Made by a program: the position numbers and the translations under genes
Source of the DNA: a virus
DNA: 64,000 nucleotides
Direction: 5' to 3' (one strand)
IMG/VR virus record: IMGVR_UViG_3300042691_042003
Coordinates: 124,001 to 188,000 of that record
The notes under the pieces: model-generated
Database searches by the model: none
What the model was told of the DNA's origin: nothing
The model's input: only the letters and a program-made list of their open reading frames with translations
In this document: positions 1 through 64,000 of the stretch, piece after piece
How the letters are laid out: the number at the start of each line of letters is the position of its first letter
How positions within the stretch are numbered: the stretch's first letter is position 1

Positions 1-123
1 GAATATTTCGGATATCAAATTCATACCGTAATAGTAGAAAATCGACACGGTTCCAAGAATATACATAATTGTCCTGAAGAAAAAATAAAGATGATGAAAG
101 ACAGATTTAGCATTAATTTATAA
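1..123 (+). CDS. C-terminal end of an unidentified protein (partial)
   Basis: An open frame enters from upstream of the window and ends with TAA at 121-123, leaving 40 residues that begin EYFGYQIHTV and finish RFSINL. The fragment is hydrophilic and lysine-rich at its end. It is too short to assign to a family. It runs in the same direction as the sigma factor that starts 75 nt downstream. Confidence 0.55.
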   Translation, partial: EYFGYQIHTVIVENRHGSKNIHNCPEEKIKMMKDRFSINL

Positions 124-198
124 AAATGTTAATAACTTTTTCAAAACTATTTTTATTTTTGGAATATATTTATTATATTTGTATATCTTAAAATTCAT

Positions 199-807
199 AT
201 GGCAAAAAAACAAAAAACAGATTCTCTCAAAGATCTCGGCTATCAGTTTAAGCAAACTCGATCCGAAAAAGTATTTACCGAGCTTTATAATCGAATCAGA
301 CCAGGACTTTATAATTACATTTTCCAAATCGTTAAGAATAATGACGATACCGAAAATCTAATTTCTCACGTAATGTCTACTGTCTATAACAAGATCGATA
401 CATACGACCCTAAATGGCATATTTCAACTTGGATTTATCGAATTGCTTATACATGCGCTTGCATGGAATTACGCTTCCGTAAAGCAAGAAAAATCACTCA
501 TATGTCTCAATTAGAACAATCAGAAAACAAAAATCTGATCTCTAAAATCGAATTCGAATCTCTTGAAACTTATAAAGATGATCTAATTCTTAACGAAGAA
601 ATTCAAGAGAAAGAAAACGATACGAATCGTCTACATTCTATTATCAAAAATCTACCTGAAGAATATCGAATCGTAATTGAAGAAAAATTCTTTAACGATA
701 TGAAATATGATGAAATTGCACAAAAGCTAAACATACCTCTTCATACTGTTAAAAACCGAATCTCTCGAGGAAAAAGAATTATTAAAGAGAAGTACGGGAA
801 TATATAA
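199..807 (+). CDS. ECF-like RNA polymerase sigma factor
   Basis: This 202-residue protein has the two-domain plan of extracytoplasmic-function sigma factors. Region 2 lies at about residues 25-95 and includes the STWIYRIAYT helix that normally contacts the -10 element. Region 4 is a helix-turn-helix at about residues 150-198 (YDEIAQKLNIP followed by TVKNRISRG). Regions 1 and 3 are absent, as is usual for the class. It probably directs host core RNA polymerase to a subset of phage promoters. Its length is normal for the family. A second, larger sigma factor is at 41467-42183, so the phage may use successive sigma switches. The family call is firm; the target promoter class is unknown. Confidence 0.9.
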   Translation: MAKKQKTDSLKDLGYQFKQTRSEKVFTELYNRIRPGLYNYIFQIVKNNDDTENLISHVMSTVYNKIDTYDPKWHISTWIYRIAYTCACMELRFRKARKITHMSQLEQSENKNLISKIEFESLETYKDDLILNEEIQEKENDTNRLHSIIKNLPEEYRIVIEEKFFNDMKYDEIAQKLNIPLHTVKNRISRGKRIIKEKYGNI

Positions 808-820
808 ATAAAAAGGATTC

Positions 821-1117
821 ATGAAAAATACAAAACTTCCTTCTTTCAAAGAATTTAATAAGACTTTTGAAGATGTAAAAGTTGAAGAAGCTATGGGTGT
901 TGCTTCTAAAAAGCTACAAAAGGCAACTGAAGAATTCCATAGTGCTCAATTAGAACTTCAAAAGCTACAAAAACAATTTGTAGGTCTTGCTAAAGATGAT
1001 TCAAAAAGAGAAAGCATGAAACAAAGCATCCTTAATCAGCATAAAATAGTAAAACAAAAGGAAGCAATATTTGCTAAAGCTCTCGGTGATGAAGATATTG
1101 AAGACCTTGAAATCTAA
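821..1117 (+). CDS. Small coiled-coil protein with a possible capsid-targeting start
   Basis: This 98-residue protein is mostly heptad-like helix (EEFHSAQLELQKLQKQF) and highly charged. Its N-terminus (LPSFKEFNKTFED) resembles the tyrosine/phenylalanine-x-x-phenylalanine pattern of the capsid-targeting starts seen elsewhere in the window, but the (L/I)-x-E cleavage triplet is missing, so the match is weak. It starts 13 nt after the sigma gene, and an AT-rich ATATAAATA stretch overlaps the end of that gene. No function can be assigned. Confidence 0.65.
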   Translation: MKNTKLPSFKEFNKTFEDVKVEEAMGVASKKLQKATEEFHSAQLELQKLQKQFVGLAKDDSKRESMKQSILNQHKIVKQKEAIFAKALGDEDIEDLEI

Positions 1118-1121
1118 ATTA

Positions 1122-1604
1122 ATGTGGTTTAATTTTTGGAAATGGCCTAAAGAACTAATTGACGATTATCGTCAATGGTCTGTAGTTAAAGAAGCTTTAC
1201 AAGAAGAAGATACAAAGCAGAAATTCGCAAATTTTAAATATGAAATGCGAATTGATAAAATAGGAAGAATATACACGGTTATTAATGTACCCGATGAACT
1301 TCTTCCTTTCGAATTTCGTAATCAAGTTTGGCCTTGGGTTTTAGATCAATTAAGAGAAATAGATGAACTTCTTCTTTCTTGTAGATTAAATGATTTAGTT
1401 TATCCTGAAGTACAAAAACTTGAAGAATATCCTGCATATTTAGTAGTTCTCACTCCTTCTACCGAATCTTTGGAGTGGGCCAAATTTTTTGGTTGGATTT
1501 TTAATTGTGTATTTACTTCTTCGTTTCTTTTCCTTACAAATAAGATAATTACAAAAACAACAGAAAAGTCTGCTATAGATTTTATTATATCTCTTTTTAA
1601 TTGA
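1122..1604 (+). CDS. Unidentified protein with a C-terminal hydrophobic segment
   Basis: The open frame extends up to 1071 through a TTG, but the ATG at 1122 (MWFNFWKWP) is preferred because it clears the preceding gene; an ATG at 1089 is also possible. The 160-residue product is rich in Trp and acidic residues. It has one hydrophobic stretch near the C-terminus (WIFNCVFTSSFLFL) that could be a membrane anchor or a buried helix. It overlaps the next gene by 4 nt, indicating cotranscription. No family was recognised. Confidence 0.6.
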   Translation: MWFNFWKWPKELIDDYRQWSVVKEALQEEDTKQKFANFKYEMRIDKIGRIYTVINVPDELLPFEFRNQVWPWVLDQLREIDELLLSCRLNDLVYPEVQKLEEYPAYLVVLTPSTESLEWAKFFGWIFNCVFTSSFLFLTNKIITKTTEKSAIDFIISLFN

Positions 1605-2383
1605 AAACGACAGTTGGAGACCACGGCAAAGGACGTTACTACGTGGTTGATGAAGACAGGAACATTAAGCTCCCTTCCGTAACGACAATACTTACCGAAA
1701 CTTCGGATAAATCAGCATTGGATGCTTGGGTAAAGCGTATAGGACAAGCTGAAGCCGATAAAATATCCACATTTTCTGCAAATCGAGGAACGTTCATGCA
1801 TTCACTTCATGAACATTACCTTTCTGCTAGATTTATTGAAAATCTAGAAAATCCCTTACAAATTTGTTTTAAAAGAGCTATTGAAGAATGCTCTTCTCTT
1901 ACTAAAGAAGAAATGGAAGTAGGGAAAAATCTTTTTCTTAATTTCCATAATAGCTCAGATTTTTATGAAAATGTAAAAGAAATTGCATTTCAAGAAGAAC
2001 CGGTTTGGTCTTTTTTAGGAGGAGGATATGCAGGAAGGTTAGATCTAATGATAAAGAATAAATCAGATGAATTTGTTCTTATAGATTTTAAGACTAGTAG
2101 AAAACCTAAAAAAGAAGATTGGATCGAAGGTTATAAAAAGCAAGTTTCTGCTTATTCTGTAGCTTCTAATGAAGTAAAAGGAATTTTTCCAATAAGATGC
2201 GAAATTTGGATTTCTTGTGAAACTGGAGAAGTACAAAAATTCTCAATAGAACGAGAGGATATAAAAAAATGGTTCTCAAAATTTTATGAAAATGTTCTAA
2301 CATATCATAAAACATTTCCTCAATATAATCATATAATGAATAATGATACCGAAGATAATACATCAAATCTGGGTAGGTCCTAA
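1601..2383 (+). CDS. PD-(D/E)XK (Cas4/RecB-like) nuclease
   Basis: The 260-residue protein has the core of PD-(D/E)XK exonucleases: GRLDLMIKNK supplies the first acidic ligand and VLIDFKTSRK supplies the D-x-K pair, at about residues 146-170. The N-terminal part (LPSVTTILTET, then RGTFMHSLHE) matches the PDDEXK_1-type phage exonucleases also found in T4-like cyanophages. Such enzymes degrade or trim DNA ends in recombination or host-DNA breakdown. The start is a TTG overlapping the previous stop; the first in-frame ATG, near 1796, would remove conserved sequence. Its 3' end overlaps the first glycosyltransferase gene by 41 nt in another frame. Confidence 0.75.
   Translation: MKTTVGDHGKGRYYVVDEDRNIKLPSVTTILTETSDKSALDAWVKRIGQAEADKISTFSANRGTFMHSLHEHYLSARFIENLENPLQICFKRAIEECSSLTKEEMEVGKNLFLNFHNSSDFYENVKEIAFQEEPVWSFLGGGYAGRLDLMIKNKSDEFVLIDFKTSRKPKKEDWIEGYKKQVSAYSVASNEVKGIFPIRCEIWISCETGEVQKFSIEREDIKKWFSKFYENVLTYHKTFPQYNHIMNNDTEDNTSNLGRS
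2330..2338 (+). promoter_or_regulatory. CATATAATG motif, possible late promoter
   Basis: The motif lies inside the end of the nuclease gene, 4 nt before the GT32 start. It matches the window-wide CATATAATA motif except at the last base, and its spacing to the gene is unlike the 19-25 nt of the convincing cases, so this site is doubtful. Confidence 0.25.
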
Positions 2384-2990
2384 AAAGAAACCTGTAAAAT
2401 ATATGCAAACCTGGAAGGATATGAATCCAGAATGGGAACATATTATTTGGGACGATGAAATGATATCTGAAAAATATCCTAAAGGTTTTCGTAATCAATC
2501 TAAAATTGACGAAATCGAAGAATGGGCAGGAAAAGCAGATATTATGCGTTATGAAATTCTTAATGATTTTGGAGGGATTTATATTGATGCAGATTCAATT
2601 TGTACTAATTCTTTAGACGATCATTTTTTAAAGCATGATTCTTTTGCTTGTTTTGAAAACGAACAATGTCGAGGTAATCTTATAGCTAATGGTTATATAG
2701 GTGCTGTAAAAGGATGTAATTTAATGAAAATACTTATTGAAAAAATAAGTAAAATGAAATCTGTTTCATTTCAAAAAACCGGTAAAATGGCATGGCAATG
2801 TGTAGGACCTCTTCTTTTTACCGAAACTATTTTTGAAAGTAATTATCCTATTTCTGTTTATCCTTCTTTTGTTTTTATTCCTGAACATTATTCTGGTATT
2901 GTTTATCAAGGAAATGGTAAGTCATATTCAAAACAATTCTGGGGATCTACACATGAATTTAAAGATCCTGAATATTATAACAATTTATGA
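2343..2990 (+). CDS. GT32-type glycosyltransferase (DXD, OCH1-like)
   Basis: This 215-residue protein begins IPKIIHQIWVG, the signature start of family GT32 / DXD-sugar-binding glycosyltransferases, followed by NPEWEHIIWDD, the KADIMRYEIL helix and the catalytic GGIYIDADS motif (DAD as the metal-binding DXD, about residues 78-80). It would transfer a sugar from a nucleotide donor onto a glycan or protein acceptor in the cytoplasm. It is the first gene of a long AT-rich glycan cluster and overlaps the next gene by 4 nt. The fold call is secure; donor and acceptor cannot be read from the sequence. Confidence 0.88.
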   Translation: MIPKIIHQIWVGPKKKPVKYMQTWKDMNPEWEHIIWDDEMISEKYPKGFRNQSKIDEIEEWAGKADIMRYEILNDFGGIYIDADSICTNSLDDHFLKHDSFACFENEQCRGNLIANGYIGAVKGCNLMKILIEKISKMKSVSFQKTGKMAWQCVGPLLFTETIFESNYPISVYPSFVFIPEHYSGIVYQGNGKSYSKQFWGSTHEFKDPEYYNNL

Positions 2991-3751
2991 ATAATAAAAT
3001 AACTGTCGTACTTAACGGATTCGGAAGGCCTCAACATTTTGATAGACAGCTAGATGCTGTAATGAATCAAACGGTAAAACCTACTGCGGTTATGTTATGG
3101 CAAAATGGAAATCAACATCAATTTCCCCCTTCTTCTGACAATCTAACTAAAGCCGTTTGTAATGATAATTTAGGTGTTTGGGCTAGATTTGCTTTTGCTC
3201 TTAATGCTAGGACTGAATGGATTTGTGTTTTTGATGATGATACAATTCCGGGTAATAGATGGTTTGAAAATTGCCTAGAAACTATGAAAACTCATGAAGG
3301 ACTTATGGGTACTGTAGGTATTCGACTTCATGGTGATTTAGGTATGTATCCGCTAAGACGTTATGGTTGGGCTGATATCAATAATAATAAACCTATCGAG
3401 GTAGATTATGTAGGGCATTCTTGGTTCTTTCATAGAGATTGGCTTTCTTTCTTTTGGAGAGAAATGCCACCTAAAGAACATAATATGTTAGTAGGTGAAG
3501 ATATTCATTTTTCACTTATGCTTAGAAAATGGGCAAATATAAATACTTTCGTTCCTCCACACCCTTCTAATGATAGATCTTTATGGGGATCTCAACCTGA
3601 AACAGCTCTTTCTATTGGAACCGATCAAGCTGCTCTTTCTATGAATCCTGGAAATCTGCAAAGAATGTCAGGATATGTAGAATTTGCAAAAACTATGGGA
3701 CTTCTTCCTATAAGAAAAAGGCCTGATTTTATTGAAGATGAAAATTTCTAA
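2987..3751 (+). CDS. GT-A-fold glycosyltransferase
   Basis: This 254-residue protein starts ITVVLNGFGRPQ and continues with a GT2-like sugar-nucleotide domain: LDAVMNQTVKPT, then WICVFDDDTIPG, where DDD is the expected metal/nucleotide site at about residues 83-85. A later WLSFFWREMP and GEDIHFSLML segment corresponds to the acceptor-side ED motif of GT-A enzymes. It overlaps the GT32 gene by 4 nt and the next gene follows after 2 nt, so the three are likely one transcript. The specific sugar is unknown. Confidence 0.8.
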   Translation: MNNKITVVLNGFGRPQHFDRQLDAVMNQTVKPTAVMLWQNGNQHQFPPSSDNLTKAVCNDNLGVWARFAFALNARTEWICVFDDDTIPGNRWFENCLETMKTHEGLMGTVGIRLHGDLGMYPLRRYGWADINNNKPIEVDYVGHSWFFHRDWLSFFWREMPPKEHNMLVGEDIHFSLMLRKWANINTFVPPHPSNDRSLWGSQPETALSIGTDQAALSMNPGNLQRMSGYVEFAKTMGLLPIRKRPDFIEDENF

Positions 3752-3753
3752 AA

Positions 3754-4941
3754 ATGGAAAAAATTAATATAAAATTTTTAAATCATTCTTCTTTCTATCT
3801 TGAAAGTGAAGAATATATTGTATTAGTAGATCCTTGGTATTCAGGGAAAATATTCAATAATAGTTGGTCTTTATTAAAAGATACAGAAGATTCTATTATA
3901 GATTATTCTAAGGTTAAATATATTTCGATTTCACATGAGCATCCAGACCATTTGCATTGGCCTACATTAAAAAAGATAAAAGAAAAAACAAAAGAAGTAA
4001 CAATACTTCTTCCTAAAAGAAATAATCCGAACGTTTTAGAAGAATGTATTAAATTAGGATATAAATTTAAGTATTTAGATTATTTTGTAGAAAATAAAAT
4101 AGAAGAAAATTTATCGATATATCCATATCCTCACGGACATGACAGTGCTCTTATTTATGAAATAGAAGATAAAATTATTCTAAATCAAAACGATGCTTAT
4201 TTAGAAGATAACGTAATTTCTACTATTAATGAAAAATTTAAAAAAATAGATCTGTGGTTATTTCAATTTAGTTTAGCAGGATATTACGGAAATCGTACAG
4301 ATCCTAATACTATAATAGAAAATGGAACTAAATTTCATATAGATAAATTTATAAAATATCAAAATGATTTTAAACCTATAATGAGTGTTCCTTTTGCAAG
4401 CTATGTATATTTTTGCAAAGAATATAATAATTATATTAATGATTATGCAGTTAAATTAGAAGATATTCTAGAAAAAACTAATTACATAACTCAAATTCCA
4501 TTTTATAATGAAAATATAGATTTTCATTCAAATACTATGAATAAAAATAATTTAGAAAAATGGAATGAAATATACGAAAATTGCAAAAAAGAAATTAAAA
4601 AAGCAGAACCTTTCCCTGGAGAAGAAATTATAATAGAAGGATTTAAAAAAATATACGATGAAGGATATAGAATTCTTCAAGTAGGTGGCCTTATTTTAGA
4701 ATTTTTTGATTATGATAAGAATCTAGTTATAGATACTTCTAATAATAAGTATTATTTTATTAAAAAAGAAGAAACTCCTAAAGATTGGATAGCCGGAATA
4801 CTTCCAAGTGAAGAACTTTTAGCTTATATTAAGACTCCATGGGGTGCTGATACCTTAAACATAACTGGTACATTTAATAAAATAAACAATGATCTTTGGT
4901 ATATTTTTATGATGTCCAAAGAATTATTATATCAAAGATAA
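3754..4941 (+). CDS. Metallo-beta-lactamase-fold hydrolase (UlaG-like)
   Basis: The 395-residue protein carries the zinc motif HEHPDH at residues 61-66, preceded by VLVDPWYSG (aspartate before the first strand turn), and a downstream GHDSAL histidine plus a QNDAY aspartate, all in the order expected for the metallo-beta-lactamase superfamily. UlaG-like members hydrolyse sugar lactones or phosphoesters, and related proteins occur in amino-sugar hydroxylation. Within this cluster a role in modifying a sugar precursor is plausible but not shown. From here AT content climbs sharply and leucine is mostly TTA. Confidence 0.8.
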   Translation: MEKINIKFLNHSSFYLESEEYIVLVDPWYSGKIFNNSWSLLKDTEDSIIDYSKVKYISISHEHPDHLHWPTLKKIKEKTKEVTILLPKRNNPNVLEECIKLGYKFKYLDYFVENKIEENLSIYPYPHGHDSALIYEIEDKIILNQNDAYLEDNVISTINEKFKKIDLWLFQFSLAGYYGNRTDPNTIIENGTKFHIDKFIKYQNDFKPIMSVPFASYVYFCKEYNNYINDYAVKLEDILEKTNYITQIPFYNENIDFHSNTMNKNNLEKWNEIYENCKKEIKKAEPFPGEEIIIEGFKKIYDEGYRILQVGGLILEFFDYDKNLVIDTSNNKYYFIKKEETPKDWIAGILPSEELLAYIKTPWGADTLNITGTFNKINNDLWYIFMMSKELLYQR

Positions 4942-4952
4942 TATTTATTATA

Positions 4953-5681
4953 ATGAGAGAAAGAGACTTTAAAAAAGAGCTAGATTTCTTTTTAGAAAAA
5001 ATAAAAAGAAAAGAACCTTTTGCTTTTGCAAGGTATTCAGATGGAGAATACATGATTATGAATTCTTTAAACATAGATAAAGGCACTCAAGCTTTAGATG
5101 TTGATAAATGGTCATTTAATCTTCAAAATCAAATATTTTCAAAAGACCTTATTAAAACTTTATTTCATACTGAAATAAATTATTTTTATGCTATAGCTTG
5201 TCCTTGTTGTGGATTAGGTGTAGGACTAGCTGAATTTTATAAAAGAAATTTAAAATGCACAGAAGAAGAAATGACTTGGTCTAATCTTTGGATTAATTCT
5301 AATTACGAATCATTTATAAATTTCATAAAAAAATTAGATAGAAAAGTAAATCTATTGGTTAATTATGAAGGAGAAGATAAGGAATATCCATTTGAAGTCG
5401 ATAAATTTTTCAGCATTCCCGATGATTGTGTTAATTGGTATGAAAAAAATAGAGAATGGATTTTACAAAAAATGAAAGAAATTTCTAAAGAAGATGATCA
5501 GATATTTTTTGTTTCTGCCGGTCCTCTTTCTGAAATTTTAATTCATGAAATGTATTTAAATAATCCTAATAATCAATATATAGATACCGGTTCTTCTTTA
5601 GATATATTTGTTAAAGGACGAATAACAAGACCTTATCAAGGAGAAGGATCTAATTTTAAAAATCAAAAATGTTTATGGTAA
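4953..5681 (+). CDS. GT-D-type (DUF1792-like) glycosyltransferase
   Basis: The ATG at 4953 was chosen over an in-frame upstream start at 4896 because the upstream extension overlaps the previous gene and is not conserved-looking. The 242-residue product has FAFARYSDGE at residues 23-32, the hallmark loop of GT-D-fold glycosyltransferases (arginine plus aspartate-glutamate metal site). A later FFVSAGPLSEIL and YIDTGSSLDIF complete the nucleotide-binding half as in that family. It probably adds a glucose-like sugar during glycan assembly. It overlaps the next gene by 13 nt. Confidence 0.75.
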   Translation: MRERDFKKELDFFLEKIKRKEPFAFARYSDGEYMIMNSLNIDKGTQALDVDKWSFNLQNQIFSKDLIKTLFHTEINYFYAIACPCCGLGVGLAEFYKRNLKCTEEEMTWSNLWINSNYESFINFIKKLDRKVNLLVNYEGEDKEYPFEVDKFFSIPDDCVNWYEKNREWILQKMKEISKEDDQIFFVSAGPLSEILIHEMYLNNPNNQYIDTGSSLDIFVKGRITRPYQGEGSNFKNQKCLW

Positions 5682-6385
5682 AAAATTTATCTCTTCTAGT
5701 ATATACTAATTCAAAATGTAAAGATTTACATGAAGGATATTTTAGTAGAATAAAAAAATTCTTTCCTTCATTAAAAAATATTTTTGCAACATCGGATGAA
5801 CCTATTGAAGGAATTAATTTCATAGAATATAATAACGATTCTTTCCATTATGAACAAATGATTAACGCATTAGATTTAATTCCTACTGATTATGTATTAT
5901 ACAATCAAGAGGATTATATTCTATTTGATTATGTACTCGAAGATAAAATAAAAAAATATTTAGAAATTCTAGAAAACGATAAAAATATTTCTTTTATACG
6001 ATTAATATATTCAGGTGTAAACGATTTTGAAATAAAACCTTATAAAGATGATCTTTTTTATTTAAATCCTAATTCTTTTTATTTCTACTCTACACAAGCA
6101 ACAATATGGAGAAAAGAAGACTTAAAACAAATGTTTTTATATTCGAAAGTAAAACAAATTTTTGACGAACCTGAAAATTCTTTTTACTTAAAATCTTTAA
6201 ATAAAAAAGGATTATGTTCGATTGAAAAAGGAAAAAAAGTAGGAGGGCATTATAATTCCTTAGTTTATCCTTATATTGCTACAGCTTTAGTTAAAGGTGA
6301 ATGGAATTATTCCGAATATCAAGAAGAGCTAGATGATTTTTTTAATGAATTTAAAATAAAAAAAGAATTAAGAGGAGAAAGATAA
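5669..6385 (+). CDS. Probable glycosyltransferase-like protein of the glycan island
   Basis: The 238-residue protein has an alternating strand/helix start (LSLLVYTNSKC) and a central YVLYNQEDYILFDYV acidic motif resembling the donor-site loop of GT-A-like proteins, followed by an SFIRLIYSG strand. The second methionine codon at 5675 is an equally good start. No family was recognised with certainty. Position and overlaps on the same strand suggest a role in the same glycan pathway. Confidence 0.6.
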   Translation: MFMVKNLSLLVYTNSKCKDLHEGYFSRIKKFFPSLKNIFATSDEPIEGINFIEYNNDSFHYEQMINALDLIPTDYVLYNQEDYILFDYVLEDKIKKYLEILENDKNISFIRLIYSGVNDFEIKPYKDDLFYLNPNSFYFYSTQATIWRKEDLKQMFLYSKVKQIFDEPENSFYLKSLNKKGLCSIEKGKKVGGHYNSLVYPYIATALVKGEWNYSEYQEELDDFFNEFKIKKELRGER

Positions 6386-6389
6386 AATT

Positions 6390-7154
6390 ATGGAATATAT
6401 ACAAGGTCAAAAATTTAAAGAATTAAACGATAATCATAAAATCTATTATTGCGATACACATAACGTTAATTCCTTTTTTAATAATATTAATTTTTCCCAT
6501 GAATTTATTTTAGTATCACATAATAGTGATGGTAGTATAACCGATAACCCAACTACCGAATATGATGCAGATATTAGGAAAATACCTAAAAATTTAAAAA
6601 AATGGTTCGGACAAAATTTAAAATGTAAATCAGATATTATAGAATCTATACCTATAGGATTAGAAAATTCTATGTGGTTTCCGGAAGAAAGAAAGATAGA
6701 AAAATTATTTAATAAAAAAAGTACAGAAAAAAATCTTAAAAATTTAGTTTATTTAAATCTAAATATAGATAACAATCCTTTAATCCGAGGACCTATTTAT
6801 AATATGTTACAAAATAAAAATTATGTTACAGTTCAATACGGTAGGAATGGATTAAATTATGATAATTATTTAGATAATTTATATAATCATTGCTTTATGA
6901 TTTGTCCTGAAGGTAATGGAATAGATGTTCATCAGCCGTGGGAATCTTTATATATAGGAACAATACCGATACAAAAAAAGAATATAAATAACGAAAATTG
7001 GAGAGAACTCCCTATTTGTTGGCTTGACGAATGGGAACAATTAAATGATGAAAATTTCCTATTATTAGAATATAAAAGAATATCCGAAAAAAAATTCGAT
7101 TTATCTAAATTGGATTTTAATTTTTGGAAGAATAAGATAAAAAATTCTATATGA
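6390..7154 (+). CDS. Exostosin/GT47-like glycosyltransferase
   Basis: This 254-residue protein has the C-terminal signature of exostosin-like GT-B enzymes: an FMICPEGNG loop followed by HQPWESLYIGTIPI (about residues 170-195), where the Glu binds the donor nucleotide. Upstream are FILVSHNSDG and SIPIGLENSMW, as in GT47-like bacterial capsule enzymes. It is shorter than eukaryotic exostosins but normal for bacterial ones. It overlaps the downstream FAD oxidoreductase by 4 nt. Confidence 0.68.
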   Translation: MEYIQGQKFKELNDNHKIYYCDTHNVNSFFNNINFSHEFILVSHNSDGSITDNPTTEYDADIRKIPKNLKKWFGQNLKCKSDIIESIPIGLENSMWFPEERKIEKLFNKKSTEKNLKNLVYLNLNIDNNPLIRGPIYNMLQNKNYVTVQYGRNGLNYDNYLDNLYNHCFMICPEGNGIDVHQPWESLYIGTIPIQKKNINNENWRELPICWLDEWEQLNDENFLLLEYKRISEKKFDLSKLDFNFWKNKIKNSI

Positions 7155-8200
7155 AGATAATTGTTATTGGAGCAGGTATTTTTGGAATTACAGTAGCATT
7201 AACATTATCAGAAAATAATTATGATGTTACCTTAGTAGAAAGAGAAGATGATATAATGAATAAAGCCAGTAAATGTAATCATAATAGACTTCATTTCGGA
7301 TTTCATTATCCAAGAAGTGAAAAAACTGCTAAGCAAAGTTTAGAAGGATATGATTTATTTTATAAAAATTTTTCAGATTCGATCGTAAAAAATTTTCCAA
7401 ATTATTATTTAATAGAAAAAAATAGCAAAATTAATAAAGATAATTTTAAAATATTTTGTGATAAATTAAATTTATCTTATCGAGAATTATTTCCTAAAAA
7501 TATTGAAATTAATAAAAATAATATTACATTTTGTGCAATAACAAAAGAGCCAATATTTGATTTTAATTCTATAAAAAATGATCTATATAATAGACTAAAA
7601 AAATCAAAAATCAATTTAATTTTAAATAAAAAAATAGAATCGAAATCAGATTTAAATGATTTCGATGTTGTAATTAATACAACATACAGTAATATTAATT
7701 GTATTAATAATCTTTTTAATATTCCTGAAATAAAATTAAAATTACAAGATGTTATAATTCCTATATTTAGAATGAATTCTGAAAAAATAGGATTAACTAT
7801 TATGGACGGTGATTATTGTTCAATAATGCCAAAAGGTTTTGAAGAAAATACTTTTTTATTATATCATGTAAAATATTCAGTCTTAAAAGAAAGTAAAGGA
7901 TATTTAGAAGACGAAAATTTAATAAATAATAATCCAGATTATATTAAGGATAAAATCGATAAAATTTATAAAAATTCAGAGAAATATTATCCTTTTTTAA
8001 AAAATTGTGAAAAAATTTCTTATTGGAGAACTACAAGAGCTTTACCTATAAATAATGATGATGAAAGATTAAGTACATTAACAATAAATAATATAGAAAA
8101 TAAAAAAATAATATCTCTTTTATCCGGTAAAATAACTACATGTTGGTTAATATCTAAAAAAATACTAAATATATTAAATGAAAACGATATTAATAGGTAA
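7151..8200 (+). CDS. FAD-dependent oxidoreductase (DAO-like)
   Basis: The 349-residue protein opens with a Rossmann dinucleotide site, GAGIFG at residues 7-12, ending in VTLVERE where the acidic residue binds the FAD ribose. The following RLHFGFHYPRS is typical of D-amino-acid-oxidase/glycerol-oxidase-like flavoproteins found in nucleotide-sugar clusters. It probably oxidises a sugar or amino-sugar intermediate. A second Rossmann-type oxidoreductase starts inside its 3' end with a 23-nt overlap, so the two probably act in sequence. The local sequence is extremely AT-rich (the line from 7441 to 7500 has 8 G/C in 60 bases). Confidence 0.75.
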   Translation: MKIIVIGAGIFGITVALTLSENNYDVTLVEREDDIMNKASKCNHNRLHFGFHYPRSEKTAKQSLEGYDLFYKNFSDSIVKNFPNYYLIEKNSKINKDNFKIFCDKLNLSYRELFPKNIEINKNNITFCAITKEPIFDFNSIKNDLYNRLKKSKINLILNKKIESKSDLNDFDVVINTTYSNINCINNLFNIPEIKLKLQDVIIPIFRMNSEKIGLTIMDGDYCSIMPKGFEENTFLLYHVKYSVLKESKGYLEDENLINNNPDYIKDKIDKIYKNSEKYYPFLKNCEKISYWRTTRALPINNDDERLSTLTINNIENKKIISLLSGKITTCWLISKKILNILNENDINR

Positions 8201-8942
8201 CGGTTATTGGGGATCTATAGTAAAAGAAAAATTAGAAAAACAAACCGATTTAATAGGGGTTTTAAATTCTAAAGATAATATTGATTCTTTTTTAAAAAAA
8301 GAAGTAGATTATATTTTTGTTTGTACTCCTACAAAAACCCATTACGAAATTGTTAAGAAATGTATAGAAAATCATAAAAATGTTTTTTGTGAAAAACCTT
8401 TTACGGGTAATTTCTTTAAAGCTAAAGAATTATATAAAATTTCAGAAAAAAATAATACAAAATTATTCGTCGATAATATTTTTTTATATCGCAATGAGTT
8501 AATTAATATTGAAAGTAATAATTTTAAAAAAATTAAATTTTTATGGAATAAATTTGAAAATCTATATAAAGAAGATCTGTTTACAACATTATTGTATCAT
8601 GATCTCTATTTATTATTAAATATAGCAAAAAATACATGGGACGTAGATTATTTAGAAATATTTGAAGATAAATTAAATTTAAAATTAAAAAATAAAAATT
8701 TAAAAGCAGAATTTATTTATGATAGAAATTATATAGGGAAAAAAGAAAAAAAGATATTTATAGACGATAAATTAATAGATTTTTCTAATCCTTCTAACGA
8801 CCCTTTATCAGAAATAATAGATAATTTAATAAAAAATAATATTAATTTTAATGAAAATAAAAAAATAACTTTGAAAACAATAAAATTATTAAATAAAATA
8901 CAAAATGAATCCATTTTACACACACCAAGAAGTATTAAATAA
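8178..8942 (+). CDS. Gfo/Idh/MocA-family oxidoreductase
   Basis: This 254-residue protein has an N-terminal NAD(P) Rossmann fold (ILIGNGYWGS), the VCTPTKTH segment that closes it, and the diagnostic CEKPF motif whose Glu-Lys-Pro is at residues 72-74. It is shorter than the usual 320-350 residues, with a reduced C-terminal domain. Family members oxidise or reduce hydroxyls of nucleotide sugars and inositols. Its neighbours suggest a sugar-nucleotide dehydrogenase step. It overlaps the next gene by 38 nt in another frame. Confidence 0.78.
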   Translation: MKTILIGNGYWGSIVKEKLEKQTDLIGVLNSKDNIDSFLKKEVDYIFVCTPTKTHYEIVKKCIENHKNVFCEKPFTGNFFKAKELYKISEKNNTKLFVDNIFLYRNELINIESNNFKKIKFLWNKFENLYKEDLFTTLLYHDLYLLLNIAKNTWDVDYLEIFEDKLNLKLKNKNLKAEFIYDRNYIGKKEKKIFIDDKLIDFSNPSNDPLSEIIDNLIKNNINFNENKKITLKTIKLLNKIQNESILHTPRSIK

Positions 8943-9447
8943 AATTTTAGAATCTTTTGATTATTCAAAATCCGTACATTGTCTAGAATTCGGATCAGGA
9001 GAAGGTAGCTCATCAATTTTTTATAAATTTGCAAAATCTTATTCTAATTTATCTGTCGATTGTTTTGAACATGAAGAAGATTGGATGGATAACATGTCAA
9101 AAAAATATAAATTAGAAAATTATAATTTTAATCTTGTTAATTGGTCTAATATTAATTACGATGAATTAAAAATAAAAAAATATGATTTAATTTTTGTAGA
9201 TCAAGGTAATTGGAATGCTAGAATAGAAACAATAGATAAATTAATGAATTATTCTAAATACATTATACTACATGATTACTGTTATTATAATGGTTTTACA
9301 CCTGAAATAGGATATAATCCTGATAGTAATTACAATAATTTTGGAAAAGGGTCCTTTTTCGAAAAATATAATGAAGAATTTAGTATTAGTAGTTTTACCG
9401 ATCTTTATCCCCCTACATTAATTTTTAAATCGAAAAAATTATTTTAA
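8905..9447 (+). CDS. SAM-dependent methyltransferase-like protein
   Basis: The 180-residue protein has a class I methyltransferase start: HCLEFGSGEGSSS is motif I (glycine-rich SAM loop, about residues 23-35) and VDCFEHEEDW carries the acidic residue of motif II, followed by LIFVDQGNW as motif IV. It is smaller than a complete class I enzyme, lacking most of the last strands. Methylation of a sugar hydroxyl is the likely role given the cluster, but this is inferred. Confidence 0.65.
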   Translation: MNPFYTHQEVLNKILESFDYSKSVHCLEFGSGEGSSSIFYKFAKSYSNLSVDCFEHEEDWMDNMSKKYKLENYNFNLVNWSNINYDELKIKKYDLIFVDQGNWNARIETIDKLMNYSKYIILHDYCYYNGFTPEIGYNPDSNYNNFGKGSFFEKYNEEFSISSFTDLYPPTLIFKSKKLF

Positions 9448-9451
9448 AATT

Positions 9452-10141
9452 ATGATTTTAAGTACAAAAGATATTGAAGATATTTATTCTCAATTTATTT
9501 TACCTAAAAAAAATGAGAATTATTTTAAAAAATATTCTTCTCTCCCAATTCATTTAAATAATAAAAAATGGAAATGGGAAGGAAAAGATTTTCCTAGAAT
9601 TATATCCCTCTTAGAATTTAAAGAATTTTTAGATAAAATGGAAAATCCTTTTTTTGAAAATGTGTTATCTTTTAATGGAGATTCTGATCCGGAATATGAA
9701 TTTTTAAAATACAAAAATTTAACAAATTATAATTATACAGATGATACTCTAAAATATGATTTACATAATTTAGAATTAGAAAAAAAAGATTTTGATTTTT
9801 TTATGTCTAATCAAACTTTAGAACATTTATATGACCCTTGTAAAGTTGTTAGAAATATTTACGATCATATGAAACCCGGAGGAATCGTTTATATGAATCT
9901 ACCGACAAATAATATGCCTCATTCTACACCATTTCATTATTATACAGGATTTACTCCTGTAGGTTTAGGTTGTATTTTTAAACAAGCAGGATTCAAAATA
10001 TTGGATATAGGTTTTTGGGGGAATCGGGAATATTTAGATTTTTCACTTTTTAAAAATATTTGGGCAGATTATACTCAAATGAATAATTTTTCTTCTGAAA
10101 TGGATAAAGAAGTAATTTCTTGGATTTTTGCTATAAAATAA
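9452..10141 (+). CDS. Class I SAM-dependent methyltransferase
   Basis: The 229-residue protein contains FFMSNQTLEHLYDP (motif IV region with the E-H pair typical of Methyltransf_11/23 enzymes) and YDHMKPGGIVYMNLP (the post-motif helix with the KPGG turn). The N-terminal SAM loop is divergent (NVLSFNGDSDPEYEFLK), so SAM binding is inferred from overall layout. It starts 4 nt after the previous methyltransferase and probably acts on the same or a related sugar. Confidence 0.68.
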   Translation: MILSTKDIEDIYSQFILPKKNENYFKKYSSLPIHLNNKKWKWEGKDFPRIISLLEFKEFLDKMENPFFENVLSFNGDSDPEYEFLKYKNLTNYNYTDDTLKYDLHNLELEKKDFDFFMSNQTLEHLYDPCKVVRNIYDHMKPGGIVYMNLPTNNMPHSTPFHYYTGFTPVGLGCIFKQAGFKILDIGFWGNREYLDFSLFKNIWADYTQMNNFSSEMDKEVISWIFAIK

Positions 10142-10155
10142 AATTTAAATAAATT

Positions 10156-10872
10156 ATGAATTATGACGCGGTAATTTTATCATCAGAGAAGGATTATATT
10201 AAATTAGATTTTTTATTGGATTCTTTAATAAATTTAGACCCAAAACCTGAAAATATCTTTGTTATAAGTCCTACTGAAATCAAAGAAAAAAGAAAAGAGG
10301 TTAATTATTTTTTAGATGATGAAGTCCTTAAATTTAAAAAAGAAAATCTAAAATTTAGACCTAATTGGATTAAACAACAATTCTTAAAGCTATTTCAAGA
10401 TATTACAAAAAACGACTATTACCTAATTTTAGATTCAGATATTTTTTTAAATAAAAAAATAGAAATCTTTAAGAATAATAAACCTAATTTTCTTCTTTCG
10501 GTAGATCAAAACCATAAACCCTATTTTGATTTTTTAGAAAATTTTGGAATAAAGAAAATTTATGAAAGATCTTTTATATCTGAAATAATGTTATTTAATA
10601 AAAAAATCATAAGAAGGTTTTTAGAGGATTCTAATTTAACAGTCGATTCTTTTATTAATAAATCTATAGAAATAATTAACGATAATTGTTATATTTCGGA
10701 ATTTGAATTTTATGGAAATATGGTTCTTAAGTATTATCCTGATTTATATGATTTCACTATTTTAAATACAAGAGTTATAGGAAAACATGAAGATTGGAAT
10801 AAAAATGAAATATTGCAAACAATAAATAATAATCAAGATTTAGATATCATATCATATCACACATGGAAATAA
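10156..10872 (+). CDS. Glycosyltransferase-like protein (DUF6492-type layout)
   Basis: The 238-residue protein starts YDAVILSSEKDYIKLDFLLDS and has NDYYLILDSDIFL at about residues 90-102, where DSD is a DXD metal site of GT-A enzymes. The order start-strand, KQQFLKLF helix, then DSD resembles small phage and capsule glycosyltransferases grouped under DUF6492. It overlaps the next gene by 10 nt. The DXD reading is direct; the family name is tentative. Confidence 0.6.
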   Translation: MNYDAVILSSEKDYIKLDFLLDSLINLDPKPENIFVISPTEIKEKRKEVNYFLDDEVLKFKKENLKFRPNWIKQQFLKLFQDITKNDYYLILDSDIFLNKKIEIFKNNKPNFLLSVDQNHKPYFDFLENFGIKKIYERSFISEIMLFNKKIIRRFLEDSNLTVDSFINKSIEIINDNCYISEFEFYGNMVLKYYPDLYDFTILNTRVIGKHEDWNKNEILQTINNNQDLDIISYHTWK

Positions 10873-11759
10873 ATATCGTATTAATTCATATCGGTACAAT
10901 TTATCCGGATCACATGGATGATTGTATAGATCAATTATTAAAATTTAATCTTAAAGTTCATTTAGTAATAAGCTCTTCTTTAGTAGAGAAAATTAAAAGT
11001 AAAAAAATAATTTTATCTAAGGTAGAAGATTATACAGACGAAAAATATAATTCTTTTTTTATAGAAAAGTATGATAAAAATTTCACAGAAAATTTTAGAG
11101 ATGGATTTTGGAATTCTACTTCTTCAAGATTTTTTATTCTAGAAAATTATACAAGAAAAAATAATTTACAAAATTTTTATCATTTAGAACATGATAATCT
11201 TATTTTTAATAATTTAGAGAATGTAACGAATATTTTAAAAAATAAAAATGAAGAAATGTTTATAGTTATTGATTCGGAATCCAGATGTATTCCTTCAATA
11301 ATATTTATAAAAAATTATAAAATTTTAGAAATCTTAACTAATTTTATTTTTAATAATCGTTATAATAATGATATGGAAAACTTATTTTTATTTTTTCAAA
11401 TGAATAGAAATATAGTAGGTAATTTACCTATACTTCCTGACGATCATAATTTAAATTTGATTAGTAAAACTGGAATTATTGCTAGTAATAATATAAATTA
11501 TAGTAATCTTTACAAGGAATTAAAAATTGTTTTTGATGGTGCAGCTTTAGGTCAATATATAGGTGGCATAGATCCTAGAAATGATAGTGGTAACACTATA
11601 GGTTTTGTAAATGAAACTACAATTTTTAATGTTTCTGAAGTAGGATTTTCTTGGGTTAATTATAAACCAACCTTAAATATTAATAATCGTATTATTGATG
11701 TTTGTAATTTACATATACATTCTAAAAATTTAAACTTAAAAAATCTTTTAAAATTATAA
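10863..11759 (+). CDS. Unidentified protein of the glycan island
   Basis: The 298-residue protein has a strand-rich N-terminus (INIVLIHIGTIYP), a central NFYHLEHDNLIF motif with acidic residues at a position comparable to a GT DXD site, and a conserved-looking ending GAALGQYIGGIDPRN and VGFSWVNYKPT. The GIDPRN block is a local landmark for a homology search. It may be a glycosyltransferase. A gap of 31 nt follows before the next gene. Confidence 0.55.
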   Translation: MEINIVLIHIGTIYPDHMDDCIDQLLKFNLKVHLVISSSLVEKIKSKKIILSKVEDYTDEKYNSFFIEKYDKNFTENFRDGFWNSTSSRFFILENYTRKNNLQNFYHLEHDNLIFNNLENVTNILKNKNEEMFIVIDSESRCIPSIIFIKNYKILEILTNFIFNNRYNNDMENLFLFFQMNRNIVGNLPILPDDHNLNLISKTGIIASNNINYSNLYKELKIVFDGAALGQYIGGIDPRNDSGNTIGFVNETTIFNVSEVGFSWVNYKPTLNINNRIIDVCNLHIHSKNLNLKNLLKL

Positions 11760-11790
11760 AACATATAAAATTATAAAGTAAAATAATAGG

Positions 11791-12462
11791 ATGATGGATA
11801 ATATAAACATTGATAAAGAAAAAATATGTATACTTTACACAGGGAAAAGCGAATTTATAAACGAAATAAAAAAAATTAAGAATTATAATAATTATAATTT
11901 TATTTTTTCTACATGGAAAGGTAATGAAAGTAAATACGAAAAGAATGATGTAGTCGTTTTTAATGATACTTCTAATTTAGCGATAAAAACAAGTTTAGAA
12001 TTACAAAGAATAACTATTTTAGAAGGATTAAAAAAATCAAAAGAATTAGGTTTTAGAAGAACTTTAAAATTAAGAGATGACTTAATTCCTACTAATTTAG
12101 ATAAATTTTTAGAATTAATAAACAATGAAAATATTAATATATTATGCTGGCATGAACATAATATAGGGTTACCTGGTTATTTTGTAGATTATCTAATTTC
12201 AGGAGAAACTGATTTATTAATAGACGTATATTCTAATATAGATATAAATTTTCATCAAGTATCAGAAGCCCCTTATACTAAATCATTATTAAGATATTCA
12301 GATAAAATAAAATTTTTCCTTTATGATTTAAATCAAAATAATAATGATTTATTTTGGTTTAGGATAGGTGATTTTTTAAGTAGCTACAATCCTAATTTAA
12401 TTCATACCAGTAAGTATATGCATTTAGAAAATTACGAAAATATTAAAAAAGAATATTTATGA
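11791..12462 (+). CDS. WavE-like LPS/glycan synthesis protein
   Basis: This 223-residue protein follows the WavE plan: ICILYTGKSEF, then FIFSTWKGNE, then LQRITILEGLKKSKELGF and TLKLRDDLIP, the last being the R-x-D motif that marks family members in lipopolysaccharide core clusters. It probably transfers or modifies a core-type sugar. The annotation rests on motif order rather than an alignment. The ATG at 11791 follows a short gap and an ATG at 11794 is also in frame. Confidence 0.62.
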   Translation: MMDNINIDKEKICILYTGKSEFINEIKKIKNYNNYNFIFSTWKGNESKYEKNDVVVFNDTSNLAIKTSLELQRITILEGLKKSKELGFRRTLKLRDDLIPTNLDKFLELINNENINILCWHEHNIGLPGYFVDYLISGETDLLIDVYSNIDINFHQVSEAPYTKSLLRYSDKIKFFLYDLNQNNNDLFWFRIGDFLSSYNPNLIHTSKYMHLENYENIKKEYL

Positions 12463-13184
12463 ATATATTAATACCTATGGCTGGAAGAGGAGAACGATTT
12501 AGTAATAATGGTTTTGACATTCCTAAACCTCTAATAGAATTAGAGGGTAAAACTATGATAGAATTAGCAATAAAATCTCTAAATATAGAAGGTAATTATA
12601 TATACGTAACATATAGATACACTAATAAAGAATTTAATCAAAAATTAGAAGAAATTCTTAATAGGATAACTCCTAATTGCACCATTATAAAAATAGATTA
12701 TATTACAGAAGGTCCTGCTTCCAGTGCATTATTAGCAAAAAAATACATAGATAATGAAGAAGAATTAATCATAACTAATTGTGACCAAATAATGTCATGG
12801 GATTCCAAAAATTTTTTAGAATTTATCAAAAAAACTGACAAAGAAGGTATAGTTGTTACGTATAATTCTTCTACCGAAAAGAATTCATATGTTAAATTAA
12901 ACGAAATAGGAGATGCAATAGAGTTAGCCGAAAAAAAGGTTATAAGCGAATTTTCCTTAAATGGTATACATTATTGGAAAAAAGGAAAATACTTTGTAGA
13001 ATCGGCAGAAGATATGATATCAAAAAATATAAGAGTAAATAATGAATTTTATATTTCTATGACATATAATGAAATGATTGAAAAAAAACTTAAAGTATCT
13101 AATTATCATATAATAAATAATCATCATCACGCAGTAGGTACTCCAGAAGATCTAAAAGAATATTTAAAAAATGGAAGTAAGTAG
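12459..13184 (+). CDS. Sugar nucleotidyltransferase (NTP-transferase family)
   Basis: The 241-residue protein starts NILIPMAGRGERFSNNGF and continues PKPLIELEGKTMIE, the signature nucleotide loop (G-x-G-x-R-F) and the P-K-P-L lysine motif of NDP-sugar pyrophosphorylases. A central ITNCDQIMSW supplies the metal-binding aspartate. It would make an NDP-activated sugar from a sugar 1-phosphate and NTP, providing the donor for the glycosyltransferases here. It overlaps the cupin gene by 14 nt. The exact sugar is not determinable. Confidence 0.85.
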   Translation: MNILIPMAGRGERFSNNGFDIPKPLIELEGKTMIELAIKSLNIEGNYIYVTYRYTNKEFNQKLEEILNRITPNCTIIKIDYITEGPASSALLAKKYIDNEEELIITNCDQIMSWDSKNFLEFIKKTDKEGIVVTYNSSTEKNSYVKLNEIGDAIELAEKKVISEFSLNGIHYWKKGKYFVESAEDMISKNIRVNNEFYISMTYNEMIEKKLKVSNYHIINNHHHAVGTPEDLKEYLKNGSK

Positions 13185-13491
13185 ATTCGAAAATTATAAA
13201 GACGGCTGGTTTGTTGGTGATTTTTTTCCTTCTGCATATAAAACCAATCTATTCGAGGTATGTTACAAATTTCATAAAAAAGGTGAAGTTTGGGATAAAC
13301 ATTATCATAAGGTTTCAACCGAAATAAATTATTTAATTGAAGGAGAGATGATTATTCAAGAAAAGAAATTAAAAAGTGGAGATGTATTTGTCATACATCC
13401 TTATGAAATTGCAGATCCGGAATTTATTTCTGATTGTAAATTAATTATTATAAAAACCCCTTCTAGCACAAAAGATAAATACACAATTTAA
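13171..13491 (+). CDS. Cupin-domain protein
   Basis: This 106-residue single-domain protein shows both cupin motifs: KHYHKVSTEINYLIEGE (histidines and glutamate of motif 1, about residues 47-63) and GDVFVIHPYEIAD (motif 2). Small cupins in sugar clusters act as epimerases, isomerases or binding proteins; here all metal-ligand positions appear filled. It sits between the nucleotidyltransferase and the RuBisCO-like gene, overlapping the former and ending 7 nt before the latter, so the three look like one pathway unit. Confidence 0.78.
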   Translation: MEVSRFENYKDGWFVGDFFPSAYKTNLFEVCYKFHKKGEVWDKHYHKVSTEINYLIEGEMIIQEKKLKSGDVFVIHPYEIADPEFISDCKLIIIKTPSSTKDKYTI

Positions 13492-13498
13492 AAAAGAT

Positions 13499-14731
13499 AT
13501 GGCAATAAATATTTTCACAAAAGATATTAATTACGAAAATTATTTTATCGTAAAATATTATTTAAAAGGAAGAACTTCCTTAAAAACAGCAGCTTGGAAT
13601 TTGGCTATAGGACAAAGTATAGGAAATCCTAATAATCGAAGCGTTTGGGAAACCGACCAAATGTTTCTAGATCATAGTTGTTTTATTTTAGAAGATGAGA
13701 AATATCTAGAATCGGTAAAAGAAGGAGAAATAGAAATTGCTTTTCCTTTAGCAAATTTAAATCTAGAAGAAGATGGAATATCTCAAATTCTTTGTCATAT
13801 TGCAGGTGGACAAGTAGATATCTTAGAATTAGAAATGTGTCATGTTTTAGATATTAATTTACCGAAAAAAATAGAAGATAAATTTAGATTAAAACCTGCA
13901 TTTGGTATTGATGGTTTTAGGAAATTTAATGGAGTTAAAGAAAAACCATTTTTTGGAGGAATTATTAAACCTAAGGTAGGAATGAGTCCTAAAATTCTTT
14001 TAGAAGCAGTGAAAGAGATGGTAGATGGAGGAGTTAATTTTATTAAAGAAGATGAATTATTAGGAAATCCTGATCATTGTAAATTATCAGAAAGGGTTCC
14101 TCTAATCACTAATTGGTTAACAAAAAATGCACCAAATGTTATATACACTTTTTGTATTAATGGAGATTCTCCTTATGCATTAGAAAGAGCTAATTTCGTA
14201 GAGAAGGAAGGAGGAAATGGAATTCATATTAATGTTTGGAGTGGATTAGGGATTTATAGAGCGATTAGAAAACAAAATCCTAACTTATGGATTCATTTTC
14301 AAAAAAGTGGAGATAAATTCTTTACTGATCGTAGATCTCCTTTTCATATATATTGGCCGGTTATTTGTAAAATTGCTGGATGGTCCGGTGCTGATTCGAT
14401 ACATGCTGGAATGATTGGAGGATATATGAATCAAGACGATCAAGAATTATCAGATTCTTTAAAAGTTTTATGGAAGTATAATATTGTTCCTGCTCTAAGT
14501 TGTGGAATGCATCCAGGTTTAGTTCAATACATAAATCAATTATTAAATAGTTATGATTGGATGGCTAATGTAGGAGGTGCAATGCACGGTCATCCTATGG
14601 GAACATTATCTGGAGGCCTTGCAATGAGACAAGCAATTGACGGAAATATTGACAAACCTGAATATAAGGCTGCTATAGAAAAATGGGGTACAAAAGAATT
14701 TTCTTCGGATTTAGCTTATAGAATATTTTAA
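13499..14731 (+). CDS. RuBisCO-like protein (form IV type)
   Basis: The 410-residue protein aligns by eye along the RuBisCO large-subunit fold. GIIKPKVGMSP holds K157 and K159 (K175/K177 in the spinach enzyme). FIKEDE holds K183, D185 and E186, matching the carbamylated lysine and both magnesium ligands. LWIHFQ gives H266 (H294), SIHAG gives H302 (H327) and ALSCG gives S334 (S379). The loop-6 catalytic lysine (K334) is replaced by tyrosine 309, R295 by phenylalanine and N123 by histidine, so CO2 fixation is unlikely. Form IV proteins isomerise, enolise or transcarboxylate sugar phosphates. Here it follows a cupin and a sugar nucleotidyltransferase, suggesting a role in making an unusual sugar. 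The fold assignment is firm; the reaction is inferred. Confidence 0.9.
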   Translation: MAINIFTKDINYENYFIVKYYLKGRTSLKTAAWNLAIGQSIGNPNNRSVWETDQMFLDHSCFILEDEKYLESVKEGEIEIAFPLANLNLEEDGISQILCHIAGGQVDILELEMCHVLDINLPKKIEDKFRLKPAFGIDGFRKFNGVKEKPFFGGIIKPKVGMSPKILLEAVKEMVDGGVNFIKEDELLGNPDHCKLSERVPLITNWLTKNAPNVIYTFCINGDSPYALERANFVEKEGGNGIHINVWSGLGIYRAIRKQNPNLWIHFQKSGDKFFTDRRSPFHIYWPVICKIAGWSGADSIHAGMIGGYMNQDDQELSDSLKVLWKYNIVPALSCGMHPGLVQYINQLLNSYDWMANVGGAMHGHPMGTLSGGLAMRQAIDGNIDKPEYKAAIEKWGTKEFSSDLAYRIF

Positions 14732-14744
14732 AAATAAAATAAAA

Positions 14745-15314
14745 ATGGAAACTTTGTTAGATGTAATAAAAAAATTTAATTTATATAAAAATTCTCATTT
14801 AGACGGAACTGATAAAGCTTATATTCATGATTTTATATCAGTTTTTTATCAAAAAGAATTTGAAAAAATTAAAAACAAAGAAATAAAAATCTTAGAAATA
14901 GGAACTTGCACGGGAGCATCTTTAAAATTATGGAAAGAATATTTTAAAAATTCTAAAGTAGAAGGAGTAGATATTCAAGATAGAGTAATGCCGGAATATA
15001 GAGATTCTAATATTAAGTATCATATAGGAGATGCATATAATTATGATTTTATTAATAAAATATCTAAAGAAAAATACGATATTATTATAGATGATGGACC
15101 TCACACAATAGAAACTCAATTATTTTTCGTTAATAATTATCATAAAATGTTAAATAATAAAGGATATTTAATAATTGAAGATGTAGATTCCGATGATAAT
15201 ATTAAAGCATTAAAAGAAAAAATACAAGAAATTTTTAAATCTGAACCTTTTGTATATGATAAAAGGAAAGAAATGAATATGAATAATGAAGTACTAATTT
15301 CAATAAAAAAATAA
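14745..15314 (+). CDS. Class I methyltransferase (CmcI/rhamnosyl O-methyltransferase-like)
   Basis: The 189-residue protein has ILEIGTCTGASLKLW (motif I, SAM glycine loop, about residues 50-64), VEGVDIQDR (motif II aspartate) and DIIIDDGPHTIETQ (motif IV with paired aspartates and His, typical of CmcI-like and mycinamicin/rhamnose O-methyltransferases). These enzymes methylate sugar hydroxyls with a bound divalent metal. It follows the RuBisCO-like gene by 13 nt and is followed after 4 nt by another methyltransferase. Confidence 0.82.
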   Translation: METLLDVIKKFNLYKNSHLDGTDKAYIHDFISVFYQKEFEKIKNKEIKILEIGTCTGASLKLWKEYFKNSKVEGVDIQDRVMPEYRDSNIKYHIGDAYNYDFINKISKEKYDIIIDDGPHTIETQLFFVNNYHKMLNNKGYLIIEDVDSDDNIKALKEKIQEIFKSEPFVYDKRKEMNMNNEVLISIKK

Positions 15315-15318
15315 AATT

Positions 15319-15954
15319 ATGTTAATACAAAACTTTATAGATTTTATCAATACAAAACAAAAAATAGATCCTAAAATTATATTAGATATAGGTTCTAGAG
15401 ATTTAGATCAAAGTATTGAATTTAATTCGATATTTCCTAATTCTGTAATACATGCTTTTGAGCCAAATCCTGATCAATTTGCAATATGTGAAGAAGCTTC
15501 AAAAAATTATCCTAATATTCATGTTCATCAATTAGCAATTAGTAATAAAAAAGAAACTTTAAAATTCTATAGAACTATAGGAAATATAGGAGCCTCTTCT
15601 CTATTAGAACCAATTGATGTACCTTTTGGATGGACTAAAGAATATAATATTATTGATGTAGAATCCGAAAGGTTAGATTCTTGGTTAAAAAATAATAATA
15701 TAAAAGAAGCAGATATACTTTGGATGGACGCTCAAGGCGTAGAATTATTAGCTCTAGAAGGAATGGGAGAATTCTTAAAAGATGTAAAATTTATTCATTG
15801 TGAAGCTTCCGAAAAACCTTATTATAAAGGACATATCTTAAAAGAAGAATTAGAAAAATTTTTAGTAGATTCCGGTTTCGAAATAGAATTCCATCCAGTT
15901 TTTCATCCTTACGGAGAAGGTGATATATTCGCAGTTAATAAAAGATTTAACTAA
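15319..15954 (+). CDS. FkbM-family methyltransferase
   Basis: The 211-residue protein follows the FkbM layout closely: ILDIGSRDLDQS (SAM loop), VIHAFEPNPDQF (motif II with the E-P-N-P signature), IGNIGASSLLEP, then ERLDSWLKNN and LWMDAQGVELLALEGM (the D-x-x-G-x-E-x-x-x-L-x-G block). FkbM enzymes O-methylate sugars or polyketides and are common in capsule clusters. Length and motif order are complete, so it should be active. Confidence 0.88.
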   Translation: MLIQNFIDFINTKQKIDPKIILDIGSRDLDQSIEFNSIFPNSVIHAFEPNPDQFAICEEASKNYPNIHVHQLAISNKKETLKFYRTIGNIGASSLLEPIDVPFGWTKEYNIIDVESERLDSWLKNNNIKEADILWMDAQGVELLALEGMGEFLKDVKFIHCEASEKPYYKGHILKEELEKFLVDSGFEIEFHPVFHPYGEGDIFAVNKRFN

Positions 15955-15979
15955 TATAATAGATCTATTTATATATTAA

Positions 15980-16417
15980 ATGATTCTAATTTCACATAGA
16001 GGCAATATTTCAGGAAGAATAGAAGGTTTTGAAAATAAACCCGAGTATGTAGAAGACACGATAAGACTTGGATTTGATGTTGAAGTAGATCTAAGAATTC
16101 ATAATCAAAAGCTATATCTAGGACATGATGAACCTCAATACGAAATTTCTCTAGATTGGTTATATGAAAGAAATTCTAAACTTTGGATTCATTGTAAAGA
16201 TATTCAATCTCTACTTAAAGTAAGAGATAAACCACTTCATTTCTTTTGGCATGAAGAAGATACAATTACTCTAACTTCAAAAAATTATATTTGGGCATAT
16301 CCAGGAAAACAACCGATAAAGGGATCTATAGCAGTTATGCCAGAAATATATAATGATAATTTAGATCATTGTATTGGTATCTGTTCTGATTTTATAGGAA
16401 ACTATAAACAAAAATAG
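15980..16417 (+). CDS. Glycerophosphodiesterase-like (PI-PLC fold) small protein
   Basis: This 145-residue protein starts ILISHRGN and has GFDVEVDLRIHNQKLYLGHDEP, matching the H-R-G, E-x-D and H-D metal and catalytic positions of glycerophosphodiester phosphodiesterases, but it is about half the usual length. Small proteins of this type occur in sugar-phosphate clusters, where they may act on a nucleotide-sugar or phosphodiester. It is the last gene of the island; GC rises again after it. The catalytic set looks intact, the substrate is unknown. Confidence 0.65.
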   Translation: MILISHRGNISGRIEGFENKPEYVEDTIRLGFDVEVDLRIHNQKLYLGHDEPQYEISLDWLYERNSKLWIHCKDIQSLLKVRDKPLHFFWHEEDTITLTSKNYIWAYPGKQPIKGSIAVMPEIYNDNLDHCIGICSDFIGNYKQK

Positions 16418-16426
16418 CATATAATA
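16418..16426 (+). promoter_or_regulatory. CATATAATA motif, probable late promoter
   Basis: CATATAATA followed by AAAAACAAA ends 20 nt before the ATG at 16447. The same 18-base string recurs at 21196, also close ahead of a gene. The motif resembles the T4 late -10 element TATAAATA in composition and position. Confidence 0.55.
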
Positions 16427-16446
16427 AAAAACAAAATAAATCACAT

Positions 16447-16974
16447 ATGAAAGTAATTAAAGCCGAGGATGTTCAAGAAATGCCTCAAAATGGTCAATCT
16501 AAAAATTCATCAATCGATAAAAAGAAAGTAGCAGAAATTCAAGAAAGATTTGATGCTTTTCGACAACTTTTAGAGACGAAAAAATATGAAGTTCTTCTTA
16601 ATGAAGATCAGACCACTTATCTTTTTGAAGATTTTTATAATTCAGTAGAATGGAAAGGGTATGAGTCATATGCTATCTCAGAAACTTATGATCGTCTTAA
16701 AGCTCTCGTAGATGAAAAAACAGGCGAACTTAAAGGTAAATCTGAGCCTGAAATTATCGAAGCTATTTTTCATTTTTTGAAAAATTATTCTGCTAACGGT
16801 ATTGGTGAAGCACGAATTTTTAAAGCTATATGCGATCAATTCTCTCTTCCTATGAAAGAGCTTAATGAAGATCGACAAGAACTAAGAGATCTTTCTATGG
16901 AACTTGTAGCCGCTGAACAAGGAATTTCAGTAGAACAACTTCAGAAAAGTTTAGAAAATCAACCAAGAGGATAA
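16447..16974 (+). CDS. Unidentified protein
   Basis: The 175-residue protein is acidic and predicted mostly helical (VAEIQERFDAFRQLLETKK, then ELRDLSMELVAAEQ). No signal peptide, membrane segment or catalytic motif is visible. It stands alone behind a clear CATATAATA motif, which suggests late expression and a structural or assembly role. A GATAAATAC stretch overlaps its stop codon. Confidence 0.65.
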   Translation: MKVIKAEDVQEMPQNGQSKNSSIDKKKVAEIQERFDAFRQLLETKKYEVLLNEDQTTYLFEDFYNSVEWKGYESYAISETYDRLKALVDEKTGELKGKSEPEIIEAIFHFLKNYSANGIGEARIFKAICDQFSLPMKELNEDRQELRDLSMELVAAEQGISVEQLQKSLENQPRG

Positions 16975-16992
16975 ATACCTTAAAAGACTTCA

Positions 16993-17226
16993 ATGTCATT
17001 TAAGAAATTTTTCGAATTTTTGCTAGAAGGCAAGAAAAAAGATTCTAAAGACATAGAGGAAGTATCAGCACCAGAACCAAAAGTTAATGCTGATACTCCT
17101 CTTGCTTGTCCTAAATGCGGATCTTTTAAATTACCTTGTGAATGCTATACAGACGATTATTATAATTCCAAGCTTTCACAGCAAACACCTAGACCCAATA
17201 AAATATTTAAACCAAAAAAGAAATGA
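16993..17226 (+). CDS. Small Cys-rich protein with capsid-targeting-like start
   Basis: The 77-residue protein begins FKKFFEFLLEG, matching the aromatic-x-x-F-L-x-E pattern of T4 capsid-targeting sequences with a potential prohead-protease cut after LLE. The centre has CPKCGSFKLPCEC, a zinc-ribbon-like cluster of four cysteines. The C-terminus is basic ([10 protein letters not shown]). A packaged, nucleic-acid-binding internal protein is one reading. It overlaps the next gene by 4 nt. Confidence 0.65.
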   Translation: MSFKKFFEFLLEGKKKDSKDIEEVSAPEPKVNADTPLACPKCGSFKLPCECYTDDYYNSKLSQQTPRPNKIFKPKKK

Positions 17227-17513
17227 ATAAAATAGATTCTTACATAAGAACAAATTTTCATTACATTGCTCTTTTCTTTTTGATTTTTAATTTTTTTAAT
17301 TCTTGTGATAGAGAAATAGGAAGACTCTCTAAAAGAATTGCAAAGCTAGAAGTTAAAATTGATTCACTCACTCAAGTAGTAGTTACTCGTAAAGATCTTA
17401 AAATTGAAGGTCTTCGTTCAGAAAAAAGGATGATCCAGTCTACCGATCGTAAAATCCTTGATGTTAATAGACAATCAGAAATTGATAGAGAGATTGAATC
17501 CCTATCCAAATGA
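17223..17513 (+). CDS. Membrane-anchored coiled-coil protein
   Basis: The 96-residue protein has one hydrophobic segment at about residues 13-28 ([15 protein letters not shown]) ending at a cysteine, then a long heptad region ([18 protein letters not shown]). It could be a lipoprotein or a single-pass membrane protein with a cytoplasmic or periplasmic coiled coil, comparable in layout to phage spanins or lysis accessory proteins, but no lysis gene is adjacent. It overlaps both neighbours by 4 nt. Confidence 0.6.
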
Positions 17514-18694
17514 ATTCATTAGATAAACAATACAAAGATCTACTTCAAACAATTCTAGATTTTGGAGTAGAAAAGAAAGATCGAACAGGAACCGGAACTA
17601 AATCAATTTTTGGTTACACTATTCGTCATTCTATGAAAGAAGGATTCCCACTTCTTACTACAAAGAAGATGCATTGGAAATCTATTGTCACTGAACTCCT
17701 TTGGTTTCTTCGAGGTGATACGAATATCAAATTTCTAGTAGATAATGGATGTCATATTTGGGATGGAGATGCGTATAAGAATTACGCATGGAAAACATCT
17801 ATGGATTCCGATGGACAACTAACAAAAGAAGAATTCATTGAACGTATTAAAATCGACGATGAATTTGCAAAACATTGGGGTGATCTAGGCCCAATTTATG
17901 GTAAGCAATGGAGAAATTGGAATGGTAAGCAGGTTTCTGTAATGGATGGAAAGGTAATGACGACAATTATAGATCAAATCTCTGATCTAATTGAAAATAT
18001 TAAAACAAATCCAGATAGTCGACGTCTAATGGTAAGTGCATGGAACCCTGTGGAATTAGATCAAATGGTTCTTCCTCCTTGTCATTATGGATTTCAAATG
18101 TACACGAGGGAGCTTTCTCTAAAAGAGAGAATGGAATTATGGGAAGCACTTCCTGATCGAGATGTTATGGATTTTCCTATAGGTCCTCTTTCCGACGAAC
18201 AATATCATGAAGTACTAACACAAATTGGTGTTGAAGAAAGAGCTATTTCACTTATGTGGAATCAACGTTCAGTCGATACTTTTCTGGGTCTACCTTTTAA
18301 TATTGCTTCTTACGGACTTCTTCTTTCTATTATTGCAAGAGAGGTTGGTATGGTTCCTGATCAACTTATAGGTAATCTAGGAGATGTTCATCTTTATTTA
18401 AATCATATCGAACAAGCAAAAGAACAAATTGGCAGAGATTATACATGGGAAGAACAAGTAGAATGGGTAATGAAAAATACCGATGTAGAAATGGAAAATC
18501 TTTATATTGTAGAAGAAATTTCTAAGGAAACTACACCTAAAAATACAAGACAACCCTTTCATCTTCCTACTTTAAAAATGGCAGATCATTCCATGTACGA
18601 AGGAAATTTTCTTCCTCAATATTGGTTTCCTTCAGATTTTGAAATTCTAAATTATCAATCCCATCCACCTATTAAAGCTCCTCTTTCTAATTAA
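17510..18694 (+). CDS. thyA: Thymidylate synthase (ThyA type) with an internal insertion
   Basis: ThyA converts dUMP to dTMP using methylene-tetrahydrofolate. The 394-residue protein has the R-T-G-T phosphate loop ([12 protein letters not shown]), the [11 protein letters not shown] block, [11 protein letters not shown] and the catalytic cysteine C191 in [11 protein letters not shown], followed by [13 protein letters not shown] and the GDVHLYLNH folate motif. Between about residues 201 and 246 there is an extra acidic segment ([12 protein letters not shown] through GVEERA) not present in the 264-residue E. coli enzyme. The rest is intact, so it should be active. It supplies thymidine for AT-rich phage DNA and pairs with FolE at 42653. 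The next gene overlaps by one base. Confidence 0.95.
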
Positions 18695-19530
18695 TGAGCT
18701 ACATACAAGGCATTGTAAAAGAGAATAGATCTTCTCTTTTTTTAATTTATTTTTATATTTTCATGGCTCAAATGATGTTTTTAACTGAGCCTTATGTTTT
18801 AGGGAAAGCTATAGATGGTCTTCTTGTAAAAGATTATTTTTGGCTTCTCGTATTTCTAGGTATAGAAATTCTTGCAAATGCTTTCATGTACAAACGAATG
18901 ATTTTCGATACTAAAATTTTTATTGAAATATACAATCAAATCGTTTATAAGTACCTTAAATCGGATAAGAGTTCTAACCTTTCTTCTAGAATTGCAAGAA
19001 CTGATATTGCACATAGTATTGTAAATTTTTTAGAAAATGATTTGCATTATTATGTAATGACTTCTATTTCTATTATAGGATCTCTATTTTTTATTTTTAC
19101 ACAGCATAAGCAAACAGGTTTTATTGTTGTTTTTTGTGCTATTCCCATGGCTTTTATTGCAAATAAATTTTATAAGCTAATTGCTAAAGGGACTAGAATA
19201 GGTCATGACCATTATGAACAAAGAGTTTCGGCAATGGAATCTGAAGATGAATCTGTTATTAAAACATTTTACGAAAGAAGACGAAGAGTTTTAATTTATT
19301 CATCAACTATACACGGTAAGAATTGGTTTTCTATAAATATGACAAAAACAATATTCCTAGTAATTTCTCTTATTGTTTTCACAAATAAAAATATAGGACT
19401 TACACAAGGACAAGCAATATCAATGTACTCTTACATCAATCAATTCCTTATTTCTCTTGTTTCAATTCCAGTAGGTATGGAAATTTATACAAGAATAAAA
19501 GACGTCTTAAATCGTATAAAAACAGAATAA
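18694..19530 (+). CDS. Stand-alone ABC-transporter transmembrane domain
   Basis: The 278-residue protein has six hydrophobic helices in the spacing of an ABC exporter half: FLIYFYIFMAQMMFL, YFWLLVFLGIEILAN, the long intracellular loops with the ARTDIAHSIVNFLEN coupling segment, two helices around 125-155 (IIGSLFFIF, VVFCAIPMAFI), then the VSAMESEDESVIKTFYERRRR loop and two final helices. The GKAIDGLL start and QAISMYSYINQFL end also fit. There is no Walker A, signature or Walker B sequence before the stop, so it has no ATPase of its own. A phage coding only the membrane half is odd. Confidence 0.75.
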   Translation: MSYIQGIVKENRSSLFLIYFYIFMAQMMFLTEPYVLGKAIDGLLVKDYFWLLVFLGIEILANAFMYKRMIFDTKIFIEIYNQIVYKYLKSDKSSNLSSRIARTDIAHSIVNFLENDLHYYVMTSISIIGSLFFIFTQHKQTGFIVVFCAIPMAFIANKFYKLIAKGTRIGHDHYEQRVSAMESEDESVIKTFYERRRRVLIYSSTIHGKNWFSINMTKTIFLVISLIVFTNKNIGLTQGQAISMYSYINQFLISLVSIPVGMEIYTRIKDVLNRIKTE

Positions 19531-19533
19531 TTT

Positions 19534-19662
19534 ATGGAAATTTTATTACAAACACTTACTCATTTTCCAGGATGTTTTTTAGCTTGCATCCTTAGTCATC
19601 TACTCCTTCATAAGCTTAATTCTAAAAAAACTAAAAAATGTGATAACTGTAACTGTGGATAA
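19534..19662 (+). CDS. Very small membrane peptide with Cys-rich tail
   Basis: A 42-residue open frame lies between two genes with tight spacing (3 nt after the ABC-like gene). It has one hydrophobic helix (FPGCFLACILSHLLLH) followed by a basic linker and the tail KCDNCNCG, which could bind a metal or form disulphides. Its codon use fits its neighbours. Function unknown. Confidence 0.5.
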   Translation: MEILLQTLTHFPGCFLACILSHLLLHKLNSKKTKKCDNCNCG

Positions 19663-19680
19663 ATACAATAAAAATGAAGA

Positions 19681-20250
19681 ATGAATAAGACTGACAATAT
19701 TATAAAATGGTCTATCATCTCTATTTTTGTTGGATTATACTCACTTGTTAGTATAATATCTACAATTCACGTAGTCGATTTTTTTAAACTCAGTAATCCG
19801 ACTTGGTTAGCAATAACTCTTGCTATTGCTTTCGAAGTCGGTGCTGCAGCTTGTCTTGCAGCAATTATTATACTTGATAAAACTAGCAAATCCCTAGTTT
19901 GGCTTCTTTTTATTCTGATCACTGGAATGCAAATGATGGGAAATATGTATTATGCATACACTCATCTAGGAAATTATCAATTTTGGTCAGAGCTATTTGG
20001 ATTAATAGAAGAAGAAGATATTTTTCAAAAAAGAATTCTTTCTATAGTTTCCGGTGCAATACTTCCTGTAGTTGCTCTTGGCTTTATTAAATCTCTCGTA
20101 GATTATATAAGACCTTCAAATGAAGAAATTAATTTAATTAATTTAGAAAAATCTGAAGAAGATATTATCGAAGAAGATAAATATACAAAAACAGAAGTGT
20201 TGGAAGATAAACCAGTAGAACTGGTAATTCCAAGAGCTGGAGGATTATAA
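19681..20250 (+). CDS. Four-helix membrane protein
   Basis: The 189-residue protein has four hydrophobic segments: residues 11-33 (IISIFVGLYSLVSIIST), 41-66 (AITLAIAFEVGAAACL), 72-96 (LVWLLFILITGMQMMGNMYY) and 117-138 (ILSIVSGAILPVVALGF). A long acidic tail follows (EEDIIEEDKYTK). It resembles small phage membrane proteins of unknown role. Its start follows a GATAAATAC-containing spacer after the mini-gene. Confidence 0.7.
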   Translation: MNKTDNIIKWSIISIFVGLYSLVSIISTIHVVDFFKLSNPTWLAITLAIAFEVGAAACLAAIIILDKTSKSLVWLLFILITGMQMMGNMYYAYTHLGNYQFWSELFGLIEEEDIFQKRILSIVSGAILPVVALGFIKSLVDYIRPSNEEINLINLEKSEEDIIEEDKYTKTEVLEDKPVELVIPRAGGL

Positions 20251-20252
20251 GA

Positions 20253-20789
20253 ATGTCAAACACTACTACAACCGTTGAGGGATTATCGATATCTAATTTT
20301 TCTCAACAAGTTTTAGATTTACAAGCTGCAGGTTTTTGTTGTACCGATAAAGATTCTAGAAAGATTATTCGTTGGGTAGGATGTAAACCTAGCGTTTTTA
20401 GATCTTCTCAAACTGTTTTTTCTGCCAATGATCTTTCTCTTTGTAGCTGGTATCAAGAAGTAGGAACTTATAATTTTATAACGTATCTTCTAGATCCAGG
20501 AGATATACAAACAATCACAATGGATTCTAAGTATATTCTTACTAAAGCCGAATGGCCTACAAATTCATTAGAATCTCAAAAGTTAATTGAAGTAGGAATA
20601 GGACAACAAGCAGGTTATGTAGGAATGACGGTTCCTTTTACTATAGGGGCATCTTCTACATCTACGTATAATTATACCGTAATGAAAGATCTTTTTCACT
20701 TTAATTCAGAATCTAATGTTAAAACTCCAATGAAACTAAATAATATATCTCCTTATTCAGTTTCTATTTCTGTACTATTTGCAAATTAA
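20253..20789 (+). CDS. Probable virion or fibre-associated protein
   Basis: The 178-residue protein is Ser/Thr-rich and beta-strand-rich (SVFRSSQTVFSANDLSLCSW, then YVGMTVPFTIGASST and PYSVSISVLFAN), with no signal peptide. This composition is common in tail-fibre or neck accessory proteins. The next gene encodes a glycine-rich GPTG-type protein, which supports an external virion role. No family was recognised. Confidence 0.55.
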   Translation: MSNTTTTVEGLSISNFSQQVLDLQAAGFCCTDKDSRKIIRWVGCKPSVFRSSQTVFSANDLSLCSWYQEVGTYNFITYLLDPGDIQTITMDSKYILTKAEWPTNSLESQKLIEVGIGQQAGYVGMTVPFTIGASSTSTYNYTVMKDLFHFNSESNVKTPMKLNNISPYSVSISVLFAN

Positions 20790-20798
20790 AATATAAAA

Positions 20799-21164
20799 AT
20801 GATAAAAACTATTAACGCTCTTAAAACTCTCTTTAGTTTAGGGAAACAAGCTACTGAAGATTCTTTCTCCGATTTAATTGATTCATTTTACGGCAAAGCC
20901 GAAGATTCTGTTTTATTAGGACCTTTAGGACTAACAGGGACTTATGGATTGATAGGACCAACTGGAGGAACTCATCGAGGATTAATAGGTCCTTCTTCTG
21001 GAAATTACCTAGGATTTTATTACTTAGGAGGTACTGCTCCAGGAAGTTCCTCATCATCTGGATCTACTGGACAAATAATTTTTTCAGTTACTGGAGGGAC
21101 CGGATATATGTATATTCATTCGGGTTCACAATGGATAAAAATTGAAGGTATTTCAAATTTTTAA
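20799..21164 (+). CDS. Glycine-rich GPTG-type fibre protein
   Basis: The 121-residue protein has a helical N-terminus (FSLGKQATEDSFSDLIDSF), then repeated glycine turns (LLGPLGLTGTYGLIGPTGG, GLIGPSSG, GGTGYMYIHSG). The same GPTG/GSTG style is seen at the start of the large fibre protein at 47766. It is likely a short fibre or decoration protein. It precedes a gap of 64 nt that contains a CATATAATA promoter-like motif. Confidence 0.6.
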   Translation: MIKTINALKTLFSLGKQATEDSFSDLIDSFYGKAEDSVLLGPLGLTGTYGLIGPTGGTHRGLIGPSSGNYLGFYYLGGTAPGSSSSSGSTGQIIFSVTGGTGYMYIHSGSQWIKIEGISNF

Positions 21165-21195
21165 TACCTTATTCTAAAACTTTTTTTAAAAATTA

Positions 21196-21204
21196 CATAT
21201 AATA
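21196..21204 (+). promoter_or_regulatory. CATATAATA motif, probable late promoter
   Basis: CATATAATAAAAAACAAA is identical over 18 bases to the site at 16418. The nonamer ends 24 nt before the ATG at 21229. Confidence 0.55.
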
Positions 21205-21228
21205 AAAAACAAATTTAAAAACAAATTT

Positions 21229-21426
21229 ATGGAAAAGAAAACAAAAGTAGAAAATGTAGGAGAAGCGATTTCAGTTTTGATGCAGGTTGCAGAGCTAGCT
21301 CAGAGTCGTGGAATTCTCTCTTTTGACGATGCAGTAGTTACAAAATCAGCAATGGATTTTCTTGTAGCTCTTAATGGAGGTAATGCACAACCTTCTGCTG
21401 CAGATGAAGGTCCTCAAGGATCTTAA
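21229..21426 (+). CDS. Small acidic helical protein
   Basis: The 65-residue protein (VGEAISVLMQVAELAQSRG at residues 10-28) is helical and ends in an acidic, flexible tail. A clear CATATAATA motif lies upstream, which implies abundant late expression. Small proteins of this size in T4-like phages are often head or tail decoration or assembly factors, but no homologue was recognised. Confidence 0.6.
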   Translation: MEKKTKVENVGEAISVLMQVAELAQSRGILSFDDAVVTKSAMDFLVALNGGNAQPSAADEGPQGS

Positions 21427-21428
21427 TA

Positions 21429-21662
21429 ATGATTCGGATGTTTAAAAAAGGGGAGGATATCAATTCTCCCCTTCAAATTGGAGATATCCTCGAAGTAGAA
21501 CCTGGAGTCTTTGTTAAAGTAAAAGAAATTATTAAAGAGACTGAAGAAGACTTTGCTGATATAAAAAAATGGAACATTCGAATAAAAACTGAAGTTATCG
21601 CAAATGACAAGGAATCAACTACCTCAAAATCCAGAAAAGGACAAAGATCTAGAAAAAATTAG
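21429..21662 (+). CDS. Unidentified small protein
   Basis: The 77-residue protein has a beta-rich core (IGDILEVEPGVFVKVKEI) and a basic serine-rich tail (TSKSRKGQRSRKN). It might bind nucleic acid through the tail. It overlaps the next gene by 59 nt in another frame, an unusually long overlap, so one of the two may use a later start. Confidence 0.5.
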   Translation: MIRMFKKGEDINSPLQIGDILEVEPGVFVKVKEIIKETEEDFADIKKWNIRIKTEVIANDKESTTSKSRKGQRSRKN

Positions 21663-21867
21663 ATATTATCACGGTACTTGGGATAATTTTTTTAATTATT
21701 GGAAGAAGAGAGGAGTTGAGACGGATCCTTATAAAGGGTCTATTCTAAAACATCCTACTAATAAGAAGCAAAAAGAAAGTACTCTTCCTTATCAGGATTT
21801 TGGCACTTACGATAAATCAAAAAGAAATAAATTAATAGAATCATTTAGCGAATTCTTAGAAAATTAA
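21604..21867 (+). CDS. Unidentified small protein
   Basis: The 87-residue protein is charged with a central YYHGTWDNFFNYWKKRG block and ends in LIESFSEFLEN. That C-terminus resembles the F-x-x-F-L-x-E sequences found at the N-termini of other proteins here, but at the wrong end. The first 20 residues lie in the overlap with the previous gene. Confidence 0.5.
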   Translation: MTRNQLPQNPEKDKDLEKIRYYHGTWDNFFNYWKKRGVETDPYKGSILKHPTNKKQKESTLPYQDFGTYDKSKRNKLIESFSEFLEN

Positions 21868-21877
21868 AAATTTTGGA

Positions 21878-21890
21878 GGGATAAGATCCC
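21878..21890 (+). promoter_or_regulatory. Small hairpin and mini-ORF ahead of the GT2 gene
   Basis: GGGAT-AAG-ATCCC can form a five-pair hairpin. It overlaps the only strong Shine-Dalgarno-like GGAGGG run in this neighbourhood. An ATG at 21892 opens a five-codon frame (MKKYA) whose stop overlaps the glycosyltransferase ATG at 21902. This arrangement could couple translation. Confidence 0.3.
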
Positions 21891-21901
21891 TATGAAGAAA
21901 T

Positions 21902-23131
21902 ATGCCTAAAAGTAAATCAAAAAGAAAATCAAGGCCTTTTACAAATATTGTACAAAAACAAGGCCAACCTGGTTATACTAATTTTCAAAATTTAAAACCA
22001 GCAACAGTATCTCTATCTATAATTGTAAAAAACGAAGCAGCCGTTATTGAACGAATGCTTAAAACAGTTTATCCAATTTTAGATTATTATGTAGTAGTTG
22101 ATACCGGTTCTACAGACGGTACTCAAGATATTATTAGAAAATTCTTTGAAGAGAAAGGAATTCCTGGAGAAGTTATCGATCATCCATGGAAAAATTTTGA
22201 AGATGCTCGTAATACTGCTCTAAATGCAGTTAAAGGAAAAGCAGATTTTGGATTTTGGATAGATGCAGATGAACAAGTAACGTATGATCCAGGATTTAAT
22301 CCATTAATGTTTAAAGCAGGTTTATCTCAATTCGATGGAGGTAATGTAAAAGTTACTTATGGAGGTCAAAATTACTTCCGTATGCAATTCTTTTCAACAA
22401 AAAAACCTTGGAGGTGGTATGGTCCTGTTCATGAAGTTCTCGTTTGTGATGAACCTACTAACGTTGGTGAAGTTCATGGAATTGGTGCTCTTGTAACTCC
22501 TGATGGTAATTCTTGGACATCAGAATCTATTCAACAAAAATATGAAGGTCATGCTAAAATTCTAGAAGAATATGTAGCAAACGATCCTAATAAAGATCCT
22601 CGTTGGGTATTTTATTTAGCACAATCTTATCGAGATGCAGGAACTCCTGAAAATCAGAAGAAATCTATTGAATGGTATTCAAAAAGAGCAGAAATGTTAA
22701 ATGGTTTCTGGGAAGAAATTTATTTCTCTCTTCTAATGGTTGCTTCACTTAAAGGTTCTCTACAATATCCAGTACCTGAAATTTTAGAATCTTATCGAAT
22801 TTGTGGAAAAGCTAATATTTATCGAGCTGAACATCTTATTCCACTTATTTTACACTATCATGCTGCAAAAGAATTTGATGTAGCTTACATGTATTCATCT
22901 CATGCAATGAAATTTGCAGGTAAATCACCCTTTCCTCAATCATCTCTATTCATTGATCCAGGCATATATCTTTGGAAAATTTACGATTTACACACTCTTT
23001 CTTGTTATTATTCAGGAAGAAGAGAAGAAGGTATAGAAACTTTTAAGAAGCTATGGAAAGCTCTTGAGAAAGGAGAAGTTCCACAATCAGAAGTTCCTAG
23101 ATTAACAGAAAACCGTAAATTCTTCTCATGA
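21902..23131 (+). CDS. GT2 glycosyltransferase with TPR-like C-terminus
   Basis: The 409-residue protein has a GT-A domain: LSIIVKNEAAVIERMLKTV, VVVDTGSTDGTQDIIRKF (donor-binding aspartate) and FWIDADEQV (DAD metal site). About residue 220 onward changes to helical repeats (HAKILEEYVANDPNKDP, YLAQSYRDAG, SIEWYSKRAEM) resembling TPR units. GT2-TPR enzymes often glycosylate proteins directly, so a virion protein could be the acceptor. It lies outside the main glycan island and has the ordinary base composition of the phage. It overlaps the next gene by 4 nt. Confidence 0.85.
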   Translation: MPKSKSKRKSRPFTNIVQKQGQPGYTNFQNLKPATVSLSIIVKNEAAVIERMLKTVYPILDYYVVVDTGSTDGTQDIIRKFFEEKGIPGEVIDHPWKNFEDARNTALNAVKGKADFGFWIDADEQVTYDPGFNPLMFKAGLSQFDGGNVKVTYGGQNYFRMQFFSTKKPWRWYGPVHEVLVCDEPTNVGEVHGIGALVTPDGNSWTSESIQQKYEGHAKILEEYVANDPNKDPRWVFYLAQSYRDAGTPENQKKSIEWYSKRAEMLNGFWEEIYFSLLMVASLKGSLQYPVPEILESYRICGKANIYRAEHLIPLILHYHAAKEFDVAYMYSSHAMKFAGKSPFPQSSLFIDPGIYLWKIYDLHTLSCYYSGRREEGIETFKKLWKALEKGEVPQSEVPRLTENRKFFS

Positions 23132-23337
23132 ATCAAGTAAAACTAGATAGGAAATTTGATATTTCTGTTAGATCTTGGATAAATGATAAGCCTATTACTG
23201 ATGATAATTGGCATGTTTTTTATACCGATACTAACAATGAAATGTTAATTGTTCTAATGGATCCCATTAATAATACTGAGGTAAAAATTGAAGTTGTAAA
23301 AAAGACAAATTATGAAGACAATAAAAAAGAAAACTGA
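23128..23337 (+). CDS. Unidentified small protein
   Basis: The 69-residue protein is strand-rich (FDISVRSWINDKPI, then MLIVLMDPINNTEVKIEVV). It overlaps its neighbours by 4 and 26 nt, which argues for translation coupling. No function is suggested by the sequence. Confidence 0.5.
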   Translation: MNQVKLDRKFDISVRSWINDKPITDDNWHVFYTDTNNEMLIVLMDPINNTEVKIEVVKKTNYEDNKKEN

Positions 23338-23539
23338 AAAAGGTTTTGAATATAAAAGAGTTGCCGATTTAGAAGCAGATAAGTTAATTACTATGGGTTG
23401 GGATTTTTGTCCTAAATCTGAATGGAAAATTAACGTAAGAGATTTTGGTAAAGTAAAAGAAGAAACAAATTCTAGCGAGGATAAATATAAAAAGAATAAG
23501 AAGAATCGCAAGAATGAAACCACTTCTGAAGTACAATGA
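23312..23539 (+). CDS. Unidentified basic small protein
   Basis: The 75-residue protein has a short folded-looking segment (RVADLEADKLITMGWDFC) and a lysine-rich tail (KYKKNKKNRKN). It could bind nucleic acid or be a minor structural protein. It overlaps the following capsid-targeted gene by 26 nt. Confidence 0.5.
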   Translation: MKTIKKKTEKGFEYKRVADLEADKLITMGWDFCPKSEWKINVRDFGKVKEETNSSEDKYKKNKKNRKNETTSEVQ

Positions 23540-24803
23540 TTTTGTAAATCTAATATTAGAATCAAAAACCTTAAATGAAGGAGGGGCTTATGGTCATTTA
23601 AATCATCCTTTTGATGATTTAGATCTCACATTTGCCGATCTACAAGAAATGTTAGATGCTACCATTAATGGAGCATTTGGGCCTGAAAATTTTGTTTCTG
23701 AAAAGACGGACGGACAAAATATCATGGTTTCTTGGAAAGGAGGAAGATTAATAGCTGCTCGTAATAAATCACATCTAAAAAATCAAGGAGCTAATGCCCT
23801 TTCGGCCGAGGCATTAGCTCAAATGTTCGCAGGCAGAGGAGAAATCGAGATTGCATTTACTACTGCAATGGATGATCTTTCTTCTGCCATTGCGGCATTT
23901 TCTCCTCAAGATAAAGATCGTTTTTTTGCTGAAGGAAAGAAATTTGCTTCGGTAGAAGTTATTACCCCTAAAACTCAAAATGTCGTTCCTTATGGTTTGA
24001 AAATGCTTGTTTTTCACGGAACAATGGAATATGATGAAGACGGTAACCCCATAGGTGAAGATAAACAAGCTGGAAGAGATTTAGGTAAAATTGTTAATGA
24101 TATTAATGTTGCAGTTCAGAAGAATTTCTTTATAAGAGGTCCTCACGATTTAGAAATAAAACCCCTTCCTAATACTAAAGCTAGAGAAGCTTATTATCGT
24201 AAGAAAATCGATACGGTAATGAAAGAAAGTGGATGCTCACCTTCTTCTACAGTAGGTGATTATGTAATAGGGATGGCTACTAATATTTTTAAAAGAGAAA
24301 CTAATAAAGCAGGAATTACAATCCCTTTTGACGTAGAAACAAAACTTATTAGAAGGATTGCAAGTATAGACGATTCTAAAACATATACAATTTCTCAAAT
24401 TAAAAAAGATTTAGGATCTGATGCTTCTTGGTTTATTGATTTAGAAAAGAAAGACTTTAAGAAAATTCAAAGAGAAATTTATGCTCCTTTAGAAAATATT
24501 TTTCTAGAAATTGGTACCGAAATGATGAAAAATATGTCTTCTTTTCTTTCTGCAAATCCTACACAAGCTGCAGAAGAAATGAAAGCAGAAATTGATCGAG
24601 TTATTTCTTCCATTAGAACTAATGGAGATGCTTCTGATGTTGAAAAGCTAGAACATGAGCTGAATCGTATTGCTACTTCAGGTGGTCTAGAATCAATTGT
24701 TCCTACTGAAGGAATAACATTTTTATTCAAAGGAAAGCTATATAAATACACAGGAATTTTTGCTCCGATCAATCAAATAAGAGGAATGCTTACTTATAGA
24801 TAA
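23514..24803 (+). CDS. Nucleotidyltransferase-fold protein (KTDG motif) with capsid-targeting start
   Basis: The 429-residue protein has EKTDGQNIMVSW with K64, D66 and G67 in the K-x-D-G arrangement of ligase/capping nucleotidyltransferases, followed by RLIAARNKSHL and, later, EVITPKTQNVVPYG and KMLVFHGTMEYDEDG. Similar proteins with this opening occur in T4-like cyanophage virions. The first 22 residues (LKYNDFVNLILES, then TLNEG) look like a capsid-targeting peptide with possible cuts after ILE or LNE. It may be a packaged enzyme that modifies nucleic acid or protein at infection. The K-x-D-G reading is direct; activity is not shown. Confidence 0.72.
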   Translation: MKPLLKYNDFVNLILESKTLNEGGAYGHLNHPFDDLDLTFADLQEMLDATINGAFGPENFVSEKTDGQNIMVSWKGGRLIAARNKSHLKNQGANALSAEALAQMFAGRGEIEIAFTTAMDDLSSAIAAFSPQDKDRFFAEGKKFASVEVITPKTQNVVPYGLKMLVFHGTMEYDEDGNPIGEDKQAGRDLGKIVNDINVAVQKNFFIRGPHDLEIKPLPNTKAREAYYRKKIDTVMKESGCSPSSTVGDYVIGMATNIFKRETNKAGITIPFDVETKLIRRIASIDDSKTYTISQIKKDLGSDASWFIDLEKKDFKKIQREIYAPLENIFLEIGTEMMKNMSSFLSANPTQAAEEMKAEIDRVISSIRTNGDASDVEKLEHELNRIATSGGLESIVPTEGITFLFKGKLYKYTGIFAPINQIRGMLTYR

Positions 24804-24827
24804 ATATAAAAAATAAATTAGAATTTT

Positions 24828-25706
24828 ATGAAAAGGATTTTTTCTCTTATATGTCTTAGTGTTTTAATCTCTTCTTGTGCTTTACAAGGCAATGAAAAAT
24901 CCGAAGAAATTCAACCTAGTAAAGAATCTATTAATAATGCTGCTAGAATAGCTACGGATAATCTTCTTTTAGGTAATCCTTCTAATGCACAAACTTCAAC
25001 TTCATTTCCTACAAATTATTTAATGCAAAAAACTCAGTTTGCATTAAGTTATAATCGAGATCAAGGAAAACCTAATTGGGTTTCCTGGCATTTAGATCCT
25101 ACTTGGGTGGGATCCTCTGATAGATGTAATTGTTTTTCTTCGGATGCCTTACTTCCTTCAGGATGGTATCGAGTAACCTCGACTTCATATACAAATTCGG
25201 GGTTTGATAGAGGTCATAATTGTCCTTCTGCTGATAGAACTCTCAATTCTACTGATAATAAAGTAACTTTTTTAATGACTAATATGATGCCTCAAGCTCC
25301 TAATAATAATCAAAGAACTTGGGCTAATTTAGAGAATTATTGTAGGACTCTTATGAATCAAGGAAATGAGCTGTATATTATTTGTGGATCTTATGGATCT
25401 GGAGGATATGGTTCTAATGGATTCAAAACTACAATAGATAATGGTAGAGTAACAGTTCCTAATAGAATTTGGAAAGTAATAGTTGTAATTCCTCAAGGAT
25501 CAAATGATATTTCTAGAATTACAACTTCAACAAGGGTTATAGCTTTAAATACACCTAATGCTAATGATCTTCTTACCACATGGGGATCATACAGGACATC
25601 TGTAGATGCAATTGAATCTGTAACTGGGTATGATCTTCTTTCTAATATCCCTGATGCAATAGAAAACGTTCTAGAAACAAATATAGATAATGGACCAACT
25701 CAATAA
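24828..25706 (+). CDS. DNA/RNA non-specific endonuclease (NucA-type) lipoprotein
   Basis: The 292-residue protein has a lipoprotein signal (LICLSVLISSC, Cys17 as lipobox cysteine). The mature part carries FDRGHNCPSADR with catalytic His130 in the D-R-G-H motif, then TNMMPQAPNNNQRTW with the metal-binding Asn, both hallmarks of the beta-beta-alpha-metal NucA/EndoG family. Length and motif spacing are normal. It would be anchored outside the cytoplasmic membrane and cut DNA and RNA there. In a phage this could degrade incoming DNA of competitors or scavenge extracellular DNA. It lies among capsid-targeted genes. Confidence 0.9.
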   Translation: MKRIFSLICLSVLISSCALQGNEKSEEIQPSKESINNAARIATDNLLLGNPSNAQTSTSFPTNYLMQKTQFALSYNRDQGKPNWVSWHLDPTWVGSSDRCNCFSSDALLPSGWYRVTSTSYTNSGFDRGHNCPSADRTLNSTDNKVTFLMTNMMPQAPNNNQRTWANLENYCRTLMNQGNELYIICGSYGSGGYGSNGFKTTIDNGRVTVPNRIWKVIVVIPQGSNDISRITTSTRVIALNTPNANDLLTTWGSYRTSVDAIESVTGYDLLSNIPDAIENVLETNIDNGPTQ

Positions 25707-25714
25707 TTACCACT

Positions 25715-25960
25715 ATGAAAACCATAATCCTAATTCTTACATTTTTAACTTTTTCAACTTGTGTCCCTGTTAGATATAACAGAACTTCAAGGGTAGTTGT
25801 ACAACCTACTCCAGTAGTCGTTGTAAATCCACAACCAGCTTTATATTCTCCTTACTATCAATTTAGACCAATTCGTCCTGTAGTAAGACCTCCTTATTTA
25901 GGAAACGTTTATCATAAACCAAAAACCGTAGTAGTTGTTAGAGGTGGTAGAAGAAGATAA
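25715..25960 (+). CDS. Small exported protein rich in Pro and Val
   Basis: The 81-residue protein starts with a hydrophobic signal (IILILTFLTFSTC) in which Cys16 could be a lipobox cysteine. The remainder has a VVVQPTPVVVVNPQP run and aromatic PYYQFRPI/RPPYLGN blocks, ending RGGRRR. This is similar to small envelope proteins of Bacteroidota. It starts 8 nt after the nuclease gene and is probably coexpressed with it. Confidence 0.6.
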   Translation: MKTIILILTFLTFSTCVPVRYNRTSRVVVQPTPVVVVNPQPALYSPYYQFRPIRPVVRPPYLGNVYHKPKTVVVVRGGRRR

Positions 25961-25976
25961 TGGTTTCGGTCCTGGA

Positions 25977-26120
25977 ATGATGTTTGGTATACCTGGTCCA
26001 GGTCCTAAAAAAGATACGAAAGGAATTCCTTCTGATAAGAAAAAAGAAGTAGGAACCGAGGTAAAAAATATGAAGTCTAAATTTCTTAAATTTAAGGAAT
26101 TTACTTCTAAAAAAATATAA
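25977..26120 (+). CDS. Small protein ending in a capsid-targeting-like peptide
   Basis: The ATG at 25977 gives 47 residues beginning MMFGIPGPGPKKD; the frame stays open to a TTG at 25935 inside the previous gene. The last 16 residues start with an internal ATG at 26070 and read KFLKFKEFTSKK, very like the aromatic-x-x-F cores of capsid-targeting starts but at the C-terminus and without a cleavage triplet. Function unknown. Confidence 0.5.
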   Translation: MMFGIPGPGPKKDTKGIPSDKKKEVGTEVKNMKSKFLKFKEFTSKKI

Positions 26121-26124
26121 AAAA

Positions 26125-26646
26125 ATGAGAAAATATATATTTTTCTTTGGGATTATTGGATTAGCTATTTCCCTTATGTCAGCTACTCTTAAAAGAGAAA
26201 GCAGTTATTTCGTTAGCGAAACCGATGAAACTATTTTTAGTGAAGTGGCAGAAATAGTTTATCCTAGAGACGAAGCTTGCAATCTTAAAAATATTAAAAA
26301 ATACGCTAGAATTTTTCTAAATCCTAGATACATTTTAGAATCTTTTGCTTATAAACCATATACAAATTTTGTAGATAAAAGAAGTATAAAGGCAGTTTTT
26401 TCTGTTTATGCTGGGGAAACTTATAGAGTTATAGATTTAAGTGAAGGATTTTCAAAACCAGTAATGGTAAATATTTTTGATTCTGATGGTAAAAAAATAT
26501 ATTCATCTGAAGGTAGTTCTAAAATGTTTGATTTCCTTGCTGAAAATTCAGGTGAATGTACTATTGAATGGATTTATCGAAGAGAGGATTCTCAAAAACC
26601 CGATAAAAAATGTGTAGCTTTTGCTGTAGGATATACAAATGAATAA
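26125..26646 (+). CDS. Exported protein of unknown function
   Basis: The 173-residue protein has an N-terminal hydrophobic segment (YIFFFGIIGLAISLMSA) that reads as a signal peptide or anchor. The exported part is beta-rich (KAVFSVYAGETYRVIDL, MVNIFDSDGKKIYSS) with four scattered cysteines, resembling small Ig-like periplasmic proteins. It overlaps the next gene by 8 nt. Confidence 0.6.
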   Translation: MRKYIFFFGIIGLAISLMSATLKRESSYFVSETDETIFSEVAEIVYPRDEACNLKNIKKYARIFLNPRYILESFAYKPYTNFVDKRSIKAVFSVYAGETYRVIDLSEGFSKPVMVNIFDSDGKKIYSSEGSSKMFDFLAENSGECTIEWIYRREDSQKPDKKCVAFAVGYTNE

Positions 26647-27217
26647 TTTACTCACATATGAAGATTTTCTTTTTGAAGATGTAAGAGGAAATAAAGTTTG
26701 TATTTTCCCTGGTAGGTTTCAGCCTTTTCATCTTGGTCATATAGCAGCCTTAGAGAGAACCTCTAAGGTTTTCGGTGCTAAAGTCATTCCTATACAGATC
26801 CTTTCTAAAAGTAATAAATCTCCTATTCCTGATTCAGTTCTTATTAAAATGGGAAATGCAGTTGCTAAAGAATTTCACTTTATAGAAAAGTACATTCTTT
26901 ATCCGCAAGGCCTTATTACGTTTATTCCTGAAATGGTTAAGCTTCTTCAAGAACAAGGTTATTATCCAATTGGTGTAGGTTGTGGATCCGATAGACAAAA
27001 AGATTATGAAAGACAAGTTGCTAAATATATTTTAGCTCCTGATTCAGAAATACAAATTCCTCAATTTGAAGTTGCTATGGTTGACGAAAGAACCGAAGGA
27101 GGACCTTCAGGAACTAAAGTTCGTGAAGCTATTCAAGCTGATGATGAAGAAAAATTTAAAGATCTAACACCTAAATCGATACATTCGTTTTATAAAGAAT
27201 TGAAAAAGTATATATGA
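26639..27217 (+). CDS. HLGH nucleotidylyltransferase with capsid-targeting start
   Basis: The 192-residue protein has FPGRFQPFHLGHIAALE with the H-x-G-H motif at residues 31-34 and a late GGPSGTKVREAI matching the S-x-x-x-x-R motif, as in nicotinamide-nucleotide or RfaE-type nucleotidylyltransferases. The first 13 residues (LLTYEDFLFED) match a capsid-targeting peptide with a possible cut after LFE. T4-like cyanophages carry a similar combination. It could make NAD-like or NDP-linked compounds early in infection from inside the head. The enzyme family is clear; the substrate is not. Confidence 0.82.
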   Translation: MNNLLTYEDFLFEDVRGNKVCIFPGRFQPFHLGHIAALERTSKVFGAKVIPIQILSKSNKSPIPDSVLIKMGNAVAKEFHFIEKYILYPQGLITFIPEMVKLLQEQGYYPIGVGCGSDRQKDYERQVAKYILAPDSEIQIPQFEVAMVDERTEGGPSGTKVREAIQADDEEKFKDLTPKSIHSFYKELKKYI

Positions 27218-28695
27218 AACTTCTAAAATTTAAAGATTTCGTAAGTAATTTTACATTTATTAATGAAGCCAGAGTTTGGGCTCATCCTGATAGGACTTAC
27301 GTTTTTAATCCTACCAATCATTCTAAAGTCCCTAATGATATCATTGATTTGACATTTAATTCTTGCTCTTCAGATGATATGCAAGGAGAACATAGTATGT
27401 TTTTTATTTCCGGTGATTCAAGGGTCGTGGAAATCGATCATGAAGAAGCTCTAAAATTATTAAAAAATAAAGATTATTCAATTCTTAGAGATAATGAAGG
27501 AAGGAACGTATTTTTAGTAGTTTCGGAAAGTAAAACAGGAATCTTAACTGAATTAAAAAAATCAAACGAAACTACTACTAACGTTAAAGAAGGTTTAGTA
27601 GTTTATTTCTATTATTCTAATATTCATGAAATTCCTAGTATTCAAAATGCTGAATCAATAATAAAAACTCTTAAAAATTTATCAATACCTTCAGAATCAC
27701 TAGATCCTAAAAGCGTAAGGGAGATTCAAGATTATTTAAACAATTTATTTCTAGATAAAGCTGCTATTAAGTCTTTAACCGATTTTTGGTCTGTAGGATA
27801 TGCTCTTAGTAATATTCTAGATAATAAAAAGCATATAATTTTAAGATCTAATTTATTTAATTCTATTCGTAGATTAGGAAATAAACTAACTAGATTGCCT
27901 GCTGATAAATGGTGTCCAGGCGATATTTATATTACTGATAGAAATTACTTAGGAGTAATTTCTGATTATGTTTCTGAAATAGAAAAAAATATACAAGATG
28001 ATAGCATTGCAAAGCTAAACGATTTATTTTCAGATGAAATGATGATTAATAATGAAAAAGGATCGGCCATAGGTTCTGTTGTTGCTATCTCACTTAAACA
28101 AGAAGAAGCTCAGGCAGGTAAAGCTAAAGAGTTCTTAAAAACTCTTACAAAAGATCAAAAACAATACAACGTTACAAAAGCTGAGTATAAATTGGATGAC
28201 TCTGAAATTGAATCTATGATCGAAGATTTAAGAAAAAAAATAGCTGACGCTTGTTCCAAGTCGGAAATTACAATTAATTTAGAGCAAGACACTAATTATA
28301 AAAACAGCAATCCAATATCCTTAAGGAATAAATTTGCTTCTTTAAAAGTTACTGCAAAGTTATTAGAAAATCCTGCTGAAATAGATGATAATATTCTCAA
28401 AAGCACTGCTTTTGCAATGAGTCTTACAGGAGTTAATCCTACTTTCTTTAAATTTATGGGAAGTTCTAAAGGAAATGCAAAAGTAGATAAATTCCCTAAA
28501 GGAGAAATGATTTATCTTCTCGATCATGGATTAGGAGATAAAAGATCTTCCATCGATATTGTAGATAGGAATTCTAATGCTGAAGTTATGTTTAGATTTA
28601 GGATTAAAAAAGGAGAATATGAAAAGCCTATTATTCTAAAATGCAGGCCTAATGGAGGTGTACAGTCAACTTTAGAAATAGAAAAAATGAAATAA
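27214..28695 (+). CDS. Large protein with capsid-targeting start
   Basis: The 493-residue protein starts LKFKDFVSNFTFINEARVW, giving an I-N-E cut before Ala18. The body is mixed alpha/beta with no motif I recognise; ITINLEQDTNYKNSN and IYLLDHGLGDKRSS are local landmarks. It overlaps the preceding enzyme by 4 nt, and the two may be delivered together in the head. Length suggests an enzyme or a structural core protein. Confidence 0.62.
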   Translation: MKLLKFKDFVSNFTFINEARVWAHPDRTYVFNPTNHSKVPNDIIDLTFNSCSSDDMQGEHSMFFISGDSRVVEIDHEEALKLLKNKDYSILRDNEGRNVFLVVSESKTGILTELKKSNETTTNVKEGLVVYFYYSNIHEIPSIQNAESIIKTLKNLSIPSESLDPKSVREIQDYLNNLFLDKAAIKSLTDFWSVGYALSNILDNKKHIILRSNLFNSIRRLGNKLTRLPADKWCPGDIYITDRNYLGVISDYVSEIEKNIQDDSIAKLNDLFSDEMMINNEKGSAIGSVVAISLKQEEAQAGKAKEFLKTLTKDQKQYNVTKAEYKLDDSEIESMIEDLRKKIADACSKSEITINLEQDTNYKNSNPISLRNKFASLKVTAKLLENPAEIDDNILKSTAFAMSLTGVNPTFFKFMGSSKGNAKVDKFPKGEMIYLLDHGLGDKRSSIDIVDRNSNAEVMFRFRIKKGEYEKPIILKCRPNGGVQSTLEIEKMK

Positions 28696-28698
28696 ATA

Positions 28699-28998
28699 AT
28701 GAAGCTATTTTTTGGATGGTCTAATATTCGTTGGTTCTTATTAGAGATAGGGAAACTTTATAGTGCAGAAAAATCTTATTTTTCTAAAAAAAGAATTGAA
28801 TCTGGATTAGCTTTCTTAATCGGACAATGGGGAATGATTTACTACATGTTAGAAAAACACAGCATTTTAACTATGAGTGAAATTCTTTTCTGGGCAGCTG
28901 CTGAATTTGCAATTGCCGGATATATGCTAAATCATATCCAAAAAGAAAAGGTGACCCTTTCTGAAACAAATAATGAAGAACAACAAATAAATTCTTAA
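28699..28998 (+). CDS. Membrane protein with two helices
   Basis: The 99-residue protein has two hydrophobic stretches, around residues 34-50 (SGLAFLIGQWGMIYYML) and 58-76 (MSEILFWAAAEFAIAGYML), and an acidic polar tail. The two-helix layout is compatible with a class II holin, but nothing else here points to lysis, so it stays unassigned. Confidence 0.6.
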   Translation: MKLFFGWSNIRWFLLEIGKLYSAEKSYFSKKRIESGLAFLIGQWGMIYYMLEKHSILTMSEILFWAAAEFAIAGYMLNHIQKEKVTLSETNNEEQQINS

Positions 28999-28999
28999 T

Positions 29000-29428
29000 A
29001 TGAAAATAAATACTTTCGAACAATTTTTGAATGAATCTGCAGTTAGATTTACTTCAAATCCTTCACACGCTCAGCTAGCAGCTGATGGCCTTTCTCTACT
29101 CGATCAAATTCGTGTTTGGCATTGGCAAGTAACTATTGGAGACCTTCATAAAGCTCTTGGAGATTTTTATGATGAATTTTCTGGATTAAACGATACCCTA
29201 GTTGAAGCAGTTATGGGTAAGTACGGTAGATTCAGTATTAAAGGAACTAAATCACAAATCCTTGTTGATTACGATGTAGCTACTTTTGATTCTGCAATTG
29301 CTAATTACGAATCTCTTTACACAAATGATTATCGTAAGCTTTTTACTTCTGATCCTGAAATCTGCAATATTCTTGACGAAATCGTAGCAGAAATGCAGAA
29401 GCTTAAGTACCTTTCAACAATGTCTTAA
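29000..29428 (+). CDS. Dps/ferritin-like protein (DUF5856 type) with capsid-targeting start
   Basis: The 142-residue protein starts INTFEQFLNESAV, an almost ideal capsid-targeting peptide with a cut after LNE. The body has IRVWHWQVTIGDLHKALGDFYDEFSGLNDTLVE; the H-x-x-x-x-x-x-x-H-x-x-x-x-x-x-x-D-E pattern matches the ferroxidase helix arrangement of Dps-like proteins, including the small phage family DUF5856. It could bind DNA or iron in the head or protect packaged DNA from oxidation. Confidence 0.7.
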   Translation: MKINTFEQFLNESAVRFTSNPSHAQLAADGLSLLDQIRVWHWQVTIGDLHKALGDFYDEFSGLNDTLVEAVMGKYGRFSIKGTKSQILVDYDVATFDSAIANYESLYTNDYRKLFTSDPEICNILDEIVAEMQKLKYLSTMS

Positions 29429-29429
29429 T

Positions 29430-29840
29430 ATGTTCGATTCTAATTTTACTTTTACGTTGGATGACGTAAAAGACTATCAGCATTTGGAATTTCTAATAAA
29501 AGAAGAAGCTTTTCGAATATTTAATTCAAAAAAAGCAAGAAATGGAAGAACTTTTGAAGAAATTCTAGATAAAGTAAAAGTCGGTAAAACCGCCGAATAT
29601 TATCTAGTAGAACAAGGTCTTTTTAAACCAGCAAAAGACATATATCATGATTTAATTGATGAAGAAGAAGATTTTGTAGAAGTAAAAGCTTATGATGTTT
29701 ATGATTCTAATGCTCCTCATGTAAAATCAGAAATAGAAAGGATTCGTAATTCAGAATGGAATCAATCTAAATGGATGCTACTATTTCAGTATCGAAATAA
29801 TAGATACACTTTTTTAGAAAAAATTTTTATTAAGGATTGA
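29430..29840 (+). CDS. Unidentified protein
   Basis: The 136-residue protein is acidic, mixed helix and strand (DYQHLEFLIKEEAFRIF, then DLIDEEEDFVEVKAYDVYD). It starts 1 nt after the Dps-like gene. Its stop codon lies within the first inverted repeat (29835-29860) of the structured non-coding region downstream. Confidence 0.55.
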   Translation: MFDSNFTFTLDDVKDYQHLEFLIKEEAFRIFNSKKARNGRTFEEILDKVKVGKTAEYYLVEQGLFKPAKDIYHDLIDEEEDFVEVKAYDVYDSNAPHVKSEIERIRNSEWNQSKWMLLFQYRNNRYTFLEKIFIKD

Positions 29841-29860
29841 AACTCATAAAAATTTCAATC
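29835..29860 (+). terminator. Hairpin at the end of the 29430 gene
   Basis: GATTGAAA at 29835-29842 pairs perfectly with TTTCAATC at 29853-29860 across a 10-nt loop. It overlaps the stop codon. There is no T-run directly after it, so termination is uncertain; it may be the first element of the structured leader. Confidence 0.4.
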
Positions 29861-29868
29861 ATATAATT
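29860..29868 (+). promoter_or_regulatory. CATATAATT motif
   Basis: This near match to the CATATAATA motif lies at the upstream edge of the non-coding region and could start a transcript covering the stem modules. Confidence 0.35.
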
Positions 29869-29886
29869 TATACTTTTAAAAATTAA

Positions 29887-30165
29887 AGATTAGATACAGC
29901 AAACTAAATACAAACTATGGATCAATCGTTTAATAAGGTCGGATCTTATTCTACGAAAAACGAAAAACGAATCCTCGTTCCAGCAATGGTAATCAAAGTC
30001 GAATCTCTAATCTGAACTAATTAAAAGGGTAGTTTCCGCAAATTAATTACATGAATACCGCACAATTCAAATCCTCTACCCTGTCTAAAAAATTAAAGAG
30101 TGAATTCAGCAATAATTAACAAATTATCAATTGAACCTTGACCAACCCCTTCACTCTGTTTTTTT
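29887..30165 (+). ncRNA. Candidate structured non-coding RNA upstream of the Ro60-like gene
   Basis: No credible gene fits in the 349 bases between 29841 and 30189. Three perfect long-range stems follow one another: AGATTAGA at 29887 with TCTAATCT at 30006; AGGGTAG at 30026 with CTACCCT at 30076; and AGAGTGAA at 30097 with TTCACTCT at 30150. The last is followed by seven T (30159-30165), a terminator-like end. GGTC at 29937 and TTGACC at 30138 could also pair, reminiscent of the Ro-binding helix of Y RNAs. Each internal span (42-111 nt) is large enough for a folded domain. Ro60 relatives bind Y RNAs often encoded next to them, so a phage Y-like RNA is plausible but unproven. Confidence 0.5.
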
Positions 30166-30189
30166 AAGAAATTTTTCAAATCAAATTAT

Positions 30190-31629
30190 ATGAGCACTTT
30201 CGTTAAAGCAATGCAAAATAGAAACGAGGTTACCAAAAACGGTATGGTAACTAATAGTTCATCTCTTTCTTCTTGTGTAGATTTGTTCTTCACTATTGGA
30301 GCTTATCGATCTAAGGTCAATGATCCTCAAGCAATGATGGATCTTATAGGTAAACTTGAAGCTTCTTTCAGTCAGGATCCTTTGCTTACTCGTAAAATGC
30401 TTTTTTGGGTAAGGGATGTACGAGGAGGTGCAGGTGAACGAGAAGTTTTCCGTAAAATCCTTCGTTATCTTTGCCATACATATCCAAAATATGTAGAAAA
30501 TAACATCCATCTAATTCCTGAATTTGGTAGATGGGATGATCTTTTTATTACTTTCGGTACTTCTGTAGAAGATGTTGCAATGGAATTTATTGAAGATACT
30601 TTAAGTAGTGAAAATTCAGGTCTTCTTGCTAAATGGATTCCTAGGACAGGAGGTAAAATTTCTAAGGAGAAAAGAGTAATTGCTAATAAGATTAGGACTC
30701 ACTTAGGAATGACTCCTCGAGATTTTCGTAAATTTATCGTTTCTAAAACCAATGTTGTAGAACAACAAATGTGTAAGAAGGAATTTGATAAAATCGAATA
30801 TCAAAAAGTTCCTTCTCTTGCAATGAGCCGTTATACAAATGCTTTCCAGAAGAATGATTCTGAAGGTTATGGAAAATATATTTCTGCTGTTCAATCAGGT
30901 GAAGCTAAAGTAAATGCTTCTGCTGTTTATCCTTATGATATTGTAAAAAATCTTCGATACGGAGATCAAAATCTTTCTATTGAACAATGGAAAGCTCTTC
31001 CAAATTTCATGGAAGGAAGTAAAGAAAGAGTACTTCCTGTATGTGATGTTTCTGGTTCAATGGAAACTCCTGTTAGTGGAATAACAACTGCATTAGATGT
31101 TTGTATCTCATTAGGTCTTTATATTTCTGAAAGAAACGAAGGTCCTTTTAAGAATGCATTTATTACATTTTCCGAAAACCCTACTCTTCAATATTTGCAA
31201 GGTGATTTACGGTCTCGTTTTATGCAACTTCAATCCTCTGAATGGGGAATGAATACAAATCTAGAAGGAACATTTAAAACAATTCTAGAACAAGCTAAAA
31301 AGAACGATCTTATACAAGAAGAAATGCCTACTTGCATTCTTATTATGTCAGATATGGAATTTGATCAGGCAATCGATCATGAAGAAACTGCAATGGATAT
31401 GATTCGTAGAGAATTCGATTCTCATGGATATGATCTTCCTAAAATTGTTTTTTGGAATCTTAATGCAGGAAAAAGAAATATTCCTGTTCAAATGGATGAA
31501 AATGGGACTGCTTTGATTAGTGGATTCTCTCCTTCCATTCTTAAATCAGTTCTTTCTGGATCTACTATGACCCCTGAATCCATTATGATGGAAACACTTA
31601 ACACAGAAAGGTACTCTGTTGTAAAATGA
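30190..31629 (+). CDS. DUF2828 / TROVE-vWA (Ro60-like) protein
   Basis: The 479-residue protein follows the DUF2828/TROVE layout: an alpha-helical repeat domain at about residues 25-245 (LLTRKMLFWVRDVRGGAGER, FGRWDDLF, LLAKWIPR, VPSLAMSRYTNAF) and a von Willebrand A domain from about 280 with the MIDAS motif DVSGS at 286-290, a MNTNLEG threonine and SDMEFD aspartate. All MIDAS residues are present. The related Ro60/Rsr proteins form a ring that binds Y RNAs and misfolded RNA and works with exonucleases in RNA quality control. The upstream non-coding region with stable stems may supply its RNA partner. The family is clear; RNA binding is inferred. Confidence 0.85.
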   Translation: MSTFVKAMQNRNEVTKNGMVTNSSSLSSCVDLFFTIGAYRSKVNDPQAMMDLIGKLEASFSQDPLLTRKMLFWVRDVRGGAGEREVFRKILRYLCHTYPKYVENNIHLIPEFGRWDDLFITFGTSVEDVAMEFIEDTLSSENSGLLAKWIPRTGGKISKEKRVIANKIRTHLGMTPRDFRKFIVSKTNVVEQQMCKKEFDKIEYQKVPSLAMSRYTNAFQKNDSEGYGKYISAVQSGEAKVNASAVYPYDIVKNLRYGDQNLSIEQWKALPNFMEGSKERVLPVCDVSGSMETPVSGITTALDVCISLGLYISERNEGPFKNAFITFSENPTLQYLQGDLRSRFMQLQSSEWGMNTNLEGTFKTILEQAKKNDLIQEEMPTCILIMSDMEFDQAIDHEETAMDMIRREFDSHGYDLPKIVFWNLNAGKRNIPVQMDENGTALISGFSPSILKSVLSGSTMTPESIMMETLNTERYSVVK

Positions 31630-32024
31630 TAAATCCAACTGAAATAATTTCTTCCGTAATTGGTTATGAAGGAAGAATGATTAGTTTTTCTAAGTCAGGA
31701 TATAGAAGAGATCATCCTGAAAATATAGTAATTTTTAATGCAAATATCATTCAAAAAATTGACGGAAGATACGAGAAGATATGGTTCGGAGATCTTGATA
31801 TTACTCTCGATTATGAAAAGCTAATTCAAATTTCCGAATTGCTAGATACGGAAATTTTTGTACTTCACGAAATGGATTGTAGGTTTGATAACGAAGATAA
31901 ACCTAATGTAATGAATTTCGTAGTAAGCTCTTTCTTTAATCGAAATAGCCCTATTGAAATTAATAAATCTTTTGATACATATTATAAAATAATTAATGGA
32001 ATTCCAAAACGCATAAATGCTTAA
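31626..32024 (+). CDS. Unidentified protein next to IF-3
   Basis: The 132-residue protein has a beta-rich fold (MISFSKSGYRRDHPENIVIF, WFGDLDITLDYEKLI, TEIFVLHEMDCRF). It overlaps the Ro60-like gene by 4 nt and IF-3 by 8 nt, so all three are probably translated from one message. No family was recognised. Confidence 0.6.
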   Translation: MINPTEIISSVIGYEGRMISFSKSGYRRDHPENIVIFNANIIQKIDGRYEKIWFGDLDITLDYEKLIQISELLDTEIFVLHEMDCRFDNEDKPNVMNFVVSSFFNRNSPIEINKSFDTYYKIINGIPKRINA

Positions 32025-32517
32025 TAGGAAAAATAAAATAAACGATGAAGTTCGTTACCCTCAGGTAAGGGTCATAGGTGAAGGAGAATCACAAATAATG
32101 AGCTCTCGAGATGCCTATCAATTAGCAAAATCTCAAAATCTTGATTTAATTCTTGTAAATGAAAATCAAAATCCTCCAATAGTTAGGATTGCCGATTATC
32201 AGAAATTTTTATACTTACAAGAAAAATCAGAAAAAGAAAGATCGAAAAACACAAAATTTGAGATAAAAGAAATTCAACTTAGTTGTGATATAGCCGAAAA
32301 TGATTTAAAAACTAAGGCTAATCACGCTATTCGATTTCTTCAAAAAGGAGATCGAGTTAAAGTTGTTTTAGCTTTAATTGGTAGGCAAAAAAGTACTCCT
32401 CAAAGAGGAGAAAATACCATGTTAAATTTTGAAGAACGGATATCAGATATTGCTAGTCCCGAATCGGCTATTAAATATGACGGTAATCGTTGGATAGCAA
32501 TATATAAAAGAAAATGA
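32017..32517 (+). CDS. infC: Translation initiation factor IF-3
   Basis: IF-3 controls start-codon selection on the 30S subunit. The 166-residue protein has the N-domain opening RKNKINDEVRYPQVRVIGE, the SSRDAYQLAKSQNLDLILVNENQNPPIVRIADYQKF block and a C-domain starting KEIQLSCDIAENDLKTKANHAIRFLQKGDRVKVVL, all in the order of bacterial IF-3. It is slightly shorter than the usual ~180 residues, ending soon after the last strand. A phage copy could favour phage mRNAs, most of which here lack strong Shine-Dalgarno sequences. It follows the Ro60-like gene. Confidence 0.93.
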   Translation: MLNRKNKINDEVRYPQVRVIGEGESQIMSSRDAYQLAKSQNLDLILVNENQNPPIVRIADYQKFLYLQEKSEKERSKNTKFEIKEIQLSCDIAENDLKTKANHAIRFLQKGDRVKVVLALIGRQKSTPQRGENTMLNFEERISDIASPESAIKYDGNRWIAIYKRK

Positions 32518-32720
32518 GAATAACAAATAATAGATTACAAGATTGGGTAATTACCTTTATTATCATGATGGGATTAACTTGTTTTTTCGGATTACTTGTA
32601 GATCCTACGCTATTTGAATACACCCCAGAAAATCCAAGTATTTTTATTAAACAAAAAGCTTTTGTTTTAACTAGTACTTTTATCAATGGAATATTATCTT
32701 ATTTTTTAACAAGGAAATAA
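32514..32720 (+). CDS. Small two-helix membrane protein
   Basis: The 68-residue protein has two hydrophobic segments, residues 11-27 (WVITFIIMMGLTCFFGL) and about 48-65 (AFVLTSTFINGILSYFL). It overlaps IF-3 by 4 nt. Function unknown. Confidence 0.6.
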   Translation: MRITNNRLQDWVITFIIMMGLTCFFGLLVDPTLFEYTPENPSIFIKQKAFVLTSTFINGILSYFLTRK

Positions 32721-32721
32721 A

Positions 32722-33624
32722 ATGTTAGGAGTACACGTTTTTGAAAAAAGAGGTCCTATCGAATGGGAAGATGAAATGCTTGCAGTTAATCTCCTTTCAA
32801 TTCTTAGTTGGAAAAAATTTCATGGACCGATACATCTTTATACGAACGAAGAGTATCTGGAAACTCTTCGCAAATGGGGTATCGATAAGTTTTATGATAA
32901 AATAGATACTCATACTTTAAAACAAATTCCAGATAGGCTAAACCAAAAAGATTATTGGGCTTTCGGTAAAATTCACGTTGCAGGTGAAATTTCTGAACCT
33001 TTCGTTTTAATAGATACCGATCTTTGGTTAAACGGTCCTTTAGAATTTGATAATGATTATTCTTTTGTTGCTTATCATTATGAAAATTTTGATATTGAAT
33101 CTAAATTAAATCCTTATGTAGATTTCGATAATTTTATTCCTGAAAAATGGATAGGACGATGGAATAAAGATATTATGCCTGTAAATACAGCACTTCTTTG
33201 GTTTAATAATAACGTACTAAAAAACGAATGGATTGAAATTGCTAAGGAAATTGCTCTTCAACCGAATCAGACTTCTCTAGAAGATCGATTCGGATCCAAA
33301 AAAATGGTTCTTATTGAGCAAAGAATTCTTCCTATGCTTGCTTACGAAAGAGGATTAAAATACGATACTTTCATTTATCACATTTATCAAAGTCATCTTA
33401 TAGGTAATCGAGAAGGTTTCGAATGGGATCCTCCTACTAGGGATTGGAATGAACAAGAAAGAAAAGACTTTAGTAAAATTCGACATATTTGGGGTGCAAA
33501 AAAATACTTTAAATTCGATAAAGAATTTAAAAGAGATGTTTTTGATTGTATTTTGTATGATTTTGAACCTTTCAAAGAGAAGGAAGAATTCAAAAAATTA
33601 TTATCAAAATTAATCATCGAATAA
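32722..33624 (+). CDS. Glycosyltransferase-like protein (DXD)
   Basis: The 300-residue protein starts GVHVFEKRGPIEW and has EPFVLIDTDLWLNGPL with a D-T-D metal motif at about residues 96-98, then NTALLWFNNN, the layout of small GT-A glycosyltransferases (DUF6734-type). It is outside the glycan island and of normal base composition. It could glycosylate a virion protein. The DXD motif is direct; the family name is tentative. Confidence 0.65.
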   Translation: MLGVHVFEKRGPIEWEDEMLAVNLLSILSWKKFHGPIHLYTNEEYLETLRKWGIDKFYDKIDTHTLKQIPDRLNQKDYWAFGKIHVAGEISEPFVLIDTDLWLNGPLEFDNDYSFVAYHYENFDIESKLNPYVDFDNFIPEKWIGRWNKDIMPVNTALLWFNNNVLKNEWIEIAKEIALQPNQTSLEDRFGSKKMVLIEQRILPMLAYERGLKYDTFIYHIYQSHLIGNREGFEWDPPTRDWNEQERKDFSKIRHIWGAKKYFKFDKEFKRDVFDCILYDFEPFKEKEEFKKLLSKLIIE

Positions 33625-33631
33625 AAATCAA

Positions 33632-33640
33632 CATATAATT
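33632..33640 (+). promoter_or_regulatory. CATATAATT motif
   Basis: A near match to the CATATAATA motif lies only 3 nt before the ATG at 33644, closer than the 19-25 nt of the well-placed sites, so its role is doubtful. Confidence 0.25.
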
Positions 33641-33643
33641 ATT

Positions 33644-34138
33644 ATGGAAAAACCTATTTATCAATCTACGGTCGAATTCTATTATTTTAATAGAGTAGAA
33701 GGAAATACTTTCCCAAAAGGAACCGTTTTTTATCCAGAAATTCTTTCTGATGAATATGTAGGAATTCATTACGATTTAAAAAAACCGGTTAGAATTTCTT
33801 CTAATTTTTTCGAAGAAAATAAAATTGTTCGATTTAACGAAGTATCTCATGAGTATCTAAACGGTTTTATGATTTTCATCGAAGCTATAAGACTTTTAAG
33901 ATATTCTAAAATGAATAAAGAAGAAATGATTGAAGAATTATCAAAAGCTTTAGGTTTTCTTGCTTTTTCCGATACAGATTTCGAAGATATCGATAAAGAT
34001 TTAGATTGGCCTGAAAATGAATTATTTAACCAGAAAACAGAAAAGATTGATGAATATGTTATAGGTAAATCACCTGTAACTGCTTATACTTGGTCTTGGT
34101 CAAGTTCAGGAGCTCATTCTACCTACAAATATGATTAA
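33644..34138 (+). CDS. Unidentified protein
   Basis: The 164-residue protein has a beta-rich N-terminal half (TVEFYYFNRVEGNTFPKGT), a helix (EYLNGFMIFIEAIRLLRYS), and an acidic C-terminal part ending in a Ser/Trp/Tyr-rich tail (TYTWSWSSSGAHST). It overlaps the next gene by 8 nt. No function recognised. Confidence 0.6.
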   Translation: MEKPIYQSTVEFYYFNRVEGNTFPKGTVFYPEILSDEYVGIHYDLKKPVRISSNFFEENKIVRFNEVSHEYLNGFMIFIEAIRLLRYSKMNKEEMIEELSKALGFLAFSDTDFEDIDKDLDWPENELFNQKTEKIDEYVIGKSPVTAYTWSWSSSGAHSTYKYD

Positions 34139-34361
34139 TACTAAAGATCTAAAATCGAAACCTACAATTAATTTTTCTCAAGGGATTTTTACTTGGATGA
34201 CTAAGTTAACTAATGAAGAACTTAAGGCTTGGGAAGATTCTGCATTCGAAAGAGCTAAAAAAATGTTTGAAGAACAAAATAGAGAATATCGTCATGATGA
34301 AGCTGCTGCTTTTGTTAGAGACGAAGCAAGGCTAATAGAAAGAGATTATACACATTTTTAA
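34131..34361 (+). CDS. Unidentified small helical protein
   Basis: The 76-residue protein is mainly charged helix (NEELKAWEDSAFERAKKMF) with an EAAAFVRDEARLIERDY ending. It lies between two genes with 1-8 nt overlaps or gaps. No function recognised. Confidence 0.55.
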   Translation: MINTKDLKSKPTINFSQGIFTWMTKLTNEELKAWEDSAFERAKKMFEEQNREYRHDEAAAFVRDEARLIERDYTHF

Positions 34362-34362
34362 T

Positions 34363-34629
34363 ATGAAAAAAGCAATTAGATTTACGGCTTCTTGGTGTGG
34401 CCCTTGTAAAATGTACGCACCAATTTGGGAAAAAGTTTCGGAAGAGAAATCAAGTTGGGAATTCCAAACTGTTGATATCGATGAAAATTACGAATTAGCA
34501 AGTAAATACAATGTTCGTTCGGTTCCTACAACTATTTTTGAAGAGAATGGAACAGTTATATCTAGACATGTAGGAGTTCTACAAAAAAATGATTTACTTC
34601 TAAAGCTAGATGAAAATTCATTGAATTAA
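34363..34629 (+). CDS. Thioredoxin-like protein
   Basis: The 88-residue protein is a compact thioredoxin: FTASWCGPCKMYAP places the redox pair at C12 and C15, with YNVRSVPTTIFEENG supplying the cis-proline and GVLQKNDLL the last helix. It lacks the N-terminal strand and helix of E. coli thioredoxin (108 residues). Phage thioredoxins can supply reductant for ribonucleotide reductase; no such gene is in this window. Confidence 0.88.
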   Translation: MKKAIRFTASWCGPCKMYAPIWEKVSEEKSSWEFQTVDIDENYELASKYNVRSVPTTIFEENGTVISRHVGVLQKNDLLLKLDENSLN

Positions 34630-34669
34630 TCCAATGACCTATTTGTATTGTTTAAATTTAGTTCTGAAC

Positions 34670-34705
34670 GTAAAGAGAAGAGATTTAAATTTGTACACTC
34701 TTTAC
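34670..34705 (+). promoter_or_regulatory. Inverted repeat in the 34630-34773 spacer
   Basis: GTAAAGAG at 34670-34677 pairs with CTCTTTAC at 34698-34705 across a 20-nt loop containing an ATTTAAATTT stretch. There is no T-run. The 144-nt spacer contains no credible gene; the stem may be a terminator or leader structure. Confidence 0.35.
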
Positions 34706-34773
34706 AGAAATATAAAATTATCACTTAGCTTAGACTTTATTTTTATTATTTTCTATATTTTATACACAAATTC

Positions 34774-34980
34774 ATGAAAGGCAAACTTGTAAAATTTAAT
34801 GGTGATTGGGTTATCCAATATTTTGATGCATTTTCCGTAAGTAATATCCCTTTACATCCGGCAGATAAAACTTCTTTTTTAAACGAAGGATCTGAAGTAG
34901 AATTCGATATTTTTGATGAAGAAGTAATGATCGAAGGTAAAGATAGGTTTGCTAGAATTTTAATCCAACATAATTTTTAA
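34774..34980 (+). CDS. Unidentified small beta-rich protein
   Basis: The 68-residue protein is strand-rich (GKLVKFNGDWVIQYF, then GSEVEFDIFDEEVMIEG), resembling a small barrel domain. It ends on the first base of the PurA-like gene, so the two are translated together. Function unknown. Confidence 0.55.
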   Translation: MKGKLVKFNGDWVIQYFDAFSVSNIPLHPADKTSFLNEGSEVEFDIFDEEVMIEGKDRFARILIQHNF

Positions 34981-35996
34981 TGGAAATAGACGTAATATTA
35001 GGACTTCAATACGGAGATGAGGCAAAAGCTAAATGCACTTATTCTCTTCTAAAACCTCATCCTGGAGGTGGATCTGATGAATATGATTATGCTTTTCGAT
35101 TTAATGGAGGACCTAATGCAGGTCATACCATTTATCATGAAAAACGTAAGATCGTAACTCATCAAGTTCCAATTGGTGTATTTTTTGATATACCTTCCAT
35201 TATCGGACCCGGATGTGTTGTTGATTTAGGAAAGCTAGAAGCCGAAGTAAAAGAAATTTCGGAATTTCTAGGAAAGGATATATCTAATCTTATTTCTATA
35301 GATTATCGAGCACACATCATAACCGAAGAACATAAAGAATTAGATTCGGATGGATCTACTATTGGATCGACTCGTTCAGGTATTGGTTATGCATATTCTG
35401 ATAAACATCTTAGAAGAGGAATCCGTTTTGAAAATGTCGTTTCAGATTTTCAAAAGATCGATTCTCTACAAATTCTAAACGGACAAAACGATTATTTTAT
35501 CCTATTTGAAGGAGCTCAAGGATGGGGTTTAGATATTAATTTTGGTGATTATCCTTACGTAACTTCTTCTCTTTGTGGAATTGCAGGGGTAATTGCAAGT
35601 GGTGTAAGACCTATCGATATACGTAACGTAATTGGAGTAGCAAAGATATATGAAACTTACGTAGGTAACAAACAATTTCAATCGGAAGATCCGATTTTTA
35701 TACGATTACAAGAAGAAGGACAAGAGATTGGTGCAACAACCGGTCGTAAAAGACAATGTAATTGGTTAGATTTAGATCGTCTAATCGAGGCTTGTAGTGT
35801 TAATCAAGTCACTGCAATTATTATAAACAAAACTGATATTCTTGAAAAGGTAGGAGTTTTTAAGTGCTTCTTTGAAGGAAAAATGAAAGAATTTAATTCT
35901 ATTGATGATCTAAAAGATTTTATCACTAAAACTTTAGAAGAATCATTTGGAGAAGATTTTCCGATTGTTTTTTCTGATAATCCTTATACTATATGA
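34980..35996 (+). CDS. Adenylosuccinate synthetase, short PurA/PurZ-like form
   Basis: The enzyme joins IMP (or a deoxy-guanine analogue in PurZ) to aspartate using GTP or ATP. The 338-residue protein has LGLQYGDEAKAK (phosphate loop with D13), NGGPNAGHTIYHEK with catalytic His49, GSTRSGIGYAYSDK, LFEGAQGWGLDINFGDYPYVTSS and GATTGRKRQCNWLDLD, all landmarks of the family. D13 and the catalytic His are retained; in described PurZ enzymes the Asp is often Ser. Length (338) is close to archaeal PurA and phage PurZ rather than bacterial PurA (~430). It follows thioredoxin and overlaps flanking genes by 1-4 nt. PurA versus PurZ cannot be settled from sequence alone. Confidence 0.85.
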   Translation: MEIDVILGLQYGDEAKAKCTYSLLKPHPGGGSDEYDYAFRFNGGPNAGHTIYHEKRKIVTHQVPIGVFFDIPSIIGPGCVVDLGKLEAEVKEISEFLGKDISNLISIDYRAHIITEEHKELDSDGSTIGSTRSGIGYAYSDKHLRRGIRFENVVSDFQKIDSLQILNGQNDYFILFEGAQGWGLDINFGDYPYVTSSLCGIAGVIASGVRPIDIRNVIGVAKIYETYVGNKQFQSEDPIFIRLQEEGQEIGATTGRKRQCNWLDLDRLIEACSVNQVTAIIINKTDILEKVGVFKCFFEGKMKEFNSIDDLKDFITKTLEESFGEDFPIVFSDNPYTI

Positions 35997-36253
35997 GATT
36001 TGAAGATTTTTATACTCGTTATGTAGGAGAAATTATACCTGGAAAACCTTCTTATATTCGTAACGGTCAAGCTTTAATGAATTTTCTTCATGAAATTTGG
36101 CCTGATGAATCAAAAAGGATTGTAGAAGGGATTTATCAAGATCAAAACCTTGATTGTTTTCATAACGATAGCTACATATCCATTACAATTAATCATTTAG
36201 AAAAAGTTTGGCATAAAAGAGATGAAGAACAGAGAAAATATATCCTCGATTGA
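35993..36253 (+). CDS. Unidentified small protein
   Basis: The 86-residue protein starts RFEDFYTRYVGEI and has ALMNFLHEIWPDESKRIVE. The composition is like the phage small-protein families that regulate or accompany enzymes. It overlaps the PurA-like gene by 4 nt and the next gene by 32 nt. Confidence 0.55.
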   Translation: MRFEDFYTRYVGEIIPGKPSYIRNGQALMNFLHEIWPDESKRIVEGIYQDQNLDCFHNDSYISITINHLEKVWHKRDEEQRKYILD

Positions 36254-36506
36254 GTTACTTAATTCAGAAGGACCTATCCTTAAAGCTTATAAAATAGGAA
36301 AGGAATTCGTCGTACAAGATGAACATAAAGAGCTAATCGGAATCCTTAAGAAAGATAAAATGATAGATTTTATTTATGACAAAATGTCACTTATTGATTC
36401 TAAAAATCGACTTTTCGTTTATGGAAAATTTCCCGGTTCTATGAAACCTGACCTAAGAAAGCTTGCAGAATTTATTGGTTTAGATACTGAAGGAATGACA
36501 TTTTAA
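36222..36506 (+). CDS. Unidentified small protein
   Basis: The 94-residue protein is mixed strand and helix (GPILKAYKIGKEFVVQDEHK). Its 3' end overlaps by 4 bases the end of the convergent minus-strand gene at 36503. Function unknown. Confidence 0.5.
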   Translation: MKNRENISSIELLNSEGPILKAYKIGKEFVVQDEHKELIGILKKDKMIDFIYDKMSLIDSKNRLFVYGKFPGSMKPDLRKLAEFIGLDTEGMTF

Positions 36507-37969
36507 ATTCCATATTGATCTCGATAATTTTGAAATTCTTTTCTTATCTGAGATGCACTTCGAACTCCAATCCAAATTTTTGTCACTCCAATAGAACCTT
36601 TAAAAAATCTAGAAGGTCCATTACCCCATGCACCTATTCGCATAGAAGAACTAGAATAATTTATATTAACTCCTCCTGTAGGAGTATCAGATTCTACTAA
36701 TTCTCCGTTAAGATATGCTCTAGCTGTATCAGAAGGAGAAAAAGTTACTGCTATATGATACCAAGTATTTGAAGTCATAGCAGGAAAGTTGACAGATTTT
36801 TCTCCACCTCCTACTAAAGCAACAGCAAAATAATATTGATTAAGGGTAGAAGAATTCTGCTGAATTACCCAATTAGTATCGGAATCATGATTTGTATCAA
36901 TTATATTAGCGAATGCTACTTGAGAGCTTCCTGGTTTTACCCACATACTGATTGTAAAATTCTGTTGATTAAAACTAGACATAACTGAAATATAATCATC
37001 AGTACCATTAAAAGTAAACACTCCATATCTTTCGTAAGAAAAATAAGGAGGAGAACCAAATAAAGTAATTGGAAAACCGCCTGTTAGGCTTATTATCGAA
37101 GTTCCCGTACCTCCATATGATCTAATGTAAGAAGGATCGATATGAAGATATGAGTTATCTTGAGAATTAAAATTAGGATCGACAATTTTCAATATCCCTC
37201 TAATAGTTACATTAAAAGGATTTCTAGAAGTTTCTCCCCAACCTCCTAAGCTTGAAAAATTTAAAAACCCGTCTTGAGGGATTTCTGGCAAAGTGGGTAA
37301 AGAAAATATATTATCCAAAGGATTAGTACTAATACTTACTCCCCATTGGCCAGTTAATCCAGTAGAAGAAACGTCTAAGTAATTAGATCCGTCTATATCT
37401 ACCGAATAGGGCCAATAAACTGTCGGACTTTGTCCTAAATTTCCTGATCCATCTAATCTAAAAGGGATAGACCAATTTCCGTCGGTAAAAGATCCTCCAC
37501 CGACGCTTTCGAATGCTAGTTTCCAAATAAAATGTAGATATGAATTTCCTCTATTTATTCCTTTTGTATAAAAAAAGCAACTAATAGGTTTACAACCTAC
37601 TGTACCGTTTATTGAAGTTGAAATCATTACATATCCCCCTCCTCCTCCGAAATAAAAAGGATTCCAATTAATTTCCGGATAATTTATAACAGAAGCAGTA
37701 TCTAAAAAAGCTCCTGATCTTTTAAAATTTAAATTATGTAAGTAGCCATTTCCATAACCATTTGCCATATTTTGATTCGTTTCGTTCGCAGAAATAAATG
37801 CGTCATCGATTAAACCTTTAAAAGGTTGAATTGAAGGATTTCCATTCGAATTACGCCCTTTAAATATTAAAGCGGTTCCTCCACTATTAAAATTTATTTC
37901 ATATCCATCTTCAATGTATCCTGATCCCTGTTGAGGACCGCCTATTATTCTAGGATCATCTATTCTCAT
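36503..37969 (-). CDS. LamG/concanavalin-lectin-domain protein
   Basis: The 488-residue protein has a C-terminal LamG-type lectin sandwich: FTISMWVKPGSSQVAFANII, TWYHIAVTFSPSDTARAYLNGEL and SMRIGAWGNGPSRFFKGSIG, followed by IWIGVRSASQIRKEF. The N-terminal half is Gly/Asn/Ser-rich (PFYFGGGGGYVMISTS), as in tail-fibre or adhesin stems. There is no signal peptide. It is likely a receptor- or glycan-binding fibre. It is one of only two minus-strand genes and ends against the plus-strand gene at 36506. Confidence 0.75.
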   Translation of the reverse strand: MRIDDPRIIGGPQQGSGYIEDGYEINFNSGGTALIFKGRNSNGNPSIQPFKGLIDDAFISANETNQNMANGYGNGYLHNLNFKRSGAFLDTASVINYPEINWNPFYFGGGGGYVMISTSINGTVGCKPISCFFYTKGINRGNSYLHFIWKLAFESVGGGSFTDGNWSIPFRLDGSGNLGQSPTVYWPYSVDIDGSNYLDVSSTGLTGQWGVSISTNPLDNIFSLPTLPEIPQDGFLNFSSLGGWGETSRNPFNVTIRGILKIVDPNFNSQDNSYLHIDPSYIRSYGGTGTSIISLTGGFPITLFGSPPYFSYERYGVFTFNGTDDYISVMSSFNQQNFTISMWVKPGSSQVAFANIIDTNHDSDTNWVIQQNSSTLNQYYFAVALVGGGEKSVNFPAMTSNTWYHIAVTFSPSDTARAYLNGELVESDTPTGGVNINYSSSSMRIGAWGNGPSRFFKGSIGVTKIWIGVRSASQIRKEFQNYRDQYGI

Positions 37970-38526
37970 GAATACATATTTATTTTTGCAACTCCATTTA
38001 TGTTTAGATTTAGGGTTTGTGAAGAACTAGTAGAAGTAACACCTACTAATATAGTAGGAGGGGATGTATTAGTGGTAGTAATTCTTAAACCGGAAATATC
38101 GACCTTTGTAAAATCTGTAGTTATAGTTGCCATTGTGTCATTATCGGTTCCAGTATAAATCAAAGATCCTATTGAATCAGGAGGAGTGAAAGACATAGAA
38201 AAAGCTCGATTAATATCTGTAGTTATTTCCCAAAATCCATAAAAATGAAAAAATCCTTTAGTTGGATCATTATAATTATTAGTTATCCGAAACCAATTGA
38301 AATCATTACCAAAAACATAATTTCCAACTAAAGATCTTTTAAAATTAAAAGGAGACCATTCTATATCTCCGTTCCATTTATTAAACTTAAAATAATCTAG
38401 AGAACAAAAATCTCTTGAATCAATAGTGGTTATTCCATGAGGTTGTATCAATTTATATGAAACAAAAGAAGCAAGAGCAGGATTATGTCCTAAGAGATTT
38501 TTAAAATTTGGACTATGTATTTTCAT
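37966..38526 (-). CDS. Unidentified protein paired with the LamG protein
   Basis: The 186-residue protein is beta-rich with aromatic patches (FNWFRITNNYNDPTKGFFHF) and ends TLNLNINGVAKINMYS. It overlaps the lectin gene by 4 nt on the same strand, so the two are cotranscribed leftward. It may be a fibre base or chaperone. Confidence 0.6.
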   Translation of the reverse strand: MKIHSPNFKNLLGHNPALASFVSYKLIQPHGITTIDSRDFCSLDYFKFNKWNGDIEWSPFNFKRSLVGNYVFGNDFNWFRITNNYNDPTKGFFHFYGFWEITTDINRAFSMSFTPPDSIGSLIYTGTDNDTMATITTDFTKVDISGLRITTTNTSPPTILVGVTSTSSSQTLNLNINGVAKINMYS

Positions 38527-38546
38527 TTATAGATTACACCATTTAG

Positions 38547-38600
38547 TTTATCTATCTTCTTAATTTAATCTAATATATTATAATTTTAAGGATAGATAAA
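38547..38600. promoter_or_regulatory. Inverted repeat in the divergent intergenic region
   Basis: TTTATCTATC at 38547-38556 and GATAGATAAA at 38591-38600 are perfect 10-bp inverted copies separated by 34 AT-rich bases including ATATATTATAAT. They sit between the leftward fibre pair (starting 38526) and the rightward gene at 38618. They could be a divergent operator or paired promoter elements. Confidence 0.45.
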
Positions 38601-38617
38601 TTAAAGGAATATGTTAA

Positions 38618-39262
38618 ATGTATATAGACGATCTTTACTTACATAAAAAAGGTTATACTTTTTCTGCAGGATCAGGTAGTACATCCATTGATTCAATTTC
38701 ATCTGGACTTAGATTGCAGTATGAAGATGATTATCTTCCAAGTATAGAATCTTCAGCTATATTATCTTTTTTAGATAAAGATTCAGTGGATAAGATATTT
38801 TATACAATTACTAATGGAGGTAGTGCTTCGACTCTTAATTCGTGGGGAGCAACTGCTACGATTCTTAATTCATTTTGGCAGGTTATCGGTAAAAAGGTAG
38901 TTGATTTCAGATTAAGGATTTCTTTAAATACTCCTAGTAGCGGTTCTGCAGTAGGAGGAACAACCTATAAAATAAGAATTATTCCTCCTGCACCTTTAGT
39001 GATAAATAGTAGTTCTAAAAGCACTTCAAATGTAGCAGCAAATATATCTTTTGAAAGGACTTCTAGAGGAGGAGGAGGTCCTATTGAATATTATGTAAGT
39101 TCTTCTCCTCCTTATATGAATTATATGGATGTAGGTTCCGATGTTACAAATGAAGGAATTATAATAGATCTTAAGTTTAACGATTTTGCTCCTTGGTCTT
39201 TAGTAGATTTATATGGTCTTATATTGAATGTAAATGGTATGGCTTTTATTGAATCTTTTTGA
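38618..39262 (+). CDS. Probable virion/fibre protein
   Basis: The 214-residue protein is Ser/Gly-rich and beta-strand-dominated (SAGSGSTSIDSISSG, then KIRIIPPAPLVI and FERTSRGGGGPIEYY) and has no signal peptide. It is divergently oriented from the lectin pair with which it may share regulation. It looks like a structural fibre or neck protein. Confidence 0.55.
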   Translation: MYIDDLYLHKKGYTFSAGSGSTSIDSISSGLRLQYEDDYLPSIESSAILSFLDKDSVDKIFYTITNGGSASTLNSWGATATILNSFWQVIGKKVVDFRLRISLNTPSSGSAVGGTTYKIRIIPPAPLVINSSSKSTSNVAANISFERTSRGGGGPIEYYVSSSPPYMNYMDVGSDVTNEGIIIDLKFNDFAPWSLVDLYGLILNVNGMAFIESF

Positions 39263-39285
39263 GAATCTTTCTTATACTTAACTTT

Positions 39286-39377
39286 GATGTAATATCCGTG
39301 TACCTTTTTTGTTCATTTTGATTTTTTTCTGTAGAGAATTTGTATTATATTAGCTTTATCAAATTAATTATTCTCTT
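39286..39377 (+). promoter_or_regulatory. Conserved early-type promoter module
   Basis: GATGTAATATCCGTGTA begins the module and TGTATTATATTAGCTTTATC (39341-39360) followed by AAATTAATTATT ends it just before the ATG at 39378. The same ordered blocks recur at 51636, 52128 and 53585. Confidence 0.7.
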
Positions 39378-39623
39378 ATGGAACAATCTCCTAAATACTC
39401 TACAGCATACGTTAACGATCTGATGCAAGATCCTGACGTTCTCGGTCTTAACCTTGCTAATGCAACTCCTCAAGTCTTAAGTCTTATTTCTCTTTGGGCT
39501 TCTAAACAAGAATTCAAAGCTGCCGAAGAAGAACGTTACGAAGATGCTGCTCGTTACCGTGATATTCTAAAATGCAAAACGGTTTTCGTTCGTAAAGTAG
39601 ATGATGGATTCGAAATAATCTAA
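39378..39623 (+). CDS. Small protein with a UVR-like helix
   Basis: The 81-residue protein ends with KQEFKAAEEERYEDAARYRD, which resembles the UvrB/UvrC interaction motif of two antiparallel helices (residues ~45-68). It is preceded by a conserved early-type promoter module. It might interact with host UvrABC or another coiled-coil partner. The motif match is by eye. Confidence 0.6.
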   Translation: MEQSPKYSTAYVNDLMQDPDVLGLNLANATPQVLSLISLWASKQEFKAAEEERYEDAARYRDILKCKTVFVRKVDDGFEII

Positions 39624-39624
39624 T

Positions 39625-40095
39625 ATGTACTGTAAATGTTCAACTCGTATACCTGAGCCTCGTCTAAAGCTAGGTTACAAAACTTGCGTAAGTTGTTCGA
39701 CCGAAGCTCGATGGTCAGGTGTTCCTGTGATTAATCATAAAACAGGCAACGAAATTCAAATCGTTAAAGACCCTGAAGTAGCTGCTGAATTCCTCGCTAA
39801 AAGTGCACGAGTAGGTTTCGGAACATTACGTGGTATGACCACGAGTTATCGAAAACCGACGAATATAGTGTCTAAAATAAAAGAAATTCCAGTTAAACCT
39901 GCACCATCTACGATTGTTTCTAGAACTATCCTGCCTAATGAATTTGAAACCGTAGGTACAGAAGTTATGAACATCTTAGAAACTGAAGGTACGGAAGCCG
40001 CATATAATCATATACAAGTATCTCTTCAAAATCGTCGAATATTTGGAATTCACGCAAATCAGCTACGTTCAATTATACAAGCTCTACAAAAATGA
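39625..40095 (+). CDS. Zinc-finger-like small protein
   Basis: The 156-residue protein has cysteines C3, C5, C21 and C24 (YCKCSTR ... YKTCVSCSTEARW), compatible with a small zinc finger. The central part is basic and Ser/Thr-rich and the C-terminus has a helical ILETEGTEAAYNHIQVSL. It starts 1 nt after the previous gene. It may bind nucleic acid or a protein partner. Confidence 0.55.
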   Translation: MYCKCSTRIPEPRLKLGYKTCVSCSTEARWSGVPVINHKTGNEIQIVKDPEVAAEFLAKSARVGFGTLRGMTTSYRKPTNIVSKIKEIPVKPAPSTIVSRTILPNEFETVGTEVMNILETEGTEAAYNHIQVSLQNRRIFGIHANQLRSIIQALQK

Positions 40096-40601
40096 TCGAG
40101 GTTTTCTTTCCTAAAACGACTTACGAAAAATATCGATACTTGGGTTCTGTTCCTTGGGACGACGAAGGAGATATTTCTAAAGCAATGCTTCCTCTCGTCC
40201 TTCTAATGGATCATAAGGCAAAACCAGGTTGGTGTCCCCGTTGGTTTCTTCGCCTTCTTCATCGAGTAGGAAATCGTAACTCTTCAGTTAGAGTTTATAA
40301 TCGAACGCTGAGTAATCTTCTCCGTCACTTAACAAAAGGTTATTTCATTTGGGATTATAAAACGAAATGGAAAGACTACGATCTACGTATATCAATTTCA
40401 GGTGATGAAGAATGTTGGTTCCTTCTTAGAGCTATCGAACAAGCTTTTTACGATAGAGGTTTTAAAGAAGAGCTAATCGAAGAGCTAAAAGATCTCGATC
40501 CTAAAGGTTATTACAAAGGACTTCCTACCGAGGTTCTGAAAGTTAAATTGCTAGATTTACAAAATCAATCTCTTGAAGATGAAGAAGAAACAGAAATTTA
40601 A
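40092..40601 (+). CDS. Unidentified protein
   Basis: The 169-residue protein has a Trp/Arg-rich core (PGWCPRWFLRLLHRVGNR) followed by YFIWDYKTKWKDYDLRIS and an acidic end. It overlaps the previous gene by 4 nt. No family recognised. Confidence 0.6.
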   Translation: MIEVFFPKTTYEKYRYLGSVPWDDEGDISKAMLPLVLLMDHKAKPGWCPRWFLRLLHRVGNRNSSVRVYNRTLSNLLRHLTKGYFIWDYKTKWKDYDLRISISGDEECWFLLRAIEQAFYDRGFKEELIEELKDLDPKGYYKGLPTEVLKVKLLDLQNQSLEDEEETEI

Positions 40602-40866
40602 AATCGAAAATCGTAGATCAGTCTTCTCTCCTCTAGAAGATTGGTGCACATTTTCAATCGGTAAAACTCATGATTTTATTGAAGTAACCGAATGGACAAA
40701 TGGAGAAGGTTATGATGTTCAAATATGTGATTCACAAAGAACAGTCCTCTCCTCTTTTACATGGGGTCAATTTCAACTTATTAAAAAGCTAATTAAACAT
40801 TTAGATGAAAGTACCAACAATTCCTCCGAAGGAGAAAGCAGATCAGCTACTCAAATCAATTCTTAA
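40579..40866 (+). CDS. Unidentified small protein
   Basis: The ATG at 40579 gives 95 residues (KKKQKFKIENRRSV start); a TTG six bases upstream is possible. It is mixed strand/helix with WCTFSIGKTHDFIEV and FTWGQFQLIKKLIKHL. It overlaps the next gene by 62 nt in another frame, which is unusually long. Confidence 0.5.
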   Translation: MKKKQKFKIENRRSVFSPLEDWCTFSIGKTHDFIEVTEWTNGEGYDVQICDSQRTVLSSFTWGQFQLIKKLIKHLDESTNNSSEGESRSATQINS

Positions 40867-41053
40867 ATCAATGGGTCTAAAAACTCATCATCAAATTTCC
40901 ATTGAAGAATATCTTGATGCTCGTGATTGTGCAAATGCTGCTATTGATGCTATCTTCGATTTTATGAAAGAAGATGATGAATTGCATGATTGTGCTCATT
41001 TTGCTAATTCTGTTTGGGTTGATTATTATATGAAAGTACGTAAAGAACTATGA
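40805..41053 (+). CDS. Small phage helical protein
   Basis: The 82-residue protein begins PTIPPKEKADQLLKSILKSM, a pattern seen in small phage proteins of unknown role that start with a K-E-K-A helix, and continues DARDCANAAIDAIFDFMK. An in-frame ATG at 40871 is an alternative start that would remove the long overlap. Confidence 0.55.
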   Translation: MKVPTIPPKEKADQLLKSILKSMGLKTHHQISIEEYLDARDCANAAIDAIFDFMKEDDELHDCAHFANSVWVDYYMKVRKEL

Positions 41054-41283
41054 ACACTATACACAAAGGAAAAATTTACAAGGATAAAGAAGGAACCTGG
41101 TTAGTTCTATCCGATGAAACAACCTATCAACTACATCCTGACGATGTTGAACAAATTCTAAAAGATTCAAGAATTTTTGATAATCTCGAAGCAAGAATTC
41201 TCAATTTTCCTGATGTTCGATTTCGAATAGAAAAACATCAGAAATTTTCAGGGTCTATAAAATACGCAAAACTAGAAGAATAA
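41050..41283 (+). CDS. Unidentified small protein
   Basis: The 77-residue protein has a beta hairpin start (GKIYKDKEGTWLVLSDETTY) and a helix (DDVEQILKDSRIFDNLEARI). Overlap of one base with the next gene suggests coupled translation. Confidence 0.5.
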   Translation: MNTIHKGKIYKDKEGTWLVLSDETTYQLHPDDVEQILKDSRIFDNLEARILNFPDVRFRIEKHQKFSGSIKYAKLEE

Positions 41284-41465
41284 TGGACTTTATATTAGGA
41301 CTAATTACATTAGCATTAGGATTAGGAATTTACTTTGCACCAACACTTATTGCAGGTAATACAAATCATCGTCAATTTACAGGAATTTTACTTCTTAATT
41401 TATTTTTAGGATGGACATTTATTGGTTGGGTCGCAGCTCTGATCTGGGCCGTAGTAAAAGATTAA
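41283..41465 (+). CDS. Superinfection immunity-type membrane protein (Imm_superinfect)
   Basis: The 60-residue protein has two helices: residues 3-24 (FILGLITLALGLGIYFAPTL) and 37-56, ending LLNLFLGWTFIGWVAALIWA. The L-N-x-x-L-G-W-T-x-I-G-W block is the signature of the Imm_superinfect family that includes phage T4 Imm. Imm proteins block injection of DNA by related phages. Short proteins with this motif also occur in bacteria, so the precise role is inferred. It lies directly before the sigma factor. Confidence 0.8.
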   Translation: MDFILGLITLALGLGIYFAPTLIAGNTNHRQFTGILLLNLFLGWTFIGWVAALIWAVVKD

Positions 41466-41466
41466 A

Positions 41467-42183
41467 ATGAGTAAGAGATTTACTGATACTATCGATACTT
41501 ATTTTAAAGATATTGAGAATGTCTCTTCTCCTCTAACAAAAGAAGAAGAGAAGAAGCTTGCTATTAGAATACAAGGAGGAGATGAACGAGCCATCAATGA
41601 ACTCGTTATGCATAATCTAAAATTTGTAGTTCTGCTTGCAAATCGTTTCTCTCATTTAGGTGAAGCTCTTGACGATCTTATTCAAGAAGGAAATACCGGA
41701 CTTATTGAAGCCGCAAGAAGATTTACACCAGATAAAAATGTAAAGTTTATTACGTATGCACAATTTTGGATTCGTAAAAGATTAAACGAATTTATTGCAA
41801 GACACGGTAGAACTGTTAGAATTCCTCATAATCAGGAGTATGATGATTATAAAAAGAGGATTCGAGGAGAATCAGTTCCTGATCGATCTAATATTGAAAT
41901 AGATCGTCCTTTAGAGGAAGGAGATTCCATGACTATGGGAGATTTAATTCTTTCAGAAGAATTTTCAGATCCTTTCGAATCAGAAACCGATGATTCTCAT
42001 CTTTCAATTTTTTTAAATCAATTAAACGAAGAAGAGTTAAAAATTATTAAGCTTTTTTATGGAATTGAAGAAATAAAACCTCGTTCGACTAGAGAAATAG
42101 GAACCGAATTAAATCTAGAAGAAAGTCGAGTTAATCGAATTCTAAAAATCGCAAGAGCTAAAATGAGAAAAGTAATTAAATGA
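41467..42183 (+). CDS. Primary-type RNA polymerase sigma factor
   Basis: The 238-residue protein has sigma-70 region 1.2/2 features: a YFKDIENVSSPLTKEEEKKL opening, the NLKFVVLLANRF helix, DDLIQEGNTGLIEAARRF and KNVKFITYAQFWIRKRL (region 2.4), a region 3 segment (RIPHNQEYDDYKKRIRGE) and a region 4 helix-turn-helix (TREIGTELNLEESRVNRI). It is shorter than bacterial primary sigmas and lacks region 1.1. As a phage sigma it may direct late transcription from the CATATAATA sites. Overlap with the next gene is 4 nt. Confidence 0.92.
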   Translation: MSKRFTDTIDTYFKDIENVSSPLTKEEEKKLAIRIQGGDERAINELVMHNLKFVVLLANRFSHLGEALDDLIQEGNTGLIEAARRFTPDKNVKFITYAQFWIRKRLNEFIARHGRTVRIPHNQEYDDYKKRIRGESVPDRSNIEIDRPLEEGDSMTMGDLILSEEFSDPFESETDDSHLSIFLNQLNEEELKIIKLFYGIEEIKPRSTREIGTELNLEESRVNRILKIARAKMRKVIK

Positions 42184-42656
42184 AAAGAAAATCATTCTAC
42201 CTAATTCTACTTCTGACTTCAATTATTTGTTGTGGTCACGGACAAACGATTACCTTTATGTCTGGTATTGAGAGGGATCTCTCTTCTCAATCTCAAGCAC
42301 AAATTATACAAGGTGCACTTCCGAAAGCGAAAATTACAACATTCAAGCACACTGAAGTCGGTAAACTTATTACACATTCACGTAAGAACCCTAATTCAAT
42401 TATTATTCTTTTTTCAGCTGCTGCAAAGCATACTTATCGAGTAGTAACCGAAACAAATTCGGAAATTTGGATTGTCGAGCCTCATTACTCTTCGGCTAAA
42501 ACGATTAAAGACGCTATTAAGATAGGCTTTCCGAAGAGTCAAATTATTCTAGGACCTACGTCAATTCGAGGAGCTAATATTTCTACAGGTTGTCGAAGAA
42601 CTCCTAATGGTCTAAATCATTTTCAAGCTCTTAAATTCGTTACAACTCTTCTATGA
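42180..42656 (+). CDS. Exported protein of unknown function
   Basis: The 158-residue protein has a signal peptide (FYLILLLTSIICCGHGQT). The exported part is alpha/beta with SIIILFSAAAKHTYRVV, EIWIVEPHYSS and a late ILGPTSIRGANISTGCRRTPNG stretch. No catalytic motif was recognised. It lies between a sigma factor and GTP cyclohydrolase, both overlapped by 4 nt. Confidence 0.65.
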   Translation: MKRKSFYLILLLTSIICCGHGQTITFMSGIERDLSSQSQAQIIQGALPKAKITTFKHTEVGKLITHSRKNPNSIIILFSAAAKHTYRVVTETNSEIWIVEPHYSSAKTIKDAIKIGFPKSQIILGPTSIRGANISTGCRRTPNGLNHFQALKFVTTLL

Positions 42657-43228
42657 AATTCACACATATTAATCCAATACATGAAATGAAACTCTTCAAT
42701 GAAGAGATGAAGAAAGATGAAAAAATTAAAAAGGTTCGTTCTCTTCTAGAAGAAGCATTCAGAACTTTAGGTATAGAGAAAACTCCTTCAAATGAAGACA
42801 CTCCTATGAGAGTAGCTAAGATGTGGGTTAACGAACAGTTTTCTTCTCTTAATGAAACTCCTCCTTATTCAACTCTATTTGATTCCGAAGGTTATGATGA
42901 AGAAATTATCGTAAAAGATATTGAAGTAGCTACGACTTGTGAACATCACCTCCTTCCTATTATAGGAACAGCAACAGTTAGTTATATTCCTAATGGTCAT
43001 ATAATAGGTCTTTCGAAAATCAATCGAATTGTTCGTCATTTTTGTAAGAAGCCTCAAGTTCAAGAAAGACTTACCGTAGAAGTAGCCAATCATCTTAAAG
43101 AAATTCTTAACACTGAGGATGTAAAAGTTGTTATTGAAGCAAAACATTTTTGTGTTCATTTTAGAGGAATTGAGGATCATCATTCTACAACAAAAACTTC
43201 TTCTACACATGGATATTTTAAAAAATAA
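42653..43228 (+). CDS. folE: GTP cyclohydrolase I (FolE)
   Basis: FolE turns GTP into dihydroneopterin triphosphate, the first step of folate and 7-deazaguanine synthesis. The 191-residue protein has VATTCEHHLLPIIG with C96 and H99 and IEAKHFCVHFRGIED with C167, the three zinc ligands of the family; GLSKINRIVRHFCKKPQVQERL is the substrate-side block. Length is close to E. coli FolE (222) minus the N-terminal arm. It may support the phage thymidylate synthase by making folate. No other queuosine or preQ0 genes are visible in the window. Confidence 0.94.
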   Translation: MKFTHINPIHEMKLFNEEMKKDEKIKKVRSLLEEAFRTLGIEKTPSNEDTPMRVAKMWVNEQFSSLNETPPYSTLFDSEGYDEEIIVKDIEVATTCEHHLLPIIGTATVSYIPNGHIIGLSKINRIVRHFCKKPQVQERLTVEVANHLKEILNTEDVKVVIEAKHFCVHFRGIEDHHSTTKTSSTHGYFKK

Positions 43229-43262
43229 ATGAAAAAAGGTTGATCCAAAATATAAATAAAGT

Positions 43263-43271
43263 TATATAATA
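43263..43271 (+). promoter_or_regulatory. TATATAATA motif, probable late promoter
   Basis: The nonamer ends 24 nt before the ATG at 43296, in the same spacing window as the other well-placed motifs. An ATATAAATA stretch precedes it by about 12 nt. Confidence 0.5.
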
Positions 43272-43295
43272 ATATAACTAAAATAATATTTTGAA

Positions 43296-45632
43296 ATGAA
43301 CCTTAAATCACTCATTATTGGAGCACTCCTATTCATAGTTCCAATAATATCACATTCACAAACTACAGTCACGATTGGTGGTGGTGGTACAATTACTTGT
43401 CCCAATGTTCCAACAGCTACCTGGACTACACCTCCTTCAGGAGTAACCTTTTCAAATTGGTCAAGAGGATCAGGTGTTACTTGTGCTTCCTCTTCTGATG
43501 GACTTTCAGGTAGTGGATTTAATACTACTTCTTATACAGCTTCACACACATCGAACAAATTTTTTAGATTTACTCTTACCACAAATTCAATCACATCAGT
43601 AAGAGTTTCTGCACTTACTTGGTTAACGACGGTTAGTTCAGGAGGTGCAAATTTCACTATTGCCTATCAAAATGCAGGAGGACCTCTTACTCAATTTGGT
43701 TCAACTCTAACCAATCCAATCACAAATTCATTTACTGGAACAGTTACTATCGCTCCTAGTACATCATGTATATTTTTTCTTATTCCTTCAGGGACTAATA
43801 GTTCGACTCGAACTGTAAGACTAATAAATGGATCTACAATAACTCTAAATCCAGTTCCTGTAATTAATACGAGTGGATCTCTCTCTTCTCGTTCAACAGT
43901 ATATGGAACTCCTTCTACTTCAACCTCTTTCAGCGTATCAGGAACTAATCTCACAGGTGGAATTACTATAACTCCTCCTTCTGCATACGAGGTTTCAACC
44001 TCTAACACGTTTGCAACCGTAGGAACTTCCACCTCACCACTCATCATAGGCACTTCAGGAACCGTTTCTTCTACGACTATATTTGTTCGACTGAGAGAAA
44101 CAGCTGTTCCAGGAACCTATAACTCGCAATCAATTACTCTAACTGCAACGAATGCTACGACAAGAATCGTTAATACCGCTTCTTCAGGAAATATCGTAAG
44201 TACAAAGGCACTAACCATTTCATCTCCTTCAGTTGTAACAAAAACCTACGACGGAACAAATACAGCTACGATTGTAGGAACTCTTACAGGAACTATCGGT
44301 ACCGATGTAGTAACCTTTATAGGATCCGGAACCTTCTCATCAGTAAATGCAGGAACCGGTATTTCAGTAACATCTTCTGCCACTCTTTCAGGAACTCATG
44401 CTTCTCGATATACTCTGACACAACCAACAGGTCTTTTAGGAAATATTACTAAGGCTAATCAAACCATCTCATTTGAACAACTTCCTTACAAATCTTCTTT
44501 AGATCTCCCTTTTGCTCCTATTGCAAGTGCAACTTCAAACCTACCTTTAATTGTTACCTCATCTAATTCGTCAGTGGCTTCTATACTTTCAGGAGAAATA
44601 CAAATAAATGGAATTGGAACTACGACTATTACGATTTCACAAGGAGGGGATGGAAATTGGAATCCAGCTACTTCCGTTAGTCAAGATCTAATTATAGACT
44701 ATCCAATTTCTCGTTGGTCATTCGAAACCTCAACCGTTAGTGGGATCGGACAAACACCTTCAATATCTTCTCCTTCTGCTGAGATAGGAGAGCAAAATTC
44801 CAATACCTCATTTACAGGATTTCATACATCACCTCTCACTGTTTGGACAAATTTTGTAGGCAATGGAGATGGTCGTTCAATATCTGCTGATCGTTGGACC
44901 GTAGGAGATTATTTTCAATTTACTCTCAATACGAAATACACAACAATTATCCGTCTCTCTTTCGACCAAAATTCTTCAGCAACGGGTCCTAAAGATTTCA
45001 GATTGCAATGGTCAATTGACGGAACAAACTTCACTAATATTGAAGATTATCAAATAGCATATAATACCGCTTCTAATACAGTTTATTCTTGGACGGCTAC
45101 TAATTATTTCTCTCAATCTACTCTCTCTTTCGATCTCTCTACAATAACCGAAATAAACGATCAATCTCAAGTTTTCTTTCGTCTTCTTAACACAACAAAT
45201 GGAGCTTTGCTAGGAGGAACGGTACAAACTGCAGGAACTTCACGTATAGATAATTTCTCTCTATTTGGTTCATTAGATATTCCTCTTCCTTTACAAATTC
45301 TAGATTTTAAAGGAACAGCTTATGAAAGGCAAAATTTTCTAAGATGGACTTTATCAGAACAAATATCGGTAACCGTTCAAAAATATATCAACGGTTCTTG
45401 GAAGGATCTATCTACAATTGAGGATTCTCGTTACATAGATTCTTTACCGGAAAGAATTTCATACTATCGATTAGTAACTGATTCGAATATTTCTAAGCCT
45501 ATATACATTCTCAATTCGTCTGTAGAAGGAGAAGAATTTCAATACTTCGATCTAACAGGAAGGCCTAACGAAACCTCTAAAATCCTCGTTCGTAAGTCTG
45601 CTATCGATTCTAAAATAATTATTAAGAATTAA
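43296..45632 (+). CDS. Large exported multidomain protein (YDG/Ig-like, T9SS-style end)
   Basis: The 778-residue protein starts with a signal peptide (LIIGALLFIVPIISHSQ). The middle has Ig-like and YDG modules common in Bacteroidota surface proteins: TSFSVSGTNLTGG ... PSAYEVSTSN, then VVTKTYDGTNTATIVGTLTG and HASRYTLTQPTG, then NQTISFEQLPYKS. A domain after about residue 480 (SRWSFETSTVSGIGQTP) is of unknown type. The last 115 residues (LPLQILDFKGTAYERQNFLRW, DSLPERISYYRLV, FDLTGRPNE) resemble the end region of T9SS substrates. It is likely exported to the cell surface. Expression is probably late, given its promoter-like motif. Confidence 0.82.
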   Translation: MNLKSLIIGALLFIVPIISHSQTTVTIGGGGTITCPNVPTATWTTPPSGVTFSNWSRGSGVTCASSSDGLSGSGFNTTSYTASHTSNKFFRFTLTTNSITSVRVSALTWLTTVSSGGANFTIAYQNAGGPLTQFGSTLTNPITNSFTGTVTIAPSTSCIFFLIPSGTNSSTRTVRLINGSTITLNPVPVINTSGSLSSRSTVYGTPSTSTSFSVSGTNLTGGITITPPSAYEVSTSNTFATVGTSTSPLIIGTSGTVSSTTIFVRLRETAVPGTYNSQSITLTATNATTRIVNTASSGNIVSTKALTISSPSVVTKTYDGTNTATIVGTLTGTIGTDVVTFIGSGTFSSVNAGTGISVTSSATLSGTHASRYTLTQPTGLLGNITKANQTISFEQLPYKSSLDLPFAPIASATSNLPLIVTSSNSSVASILSGEIQINGIGTTTITISQGGDGNWNPATSVSQDLIIDYPISRWSFETSTVSGIGQTPSISSPSAEIGEQNSNTSFTGFHTSPLTVWTNFVGNGDGRSISADRWTVGDYFQFTLNTKYTTIIRLSFDQNSSATGPKDFRLQWSIDGTNFTNIEDYQIAYNTASNTVYSWTATNYFSQSTLSFDLSTITEINDQSQVFFRLLNTTNGALLGGTVQTAGTSRIDNFSLFGSLDIPLPLQILDFKGTAYERQNFLRWTLSEQISVTVQKYINGSWKDLSTIEDSRYIDSLPERISYYRLVTDSNISKPIYILNSSVEGEEFQYFDLTGRPNETSKILVRKSAIDSKIIIKN

Positions 45633-45763
45633 TGGAATCTAAATTTAAATCTGAACTAGAAAAACTAGAAAAACTAGAATCCGAAAGAGATTCTAATTTT
45701 CCTTTAATTATTGCATTTGTTGCAATAGGAATAATGATAATAGGTTGTTATTTTCTATTCTAA
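45632..45763 (+). CDS. Small single-pass membrane protein
   Basis: The 43-residue frame begins on the last base of the preceding stop codon (TAATG). It has a charged helix (KSELEKLEKLESERD) followed by a transmembrane helix (FPLIIAFVAIGIMIIGCYFLF). A strong terminator follows 5 nt after its stop. Function unknown. Confidence 0.6.
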   Translation: MESKFKSELEKLEKLESERDSNFPLIIAFVAIGIMIIGCYFLF

Positions 45764-45767
45764 TTGT

Positions 45768-45794
45768 AAGTCTCGATTCGTCGAGACTTTTTTA
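45768..45794 (+). terminator. Intrinsic terminator with UUCG loop
   Basis: AAGTCTCGA and TCGAGACTT form a perfect nine-pair stem around a TTCG tetraloop, followed by a T-run (45788-45793). It closes the transcription unit ending at 45763 and precedes a new late-type promoter motif at 45813. Confidence 0.9.
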
Positions 45795-45812
45795 GTCGGT
45801 AATTTTTTCGAA

Positions 45813-45821
45813 TATATAATA
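45813..45821 (+). promoter_or_regulatory. TATATAATA motif, probable late promoter
   Basis: The nonamer follows the terminator by about 20 nt and ends 25 nt before the ATG at 45847, starting the three-gene fibre unit. Confidence 0.55.
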
Positions 45822-45846
45822 AAAGGATTTATTTGAAGAAATACTT

Positions 45847-47751
45847 ATGAAATTAAGAAGAGTTAGCTTACGAAGCTCATCAAATATTCTAGCTAAAGGA
45901 TCTACTGCTCAAACGGGATATTTCTTAGGAGCCGGAGGAGACGGGAAGGTTGGATGGGCTTTAGGGTCTTCCGATAGAGCTGCTAATTCTACTCTAACTT
46001 ATGGAGAAGCAAAATTTCTTGCTACGAATGGATTGCTGACTGTCGGTTGTTTTTATAATATTAATTCTATTTTGTCTTATACTGGAAGAGATCCTGATGG
46101 ACAAATAATTAACATATACACGAGAGCGATTAGCTCAACTCAATTTAGTGAAAGCTGTTTTATTACGTTTTGGAATTGTGATTGGCAAGGAGTAGGAGAC
46201 TATACAGGTGCTCAAGGTAATTTTTATTCAACTCAATATCCTCAATGGAGATATGCTAAAGAAGCTCTATATGCTGAGAATGATGTAGTTATACATCGAA
46301 TATCAGAATCTGAACCTTATAGGATGTATATTTTATTAGATTCGGGAAGTCCAGCAGATCCAATAGGTCCTCAAGGTGGTTCTAGATGGAGCCTTCTTTC
46401 TTATTCTGATACTAACGGTTATATTAGAGAAATAAATGAATGTATTTGGAATTGGTCTGATAATAGATTAGAGAGTCGAAAATGTTCGAGAGGAAATGAA
46501 TATACTCTAACTAAAGACGATTGGAAATATAGAGATACAACAACCTATTTCGGTTATTTTATAGATGGTATTTTTGATCCAAACGTTTCAAATCCTATTT
46601 TACTCTTTCCTTGGGGAAGCGATAAACATAAAAACAATAAGATAATCAATTCGATTTTTTCTTCGAATTGTGATGAAGCAGAAGGTAATATTCTAATCAA
46701 CTCATCAAGAATTTATAATAATTATTACAATATCAATAATGCTAATGATACAGATCATTACATAAAAATAAATAATAATTTTTTAAGTGATCGAAGTGAC
46801 ATTACAGAAAATTTTAAAAGGGGATTTGATTATGTTATTACTCCAGAAGTTATTTTTAACGGAGACCTATCAAGAAATAAACTAACGAACGGTAGTTTTA
46901 TAAAAAGATTAGGATGTAATATTTATGGTACAACTACGAATTTTGAAATAACTAAAAATATTTTAGTCGAATCTCAATTAGGAGGTGGTGGAAATAATTA
47001 CGAACAAATATTTAGTGGAAGCTTTTATTTTAAAAATAATGTTTGTAACAAATTTAATTTTCAAGACAACATTCCCTTTCAAAATTCTAATGGAGAAATC
47101 ATGGATTTTGAAATCTCAGATAATGTCTTTAGTTATACTACTGTTGTAAATAATTCTTTTGGTTTAGTATCAATACAACAAAACGAAATAAATTATTCTA
47201 GATTTGAAGGAAATACATTAGGATATAACGGAGTCTCTTTTCTTATTTCTATCAAAAACAATTCCCTGAGCAATTTTTATTTTTACCTTTTTGATTACAA
47301 TAATAAAGACTCAGCATTTACTTTTTCAGATAATATATGTAAAGGAAGATTAGATGAAAACGATCCTACCACTACTTCAACTAAATTTGGAAATATGACA
47401 ATAGGAGGAGGCGTCGAATCTTTCTTTTCCGGTAATGTTCTTGATTCGCAAAGCTATTTTCTTGCAAATACAATTACAAACGATAGCTTAAGAGTAAGAA
47501 ATTGTCATTTTTATCCTTATTCAGGATTATTCGGATGTACATTATATGGAGGAGAAACGGTAATTTCTAATTGTATATTCAATACAACTTTAGATTTAAT
47601 AAATTTTGATGATGATCGAGTAGGTTTATACAATCTCAATTACACTAAAAATTTCTGGGATAATTCAACTAAGTCCTCTCAATTTTTATGGATTGCAAAT
47701 GACACTTCTCCTCTTTATATACAAATATATAACGTTGATGCAATTATATGA
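45847..47751 (+). CDS. Fibre-like protein 1 (parallel beta-helix type)
   Basis: The 634-residue protein has an N-terminal region with DWQGVGDYTGAQGN and YRMYILLDSGSPAD, a linker FPWGSDKHKNNKIINSIF, and then long Asn-rich short-strand sequence (RIYNNYYNINNANDTDHYI, ISDNVFSYTTVVNNSFG) as in right-handed beta-helix tail spikes. No signal peptide is present, so it is probably a virion protein. Paralogues follow at 47766 and 49557, sharing the VGxY, HY/YM and FPWG-x-x-x-x-x-NN-K/R-I landmarks in the same order. Confidence 0.78.
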   Translation: MKLRRVSLRSSSNILAKGSTAQTGYFLGAGGDGKVGWALGSSDRAANSTLTYGEAKFLATNGLLTVGCFYNINSILSYTGRDPDGQIINIYTRAISSTQFSESCFITFWNCDWQGVGDYTGAQGNFYSTQYPQWRYAKEALYAENDVVIHRISESEPYRMYILLDSGSPADPIGPQGGSRWSLLSYSDTNGYIREINECIWNWSDNRLESRKCSRGNEYTLTKDDWKYRDTTTYFGYFIDGIFDPNVSNPILLFPWGSDKHKNNKIINSIFSSNCDEAEGNILINSSRIYNNYYNINNANDTDHYIKINNNFLSDRSDITENFKRGFDYVITPEVIFNGDLSRNKLTNGSFIKRLGCNIYGTTTNFEITKNILVESQLGGGGNNYEQIFSGSFYFKNNVCNKFNFQDNIPFQNSNGEIMDFEISDNVFSYTTVVNNSFGLVSIQQNEINYSRFEGNTLGYNGVSFLISIKNNSLSNFYFYLFDYNNKDSAFTFSDNICKGRLDENDPTTTSTKFGNMTIGGGVESFFSGNVLDSQSYFLANTITNDSLRVRNCHFYPYSGLFGCTLYGGETVISNCIFNTTLDLINFDDDRVGLYNLNYTKNFWDNSTKSSQFLWIANDTSPLYIQIYNVDAII

Positions 47752-47765
47752 TTTAATTTTTTTAT

Positions 47766-49550
47766 ATGAGATTCGGTGATGTAAATTTTAATTCTTTTAT
47801 TTTAATAAACGGAGTGACTGGTCCTTCAGGGAGAGGGATAGAATATGGTCCTACTGGAGCTATAAGATTTGGAATTCCTTCTAGTTCAGGAATTACAGGT
47901 TCTACGGGAATTTCTTTCTTCTCTCCTTCTTATAGCGTTTTTAGAAATGCAATACTTACTAGAGATCTTTCTTTTCTAAACAATTACGATGCAATAGGAG
48001 TAAATATGCCTGGTTTTGGAGCAACTTCAAATCTTCAATCTGCGATATTTTTTAATCCTAATTCACAATCAACAAATGTTTGGAAAGGAGTAGGAATATT
48101 TTGGGATGCTGATTTTAATGACATAGGTGATTACACTAACGAACCTTTTATGGGAATTCGATACGGTATGTGGTTTCCTGGAGTCACTGCTGATGCTGAA
48201 ATTTTTCAAAACGGAAATGTTTTTATTTACTCTTCTGGAATTACAGGTCCTTACTTACATTATAAAGTTATAGATAAAACCAATCCTACAGATCCTCCTA
48301 ATGTAGACGATAAAACCTATCAAAAAATAACGATTTCAGACGGAAAAGGCTACATAAAAAATGCTGATCCTATGGAATGGGATTGGGAAAACAATCAGCT
48401 CATTTCTAGAAGCGATCAAATGGGAAATAGTTATCGAATAAGTAAATCCTCTGCTCAATCTTTAGGTTACACAGGATCTCCTATTTTTGGATTTCCATGG
48501 GGATCTGAAAGAGTTTACAATAATAAAATTGAGGGCTCTATTTTTTACTTAGGACATCTCCGAATAGATAATTACGGTTCAACCTCAGTTATGGTTACTA
48601 ATAATGATGTGTCTTCTTCATCTGTAGTAGTATTTAATTCTGAATCCTTTTCTGATTACGATCGAACGATAAAAAACAATATTTTTCAAAATTCAAATCT
48701 TGAATTTAATTCTTATCGATTGGTTGATTTTAATGAAAATGTTTTTATCGATTCCTCGATAGGAAATATAGGAATTACTTACAATCTTTCTTATGCAGGA
48801 CCTACTGCTTCGGTTAATAGAAATTACTTGATTGGATCTACTTTTGGGTCTTTTTCCATTTACTCTCCTTCATTTCAAATATCCGATAATTATCTAAATA
48901 ACTCTACTCTTCAATCTTTTGGGAATAATGTTGATTACGGAAGCAGCTTCTTTAGAAAAAATCTCGTAAACGGATCTTCTTTAAAAGTAGATTACTTATC
49001 CGGTAATGAAGCAAATTTCACATTCGAAAAAAATTATTTTAATCAAACGGTTTTAGGATTCACCGGTCAATTTTCGATAGTCTTTTCGGAAAATTACTTA
49101 AGTGGATCTACTGTAATTAATATGATTAGCGCAAAATCTAGTGAAGTAAAGAGAAATGTATTTGCAGGACTTGTAGAAAATATTGTTCTGACTAATGAAT
49201 CTCGAGCTGATATCCTTATTGAAAATTATTTTGAAAGAGGATCTATTCTGAAAAATTTTGAAATCCAAACTCGATTAGAGAAAAATCATCTCTCTACAGG
49301 AGTTCCTATTATTGCAGAAGATATAGGTGGTGGAAGATACACTACTGTTGATTTAGGAACAATTAGAGGAATTAATTGGAAACCGGGAGCTACAGGAGAT
49401 AAAGCTATTTTTACAACAACTGCTGGCAAATTCTACGTTGAAGAAATATCAAAAGATATTTCTCTAAACGATAAAGATCTTTACTCGAGCTCTATATTTG
49501 AAGATACAAATGCAGAAGAAAATTACTACTTAGGAATAATTAGGATTTAA
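47766..49550 (+). CDS. Fibre-like protein 2 (parallel beta-helix type)
   Basis: The 594-residue protein has a GPTG-style N-terminus (VTGPSGRGIEYGPTGAIRFG and ITGSTGISFFSP), then FNDIGDYTNEPFM, GNVFIYSSGITGPYLHYKVID and FPWGSERVYNNKIEGSIF, followed by beta-helix-like repeats rich in N-N and N-x-F turns. It matches its neighbours in layout. The GPTG stretch also resembles the small protein at 20799, so the two may interact or have arisen from one another. Confidence 0.78.
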   Translation: MRFGDVNFNSFILINGVTGPSGRGIEYGPTGAIRFGIPSSSGITGSTGISFFSPSYSVFRNAILTRDLSFLNNYDAIGVNMPGFGATSNLQSAIFFNPNSQSTNVWKGVGIFWDADFNDIGDYTNEPFMGIRYGMWFPGVTADAEIFQNGNVFIYSSGITGPYLHYKVIDKTNPTDPPNVDDKTYQKITISDGKGYIKNADPMEWDWENNQLISRSDQMGNSYRISKSSAQSLGYTGSPIFGFPWGSERVYNNKIEGSIFYLGHLRIDNYGSTSVMVTNNDVSSSSVVVFNSESFSDYDRTIKNNIFQNSNLEFNSYRLVDFNENVFIDSSIGNIGITYNLSYAGPTASVNRNYLIGSTFGSFSIYSPSFQISDNYLNNSTLQSFGNNVDYGSSFFRKNLVNGSSLKVDYLSGNEANFTFEKNYFNQTVLGFTGQFSIVFSENYLSGSTVINMISAKSSEVKRNVFAGLVENIVLTNESRADILIENYFERGSILKNFEIQTRLEKNHLSTGVPIIAEDIGGGRYTTVDLGTIRGINWKPGATGDKAIFTTTAGKFYVEEISKDISLNDKDLYSSSIFEDTNAEENYYLGIIRI

Positions 49551-49556
49551 TTTAGA

Positions 49557-51431
49557 ATGAGATACAACAGAATAAATATAACCGACGAAATCCGAGCAAG
49601 AGGAGCAACACCAGTTCCAGGTCAGGTGTTGAGTTTTAATTCAGAAGGCCTACCAATTTTTTTAACTCCTACTGAAAATACCTCTTCACCGACTGCAGCA
49701 CTAACCGATATTACTGCTTCTTTTTACACTCAGATAGTGAATGGAACGATAGGAGGATCGAGCAGATTTTACAGAATAACCAATGGCAATCAGATCAATT
49801 CAATCGTCGATCAGGTTATTGTAACTCATCCTACGTCTACAGGTCTTCTCAATCAAGAAGGACAATTTGGTAGATTTATAAATGCTGATTGGCAAGGAGT
49901 TGGTTCGTATGGAGGTGTCGAATCTCTTACTGGAATTCCTTTCGGATCAAATGCAGGTCTTTGGTCTTCTGGATACGATCCTTACATCTCTCTTGGACAG
50001 GTAGTTATTTACGGATCTACAGGAACTACAGGAGGATTTTTACATTATCAAATGGTTGATGCCGGAAGTCTAAACGGCACACCTCCTTCTGTAAACACTT
50101 CGGCTTACACACTTCTTCCAAAATCTGCTTCGGCAATAGGACAATACGGTTATGTAGAAAAGTGGTATAAGATACGACTAAATAGATATACATACACTCC
50201 TGGTGGAGACAGTCTTATTTTAAGTTCAGTAGAAGATGATCAAGGAAATTCTGTTTCAATTCCTCCTCATCGAGGATGGTTTGTATCATTCAGATCAAGC
50301 TTTGGAATAGACAATTGGTTCGCAGATGGTACAAATACAATCACTCATTTTCCTTGGGGAAGAGAAACCGTTAAGAACAATCGAATAGATGCCTCTTATA
50401 TAGATTTCTTCAACCTCAATTTCGACGCATTCGAATCAAATGAAATTCGTAATTCAGTCATTCATTTTAATACTTCCGTTTTCGCTGCTACAGATTCGGG
50501 AAATAAACTAGAGGCAATAGGTAATACTCTCTACAATTCGACTATTCAGAGCAACACCTTCTTCGAAAAACAAACAGGAGGTAGAAATCGATTCAACAAC
50601 AACGAACTAATCAATTCATCTATAGAGGACTCTTACTTCTTTGGAACCGACTTCAGCGAAAATCAAGTAATAAATAGCACGATAAGAGGACTTACTGGAA
50701 CCTACGACGAAGGATCTCCTGCTCGATCTTCATTTCAAAGAAACACTATAGCAAGCACTACTATAGAGAATCTAGAGCTTATTCCTTATCCAGGAATCAC
50801 TACCGAATTTGTAGATAATCACTTCTACAATTCTGCAATCACTTCGGTTAAGTTAAATCAAACTACATCTCCAGGAATTTCTAAAAATCTTCTACACGAT
50901 TCTCGTTTAGAAACTATACAATTAGAACCAGGTGCAAAAATTTTAAACAATCAACTCTTCTCTGCCACATTATCTTCTCAATTTGATACTACACCCTTAA
51001 TAAGTAACTCATCTATTTCTGAAAATAAACTCTTTCCAGGATCTCTTATCGCTTCATCATTTTCTGATTCAATGTACCTTACTACAATAGAAGGAAATCG
51101 ATTAGATCCTTCTTCATCTATACAAAATGTAACTCGTTCTTCTCCTAATACAGGATCTATCATTATTAAAGATAATATTCTTCATTCAGGATCTGGATTA
51201 TCTAATACAACTATTTCAGATGCCAATTCTTCTTACACGCTACAAAGAACAACATTCTCTCCTCTTGCACTAATAGTAGGTTCTTCTTTAACTGAAACAG
51301 CTTTTTCTTTAGAAGATCTTATTATTAATACAAAATCTCAAGTAGTGTATAAAGGAATAGACGACGGAGATAATCTAGGCTTATATACTCTAAGGATAGA
51401 CGGATCCAATACAGTCATTCGACAGGTATAA
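49557..51431 (+). CDS. Fibre-like protein 3 (parallel beta-helix type)
   Basis: The 624-residue protein has the same core order as the two preceding ones: DWQGVGSYGGVESLTG, GQVVIYGSTGTTGGFLHYQMVDAG, then HFPWGRETVKNNRIDASYIDF, followed by a beta-helix-like repeat region (NTLYNSTIQSNTFFEKQ, ENQVINSTIRGLTG). Codon use is less AT-extreme than in fibre 1. It ends a transcription unit; 250 nt of non-coding sequence with hairpins follow. Confidence 0.78.
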   Translation: MRYNRINITDEIRARGATPVPGQVLSFNSEGLPIFLTPTENTSSPTAALTDITASFYTQIVNGTIGGSSRFYRITNGNQINSIVDQVIVTHPTSTGLLNQEGQFGRFINADWQGVGSYGGVESLTGIPFGSNAGLWSSGYDPYISLGQVVIYGSTGTTGGFLHYQMVDAGSLNGTPPSVNTSAYTLLPKSASAIGQYGYVEKWYKIRLNRYTYTPGGDSLILSSVEDDQGNSVSIPPHRGWFVSFRSSFGIDNWFADGTNTITHFPWGRETVKNNRIDASYIDFFNLNFDAFESNEIRNSVIHFNTSVFAATDSGNKLEAIGNTLYNSTIQSNTFFEKQTGGRNRFNNNELINSSIEDSYFFGTDFSENQVINSTIRGLTGTYDEGSPARSSFQRNTIASTTIENLELIPYPGITTEFVDNHFYNSAITSVKLNQTTSPGISKNLLHDSRLETIQLEPGAKILNNQLFSATLSSQFDTTPLISNSSISENKLFPGSLIASSFSDSMYLTTIEGNRLDPSSSIQNVTRSSPNTGSIIIKDNILHSGSGLSNTTISDANSSYTLQRTTFSPLALIVGSSLTETAFSLEDLIINTKSQVVYKGIDDGDNLGLYTLRIDGSNTVIRQV

Positions 51432-51497
51432 AAGAGTCAAAATCTCTTCAAGTCTTCTGAGCGTAGAAAAGATATATAAAGGTCTGTGTGAAGAGCC

Positions 51498-51511
51498 CTC
51501 GTGCACACGAG
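51498..51511 (+). promoter_or_regulatory. Perfect hairpin in the 51432-51725 spacer
   Basis: CTCGTG and CACGAG pair around a CA loop. There is no T-run directly after it. GATATATAA appears on each side at 51471 and 51537. The spacer holds no credible gene and ends with an early-type promoter module; it may end the fibre transcript. Confidence 0.45.
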
Positions 51512-51635
51512 CGTAAGAGTTCCTTCTAAGGGCCTAGATATATAAGTCTTTTCAAATTTAATCAAAGTACTCCAAGATCATCCCAATTTAAGTGTGCGCT
51601 CGCTCTTCGGGTTGATGGGCTCCCTCTCCACTCGT

Positions 51636-51725
51636 GATGTAATATCCGTGTAATAAATTTGTTAAAAAAGATTTTTTTCTTTTGAAACTTTGTATTATAT
51701 TAGCTATATCAAATTAATAATACTT
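51636..51725 (+). promoter_or_regulatory. Conserved early-type promoter module
   Basis: GATGTAATATCCGTG at 51636-51650 is followed by a T-rich tract and TTGTATTATATTAGCTATAT, then CAAATTAATAATA, ending at the ATG of 51726. It is nearly superimposable on the module at 39286. Confidence 0.7.
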
Positions 51726-51926
51726 ATGAATCTTACACCTTCTCATGCTACTCTCCAAGATCCATTCTCACCTAAAAGAGAAATCATAACATGTGAAGTT
51801 CTATCGTGGAACACTGAAGAACGAACTCTCTTCGTAATACACACTAACGGTTTCGGTCGTTTTAAAATACATTTCAACGACGTTATCGAATTCACCTTTC
51901 CTACTTGCGTAAACGAAATTGCCTAA
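51726..51926 (+). CDS. Small early-type protein
   Basis: The ATG at 51726 (NLTPSHATLQDPF) was chosen over an in-frame ATG at 51690, which lies inside the promoter module. The 66-residue protein is beta-rich (IITCEVLSWNTEERTLFVIH). Strong promoter placement suggests early, high expression, perhaps acting on a host target. Function unknown. Confidence 0.6.
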   Translation: MNLTPSHATLQDPFSPKREIITCEVLSWNTEERTLFVIHTNGFGRFKIHFNDVIEFTFPTCVNEIA

Positions 51927-51933
51927 TCAAACT

Positions 51934-52125
51934 ATGAATATCTTACACACTCAGTACCAGTCTCGTACTCTTCCTATCGGTTATTCAGTTTCCGATAATC
52001 TTTCACCTTCTCTCCGTTCCACTATCTGGAAACACGGTAAGAAGTACGCTTACCTTATCAATCCTATGGGTGGGATTAGAAGGGTCTCTTATTCTACACT
52101 CGAAACGATGGTCTACGGTAGATAA
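51934..52125 (+). CDS. Small early-type protein
   Basis: The ATG at 51934 gives 63 residues; the frame extends to a TTG at 51919 inside the previous gene. The product is basic with YQSRTLPIGYSVSDN and KHGKKYAYLINPMGGIRR. It starts 7 nt after the previous stop and shares its promoter. Function unknown. Confidence 0.55.
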   Translation: MNILHTQYQSRTLPIGYSVSDNLSPSLRSTIWKHGKKYAYLINPMGGIRRVSYSTLETMVYGR

Positions 52126-52127
52126 TT

Positions 52128-52216
52128 GAATGTAATATTCATGTAATAAAATCCATAAAATAGATTTTTCTCTTTGCGAATAAGGTATTATATTAGCTAT
52201 ATCAAATTAATAATAA
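52128..52216 (+). promoter_or_regulatory. Conserved early-type promoter module
   Basis: GAATGTAATATTCATG replaces the GATGTAATATCCGTG seen elsewhere, then GTATTATATTAGCTATAT and CAAATTAATAATAA reach the ATG at 52217. Confidence 0.65.
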
Positions 52217-53290
52217 ATGGAAAAGATTAAAGCAACCAACGCCATTCTTATCAAAGCCAAGAAACGTCACGAGGCTTCTAAATTCGCAAAGCAATGGACC
52301 ATCGATAAGCCTTACGAGAAAGGTTACATATTTAAAGGACTCTTCCGTACCGGTCAACACTGGCTCGTTCAAAAAGGAAAAGAGTACTTCATAGATCCAA
52401 TCAATCAAATGCCGAAAAGCAAACCTCAACCCACGAAAGGAACCCCTTCTATACGTCTCGTTCAAATAGCTGATCTCAACTACGACGAGAACATCTTCAA
52501 ACCACTCAAAACTGGTGATTCCATCGATTACATGTTTTCATCAGACGGTGGAATCTTCCCTGCTACTAACTACATGATTATTGGGGATCCCGGCATTGGT
52601 AAATCTACTCAAACACTCGATATACTCGCTAAGATTAAGCGAAACGATCCTACTAAGAAAGTTCTCTTCATCTCTGGTGAAATGAATGAAATTGATATGT
52701 ATGGCTACGTTAAACGTTATCCGGCTTTCGGTCGAATCCCTACTCTCTTTCTCTGCGATTACCTTGATGAAAATCCGGCTAAGGTACTCGAAGAAACCTT
52801 CAAACAAGGTTGGGATCTAATACTTATCGACTCCTTCATCGAGGTACAAGAATCTATTCAAGCTGCTACCAACATGCCTCGTACAGCTGCTGAAAAATGG
52901 ATGATCGATCTAATGGTTACGAACAACAAAGGAAACAACCGAGAAAAACGTTACACTTCATTCCTTGCAATTCAACAAGTCACGAAAGGGGGTAACTTCG
53001 TCGGATCTAATAAATTGAAACACAACACTACCGGTATGATCGAGCTACGATACTCTTCTGAATTCTCTGGGGATCGTTTTGCTAAGGTAACTAAAAACCG
53101 TAGGGGCTTCAAATACGAGAAAATCTTCTTCTCACTCGACAATCCTAATCAAGTAGAATACGATGAAAAACGTCTACAACGAGATGAAGATATTCGTCAA
53201 CGTCTTCAAAAGGAAAAGGATATTCTCCTTTCCGAAGAAGAAAAATTCAATCAAATCTTTGGTCTTAACACAACAACAGTAGAAGAGTAA
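52217..53290 (+). CDS. RecA/DnaB/RadA-type ATPase
   Basis: The 357-residue protein has a P-loop at residues 123-131 (GDPGIGKST), VLFISGEMNEIDMYGYV (the RadA/DnaB E-M/N segment), Walker B LILIDSF with Asp205, and FLAIQQVTKGGNF where the Q is motif III-like. The N-terminal 100 residues have KQWTIDKPYEKGYIFKGLFR and no zinc finger. Overall layout fits KaiC/DnaB/RadA-type hexameric ATPases used in replication or recombination. It stands behind its own early-type promoter, consistent with an early replication role. The exact type is not settled. Confidence 0.8.
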   Translation: MEKIKATNAILIKAKKRHEASKFAKQWTIDKPYEKGYIFKGLFRTGQHWLVQKGKEYFIDPINQMPKSKPQPTKGTPSIRLVQIADLNYDENIFKPLKTGDSIDYMFSSDGGIFPATNYMIIGDPGIGKSTQTLDILAKIKRNDPTKKVLFISGEMNEIDMYGYVKRYPAFGRIPTLFLCDYLDENPAKVLEETFKQGWDLILIDSFIEVQESIQAATNMPRTAAEKWMIDLMVTNNKGNNREKRYTSFLAIQQVTKGGNFVGSNKLKHNTTGMIELRYSSEFSGDRFAKVTKNRRGFKYEKIFFSLDNPNQVEYDEKRLQRDEDIRQRLQKEKDILLSEEEKFNQIFGLNTTTVEE

Positions 53291-53291
53291 T

Positions 53292-53591
53292 ATGAACGAT
53301 TTCTTTAACGAAGAGTTTCTCTCAGCCGATGAAGATCCTATTGGTAATGATTTTCTCAGAGAGGTTTATGAAGCCGAACTCGAACAAAGTATGAGATGGT
53401 CTTACTCACGAATTGAAAAGATGGGTATTGACAAATGGTTTCAGATTTTCCCTTTCTCACAAAAGAAGAAGGAACGTATAGTAGAAAACATGATGCTTTG
53501 GTTTGCTCATGAAGATCGAGAAGAATATGAAAAATCTGCTTATCTCAAGTCTGGTCTAGACAAGCTCAAGCAATCACCCGTACAGATGTAA
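53292..53591 (+). CDS. Unidentified small acidic protein
   Basis: The 99-residue protein is acidic and helical with DDFFNEEFL-like clusters near the start and WFQIFPFSQKKKERIVENMM. It starts 1 nt after the ATPase and its stop lies inside the next promoter module, so it could be a loader or partner of the ATPase. This is inference. Confidence 0.55.
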   Translation: MNDFFNEEFLSADEDPIGNDFLREVYEAELEQSMRWSYSRIEKMGIDKWFQIFPFSQKKKERIVENMMLWFAHEDREEYEKSAYLKSGLDKLKQSPVQM

Positions 53592-53672
53592 TATCCGTGT
53601 AATAAATTCATTAAAATAGATTTTTTCTTGCCAGACTTTTGTATTATATTAGCTTTATCAAATTAATAATAA
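53585..53672 (+). promoter_or_regulatory. Conserved early-type promoter module
   Basis: GATGTAATATCCGTG starts on the last codons of the previous gene, with TTGTATTATATTAGCTTTAT near 53640-53660 and CAAATTAATAATAA before the ATG at 53673. Confidence 0.7.
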
Positions 53673-53885
53673 ATGGTTCACACTATTAAAGCTACGCAAT
53701 CTCCAACTTTCGAAGAATTCTATTGCATCGACTCTTACAACGAAAGGTCCCTCTATCGAATAAGAAAAATCGAAGGACGATGGTCTCTAACAAAACCAAG
53801 TGCAGGAAAGGAGATCTTCCTCTCATCACACGTCTCAAAGAAACAAGCTACACAAGCTGCCGAATACCACGCTAAAAGTTTTTAA
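53673..53885 (+). CDS. Small early-type protein
   Basis: The 70-residue protein has a folded-looking core (EEFYCIDSYNERSLYRIRK) and a basic helical end (VSKKQATQAAEYHAKSF). It has its own promoter and no recognisable family. Confidence 0.55.
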   Translation: MVHTIKATQSPTFEEFYCIDSYNERSLYRIRKIEGRWSLTKPSAGKEIFLSSHVSKKQATQAAEYHAKSF

Positions 53886-53890
53886 AAAAA

Positions 53891-53965
53891 AGTTAAAATA
53901 AATTTTTTTCTTTGCGAAATTTGTTTTATATTAGCTATATCAAATTAAAATAAAAAGAACTCACT
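53891..53965 (+). promoter_or_regulatory. Conserved early-type promoter module (short form)
   Basis: AGTTAAAATAAATTTTTTTC, then TTTATATTAGCTATAT and CAAATTAAAAT form the module before the ATG at 53966. The first 40 bases match the module at 63205 almost base for base. Confidence 0.65.
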
Positions 53966-54238
53966 ATGCATGTACAATCTCTTTACGACGAAATCTTCAA
54001 ACCTGAACAAATCCGTCGAGATCAACGTAATCGAATCCGAGAAATCGTCAAAACTAATTCGGCCAATCCTTCAATCGCAATTGGACTCGTCCGAGACTAC
54101 TGTAAAGGCAATTCGAAAGTAGGTTTCATCCGGTTCGATAATCCTACCAACCCTCAAAACATCCTCGTTTTCACCGAAGGAACTACCTACTACTATCGTC
54201 TCACCGAAACGAAACGAATCGAACCAGCAACTCTTTGA
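53966..54238 (+). CDS. Small early-type protein
   Basis: The 90-residue protein has a helical N-terminus (SLYDEIFKPEQIRRDQRNRI) and a beta-rich end (QNILVFTEGTTYYYRL). It has its own promoter. No family recognised. Confidence 0.55.
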   Translation: MHVQSLYDEIFKPEQIRRDQRNRIREIVKTNSANPSIAIGLVRDYCKGNSKVGFIRFDNPTNPQNILVFTEGTTYYYRLTETKRIEPATL

Positions 54239-54257
54239 AACTCCACTCAAGTAAATA

Positions 54258-54266
54258 CATATAATA
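54258..54266 (+). promoter_or_regulatory. CATATAATA motif, probable late promoter
   Basis: The nonamer ends 19 nt before the ATG at 54286 and continues into AATAAC. Confidence 0.5.
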
Positions 54267-54285
54267 AATAACTTCTAAAACAATT

Positions 54286-55371
54286 ATGGTTACACAAGCT
54301 CAGTACACTACCTTCAAGGAAGAAAGTCTACAAAATCAACCGATCCGTAAAAACATCCGTCTTACCGATCTTCAATTCGTTACACTCGATTGTGTTGAAT
54401 ACTCTGGTATTAAATTAGGAATCTCCAGAACAGCGCTCAAAGATCTACTCTCTATAGTTGGAATCTCGCTTTCTGGTATGAAAACTCTCGAATCCTCAAT
54501 CGGTGAGGAAGGGGCTAACAAGTTTCTCAATGCTCTAAAGAACGCAATTGGTTCTCACAAATCAGCCGAAGTTACCATCCTAGTAACACCAGATCGAGTA
54601 ATCTCAAGAATGCAAAAGACCGGTAAAATCGATCTTATCTCTGCTCCCACATTCTTCGATACCTTCGAAAGAATCATGAACACTCACTCTCTCGAAATCA
54701 AAGATATGTCCTTCAATAAGCAGAACGGTAATATCCACATCAACACTCACAAGCCGAAAGATCAATTCCAGGTAAATAATTTCAAAGATGAAATCTTTAC
54801 CACTGGTCTCAGTCTAAGTCGTACCATAGAGGGTATACAAGCCGATCCTTTTATGCACCGTCTCGTTTGCACTAATGGTATGGTAACTCGAGCCTTCGAT
54901 GAATCATTTAATCTACGTTCCCTCGAACCTAAGATGTGGAATGACTTCTTCCAACACCTCGAAAGGATCGAAAAATCCGGTTTTGTTCCTTCCAAATTTA
55001 CTGGTAAGGTTAATCAAGCAATGCAAACTCCTGCTTCTCTAGCCGAACTTGAAAGAGCCTCCAATCTCTTACTTAACAATTCCAACCTACCGGAAAACGA
55101 ACTGGAATTCTTCCTTAAGGGACACAAAAACACCTACAATCGATTACACTCTGCCGGTATCGACGAAACTAAATTGTCCACCGATCAGAAACGTAACCTA
55201 CGTACTGGTGTTAAAATGTGGGATCTAATCAATGGAATCACCGATTTCGCAAGTCACAACTACGGTTACGAAAAGAAACAAAATTCTGATCGTCACCTGC
55301 AAGTACAAGCTGGGGATCTACTTGCTAAAGGATTCGATACTCAAAACATCATCCTTAACCAGCCTTTCTAA
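54286..55371 (+). CDS. DUF932-like phage/plasmid protein
   Basis: The 361-residue protein has a mid-region typical of DUF932: IHINTHKPKDQFQVN, HRLVCTNGMVTRAFDES, then a helical end with KMWDLINGITDFASHN. DUF932 proteins occur in phage and plasmid replication or recombination regions, but their biochemical role is unclear. A CATATAATA motif lies 19 nt upstream. Codon use is richer in C/G than in the glycan island. Family assignment is tentative. Confidence 0.6.
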   Translation: MVTQAQYTTFKEESLQNQPIRKNIRLTDLQFVTLDCVEYSGIKLGISRTALKDLLSIVGISLSGMKTLESSIGEEGANKFLNALKNAIGSHKSAEVTILVTPDRVISRMQKTGKIDLISAPTFFDTFERIMNTHSLEIKDMSFNKQNGNIHINTHKPKDQFQVNNFKDEIFTTGLSLSRTIEGIQADPFMHRLVCTNGMVTRAFDESFNLRSLEPKMWNDFFQHLERIEKSGFVPSKFTGKVNQAMQTPASLAELERASNLLLNNSNLPENELEFFLKGHKNTYNRLHSAGIDETKLSTDQKRNLRTGVKMWDLINGITDFASHNYGYEKKQNSDRHLQVQAGDLLAKGFDTQNIILNQPF

Positions 55372-55414
55372 CTTTTCCGTGAAGCCACACGTTCTAAACG
55401 TGTTTTAATTTGAT

Positions 55415-55448
55415 CAACAGAGGACTCCTACTAGGGGTCCTTTTGTTG
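55415..55448 (+). terminator. Terminator-like hairpin after the DUF932 gene
   Basis: CAACA pairs with TGTTG and AGGACTCC pairs with GGGGTCCT (one G-T pair) around a short TACTA loop. A CACGTT/AACGTG hairpin lies just upstream. It marks the start of the repeat-rich non-coding region. Confidence 0.7.
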
Positions 55449-55470
55449 TCAGTACTTCTAGTGGGTAAGA

Positions 55471-55720
55471 CCATTAGTAGAGTGGGTCTTACTCGTACTA
55501 GATGGATTACCACTTTAGTACACTACTCTCTAGTACTAGTAGTGGTGCTTAGCTAGTCTGTGCCATTAGTAGACACCACTTTAAAAGACTAGTAATGAAA
55601 GGCACTTTAGTACACTACCAGCTAGTGTTAGTAGTGAACTAGACCGGATAGGTACCATTAGTAGTGCACTAGTACTGATGTACACTACTAGTTAGATTGA
55701 TTAGACTACTAGTAGAGGAT
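55471..55720. repeat. Degenerate tandem repeat with a 92-bp period, CTAG-rich
   Basis: CCATTAGTAG starts at 55471, 55563 and 55655; CACTTTAGTACACTAC at 55511 and 55603; AGTAGTG at 55538 and 55630. All give a spacing of exactly 92. The third copy is shortened by about 22 bp after its start. CTAG occurs about 16 times between 55380 and 55900, where chance at this composition would give about two. No credible gene lies here. Confidence 0.85.
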
Positions 55721-55799
55721 TGATCTAATTGAATTAGACCTAGTTGGTTATTTTTGATTATTGTAGAAGTGGTTATAGGGTGTGCTAGATCAGTATAGA

Positions 55800-55920
55800 C
55801 CAAAAAAGACCAATCTAGATGGTTTTAGACTATATAGGATGGTATAGAGTGGTTTTAGGGTCATATAAGGCCATTTTAGACTATTTTAGCCATTCTAGAT
55901 GGTTTTTAACCACTTTAGTG
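55800..55920. repeat. AT-rich imperfect repeats
   Basis: TCTAGATGGTTTT occurs at 55814 and 55894 and TTTTAGACTAT at 55823 and 55874. The stretch is composed of short TTTTAG/TATA units. The open frame through it (55819-56040) follows the repeats and is not credible as a gene. Confidence 0.6.
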
Positions 55921-55929
55921 GGTATAGCT

Positions 55930-56220
55930 ATGCATATCAGATCCCCAGGGTCAAGTAGCGTTAACGTCACGAAGGTCATCCTAGCCGGCTCGAGGCCATG
56001 CGATTCCGGAACTCGCCGATCCACGAAACCTTTGGCCTGACATTGGAGATCTCTGGTAATCTCGTTCTCTGGTATCTTCCTCTCAATACCCTCTGTTTCA
56101 CTCCGTTACTCACCGATTTCCCCTTTAGTAATACCTTATATACGAGTATCCGTTGTACCTGAGGACCCTCTCGATGTTCACCCCACGACCTTTAGTCACT
56201 CTGCCTTAATCCGTTATGAA
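55930..56220. other. GC-rich, palindrome-rich non-coding segment
   Basis: Line 55981-56040 has 37 G/C in 60 bases in a genome of about 30% GC. Six-base palindromes crowd the first 130 bases: ATGCAT, GTTAAC, GCCGGC, CTCGAG, TCCGGA and AGATCT. No gene with phage-like codon use is seen in either strand. It could be a structured RNA, origin component or imported DNA. Confidence 0.6.
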
Positions 56221-56257
56221 AAATTTTTTTTCCAGATTTCTCGGATAAATCGTATAC

Positions 56258-56286
56258 ATGAGAGTAAATAAATTAAAAGCTCTCAT
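56258..56286 (+). promoter_or_regulatory. Hairpin overlapping a start codon
   Basis: ATGAGAG at 56258 pairs with CTCTCAT at 56280; the second arm contains the first two bases of the ATG at 56285. It could block or regulate translation of the 40-residue protein. Confidence 0.4.
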
Positions 56287-56407
56287 GTTACACTCTATTC
56301 GCACCTTCTTCACCATGTTAGCTTCATTCCTCTTCTTCTATGTGGTTTTCCCTGCTCTGTTTTACCTTCTGTTTAACCGCGATCGTCGCAGCCGTGATGA
56401 TGAGTGA
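56285..56407 (+). CDS. Small membrane protein with basic tail
   Basis: The 40-residue frame has one transmembrane segment (MLASFLFFYVVFPALFYLLF) and an Arg-rich tail (NRDRRSRDDE). It is not preceded by a clear promoter motif but by a T-rich tract like that of the early modules. Function unknown. Confidence 0.5.
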   Translation: MLHSIRTFFTMLASFLFFYVVFPALFYLLFNRDRRSRDDE

Positions 56408-56516
56408 TCGAAGAACCTCTGGTAAAACCGAGCCCTCCGCGAAAGTGCGGTCGAGAAAAATCCCCCGTACTCGAAGCATTAGTGCGAATCGTAGGAAAAC
56501 CGGTAGGTGACGAATA

Positions 56517-56525
56517 CATATAATA
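56517..56525 (+). promoter_or_regulatory. CATATAATA motif, probable late promoter
   Basis: The nonamer ends 21 nt before the ATG at 56547, downstream of about 110 nt without a gene. Confidence 0.55.
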
Positions 56526-56546
56526 TATAGTTTATACACTTTTAGT

Positions 56547-56918
56547 ATGCAAGTTGAAAAAACAAGAAGAGTGAAGAGTAAGTCGAAAGCTTCGATTAAA
56601 GATTGGACAGTTCTCTACTGCAGAACGACTAGAGAGGTAGAGGATGCTATCAGAGACAAGAGATTTATTCATTCTCATATTATACGTGCGGTAAAGCGAA
56701 TGCTAAAGAAGAGAGTCACAACCGATATGTGCCTTGAAATCTACTGTATTGCTGATAGTACCTCATTCTGGATTTCTGTTAAGCTCGATGATTATGAAGA
56801 GGTTCTCGATCTGATTCTACGTCATTTAGAAGAGAGAGAAGAATATGAGGAATGTGCAGAAATAGTAAAGCTGATGGAAGGATGTAAAGTCCTAAAAAAA
56901 GAGCTAGAAGAAGAATGA
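56547..56918 (+). CDS. Unidentified protein
   Basis: The 123-residue protein has a basic start (KTRRVKSKSKASIKDW), a helix-rich centre (KRMLKKRVTTDMCLEIYC) and an acidic Cys-containing end (REEYEECAEIVKLMEGCK). It overlaps the next gene by 4 nt. Likely late expression; function unknown. Confidence 0.6.
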   Translation: MQVEKTRRVKSKSKASIKDWTVLYCRTTREVEDAIRDKRFIHSHIIRAVKRMLKKRVTTDMCLEIYCIADSTSFWISVKLDDYEEVLDLILRHLEEREEYEECAEIVKLMEGCKVLKKELEEE

Positions 56919-57238
56919 AACTCGTAGAGAGGCTAAATGAATTCATGGCCGATGGATCTAAATTTCAAATGGCCTCACAGGCTAATAAAACCTGGAAATC
57001 TGTTTGGAAAATTGATATCCCTTTCGAAGGTCAAAAAAGATTTATTACTATAGAAGGAGGAATAACCGATGTAATGCCTAATTATCATCAAGCCGTAATC
57101 AACGTTCTTGTTCGTCAGATTAATGTAGAAGGAGGAGCTGAAGATGTCTCTTCTGAACAAATCACTGTTTGGGAGAAGAATTTTGTTGATAGAGACGAAG
57201 CTATCGATGAGGTTAAAAAAATGAGAAATCAATTTTGA
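56915..57238 (+). CDS. Unidentified protein, weak capsid-targeting-like start
   Basis: The 107-residue protein starts LVERLNEFMADG, which contains an LNE triplet but with the aromatic residue after rather than before it. The body is beta-rich (FEGQKRFITIEGGITD, then QAVINVLVRQINVEGG). Function unknown. Confidence 0.55.
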   Translation: MKLVERLNEFMADGSKFQMASQANKTWKSVWKIDIPFEGQKRFITIEGGITDVMPNYHQAVINVLVRQINVEGGAEDVSSEQITVWEKNFVDRDEAIDEVKKMRNQF

Positions 57239-57882
57239 AACTTGTAGAATCGTTTGAAGCTTTTAAAGGAGGGACCGTTTGTCTTTCAGCCAATCTCGTT
57301 CCTCATGAAAGATTTCATCTTTGTGATTGGTGGAGAATTGGTAATTGTGATTGGTGGTGGTGGTCTCGTCGGAACACTCCTAATCTTGCTATAGATTCAA
57401 TATCAGATATAGATGAAGAGCTGAGAGGAATTGTCTCTTCTCTTTGGAGAAATCGAATACCGACTACTCCTTCTTGTTCAGGACATTCAGATTTTGGAGA
57501 TCGTCGCGATTCTATTCATTCTTCTATTATTCAAACAATGAGATCTTCTCCTCTTCGATGTTACCGAGGAGGAACTCATATAGATATAGATTCAATTGAA
57601 GATCTTGATCCTGATTGGTACGATCGAATTGTTGACTATCAACGTCGAGGTGTTCTCGGTTGGAAGAAACAAGGTTGGGAGGATTCAATAGATTGGCCTT
57701 CTCAAACAATGTCAGATCGAGGTTGCTTCTTTCTTCTTACCGAGACTTCTGAAGAGTGGAAAAGACTCGAAGAGATTATCAAGTCTAAACTAAACGAAGA
57801 GAATCCAGGTTATCCTGGTCAGGCTGCACCTCTCTCTACACAGTTACATTTACAGATAGCACCACCATCTATTGTCTTATAA
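57235..57882 (+). CDS. Unidentified protein with Trp-rich N-terminus
   Basis: A TTG at 57235 overlaps the previous stop and is the likely start; no early in-frame ATG is available. The 215-residue protein has CDWWRIGNCDWWWWSRR, then TTPSCSGHSDFGDRRD, a Cys/His/Asp arrangement that could bind metal, and a C-terminal PSTQ-type tail. No family recognised. Confidence 0.6.
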   Translation: MKLVESFEAFKGGTVCLSANLVPHERFHLCDWWRIGNCDWWWWSRRNTPNLAIDSISDIDEELRGIVSSLWRNRIPTTPSCSGHSDFGDRRDSIHSSIIQTMRSSPLRCYRGGTHIDIDSIEDLDPDWYDRIVDYQRRGVLGWKKQGWEDSIDWPSQTMSDRGCFFLLTETSEEWKRLEEIIKSKLNEENPGYPGQAAPLSTQLHLQIAPPSIVL

Positions 57883-57929
57883 ATAGAGTGAAAGATAAAT
57901 ATTAAAAAAATACTATTTGTGCAATTCCG

Positions 57930-57938
57930 CATATAATA
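57930..57938 (+). promoter_or_regulatory. CATATAATA motif, probable late promoter
   Basis: The nonamer ends 20 nt before the ATG at 57959, with a GATAAATAT stretch about 30 nt further upstream. Confidence 0.55.
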
Positions 57939-57958
57939 GTAAAATCTAATATTTATTT

Positions 57959-59554
57959 ATGAAAAAACTCTTTTTAATTCTGCTCACGGTTGCCAGTTTT
58001 CTGTCAATCTCTCCTGCTCAAGCTGTTGATTGGGCAGTTGTTTGTGTAAAGCAAGGCCCTGCTAGAGGTTATGTTGCTGGCAATCTCAGACCTGGTCATA
58101 TTGCTAAACCTCTTCGTATGCTCGATCCTTTAGCAACGACTATTCCTTCTGTTGCCGGTAATGGATATCCTGTTCCTCCTCGTTCTCTTCCACAAAGAGC
58201 TCTTGTTGCTGAACAATCCGATATTTCAGGTGATATGAATTTCTTCGCTCTCGGATTTGGTGGTCAAATCGTAATGAGATCTTCCGAATGGATTATGAAT
58301 GGTCCTGGAACCGACTTTACTGTATTTGAAACTACATGGGGTGATCCTTCTTGTCGTCCTTCAAATTCCGAACAAGCTCTTATTGAGATTTCCGAAGATG
58401 GTGTTAATTGGATGACTCCTGGTTCTTTAAGTACAGGTCTTGGAGGTGCTTATAACTCTTGTTATAATGGTTCATTCGATATCACACCTCTTATGAAGAT
58501 TCAATTTATACGTATTACTGATCGTACTAATCCTGATTGGAGAGTTCAAGGTGATGGCAATGATGGTTATGATGTAGATGGTATCGTTGTAAATTATTCT
58601 CTTCCACCTACTGCATTTTCTGCTCCACAATCACCTATATGTGATTATCAGCAAGGAGTTGCTTCTCAATATGTAGGTGCTGCAGGAAATTTCCCTGGTC
58701 GTGGAATTGTTTCGACTCGTAAGAATTTCTCTAAAGCTAATATTAATGAAGATGGATTCCCCACTGCTGCAATGACTAATCCTGGTCTTCGTGATTCCGG
58801 TCCTGCTAGTGGATCTTATAATTTCTTCTCTCTCGGTTTTGGTGGTTGGGCTTGTCTTCAACTTCCTTATACTGTGTTTAATGGTCCTGGTCCTGAATTC
58901 TATTCATTCGAAACGACTTGGAATAATCAGCCTTGTCCTAATTATCCAGAAAGAGCTAATGTTTCGGTTTCGGTTGATGGAACAAATTGGTCTTCAACTG
59001 TACTAATTTGTAAAGATGCTCTTGGTATTGTTGGAACCTCTTCAGCTATTGATTTATCTTCATTCGGACCTGAATTCTCTATGGTTAATTTTATTCGTTT
59101 TCAAGAAGCATCTAATCCTGCTGATTTTGGTGGAGGTGCTGATGGTTATGATATGGATAATATTGTTATTTCTCAGCTACCACCTCCTACTCCAAGTGCT
59201 ACACCAACTGGATTTTCTTGTGAAACGATTACCTCAAATCGTATTGCTATCGTAGAAGGTCAAAACACTTATATGGATGGTGGAATTCCTGAAGAGATGT
59301 TTCCTCTCGAAATCGTAGGAGGAAATGTAGTTACTGATAAGCTTTCTTTCTTTGCAACTATCGCTGAAGAAGGAACCTATCATTACACTGTAAGAAGCTA
59401 TCAAGGAACTTTTGTTTCTGAAGGTCTTCTTCAAGGATCTCTTTTCGAAACACCTACTACAGAAGTTGATGTTAGGAATTTTAGTAATGGAGTTTACTTC
59501 TTAACTCTCTCTTCTAATACAACTAAAGAAACCGTTAAGTTCGTAAAGAACTAA
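57959..59554 (+). CDS. Exported protein with T9SS type A-like C-terminus and internal duplication
   Basis: The 531-residue protein has a signal peptide (LFLILLTVASFLSISPAQA). Two related halves contain NFFALGFGGQIV/GPGTDFTVFETTWG and NFFSLGFGGWAC/GPGPEFYSFETTWN, so the mature domain is a duplication. The last 75 residues end VRNFSNGVYFLTLSSNTTKE followed by TVKFVKN, matching the T9SS type A sorting signal of Bacteroidota. It should be exported through the host T9SS to the cell surface. It has its own late-type promoter and a strong terminator. Function of the duplicated domain is unknown. Confidence 0.88.
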   Translation: MKKLFLILLTVASFLSISPAQAVDWAVVCVKQGPARGYVAGNLRPGHIAKPLRMLDPLATTIPSVAGNGYPVPPRSLPQRALVAEQSDISGDMNFFALGFGGQIVMRSSEWIMNGPGTDFTVFETTWGDPSCRPSNSEQALIEISEDGVNWMTPGSLSTGLGGAYNSCYNGSFDITPLMKIQFIRITDRTNPDWRVQGDGNDGYDVDGIVVNYSLPPTAFSAPQSPICDYQQGVASQYVGAAGNFPGRGIVSTRKNFSKANINEDGFPTAAMTNPGLRDSGPASGSYNFFSLGFGGWACLQLPYTVFNGPGPEFYSFETTWNNQPCPNYPERANVSVSVDGTNWSSTVLICKDALGIVGTSSAIDLSSFGPEFSMVNFIRFQEASNPADFGGGADGYDMDNIVISQLPPPTPSATPTGFSCETITSNRIAIVEGQNTYMDGGIPEEMFPLEIVGGNVVTDKLSFFATIAEEGTYHYTVRSYQGTFVSEGLLQGSLFETPTTEVDVRNFSNGVYFLTLSSNTTKETVKFVKN

Positions 59555-59569
59555 TCGTTTAAGTACTTA

Positions 59570-59600
59570 CACAAAGGGCTCGAAAGAGCCCTTTTTTGTG
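59570..59600 (+). terminator. Intrinsic terminator (bidirectional type)
   Basis: CACAAAGGGCTC pairs with GAGCCCTTTTTTGTG around a GAAA tetraloop, with six T following the GC stem. It lies 16 nt after the stop of the T9SS-type gene. Confidence 0.92.
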
Positions 59601-59648
59601 CTTTACTTCATATGATAAATATCTAGAAATAAATTTAAGAAAATACTT

Positions 59649-59657
59649 CATATAATG
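59649..59657 (+). promoter_or_regulatory. CATATAATG motif overlapping a start codon
   Basis: The motif overlaps the ATG at 59655, unlike the others, so it may be coincidental. A GATAAATAT stretch lies about 35 nt upstream. Confidence 0.25.
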
Positions 59658-59912
59658 AAAAATCTATTTACTTACGAAGAATTTTTAAACGAAGGGTCTA
59701 CTAAGGTTGATGGAATCAATATAATTGATACCAAATACGTAGTAGCTCATAATTTCAAAAAACCCAGTGGAAAGGGCGTTTGGAAATGGTCTTTTTATTC
59801 AGACGGAGGAGATTCAGTAAAGACTCCTATTATGGATTATGAAAAGGCTAAAAAATGGGCAGCTGATTGGGCTAAGTTTAAAAAAGAACCTTGGGTTTAT
59901 TTATTACCTTAA
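59655..59912 (+). CDS. Small protein with capsid-targeting start
   Basis: The 85-residue protein begins NLFTYEEFLNEG, a near-ideal capsid-targeting peptide with a cut after LNE. The rest has VWKWSFYSDGGDSVKT and a WAADWAKFKKEPWVYLL ending. It likely ends up in the phage head. It is first in the downstream capsid-targeted group. Confidence 0.72.
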   Translation: MKNLFTYEEFLNEGSTKVDGINIIDTKYVVAHNFKKPSGKGVWKWSFYSDGGDSVKTPIMDYEKAKKWAADWAKFKKEPWVYLLP

Positions 59913-59927
59913 AAAAAAATTAATTTT

Positions 59928-60896
59928 ATGAAAAGAATTTTTTATCTCATTGGAGCTCTCTTCCTTTTTTCTTCTTGTCGCAGAGAAGACATGGAAATCA
60001 AAAACCCGGAAACCTCTCCATCGGTTGAAGTAAGACAATGTGCTTCTATGGATGTTCTTCAAAAACAACTACAAGAAGATCCTCAACTTCAATCTCGTAT
60101 GGATGAAATCGAAACCAATCTTGAAAAGAATCAAAATCTTATGAAGATGGGTCGATTAGTAAATGGTGTTTATGAAATTCCTGTTTGGGTTAATGTTCTT
60201 TATAGAACATCTGCTGAAAATATTTCTCAAACTCAAATTCAATCTCAGATTGATGTACTTAACGAAGATTTCGGAGGAACAAATACAGATAATGTTTTAG
60301 TCCCTTCTACTTTTTCAACATTGAAAGCCGGAAATTGTAATATCCGTTTTGTTCTACAAGGTGTTACTCGTAAATCAACTACGAAAACTTCTTGGAGGAC
60401 TGATAATTCTATGAAGATTTCTTCTAAGGGAGGAATTAATCCTACTTCGCCTACGATATATTTAAATCTATGGGTCTGCACTCTCGCTAATGGTATTCTA
60501 GGTTATGCTCAATTTCCAGGAGGATCTTCATCAACTGATGGTGTTGTTATTCTAAATACTGCCTTTGGTAGAACAGGAACTGCTACAGCTCCTTTCAATA
60601 AAGGTCGAACTGCTACTCATGAAGTTGGTCATTGGTTAAACCTTCGTCATATTTGGGGTGATGCTACTTGTGGTTCTGATTTAGTTAACGATACACCAAC
60701 TCATAATACTGCTAATTACGGTTGTCCAGCAGCTGGTCATCGTTCAACTTGTACTGGAACTCCAATTGAAATGTGGATGAATTACATGGATTACACTGAC
60801 GATGCTTGTATGTATATGTTTTCTACTGGTCAAAAATCTAGAATGTTAGCTACTTTTGCTTCAGGAGGTGGAAGAACATCGTTTGCTCAACCTTAA
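59928..60896 (+). CDS. M43 (cytophagalysin/pappalysin-type) metalloprotease lipoprotein
   Basis: The 322-residue protein has a lipoprotein signal (YLIGALFLFSSC, Cys17). The catalytic zinc motif HEVGHWLNLRH is at residues 231-241 and the Met-turn MNYMDYTDDACMYMF begins at residue 284, both textbook for family M43. Cysteines around them (ATCGSD, NYGCP, RSTCTG) match the family. No T9SS tail follows, so it should be an outer-membrane or periplasmic lipoprotein. It could trim surface proteins, alter receptor access or cleave phage adhesins. It sits between capsid-targeted genes. Confidence 0.93.
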   Translation: MKRIFYLIGALFLFSSCRREDMEIKNPETSPSVEVRQCASMDVLQKQLQEDPQLQSRMDEIETNLEKNQNLMKMGRLVNGVYEIPVWVNVLYRTSAENISQTQIQSQIDVLNEDFGGTNTDNVLVPSTFSTLKAGNCNIRFVLQGVTRKSTTKTSWRTDNSMKISSKGGINPTSPTIYLNLWVCTLANGILGYAQFPGGSSSTDGVVILNTAFGRTGTATAPFNKGRTATHEVGHWLNLRHIWGDATCGSDLVNDTPTHNTANYGCPAAGHRSTCTGTPIEMWMNYMDYTDDACMYMFSTGQKSRMLATFASGGGRTSFAQP

Positions 60897-60904
60897 TTAT
60901 ATTC

Positions 60905-61102
60905 ATGAAATTTTACACATATCGAGAATTTTTAAGAGAAACAGCATATAAAGAAGGAAGTAGAAAACCTACGGCTGAAGAAAGAAAAATGTGTAAATCA
61001 CCTGAAGGATTTAATCAGATAAATCATTGTAAAGCTTTAGGACTTATTCCTAGAGCAGATGGAACTAAAAAAGTAAGTGCTAAATACGGAGGAGATGAGT
61101 AA
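60905..61102 (+). CDS. Small protein with capsid-targeting start
   Basis: The 65-residue protein starts KFYTYREFLRETA, a capsid-targeting-like peptide with a potential cut after LRE. The rest is basic with KMCKSPEGFNQINHCKALG, where two Cys and a His might bind a metal. It is probably packaged in the head. Confidence 0.68.
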   Translation: MKFYTYREFLRETAYKEGSRKPTAEERKMCKSPEGFNQINHCKALGLIPRADGTKKVSAKYGGDE

Positions 61103-61823
61103 TGAAAAAGATATACAAAGACTAGAAGATTCTTTAAGAGGAAAAAAGGTCTTACTAATAACGACCTCAAATCGTTGGTCAGGACATGATGAAAAACCTA
61201 AATCGTCTAGACTTGCTGAAGATCTGGCTAGTAGAATAGGTGCTACAATAATCGATGCTTCAAAATTGAAGATTTATCCTTGCGAAGGAAATGTTTCTAC
61301 CGTTAACGGAAATAATTGCGGAACCGTAGATTCGGTTTTAAAAGATAAGACGAAGAATCCTACAGGTCATCATCGTTGCTGGGTTAATATTAATAATCCT
61401 GACGACGAACTTTGGAAAATAAGCAAAGAGATATTTGAAGCTGATTCGGTTATATTTTTCGCTTCAGTGAGATGGGGTCAAACCAATTCTATATATCAGA
61501 AACTAATTGAACGCTTGAATTGGCTAGAGAATCGCTGGGCAACTTTGAATGAGAGTAATATATTATCTAATAAGGAGGCAGGCATTGTCCTAGTTGGCCA
61601 CAATTGGAACGGAGTAGCTGTTTTAGAAACACAAAAGCAGGTTCTACAATTTTATGGATTTAAAGTTCCTACCGAGCTATCGTTTAATTGGCAATGGACT
61701 ACCGATCCTTTTGATGAATCCGAAGAAGGATATATTCAAGATCCTAAAGATTTTAAAGAAGATTTCGATCTTGGATCTAATGCATTGAAAGAATCATTCA
61801 AAAACTTCTTTAAAAGACAATGA
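61095..61823 (+). CDS. Flavodoxin-fold NADPH-dependent FMN reductase-like protein
   Basis: The ATG at 61095, overlapping the previous stop, is preferred to a GTG at 61077. The 242-residue protein has VLLITTSNRWSGHDEKPKSSRLAEDL (flavodoxin phosphate loop with S-R-L), [27 protein letters not shown] and GIVLVGHNWNGVAVLETQKQ, matching FMN-reductase/WrbA-like oxidoreductases. A Cys-rich insert (YPCEGNVST ... NNCGT ... HHRCW) is unusual. It could manage redox or drug-like substrates. It ends on the start of a capsid-targeted gene but has no such start itself. Confidence 0.75.
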   Translation: MSNEKDIQRLEDSLRGKKVLLITTSNRWSGHDEKPKSSRLAEDLASRIGATIIDASKLKIYPCEGNVSTVNGNNCGTVDSVLKDKTKNPTGHHRCWVNINNPDDELWKISKEIFEADSVIFFASVRWGQTNSIYQKLIERLNWLENRWATLNESNILSNKEAGIVLVGHNWNGVAVLETQKQVLQFYGFKVPTELSFNWQWTTDPFDESEEGYIQDPKDFKEDFDLGSNALKESFKNFFKRQ

Positions 61824-62617
61824 AAAACTTAAAAACTTACGATAGCTGGTTAAACGAATCAACAGTTAATCCTATTGTTGAGGATCTACTTACTCGAGCA
61901 GAACCTACTATTCAACAGATGGTTAATAAATCTAGAGAGGCTTATGTAAAACAATACGAGCGTGAATGGACTAAATACGATGAAACGATTACTAGATTAA
62001 TCATAATCTCTAATATGGTTCGATCTTTTGAAATTTACACGAAACATAATGATAGACTCGTTAACTTTACAGTAAAAGGATCTCCAAAAGGATCTATGGT
62101 TATCTCTTCACAAATTGATAGAGATGATGTACCTCATTATTTAGATACTGAGGTAATTTATGCAGGAGGTTATAATATACAGGCTCTTCATTATCGTTAT
62201 ATTACGAAAACTAATCTAACTAAAACTGGAGCTGATACTAAAACCAAAGAGATAGGAGAAAAAATCAAGAAGCTTTCTAAACTAGAAAAGATCAATAAAG
62301 AAATCGAAGGTTATCAAGTCAGAATAAAGGATAATGAAGAGAATATTGCTAAAAATTCGGTTTTATCTGACGAAGAAATAAAGGATATTCTTCGAAAGGG
62401 AGAGTATGGTAGTACTATTGATACTACATGGGAGGATGTTGTTCGGAACAAAGGACATTACGATAGCAGAGAAGAATTTGAAACTTCTCAAAAGCAATAC
62501 ATCGCTGATAAGATAGTATTTTGGAAAAGGGTAAATATTGAATGGAAAATTGAGAATAATACAGCTCTCAAAAAGAATATTGACAAATTAAATAAGAAGT
62601 TAGAGACACTAATATGA
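61820..62617 (+). CDS. Protein with capsid-targeting start (paralogue start A)
   Basis: The 265-residue protein begins KNLKTYDSWLNES, identical over the first 14 residues to the next gene, then diverges at once. A cut after LNE is expected. The body has many charged helices (KEIGEKIKKLSKLEKINK) and looks like a coiled-coil or DNA-binding internal protein. It is likely packaged in the head. Confidence 0.7.
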   Translation: MKNLKTYDSWLNESTVNPIVEDLLTRAEPTIQQMVNKSREAYVKQYEREWTKYDETITRLIIISNMVRSFEIYTKHNDRLVNFTVKGSPKGSMVISSQIDRDDVPHYLDTEVIYAGGYNIQALHYRYITKTNLTKTGADTKTKEIGEKIKKLSKLEKINKEIEGYQVRIKDNEENIAKNSVLSDEEIKDILRKGEYGSTIDTTWEDVVRNKGHYDSREEFETSQKQYIADKIVFWKRVNIEWKIENNTALKKNIDKLNKKLETLI

Positions 62618-63210
62618 AAAATTTAAAAACCTACGATAGCTGGTTGAATGAATCTTCAGGAGATTTACTTAAACCGAGAAGAGGAAAACCTTTACATTTC
62701 GATCATCGTAGATATCCAGAGCTAGCAGGTGAGCTATTCAATCTTATTACTATTGCATATTCGGAAATAGGAGGTCATGCTAAAATAAAATCTCCAGAAG
62801 ATATATTCTCTGATCCTGATTGGAATTTCTGGGAAGGTACTGATATTCACGGATCTCAAGATTTTGATATTGTCATATTTGGACAGAAGACTAAATTTGG
62901 TGTTAAATTTTCCGGGGTAGGACATGATGGAGCAAAAGATTCTAAGAAAGAGTATCTAGACGATCTAGGATCAGATCTTAAGAATTTAGGTTATTACATC
63001 GAATCTTCTGGAAAATTTGCTGAGATTCTTATGAATAAGTACGGATGTCCTGTTATAGAAGACGAAGAAACTGTTGTTAAAGTTCTTGGTAAACAAGTTC
63101 AATGGATAGGTAAATCTTCAAATCCAGAACATACAGGTAATGGATGGTACATACGTAATATTGGAGGACATCCTCATGAAAAGATTTTAATAGGTCGACC
63201 AAAAAGTTAA
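62614..63210 (+). CDS. Protein with capsid-targeting start (paralogue start B)
   Basis: The 198-residue protein shares its first 14 residues (KNLKTYDSWLNES) with the preceding gene, while the rest (KPLHFDHRRYPELAGELF, DFDIVIFGQKTKFGVKFSG) is unrelated. This suggests the targeting peptide was copied onto a different cargo. The mature part might be a nucleotidyltransferase- or nuclease-like domain, but this is not established. Confidence 0.7.
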   Translation: MKNLKTYDSWLNESSGDLLKPRRGKPLHFDHRRYPELAGELFNLITIAYSEIGGHAKIKSPEDIFSDPDWNFWEGTDIHGSQDFDIVIFGQKTKFGVKFSGVGHDGAKDSKKEYLDDLGSDLKNLGYYIESSGKFAEILMNKYGCPVIEDEETVVKVLGKQVQWIGKSSNPEHTGNGWYIRNIGGHPHEKILIGRPKS

Positions 63211-63266
63211 AATAAATTTTTTTCTTTACGATATTTGTTTTATATTAGCAATACAAAAATAAACAT
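63205..63266 (+). promoter_or_regulatory. Conserved early-type promoter module (short form)
   Basis: AGTTAAAATAAATTTTTTTC overlaps the previous stop codon and TTTTATATTAGCAATAC precedes the ATG at 63267. It matches the module at 53891 closely over 40 bases. Confidence 0.65.
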
Positions 63267-64000
63267 ATGAAAGTAGCATTTTTTCACGGACTCGAATCTT
63301 CCCCAAAATCTGATAAGAATGATTCTCTTCGAAGCAGATTCGATTTTGTTTACGATCCTCCTATGTCTTATTCGGATCCCGGTCTATTTGAAAAAGTTCT
63401 TTCAGAGGTAAAGAAAAATAAAATCGATCTTCTTATAGGGTCATCTATGGGTGGTTGGTTCGCTTATTGCATTTCAACTCTGACAGGAATTCCCACACTC
63501 CTTTTTAATCCTGCAGTTCATAGTCGTCCTACGGAACCTAAAGTTAGGATAGGAAATAGAAAAGCAAAGCACACTCTAGTCTTAGGAATCAGTGATAAAG
63601 TTATTATTCCTATGCTTACTCAAAATTGGGTTGCAAAAGAAGGAATCGGTTCTTTTAAAATTTATTTTGAATCTAACGAACATAGGACCCCTATCGATAT
63701 TTTTGATAAATGGTTAGATATTGAATCTAATAAGCTTAATGAAGAATGGTCAACCGAATCTCCTGGTAATTTACCTGATTGGTCATTTTTACCAGTTGAA
63801 GCTGTACAAACTCTCGTTCCTAATTTTCTAACTAAACGCCCTCCAGTTGGTAATCTCGTAATTGAAGATGATTCGGAAGTTGAAGATGTTAGAAGAGCAC
63901 AAAGAAACCTTTCTGATGATGATATTCGTTTTATTAAAGATGCACATGATTCTCCTCCTCAGATTTTCTATCAATGGTTAGTTCTTAGAGGTGAAAGGCC
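63267..64000 (+). CDS. YqiA-like alpha/beta-hydrolase (partial)
   Basis: The frame runs off the window without a stop; 244 residues are visible. KVAFFHGLESSPKSDKND and LLIGSSMGGWFAYCI carry the G-x-S-x-G nucleophile loop of YqiA-type esterases. A serine hydrolase could act on lipids or esters. The later part (DDSEVEDVRRAQRNLSDDD) is not typical of YqiA, so the protein has an extra C-terminal domain. It has an early-type promoter. Confidence 0.72.
   Translation, partial: MKVAFFHGLESSPKSDKNDSLRSRFDFVYDPPMSYSDPGLFEKVLSEVKKNKIDLLIGSSMGGWFAYCISTLTGIPTLLFNPAVHSRPTEPKVRIGNRKAKHTLVLGISDKVIIPMLTQNWVAKEGIGSFKIYFESNEHRTPIDIFDKWLDIESNKLNEEWSTESPGNLPDWSFLPVEAVQTLVPNFLTKRPPVGNLVIEDDSEVEDVRRAQRNLSDDDIRFIKDAHDSPPQIFYQWLVLRGER

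Follow-up and report, generated by a model that had tools for sequence, protein, structure and literature searches.

A RuBisCO-like protein within a conserved gene module of viral glycan clusters

The DNA analysed in this study, hereafter the window, is a stretch of 64,000 nucleotides corresponding to bases 124001-188000 of a linear 246-kb IMG/VR virus record (IMGVR_UViG_3300042691_042003). A terminase is encoded at 103.5 kb of the same record, in line with the initial annotation of the window, which had described the gene of interest as phage-encoded. This gene is a single intact open reading frame encoding a RuBisCO-like protein (RLP) and is surrounded by the genes listed in Table 1. Glycosyltransferases, methyltransferases, a nucleotidyltransferase and a cupin are all found around it, as expected from the glycan-cluster setting first proposed. 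The genes are closely packed: the cupin gene starts 14 bp before the nucleotidyltransferase gene ends, and the RLP gene is separated from its neighbours by 7 and 13 bp. Between positions 4001 and 14000 the GC content of the glycan cluster is 0.21-0.25, markedly below that of the remainder of the window (~0.30-0.40), as expected for an acquired region. Among the glycosyltransferases, 3754-4941 (+ strand) also encodes a protein of 395 aa containing a domain of the metallo-beta-lactamase fold (Lactamase_B_3).

Table 1. Genes of the RLP locus and of the surrounding glycan cluster (window coordinates)
Feature	Coordinates	Strand	Remarks
Gly_transf_sug (DXD) glycosyltransferase	2343..2990	+	glycan cluster
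Family-2 glycosyltransferase	2987..3751	+	glycan cluster
FAD-dependent (DAO) oxidoreductase	7151..8200	+	outside conserved core
GFO_IDH_MocA-type oxidoreductase domain	8178..8942	+	outside conserved core
SAM methyltransferase	9452..10141	+	glycan cluster
DUF6492 protein	10156..10872	+	glycan cluster
Protein without Pfam hit	11791..12462	+	recurrent neighbour (cluster 22, 11 loci); N-terminus resembles WavE-type LPS glycosyltransferases by eye
Stand-alone NTP_transferase (sugar-phosphate nucleotidyltransferase)	12459..13184	+	241 aa; Pfam, family profile
Single-domain cupin	13171..13491	+	106 aa; start overlaps nucleotidyltransferase end
RLP	13499..14731	+	410 aa; distinct clade; retains carbamate Lys and metal ligands, Tyr in place of loop-6 Lys
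Class I SAM methyltransferase	14745..15314	+	variable slot between RLP and GDPD-like gene
FkbM-family methyltransferase	15319..15954	+	recurrent in 15/79 loci
Minimal GDPD-like protein	15980..16417	+	~145-148 aa; HRG / EN / ExD / HD motifs

Several genes further along the window deserve mention. The thymidylate synthase encoded at 17510-18694 (+) is 394 aa long, compared with 335 aa for the PHROG profile, and the match skips a stretch, so that the protein may contain an insertion. The 479-aa product of 30190-31629 (+) matches PHROG 850 (RNA-binding protein) over its full length (E 2.9e-148). An adenylosuccinate-synthetase homolog of 338 aa (34980-35996, +; PF00709, E 5.6e-73) has '2-aminooxy adenylosuccinate synthetase' as its best PHROG; this PurZ-type gene could mean a 2-aminoadenine (Z) genome, but its GDE..K motif keeps the Asp. 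On the opposite strand, 36503-37969 (-) encodes a protein of 488 aa whose C-terminal part is a Laminin_G_3/concanavalin-like lectin domain; it may be an adhesin or a tail-associated protein that binds carbohydrates.

The identification of the RLP as a real RuBisCO homolog, made from the sequence at the outset, agrees with the intact reading frame and with profile, sequence and fold searches. The protein matches RuBisCO_large (PF00016) above the cut-off (E 1.2e-32), and the N-terminal domain PF02788 falls marginally below it (20.0 bits for a cut-off of 20.7). A sequence search of the PDB retrieved form III RuBisCO (E 1.6e-34). An AlphaFold2 model computed from a 26-sequence alignment (pLDDT 90.5, pTM 0.89) has the RuBisCO fold: the top Foldseek ranks are the form III enzymes of P. 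horikoshii and T. kodakarensis (2d69/2cwx; TM ~0.82, rmsd ~3.5), immediately followed by the RLPs 3nwr, 1tel, 2oem, 2qyg and 4nas. The structure prediction that had been suggested as a check is therefore in agreement with the assignment. The gene is under strong purifying selection, with a pN of 0.09 and a pS of 0.71 between the window and its closest relative (L003).

The active site was examined in an alignment of 41 RLP family members with form I-III, MtnW and OiaX-like references (spinach numbering), from which the arrangement of the metal site was also judged. K175, K177, K201, D203, E204, S379, G381 and G403 are kept in every family member covering the position (41/41 or 40/41), as is H327 in all members covering it; no viral, bacterial or archaeal member deviates in the catalytic lysines or metal ligands. 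In the window protein, the carbamylation lysine and the metal ligands (K183, D185 and E186) are kept, and so are K157, K159, H302 (H327) and S334 (S379); G359/G360 correspond to G403/G404, and the loop-6 lysine K334 is Tyr309. All these residues agree with the initial annotation. Its statement that R295 is Phe has to be revised. The window motif WIHFQKSGD aligns with (L/I)H.HRAMH, H266 corresponding to H292, Gln268 to H294 and Lys269 to R295; the earlier register was two residues off, Phe267 is not the R295 equivalent, and the implied pairing of H266 with H294 does not hold. Across the family, the fixed changes are H294 to Q (41/41), R295 to K (40/41, with Arg in the other member), K334 to Y and G380 to C, and further changes are E60 to G, T65 to N and N123 to G. 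Since Q268 is invariant and K269 is present in all members but the one with Arg, the phosphate-2 site (R295/H327/S379) is conservatively modified, not lost. What the family has clearly lost, to judge from the alignment, is the loop-6 lysine, which RuBisCO requires for gas addition.

In a maximum-likelihood tree, all 41 members lie on one side of a branch with a support of 100/100. The RLP family is outside all the other groups, namely forms I-III together (99/96; form II being a single sequence on a long branch), the OiaX-like proteins (100/100) and two MtnW-type rows, both long, which alone make up the MtnW branch. As the references do not include IV-Photo, IV-NonPhoto, DeepYkr, AMC or GOS sequences, 'separate clade' is valid for the forms tested. 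Profile scores are bimodal, with 465-660 bits for the RLP family and at most 266 bits for all other RuBisCOs and RLPs tested. The phylogeny on which, according to the initial annotation, its reading could fail thus places the RLP outside forms I-III, in a tree comprising these forms, OiaX-like proteins and MtnW. By its sequence features, the family is form IV in the broad sense, i.e., a RuBisCO homolog with substituted catalytic residues lying outside forms I-III, and both the active site and the tree position argue against a carboxylating RuBisCO. The name form IV-GOS was reportedly given in 2007 by Tabita to RLPs from the Global Ocean Sampling. Groups of RuBisCO homologs clustering with no known form were described in an ocean survey of the same year (Yooseph 2007, PMC1821046), and IV-GOS is listed as a form IV subgroup in a review (PMC10173188). 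These marine metagenomic homologs have an aquatic setting in common with the RLP clade; because the clade occurs in SAR11 and in many aquatic viruses, it may be, or overlap with, form IV-GOS or the unplaced GOS homologs, for which the open-licence literature gave neither a host nor an operon nor a link to viruses.

We compared the gene neighbourhoods of 79 viral RLP loci, including the window (54 after dereplication at 90% RLP identity). An NTP_transferase of ~240 aa is present in 76/79 loci (52/54 dereplicated), the small 106-aa cupin in 71/79 (49/54) and the GDPD-like protein in 63/79 (46/54). All core partners are encoded on the same strand, and NTP-cupin-RLP is the usual gene order, with very different flanks. 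The genes around this core are variable and include glycosyltransferases, FkbM and other methyltransferases, and epimerases. For the nucleotidyltransferase family profile, the best PDB match is 4evw, an NDP-sugar pyrophosphorylase of V. cholerae (E 4e-31). The assignment of the third partner as GDPD-like is made with moderate confidence: the HRG, EN, ExD and HD motifs are invariant in its family, and its model (pLDDT 94) matches GDPDs with a probability of ~0.9 and poor E-values; the family profile has weak matches to GDPDs (best E 0.0013), and Pfam gave no match for the window protein. A longer GDPD (PF03009) is encoded near the RLP in nanoarchaeal and verrucomicrobial loci. The initial annotation had associated the RLP with a cupin, a nucleotidyltransferase and oxidoreductases. 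The link with the first two is maintained in widely differing viruses as well as in O-antigen-type clusters of cells; the oxidoreductases are present in the window but do not belong to the core, which also includes the GDPD-like protein, absent from that list.

RLP relatives were found on at least 355 IMG/VR viral contigs with a broader alignment, a first scan having given 88. No RLP match was obtained by tblastn against the INPHARED phage genomes, and a fold search of the BFVD viral protein models returned no RuBisCO fold (best TM 0.36-0.38), so that neither collection provides a cultured phage carrying an RLP. Plasmids yielded distant RLPs and RuBisCOs only, which were used as references. 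Among prokaryotes, 19 RLP loci were found in 84,980 species genomes, in SAR11, other alphaproteobacteria, Bacteroidota, Patescibacteria, Verrucomicrobia, Elusimicrobia and DPANN archaea. Surveys by group gave 2/347 genomes for the SAR11 order and 2 clear members in 327 genomes for the DPANN phylum sampled, where the remaining matches score as form III-like. Three further surveys gave 1/82, 1/199 and 1/333; in the last, a second genome reached 266 bits with a protein scoring near form III RuBisCO. The RLP is thus rare and scattered in cells. At least one module partner accompanies it in 15/19 cellular loci, and the four loci with no recognisable partner include several short contigs. On a SAR11 chromosome (L083), a GDPD-NTP-RLP set adjoins an O-antigen ligase (Wzy_C) gene and a GT4 gene, beside transhydrogenase genes; in a nanoarchaeal locus, RLP-NTP is accompanied by a GDPD of full length and by a gene of the polysaccharide flippase type.

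The partners also occur without the RLP. The GDPD-like protein is encoded on at least 567 viral contigs and the cupin on 548, and the RLP is absent within 5 kb from 71 of the best 80 GDPD-like loci and from 18 of the best 80 cupin loci. In loci without RLP, the same nucleotidyltransferase family usually occurs as a fusion with a HAD domain, either N-terminal (~455 aa) or C-terminal (~365 aa). Among dereplicated nucleotidyltransferases, 82 are stand-alone and 7 fused in the RLP-containing set, versus 6 and 47 in the set without RLP (Fisher p 2.5e-23, for sets that were seeded differently and are phylogenetically structured). The fusions do not form one clade, as 7 changes were counted in a FastTree tree. 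A strict rule by which the RLP replaces HAD was dropped, because a few loci carry a HAD-NTP fusion and an RLP side by side; for this reason we favour a common pathway in which the RLP contributes one more sugar-phosphate step. Fusions of the same nucleotidyltransferase to a HAD domain that is beta-phosphoglucomutase-like by eye are seen near a GDPD-like gene in many viral loci (e.g., L273 926-2293 and L301 2355-3725), and the HAD-nucleotidyltransferase set is itself a viral glycan module of wide occurrence. In a single case, in a viral glycan cluster (L371 7241-8395), the nucleotidyltransferase is fused to an RpiB/LacAB sugar-phosphate isomerase (PF02502, E 1.7e-33), a useful hint on the substrate class. 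Both kinds of fusion share with the RLP module the nucleotidyltransferase family and the GDPD-like and cupin partners; what sets them apart is the HAD or RpiB domain and, in most cases, the lack of a nearby RLP.

How the RLP might act was weighed against the known activities of the superfamily. A role in true carbon fixation, as a RuBisCO acquired among auxiliary metabolic genes, would fit with form III RuBisCO being the best sequence match of the RLP, and viral RuBisCO-large (rbcL) has been tabulated under CO2 fixation (PMC12607003). Form III enzymes (archaeal/DPANN; PDB 2cwx, 2d69, 8dht) resemble the RLP in fold (TM ~0.82, ~27% identity) and in the carbamate Lys/Asp/Glu, K175/K177, H327 and S379. 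However, the RLP belongs to a separate clade, and Tyr at K334, Gln at H294 and Lys at R295 are found in essentially all family members, along with the changes at E60, T65 and N123. The window protein is also under every RuBisCO model cut-off (149.7 bits for NCBIfam rubisco_III, cut-off 497), and the glycan operon contrasts with the nucleotide-salvage context of form III; the neighbours examined included no recognisable phosphoribulokinase or AMP-pathway gene. Carbon fixation was rejected on the residues, the model cut-offs and the tree, and we give it almost no credence. Methionine salvage is also highly improbable, whether as a R. rubrum-type methylthioribulose-phosphate isomerase or as MtnW, the 2,3-diketo-5-methylthiopentyl-1-phosphate enolase of Bacillus/Geobacillus. 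MtnW is of the same superfamily, has a RuBisCO-like fold (TM ~0.8) and enolises without carboxylation, and its NCBIfam models match the window protein significantly (102 and 76 bits). These scores are nevertheless far under the cut-offs (409 and 513.6 bits), MtnW lies on a separate branch and is changed otherwise at K177, R295, H327 and K334, and methionine-salvage genes were not recognised in viral or cellular RLP loci. Membership in MtnW was rejected on the cut-offs, the residues and the neighbours.

The main rival is an enzyme that decarboxylates or hydrolyses a sugar-acid phosphate in the manner of OiaX, the 3-oxo-isoapionate-4-phosphate decarboxylase of apiose catabolism, but would here build a branched or shortened sugar instead of degrading one. 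OiaX and its relatives are form IV proteins acting on sugar phosphates, with the same fold and metal ligands as the RLP, and both would rely on the same enolate chemistry and metal site; RLPs with such chemistry act on branched-sugar phosphates (PMC6302742), and the NCBIfam OiaX model (NF042437) is among the significant matches of the window protein. Its score of 116.8 bits is yet far under the cut-off of 700, and the clade is separate (100/100). In OiaX, H294, R295 and K334 are kept while K177 and H327 are changed, the RLP family being the reverse, and the four-carbon-acid sugar kinases that accompany the catabolic OiaX-type genes were not recognised in RLP loci. OiaX membership was rejected on all four grounds (cut-off, clade, residues and neighbours), and we consider an OiaX-like activity unlikely. 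The replacement of several RuBisCO catalytic positions could also suit an inactive scaffold, or a structural protein with a moonlighting role, kept in the glycan operon; the invariance of the catalytic lysines and metal ligands from viruses to archaea and the purifying selection on the gene speak against it and make it improbable.

It seems rather probable that the RLP is a metal-dependent sugar-phosphate enolase or isomerase, of the form IV kind, in a short pathway to an NDP-linked sugar or polyol for surface glycans. This reading is based on the fold, the carbamate-lysine/metal site, the loss of the loop-6 lysine, the separate clade, and the operon with the nucleotidyltransferase, cupin and GDPD-like genes. 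In such a pathway, K183 would be carbamylated and, with D185/E186, would hold Mg2+, which would polarise the carbonyl of a ketose phosphate; a proton would be moved via an enediolate, and no CO2 or O2 would be added without the loop-6 Lys. A cupin isomerase, and a HAD step provided in cis or by the host, are possible further steps before activation. The adjacent nucleotidyltransferase would then activate the isomerised sugar phosphate, and the neighbouring glycosyltransferases would use the product. The module would originate from cells, from which phages probably took it, and might serve to alter the surface of the infected cell, e.g., by blocking other phages, or to glycosylate phage products. 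The role first suggested for the RLP, an unusual sugar for surface or virion glycans, thus stands as a proposal consistent with the glycan cluster and the conserved nucleotidyltransferase/cupin link. As a tentative extension, about which we are more doubtful than confident, the family could represent an unrecognised anabolic branch of the RuBisCO superfamily, which would supply surface glycans with a novel activated sugar (an NDP-ketose, perhaps, or a rare pentose), mainly in phages of aquatic microbes, and be partly interchangeable with the HAD- and RpiB-linked versions; essentially all viral 'rbcL' of this kind would then serve glycan synthesis, not carbon fixation.

The initial annotation knew of no described phage system using an RLP in glycan synthesis. 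We likewise found no link between an RLP and glycan synthesis in the openly licensed literature; the genes themselves are not new, since viral rbcL/RuBisCO-large is already listed among auxiliary genes of landfill and hydrothermal viromes (PMC12607003, PMC10159854) and unplaced homologs have been reported (PMC1821046). A pattern scan of viral contigs by the method of the RLP search, using two short motifs and restricted to forms I and III of RuBisCO (form II and other RLPs being outside its scope), gave no match. With at least 355 viral contigs carrying the RLP versus none carrying form I/III, CO2-fixation annotations of viral 'rbcL' probably need correcting. In hundreds of aquatic viruses, and in a few bacteria and archaea, a distinct RLP shares a compact operon with a sugar-activating enzyme, so that viral 'rbcL' of this kind probably helps to decorate cell surfaces rather than to fix carbon. 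The four-gene set and its HAD- and RpiB-fused variants constitute a small expressible system for direct tests of the chemistry. The characterised RLPs in the literature cited here act in salvage or breakdown; an RLP building surface sugars would, if true, be a new role for the fold.
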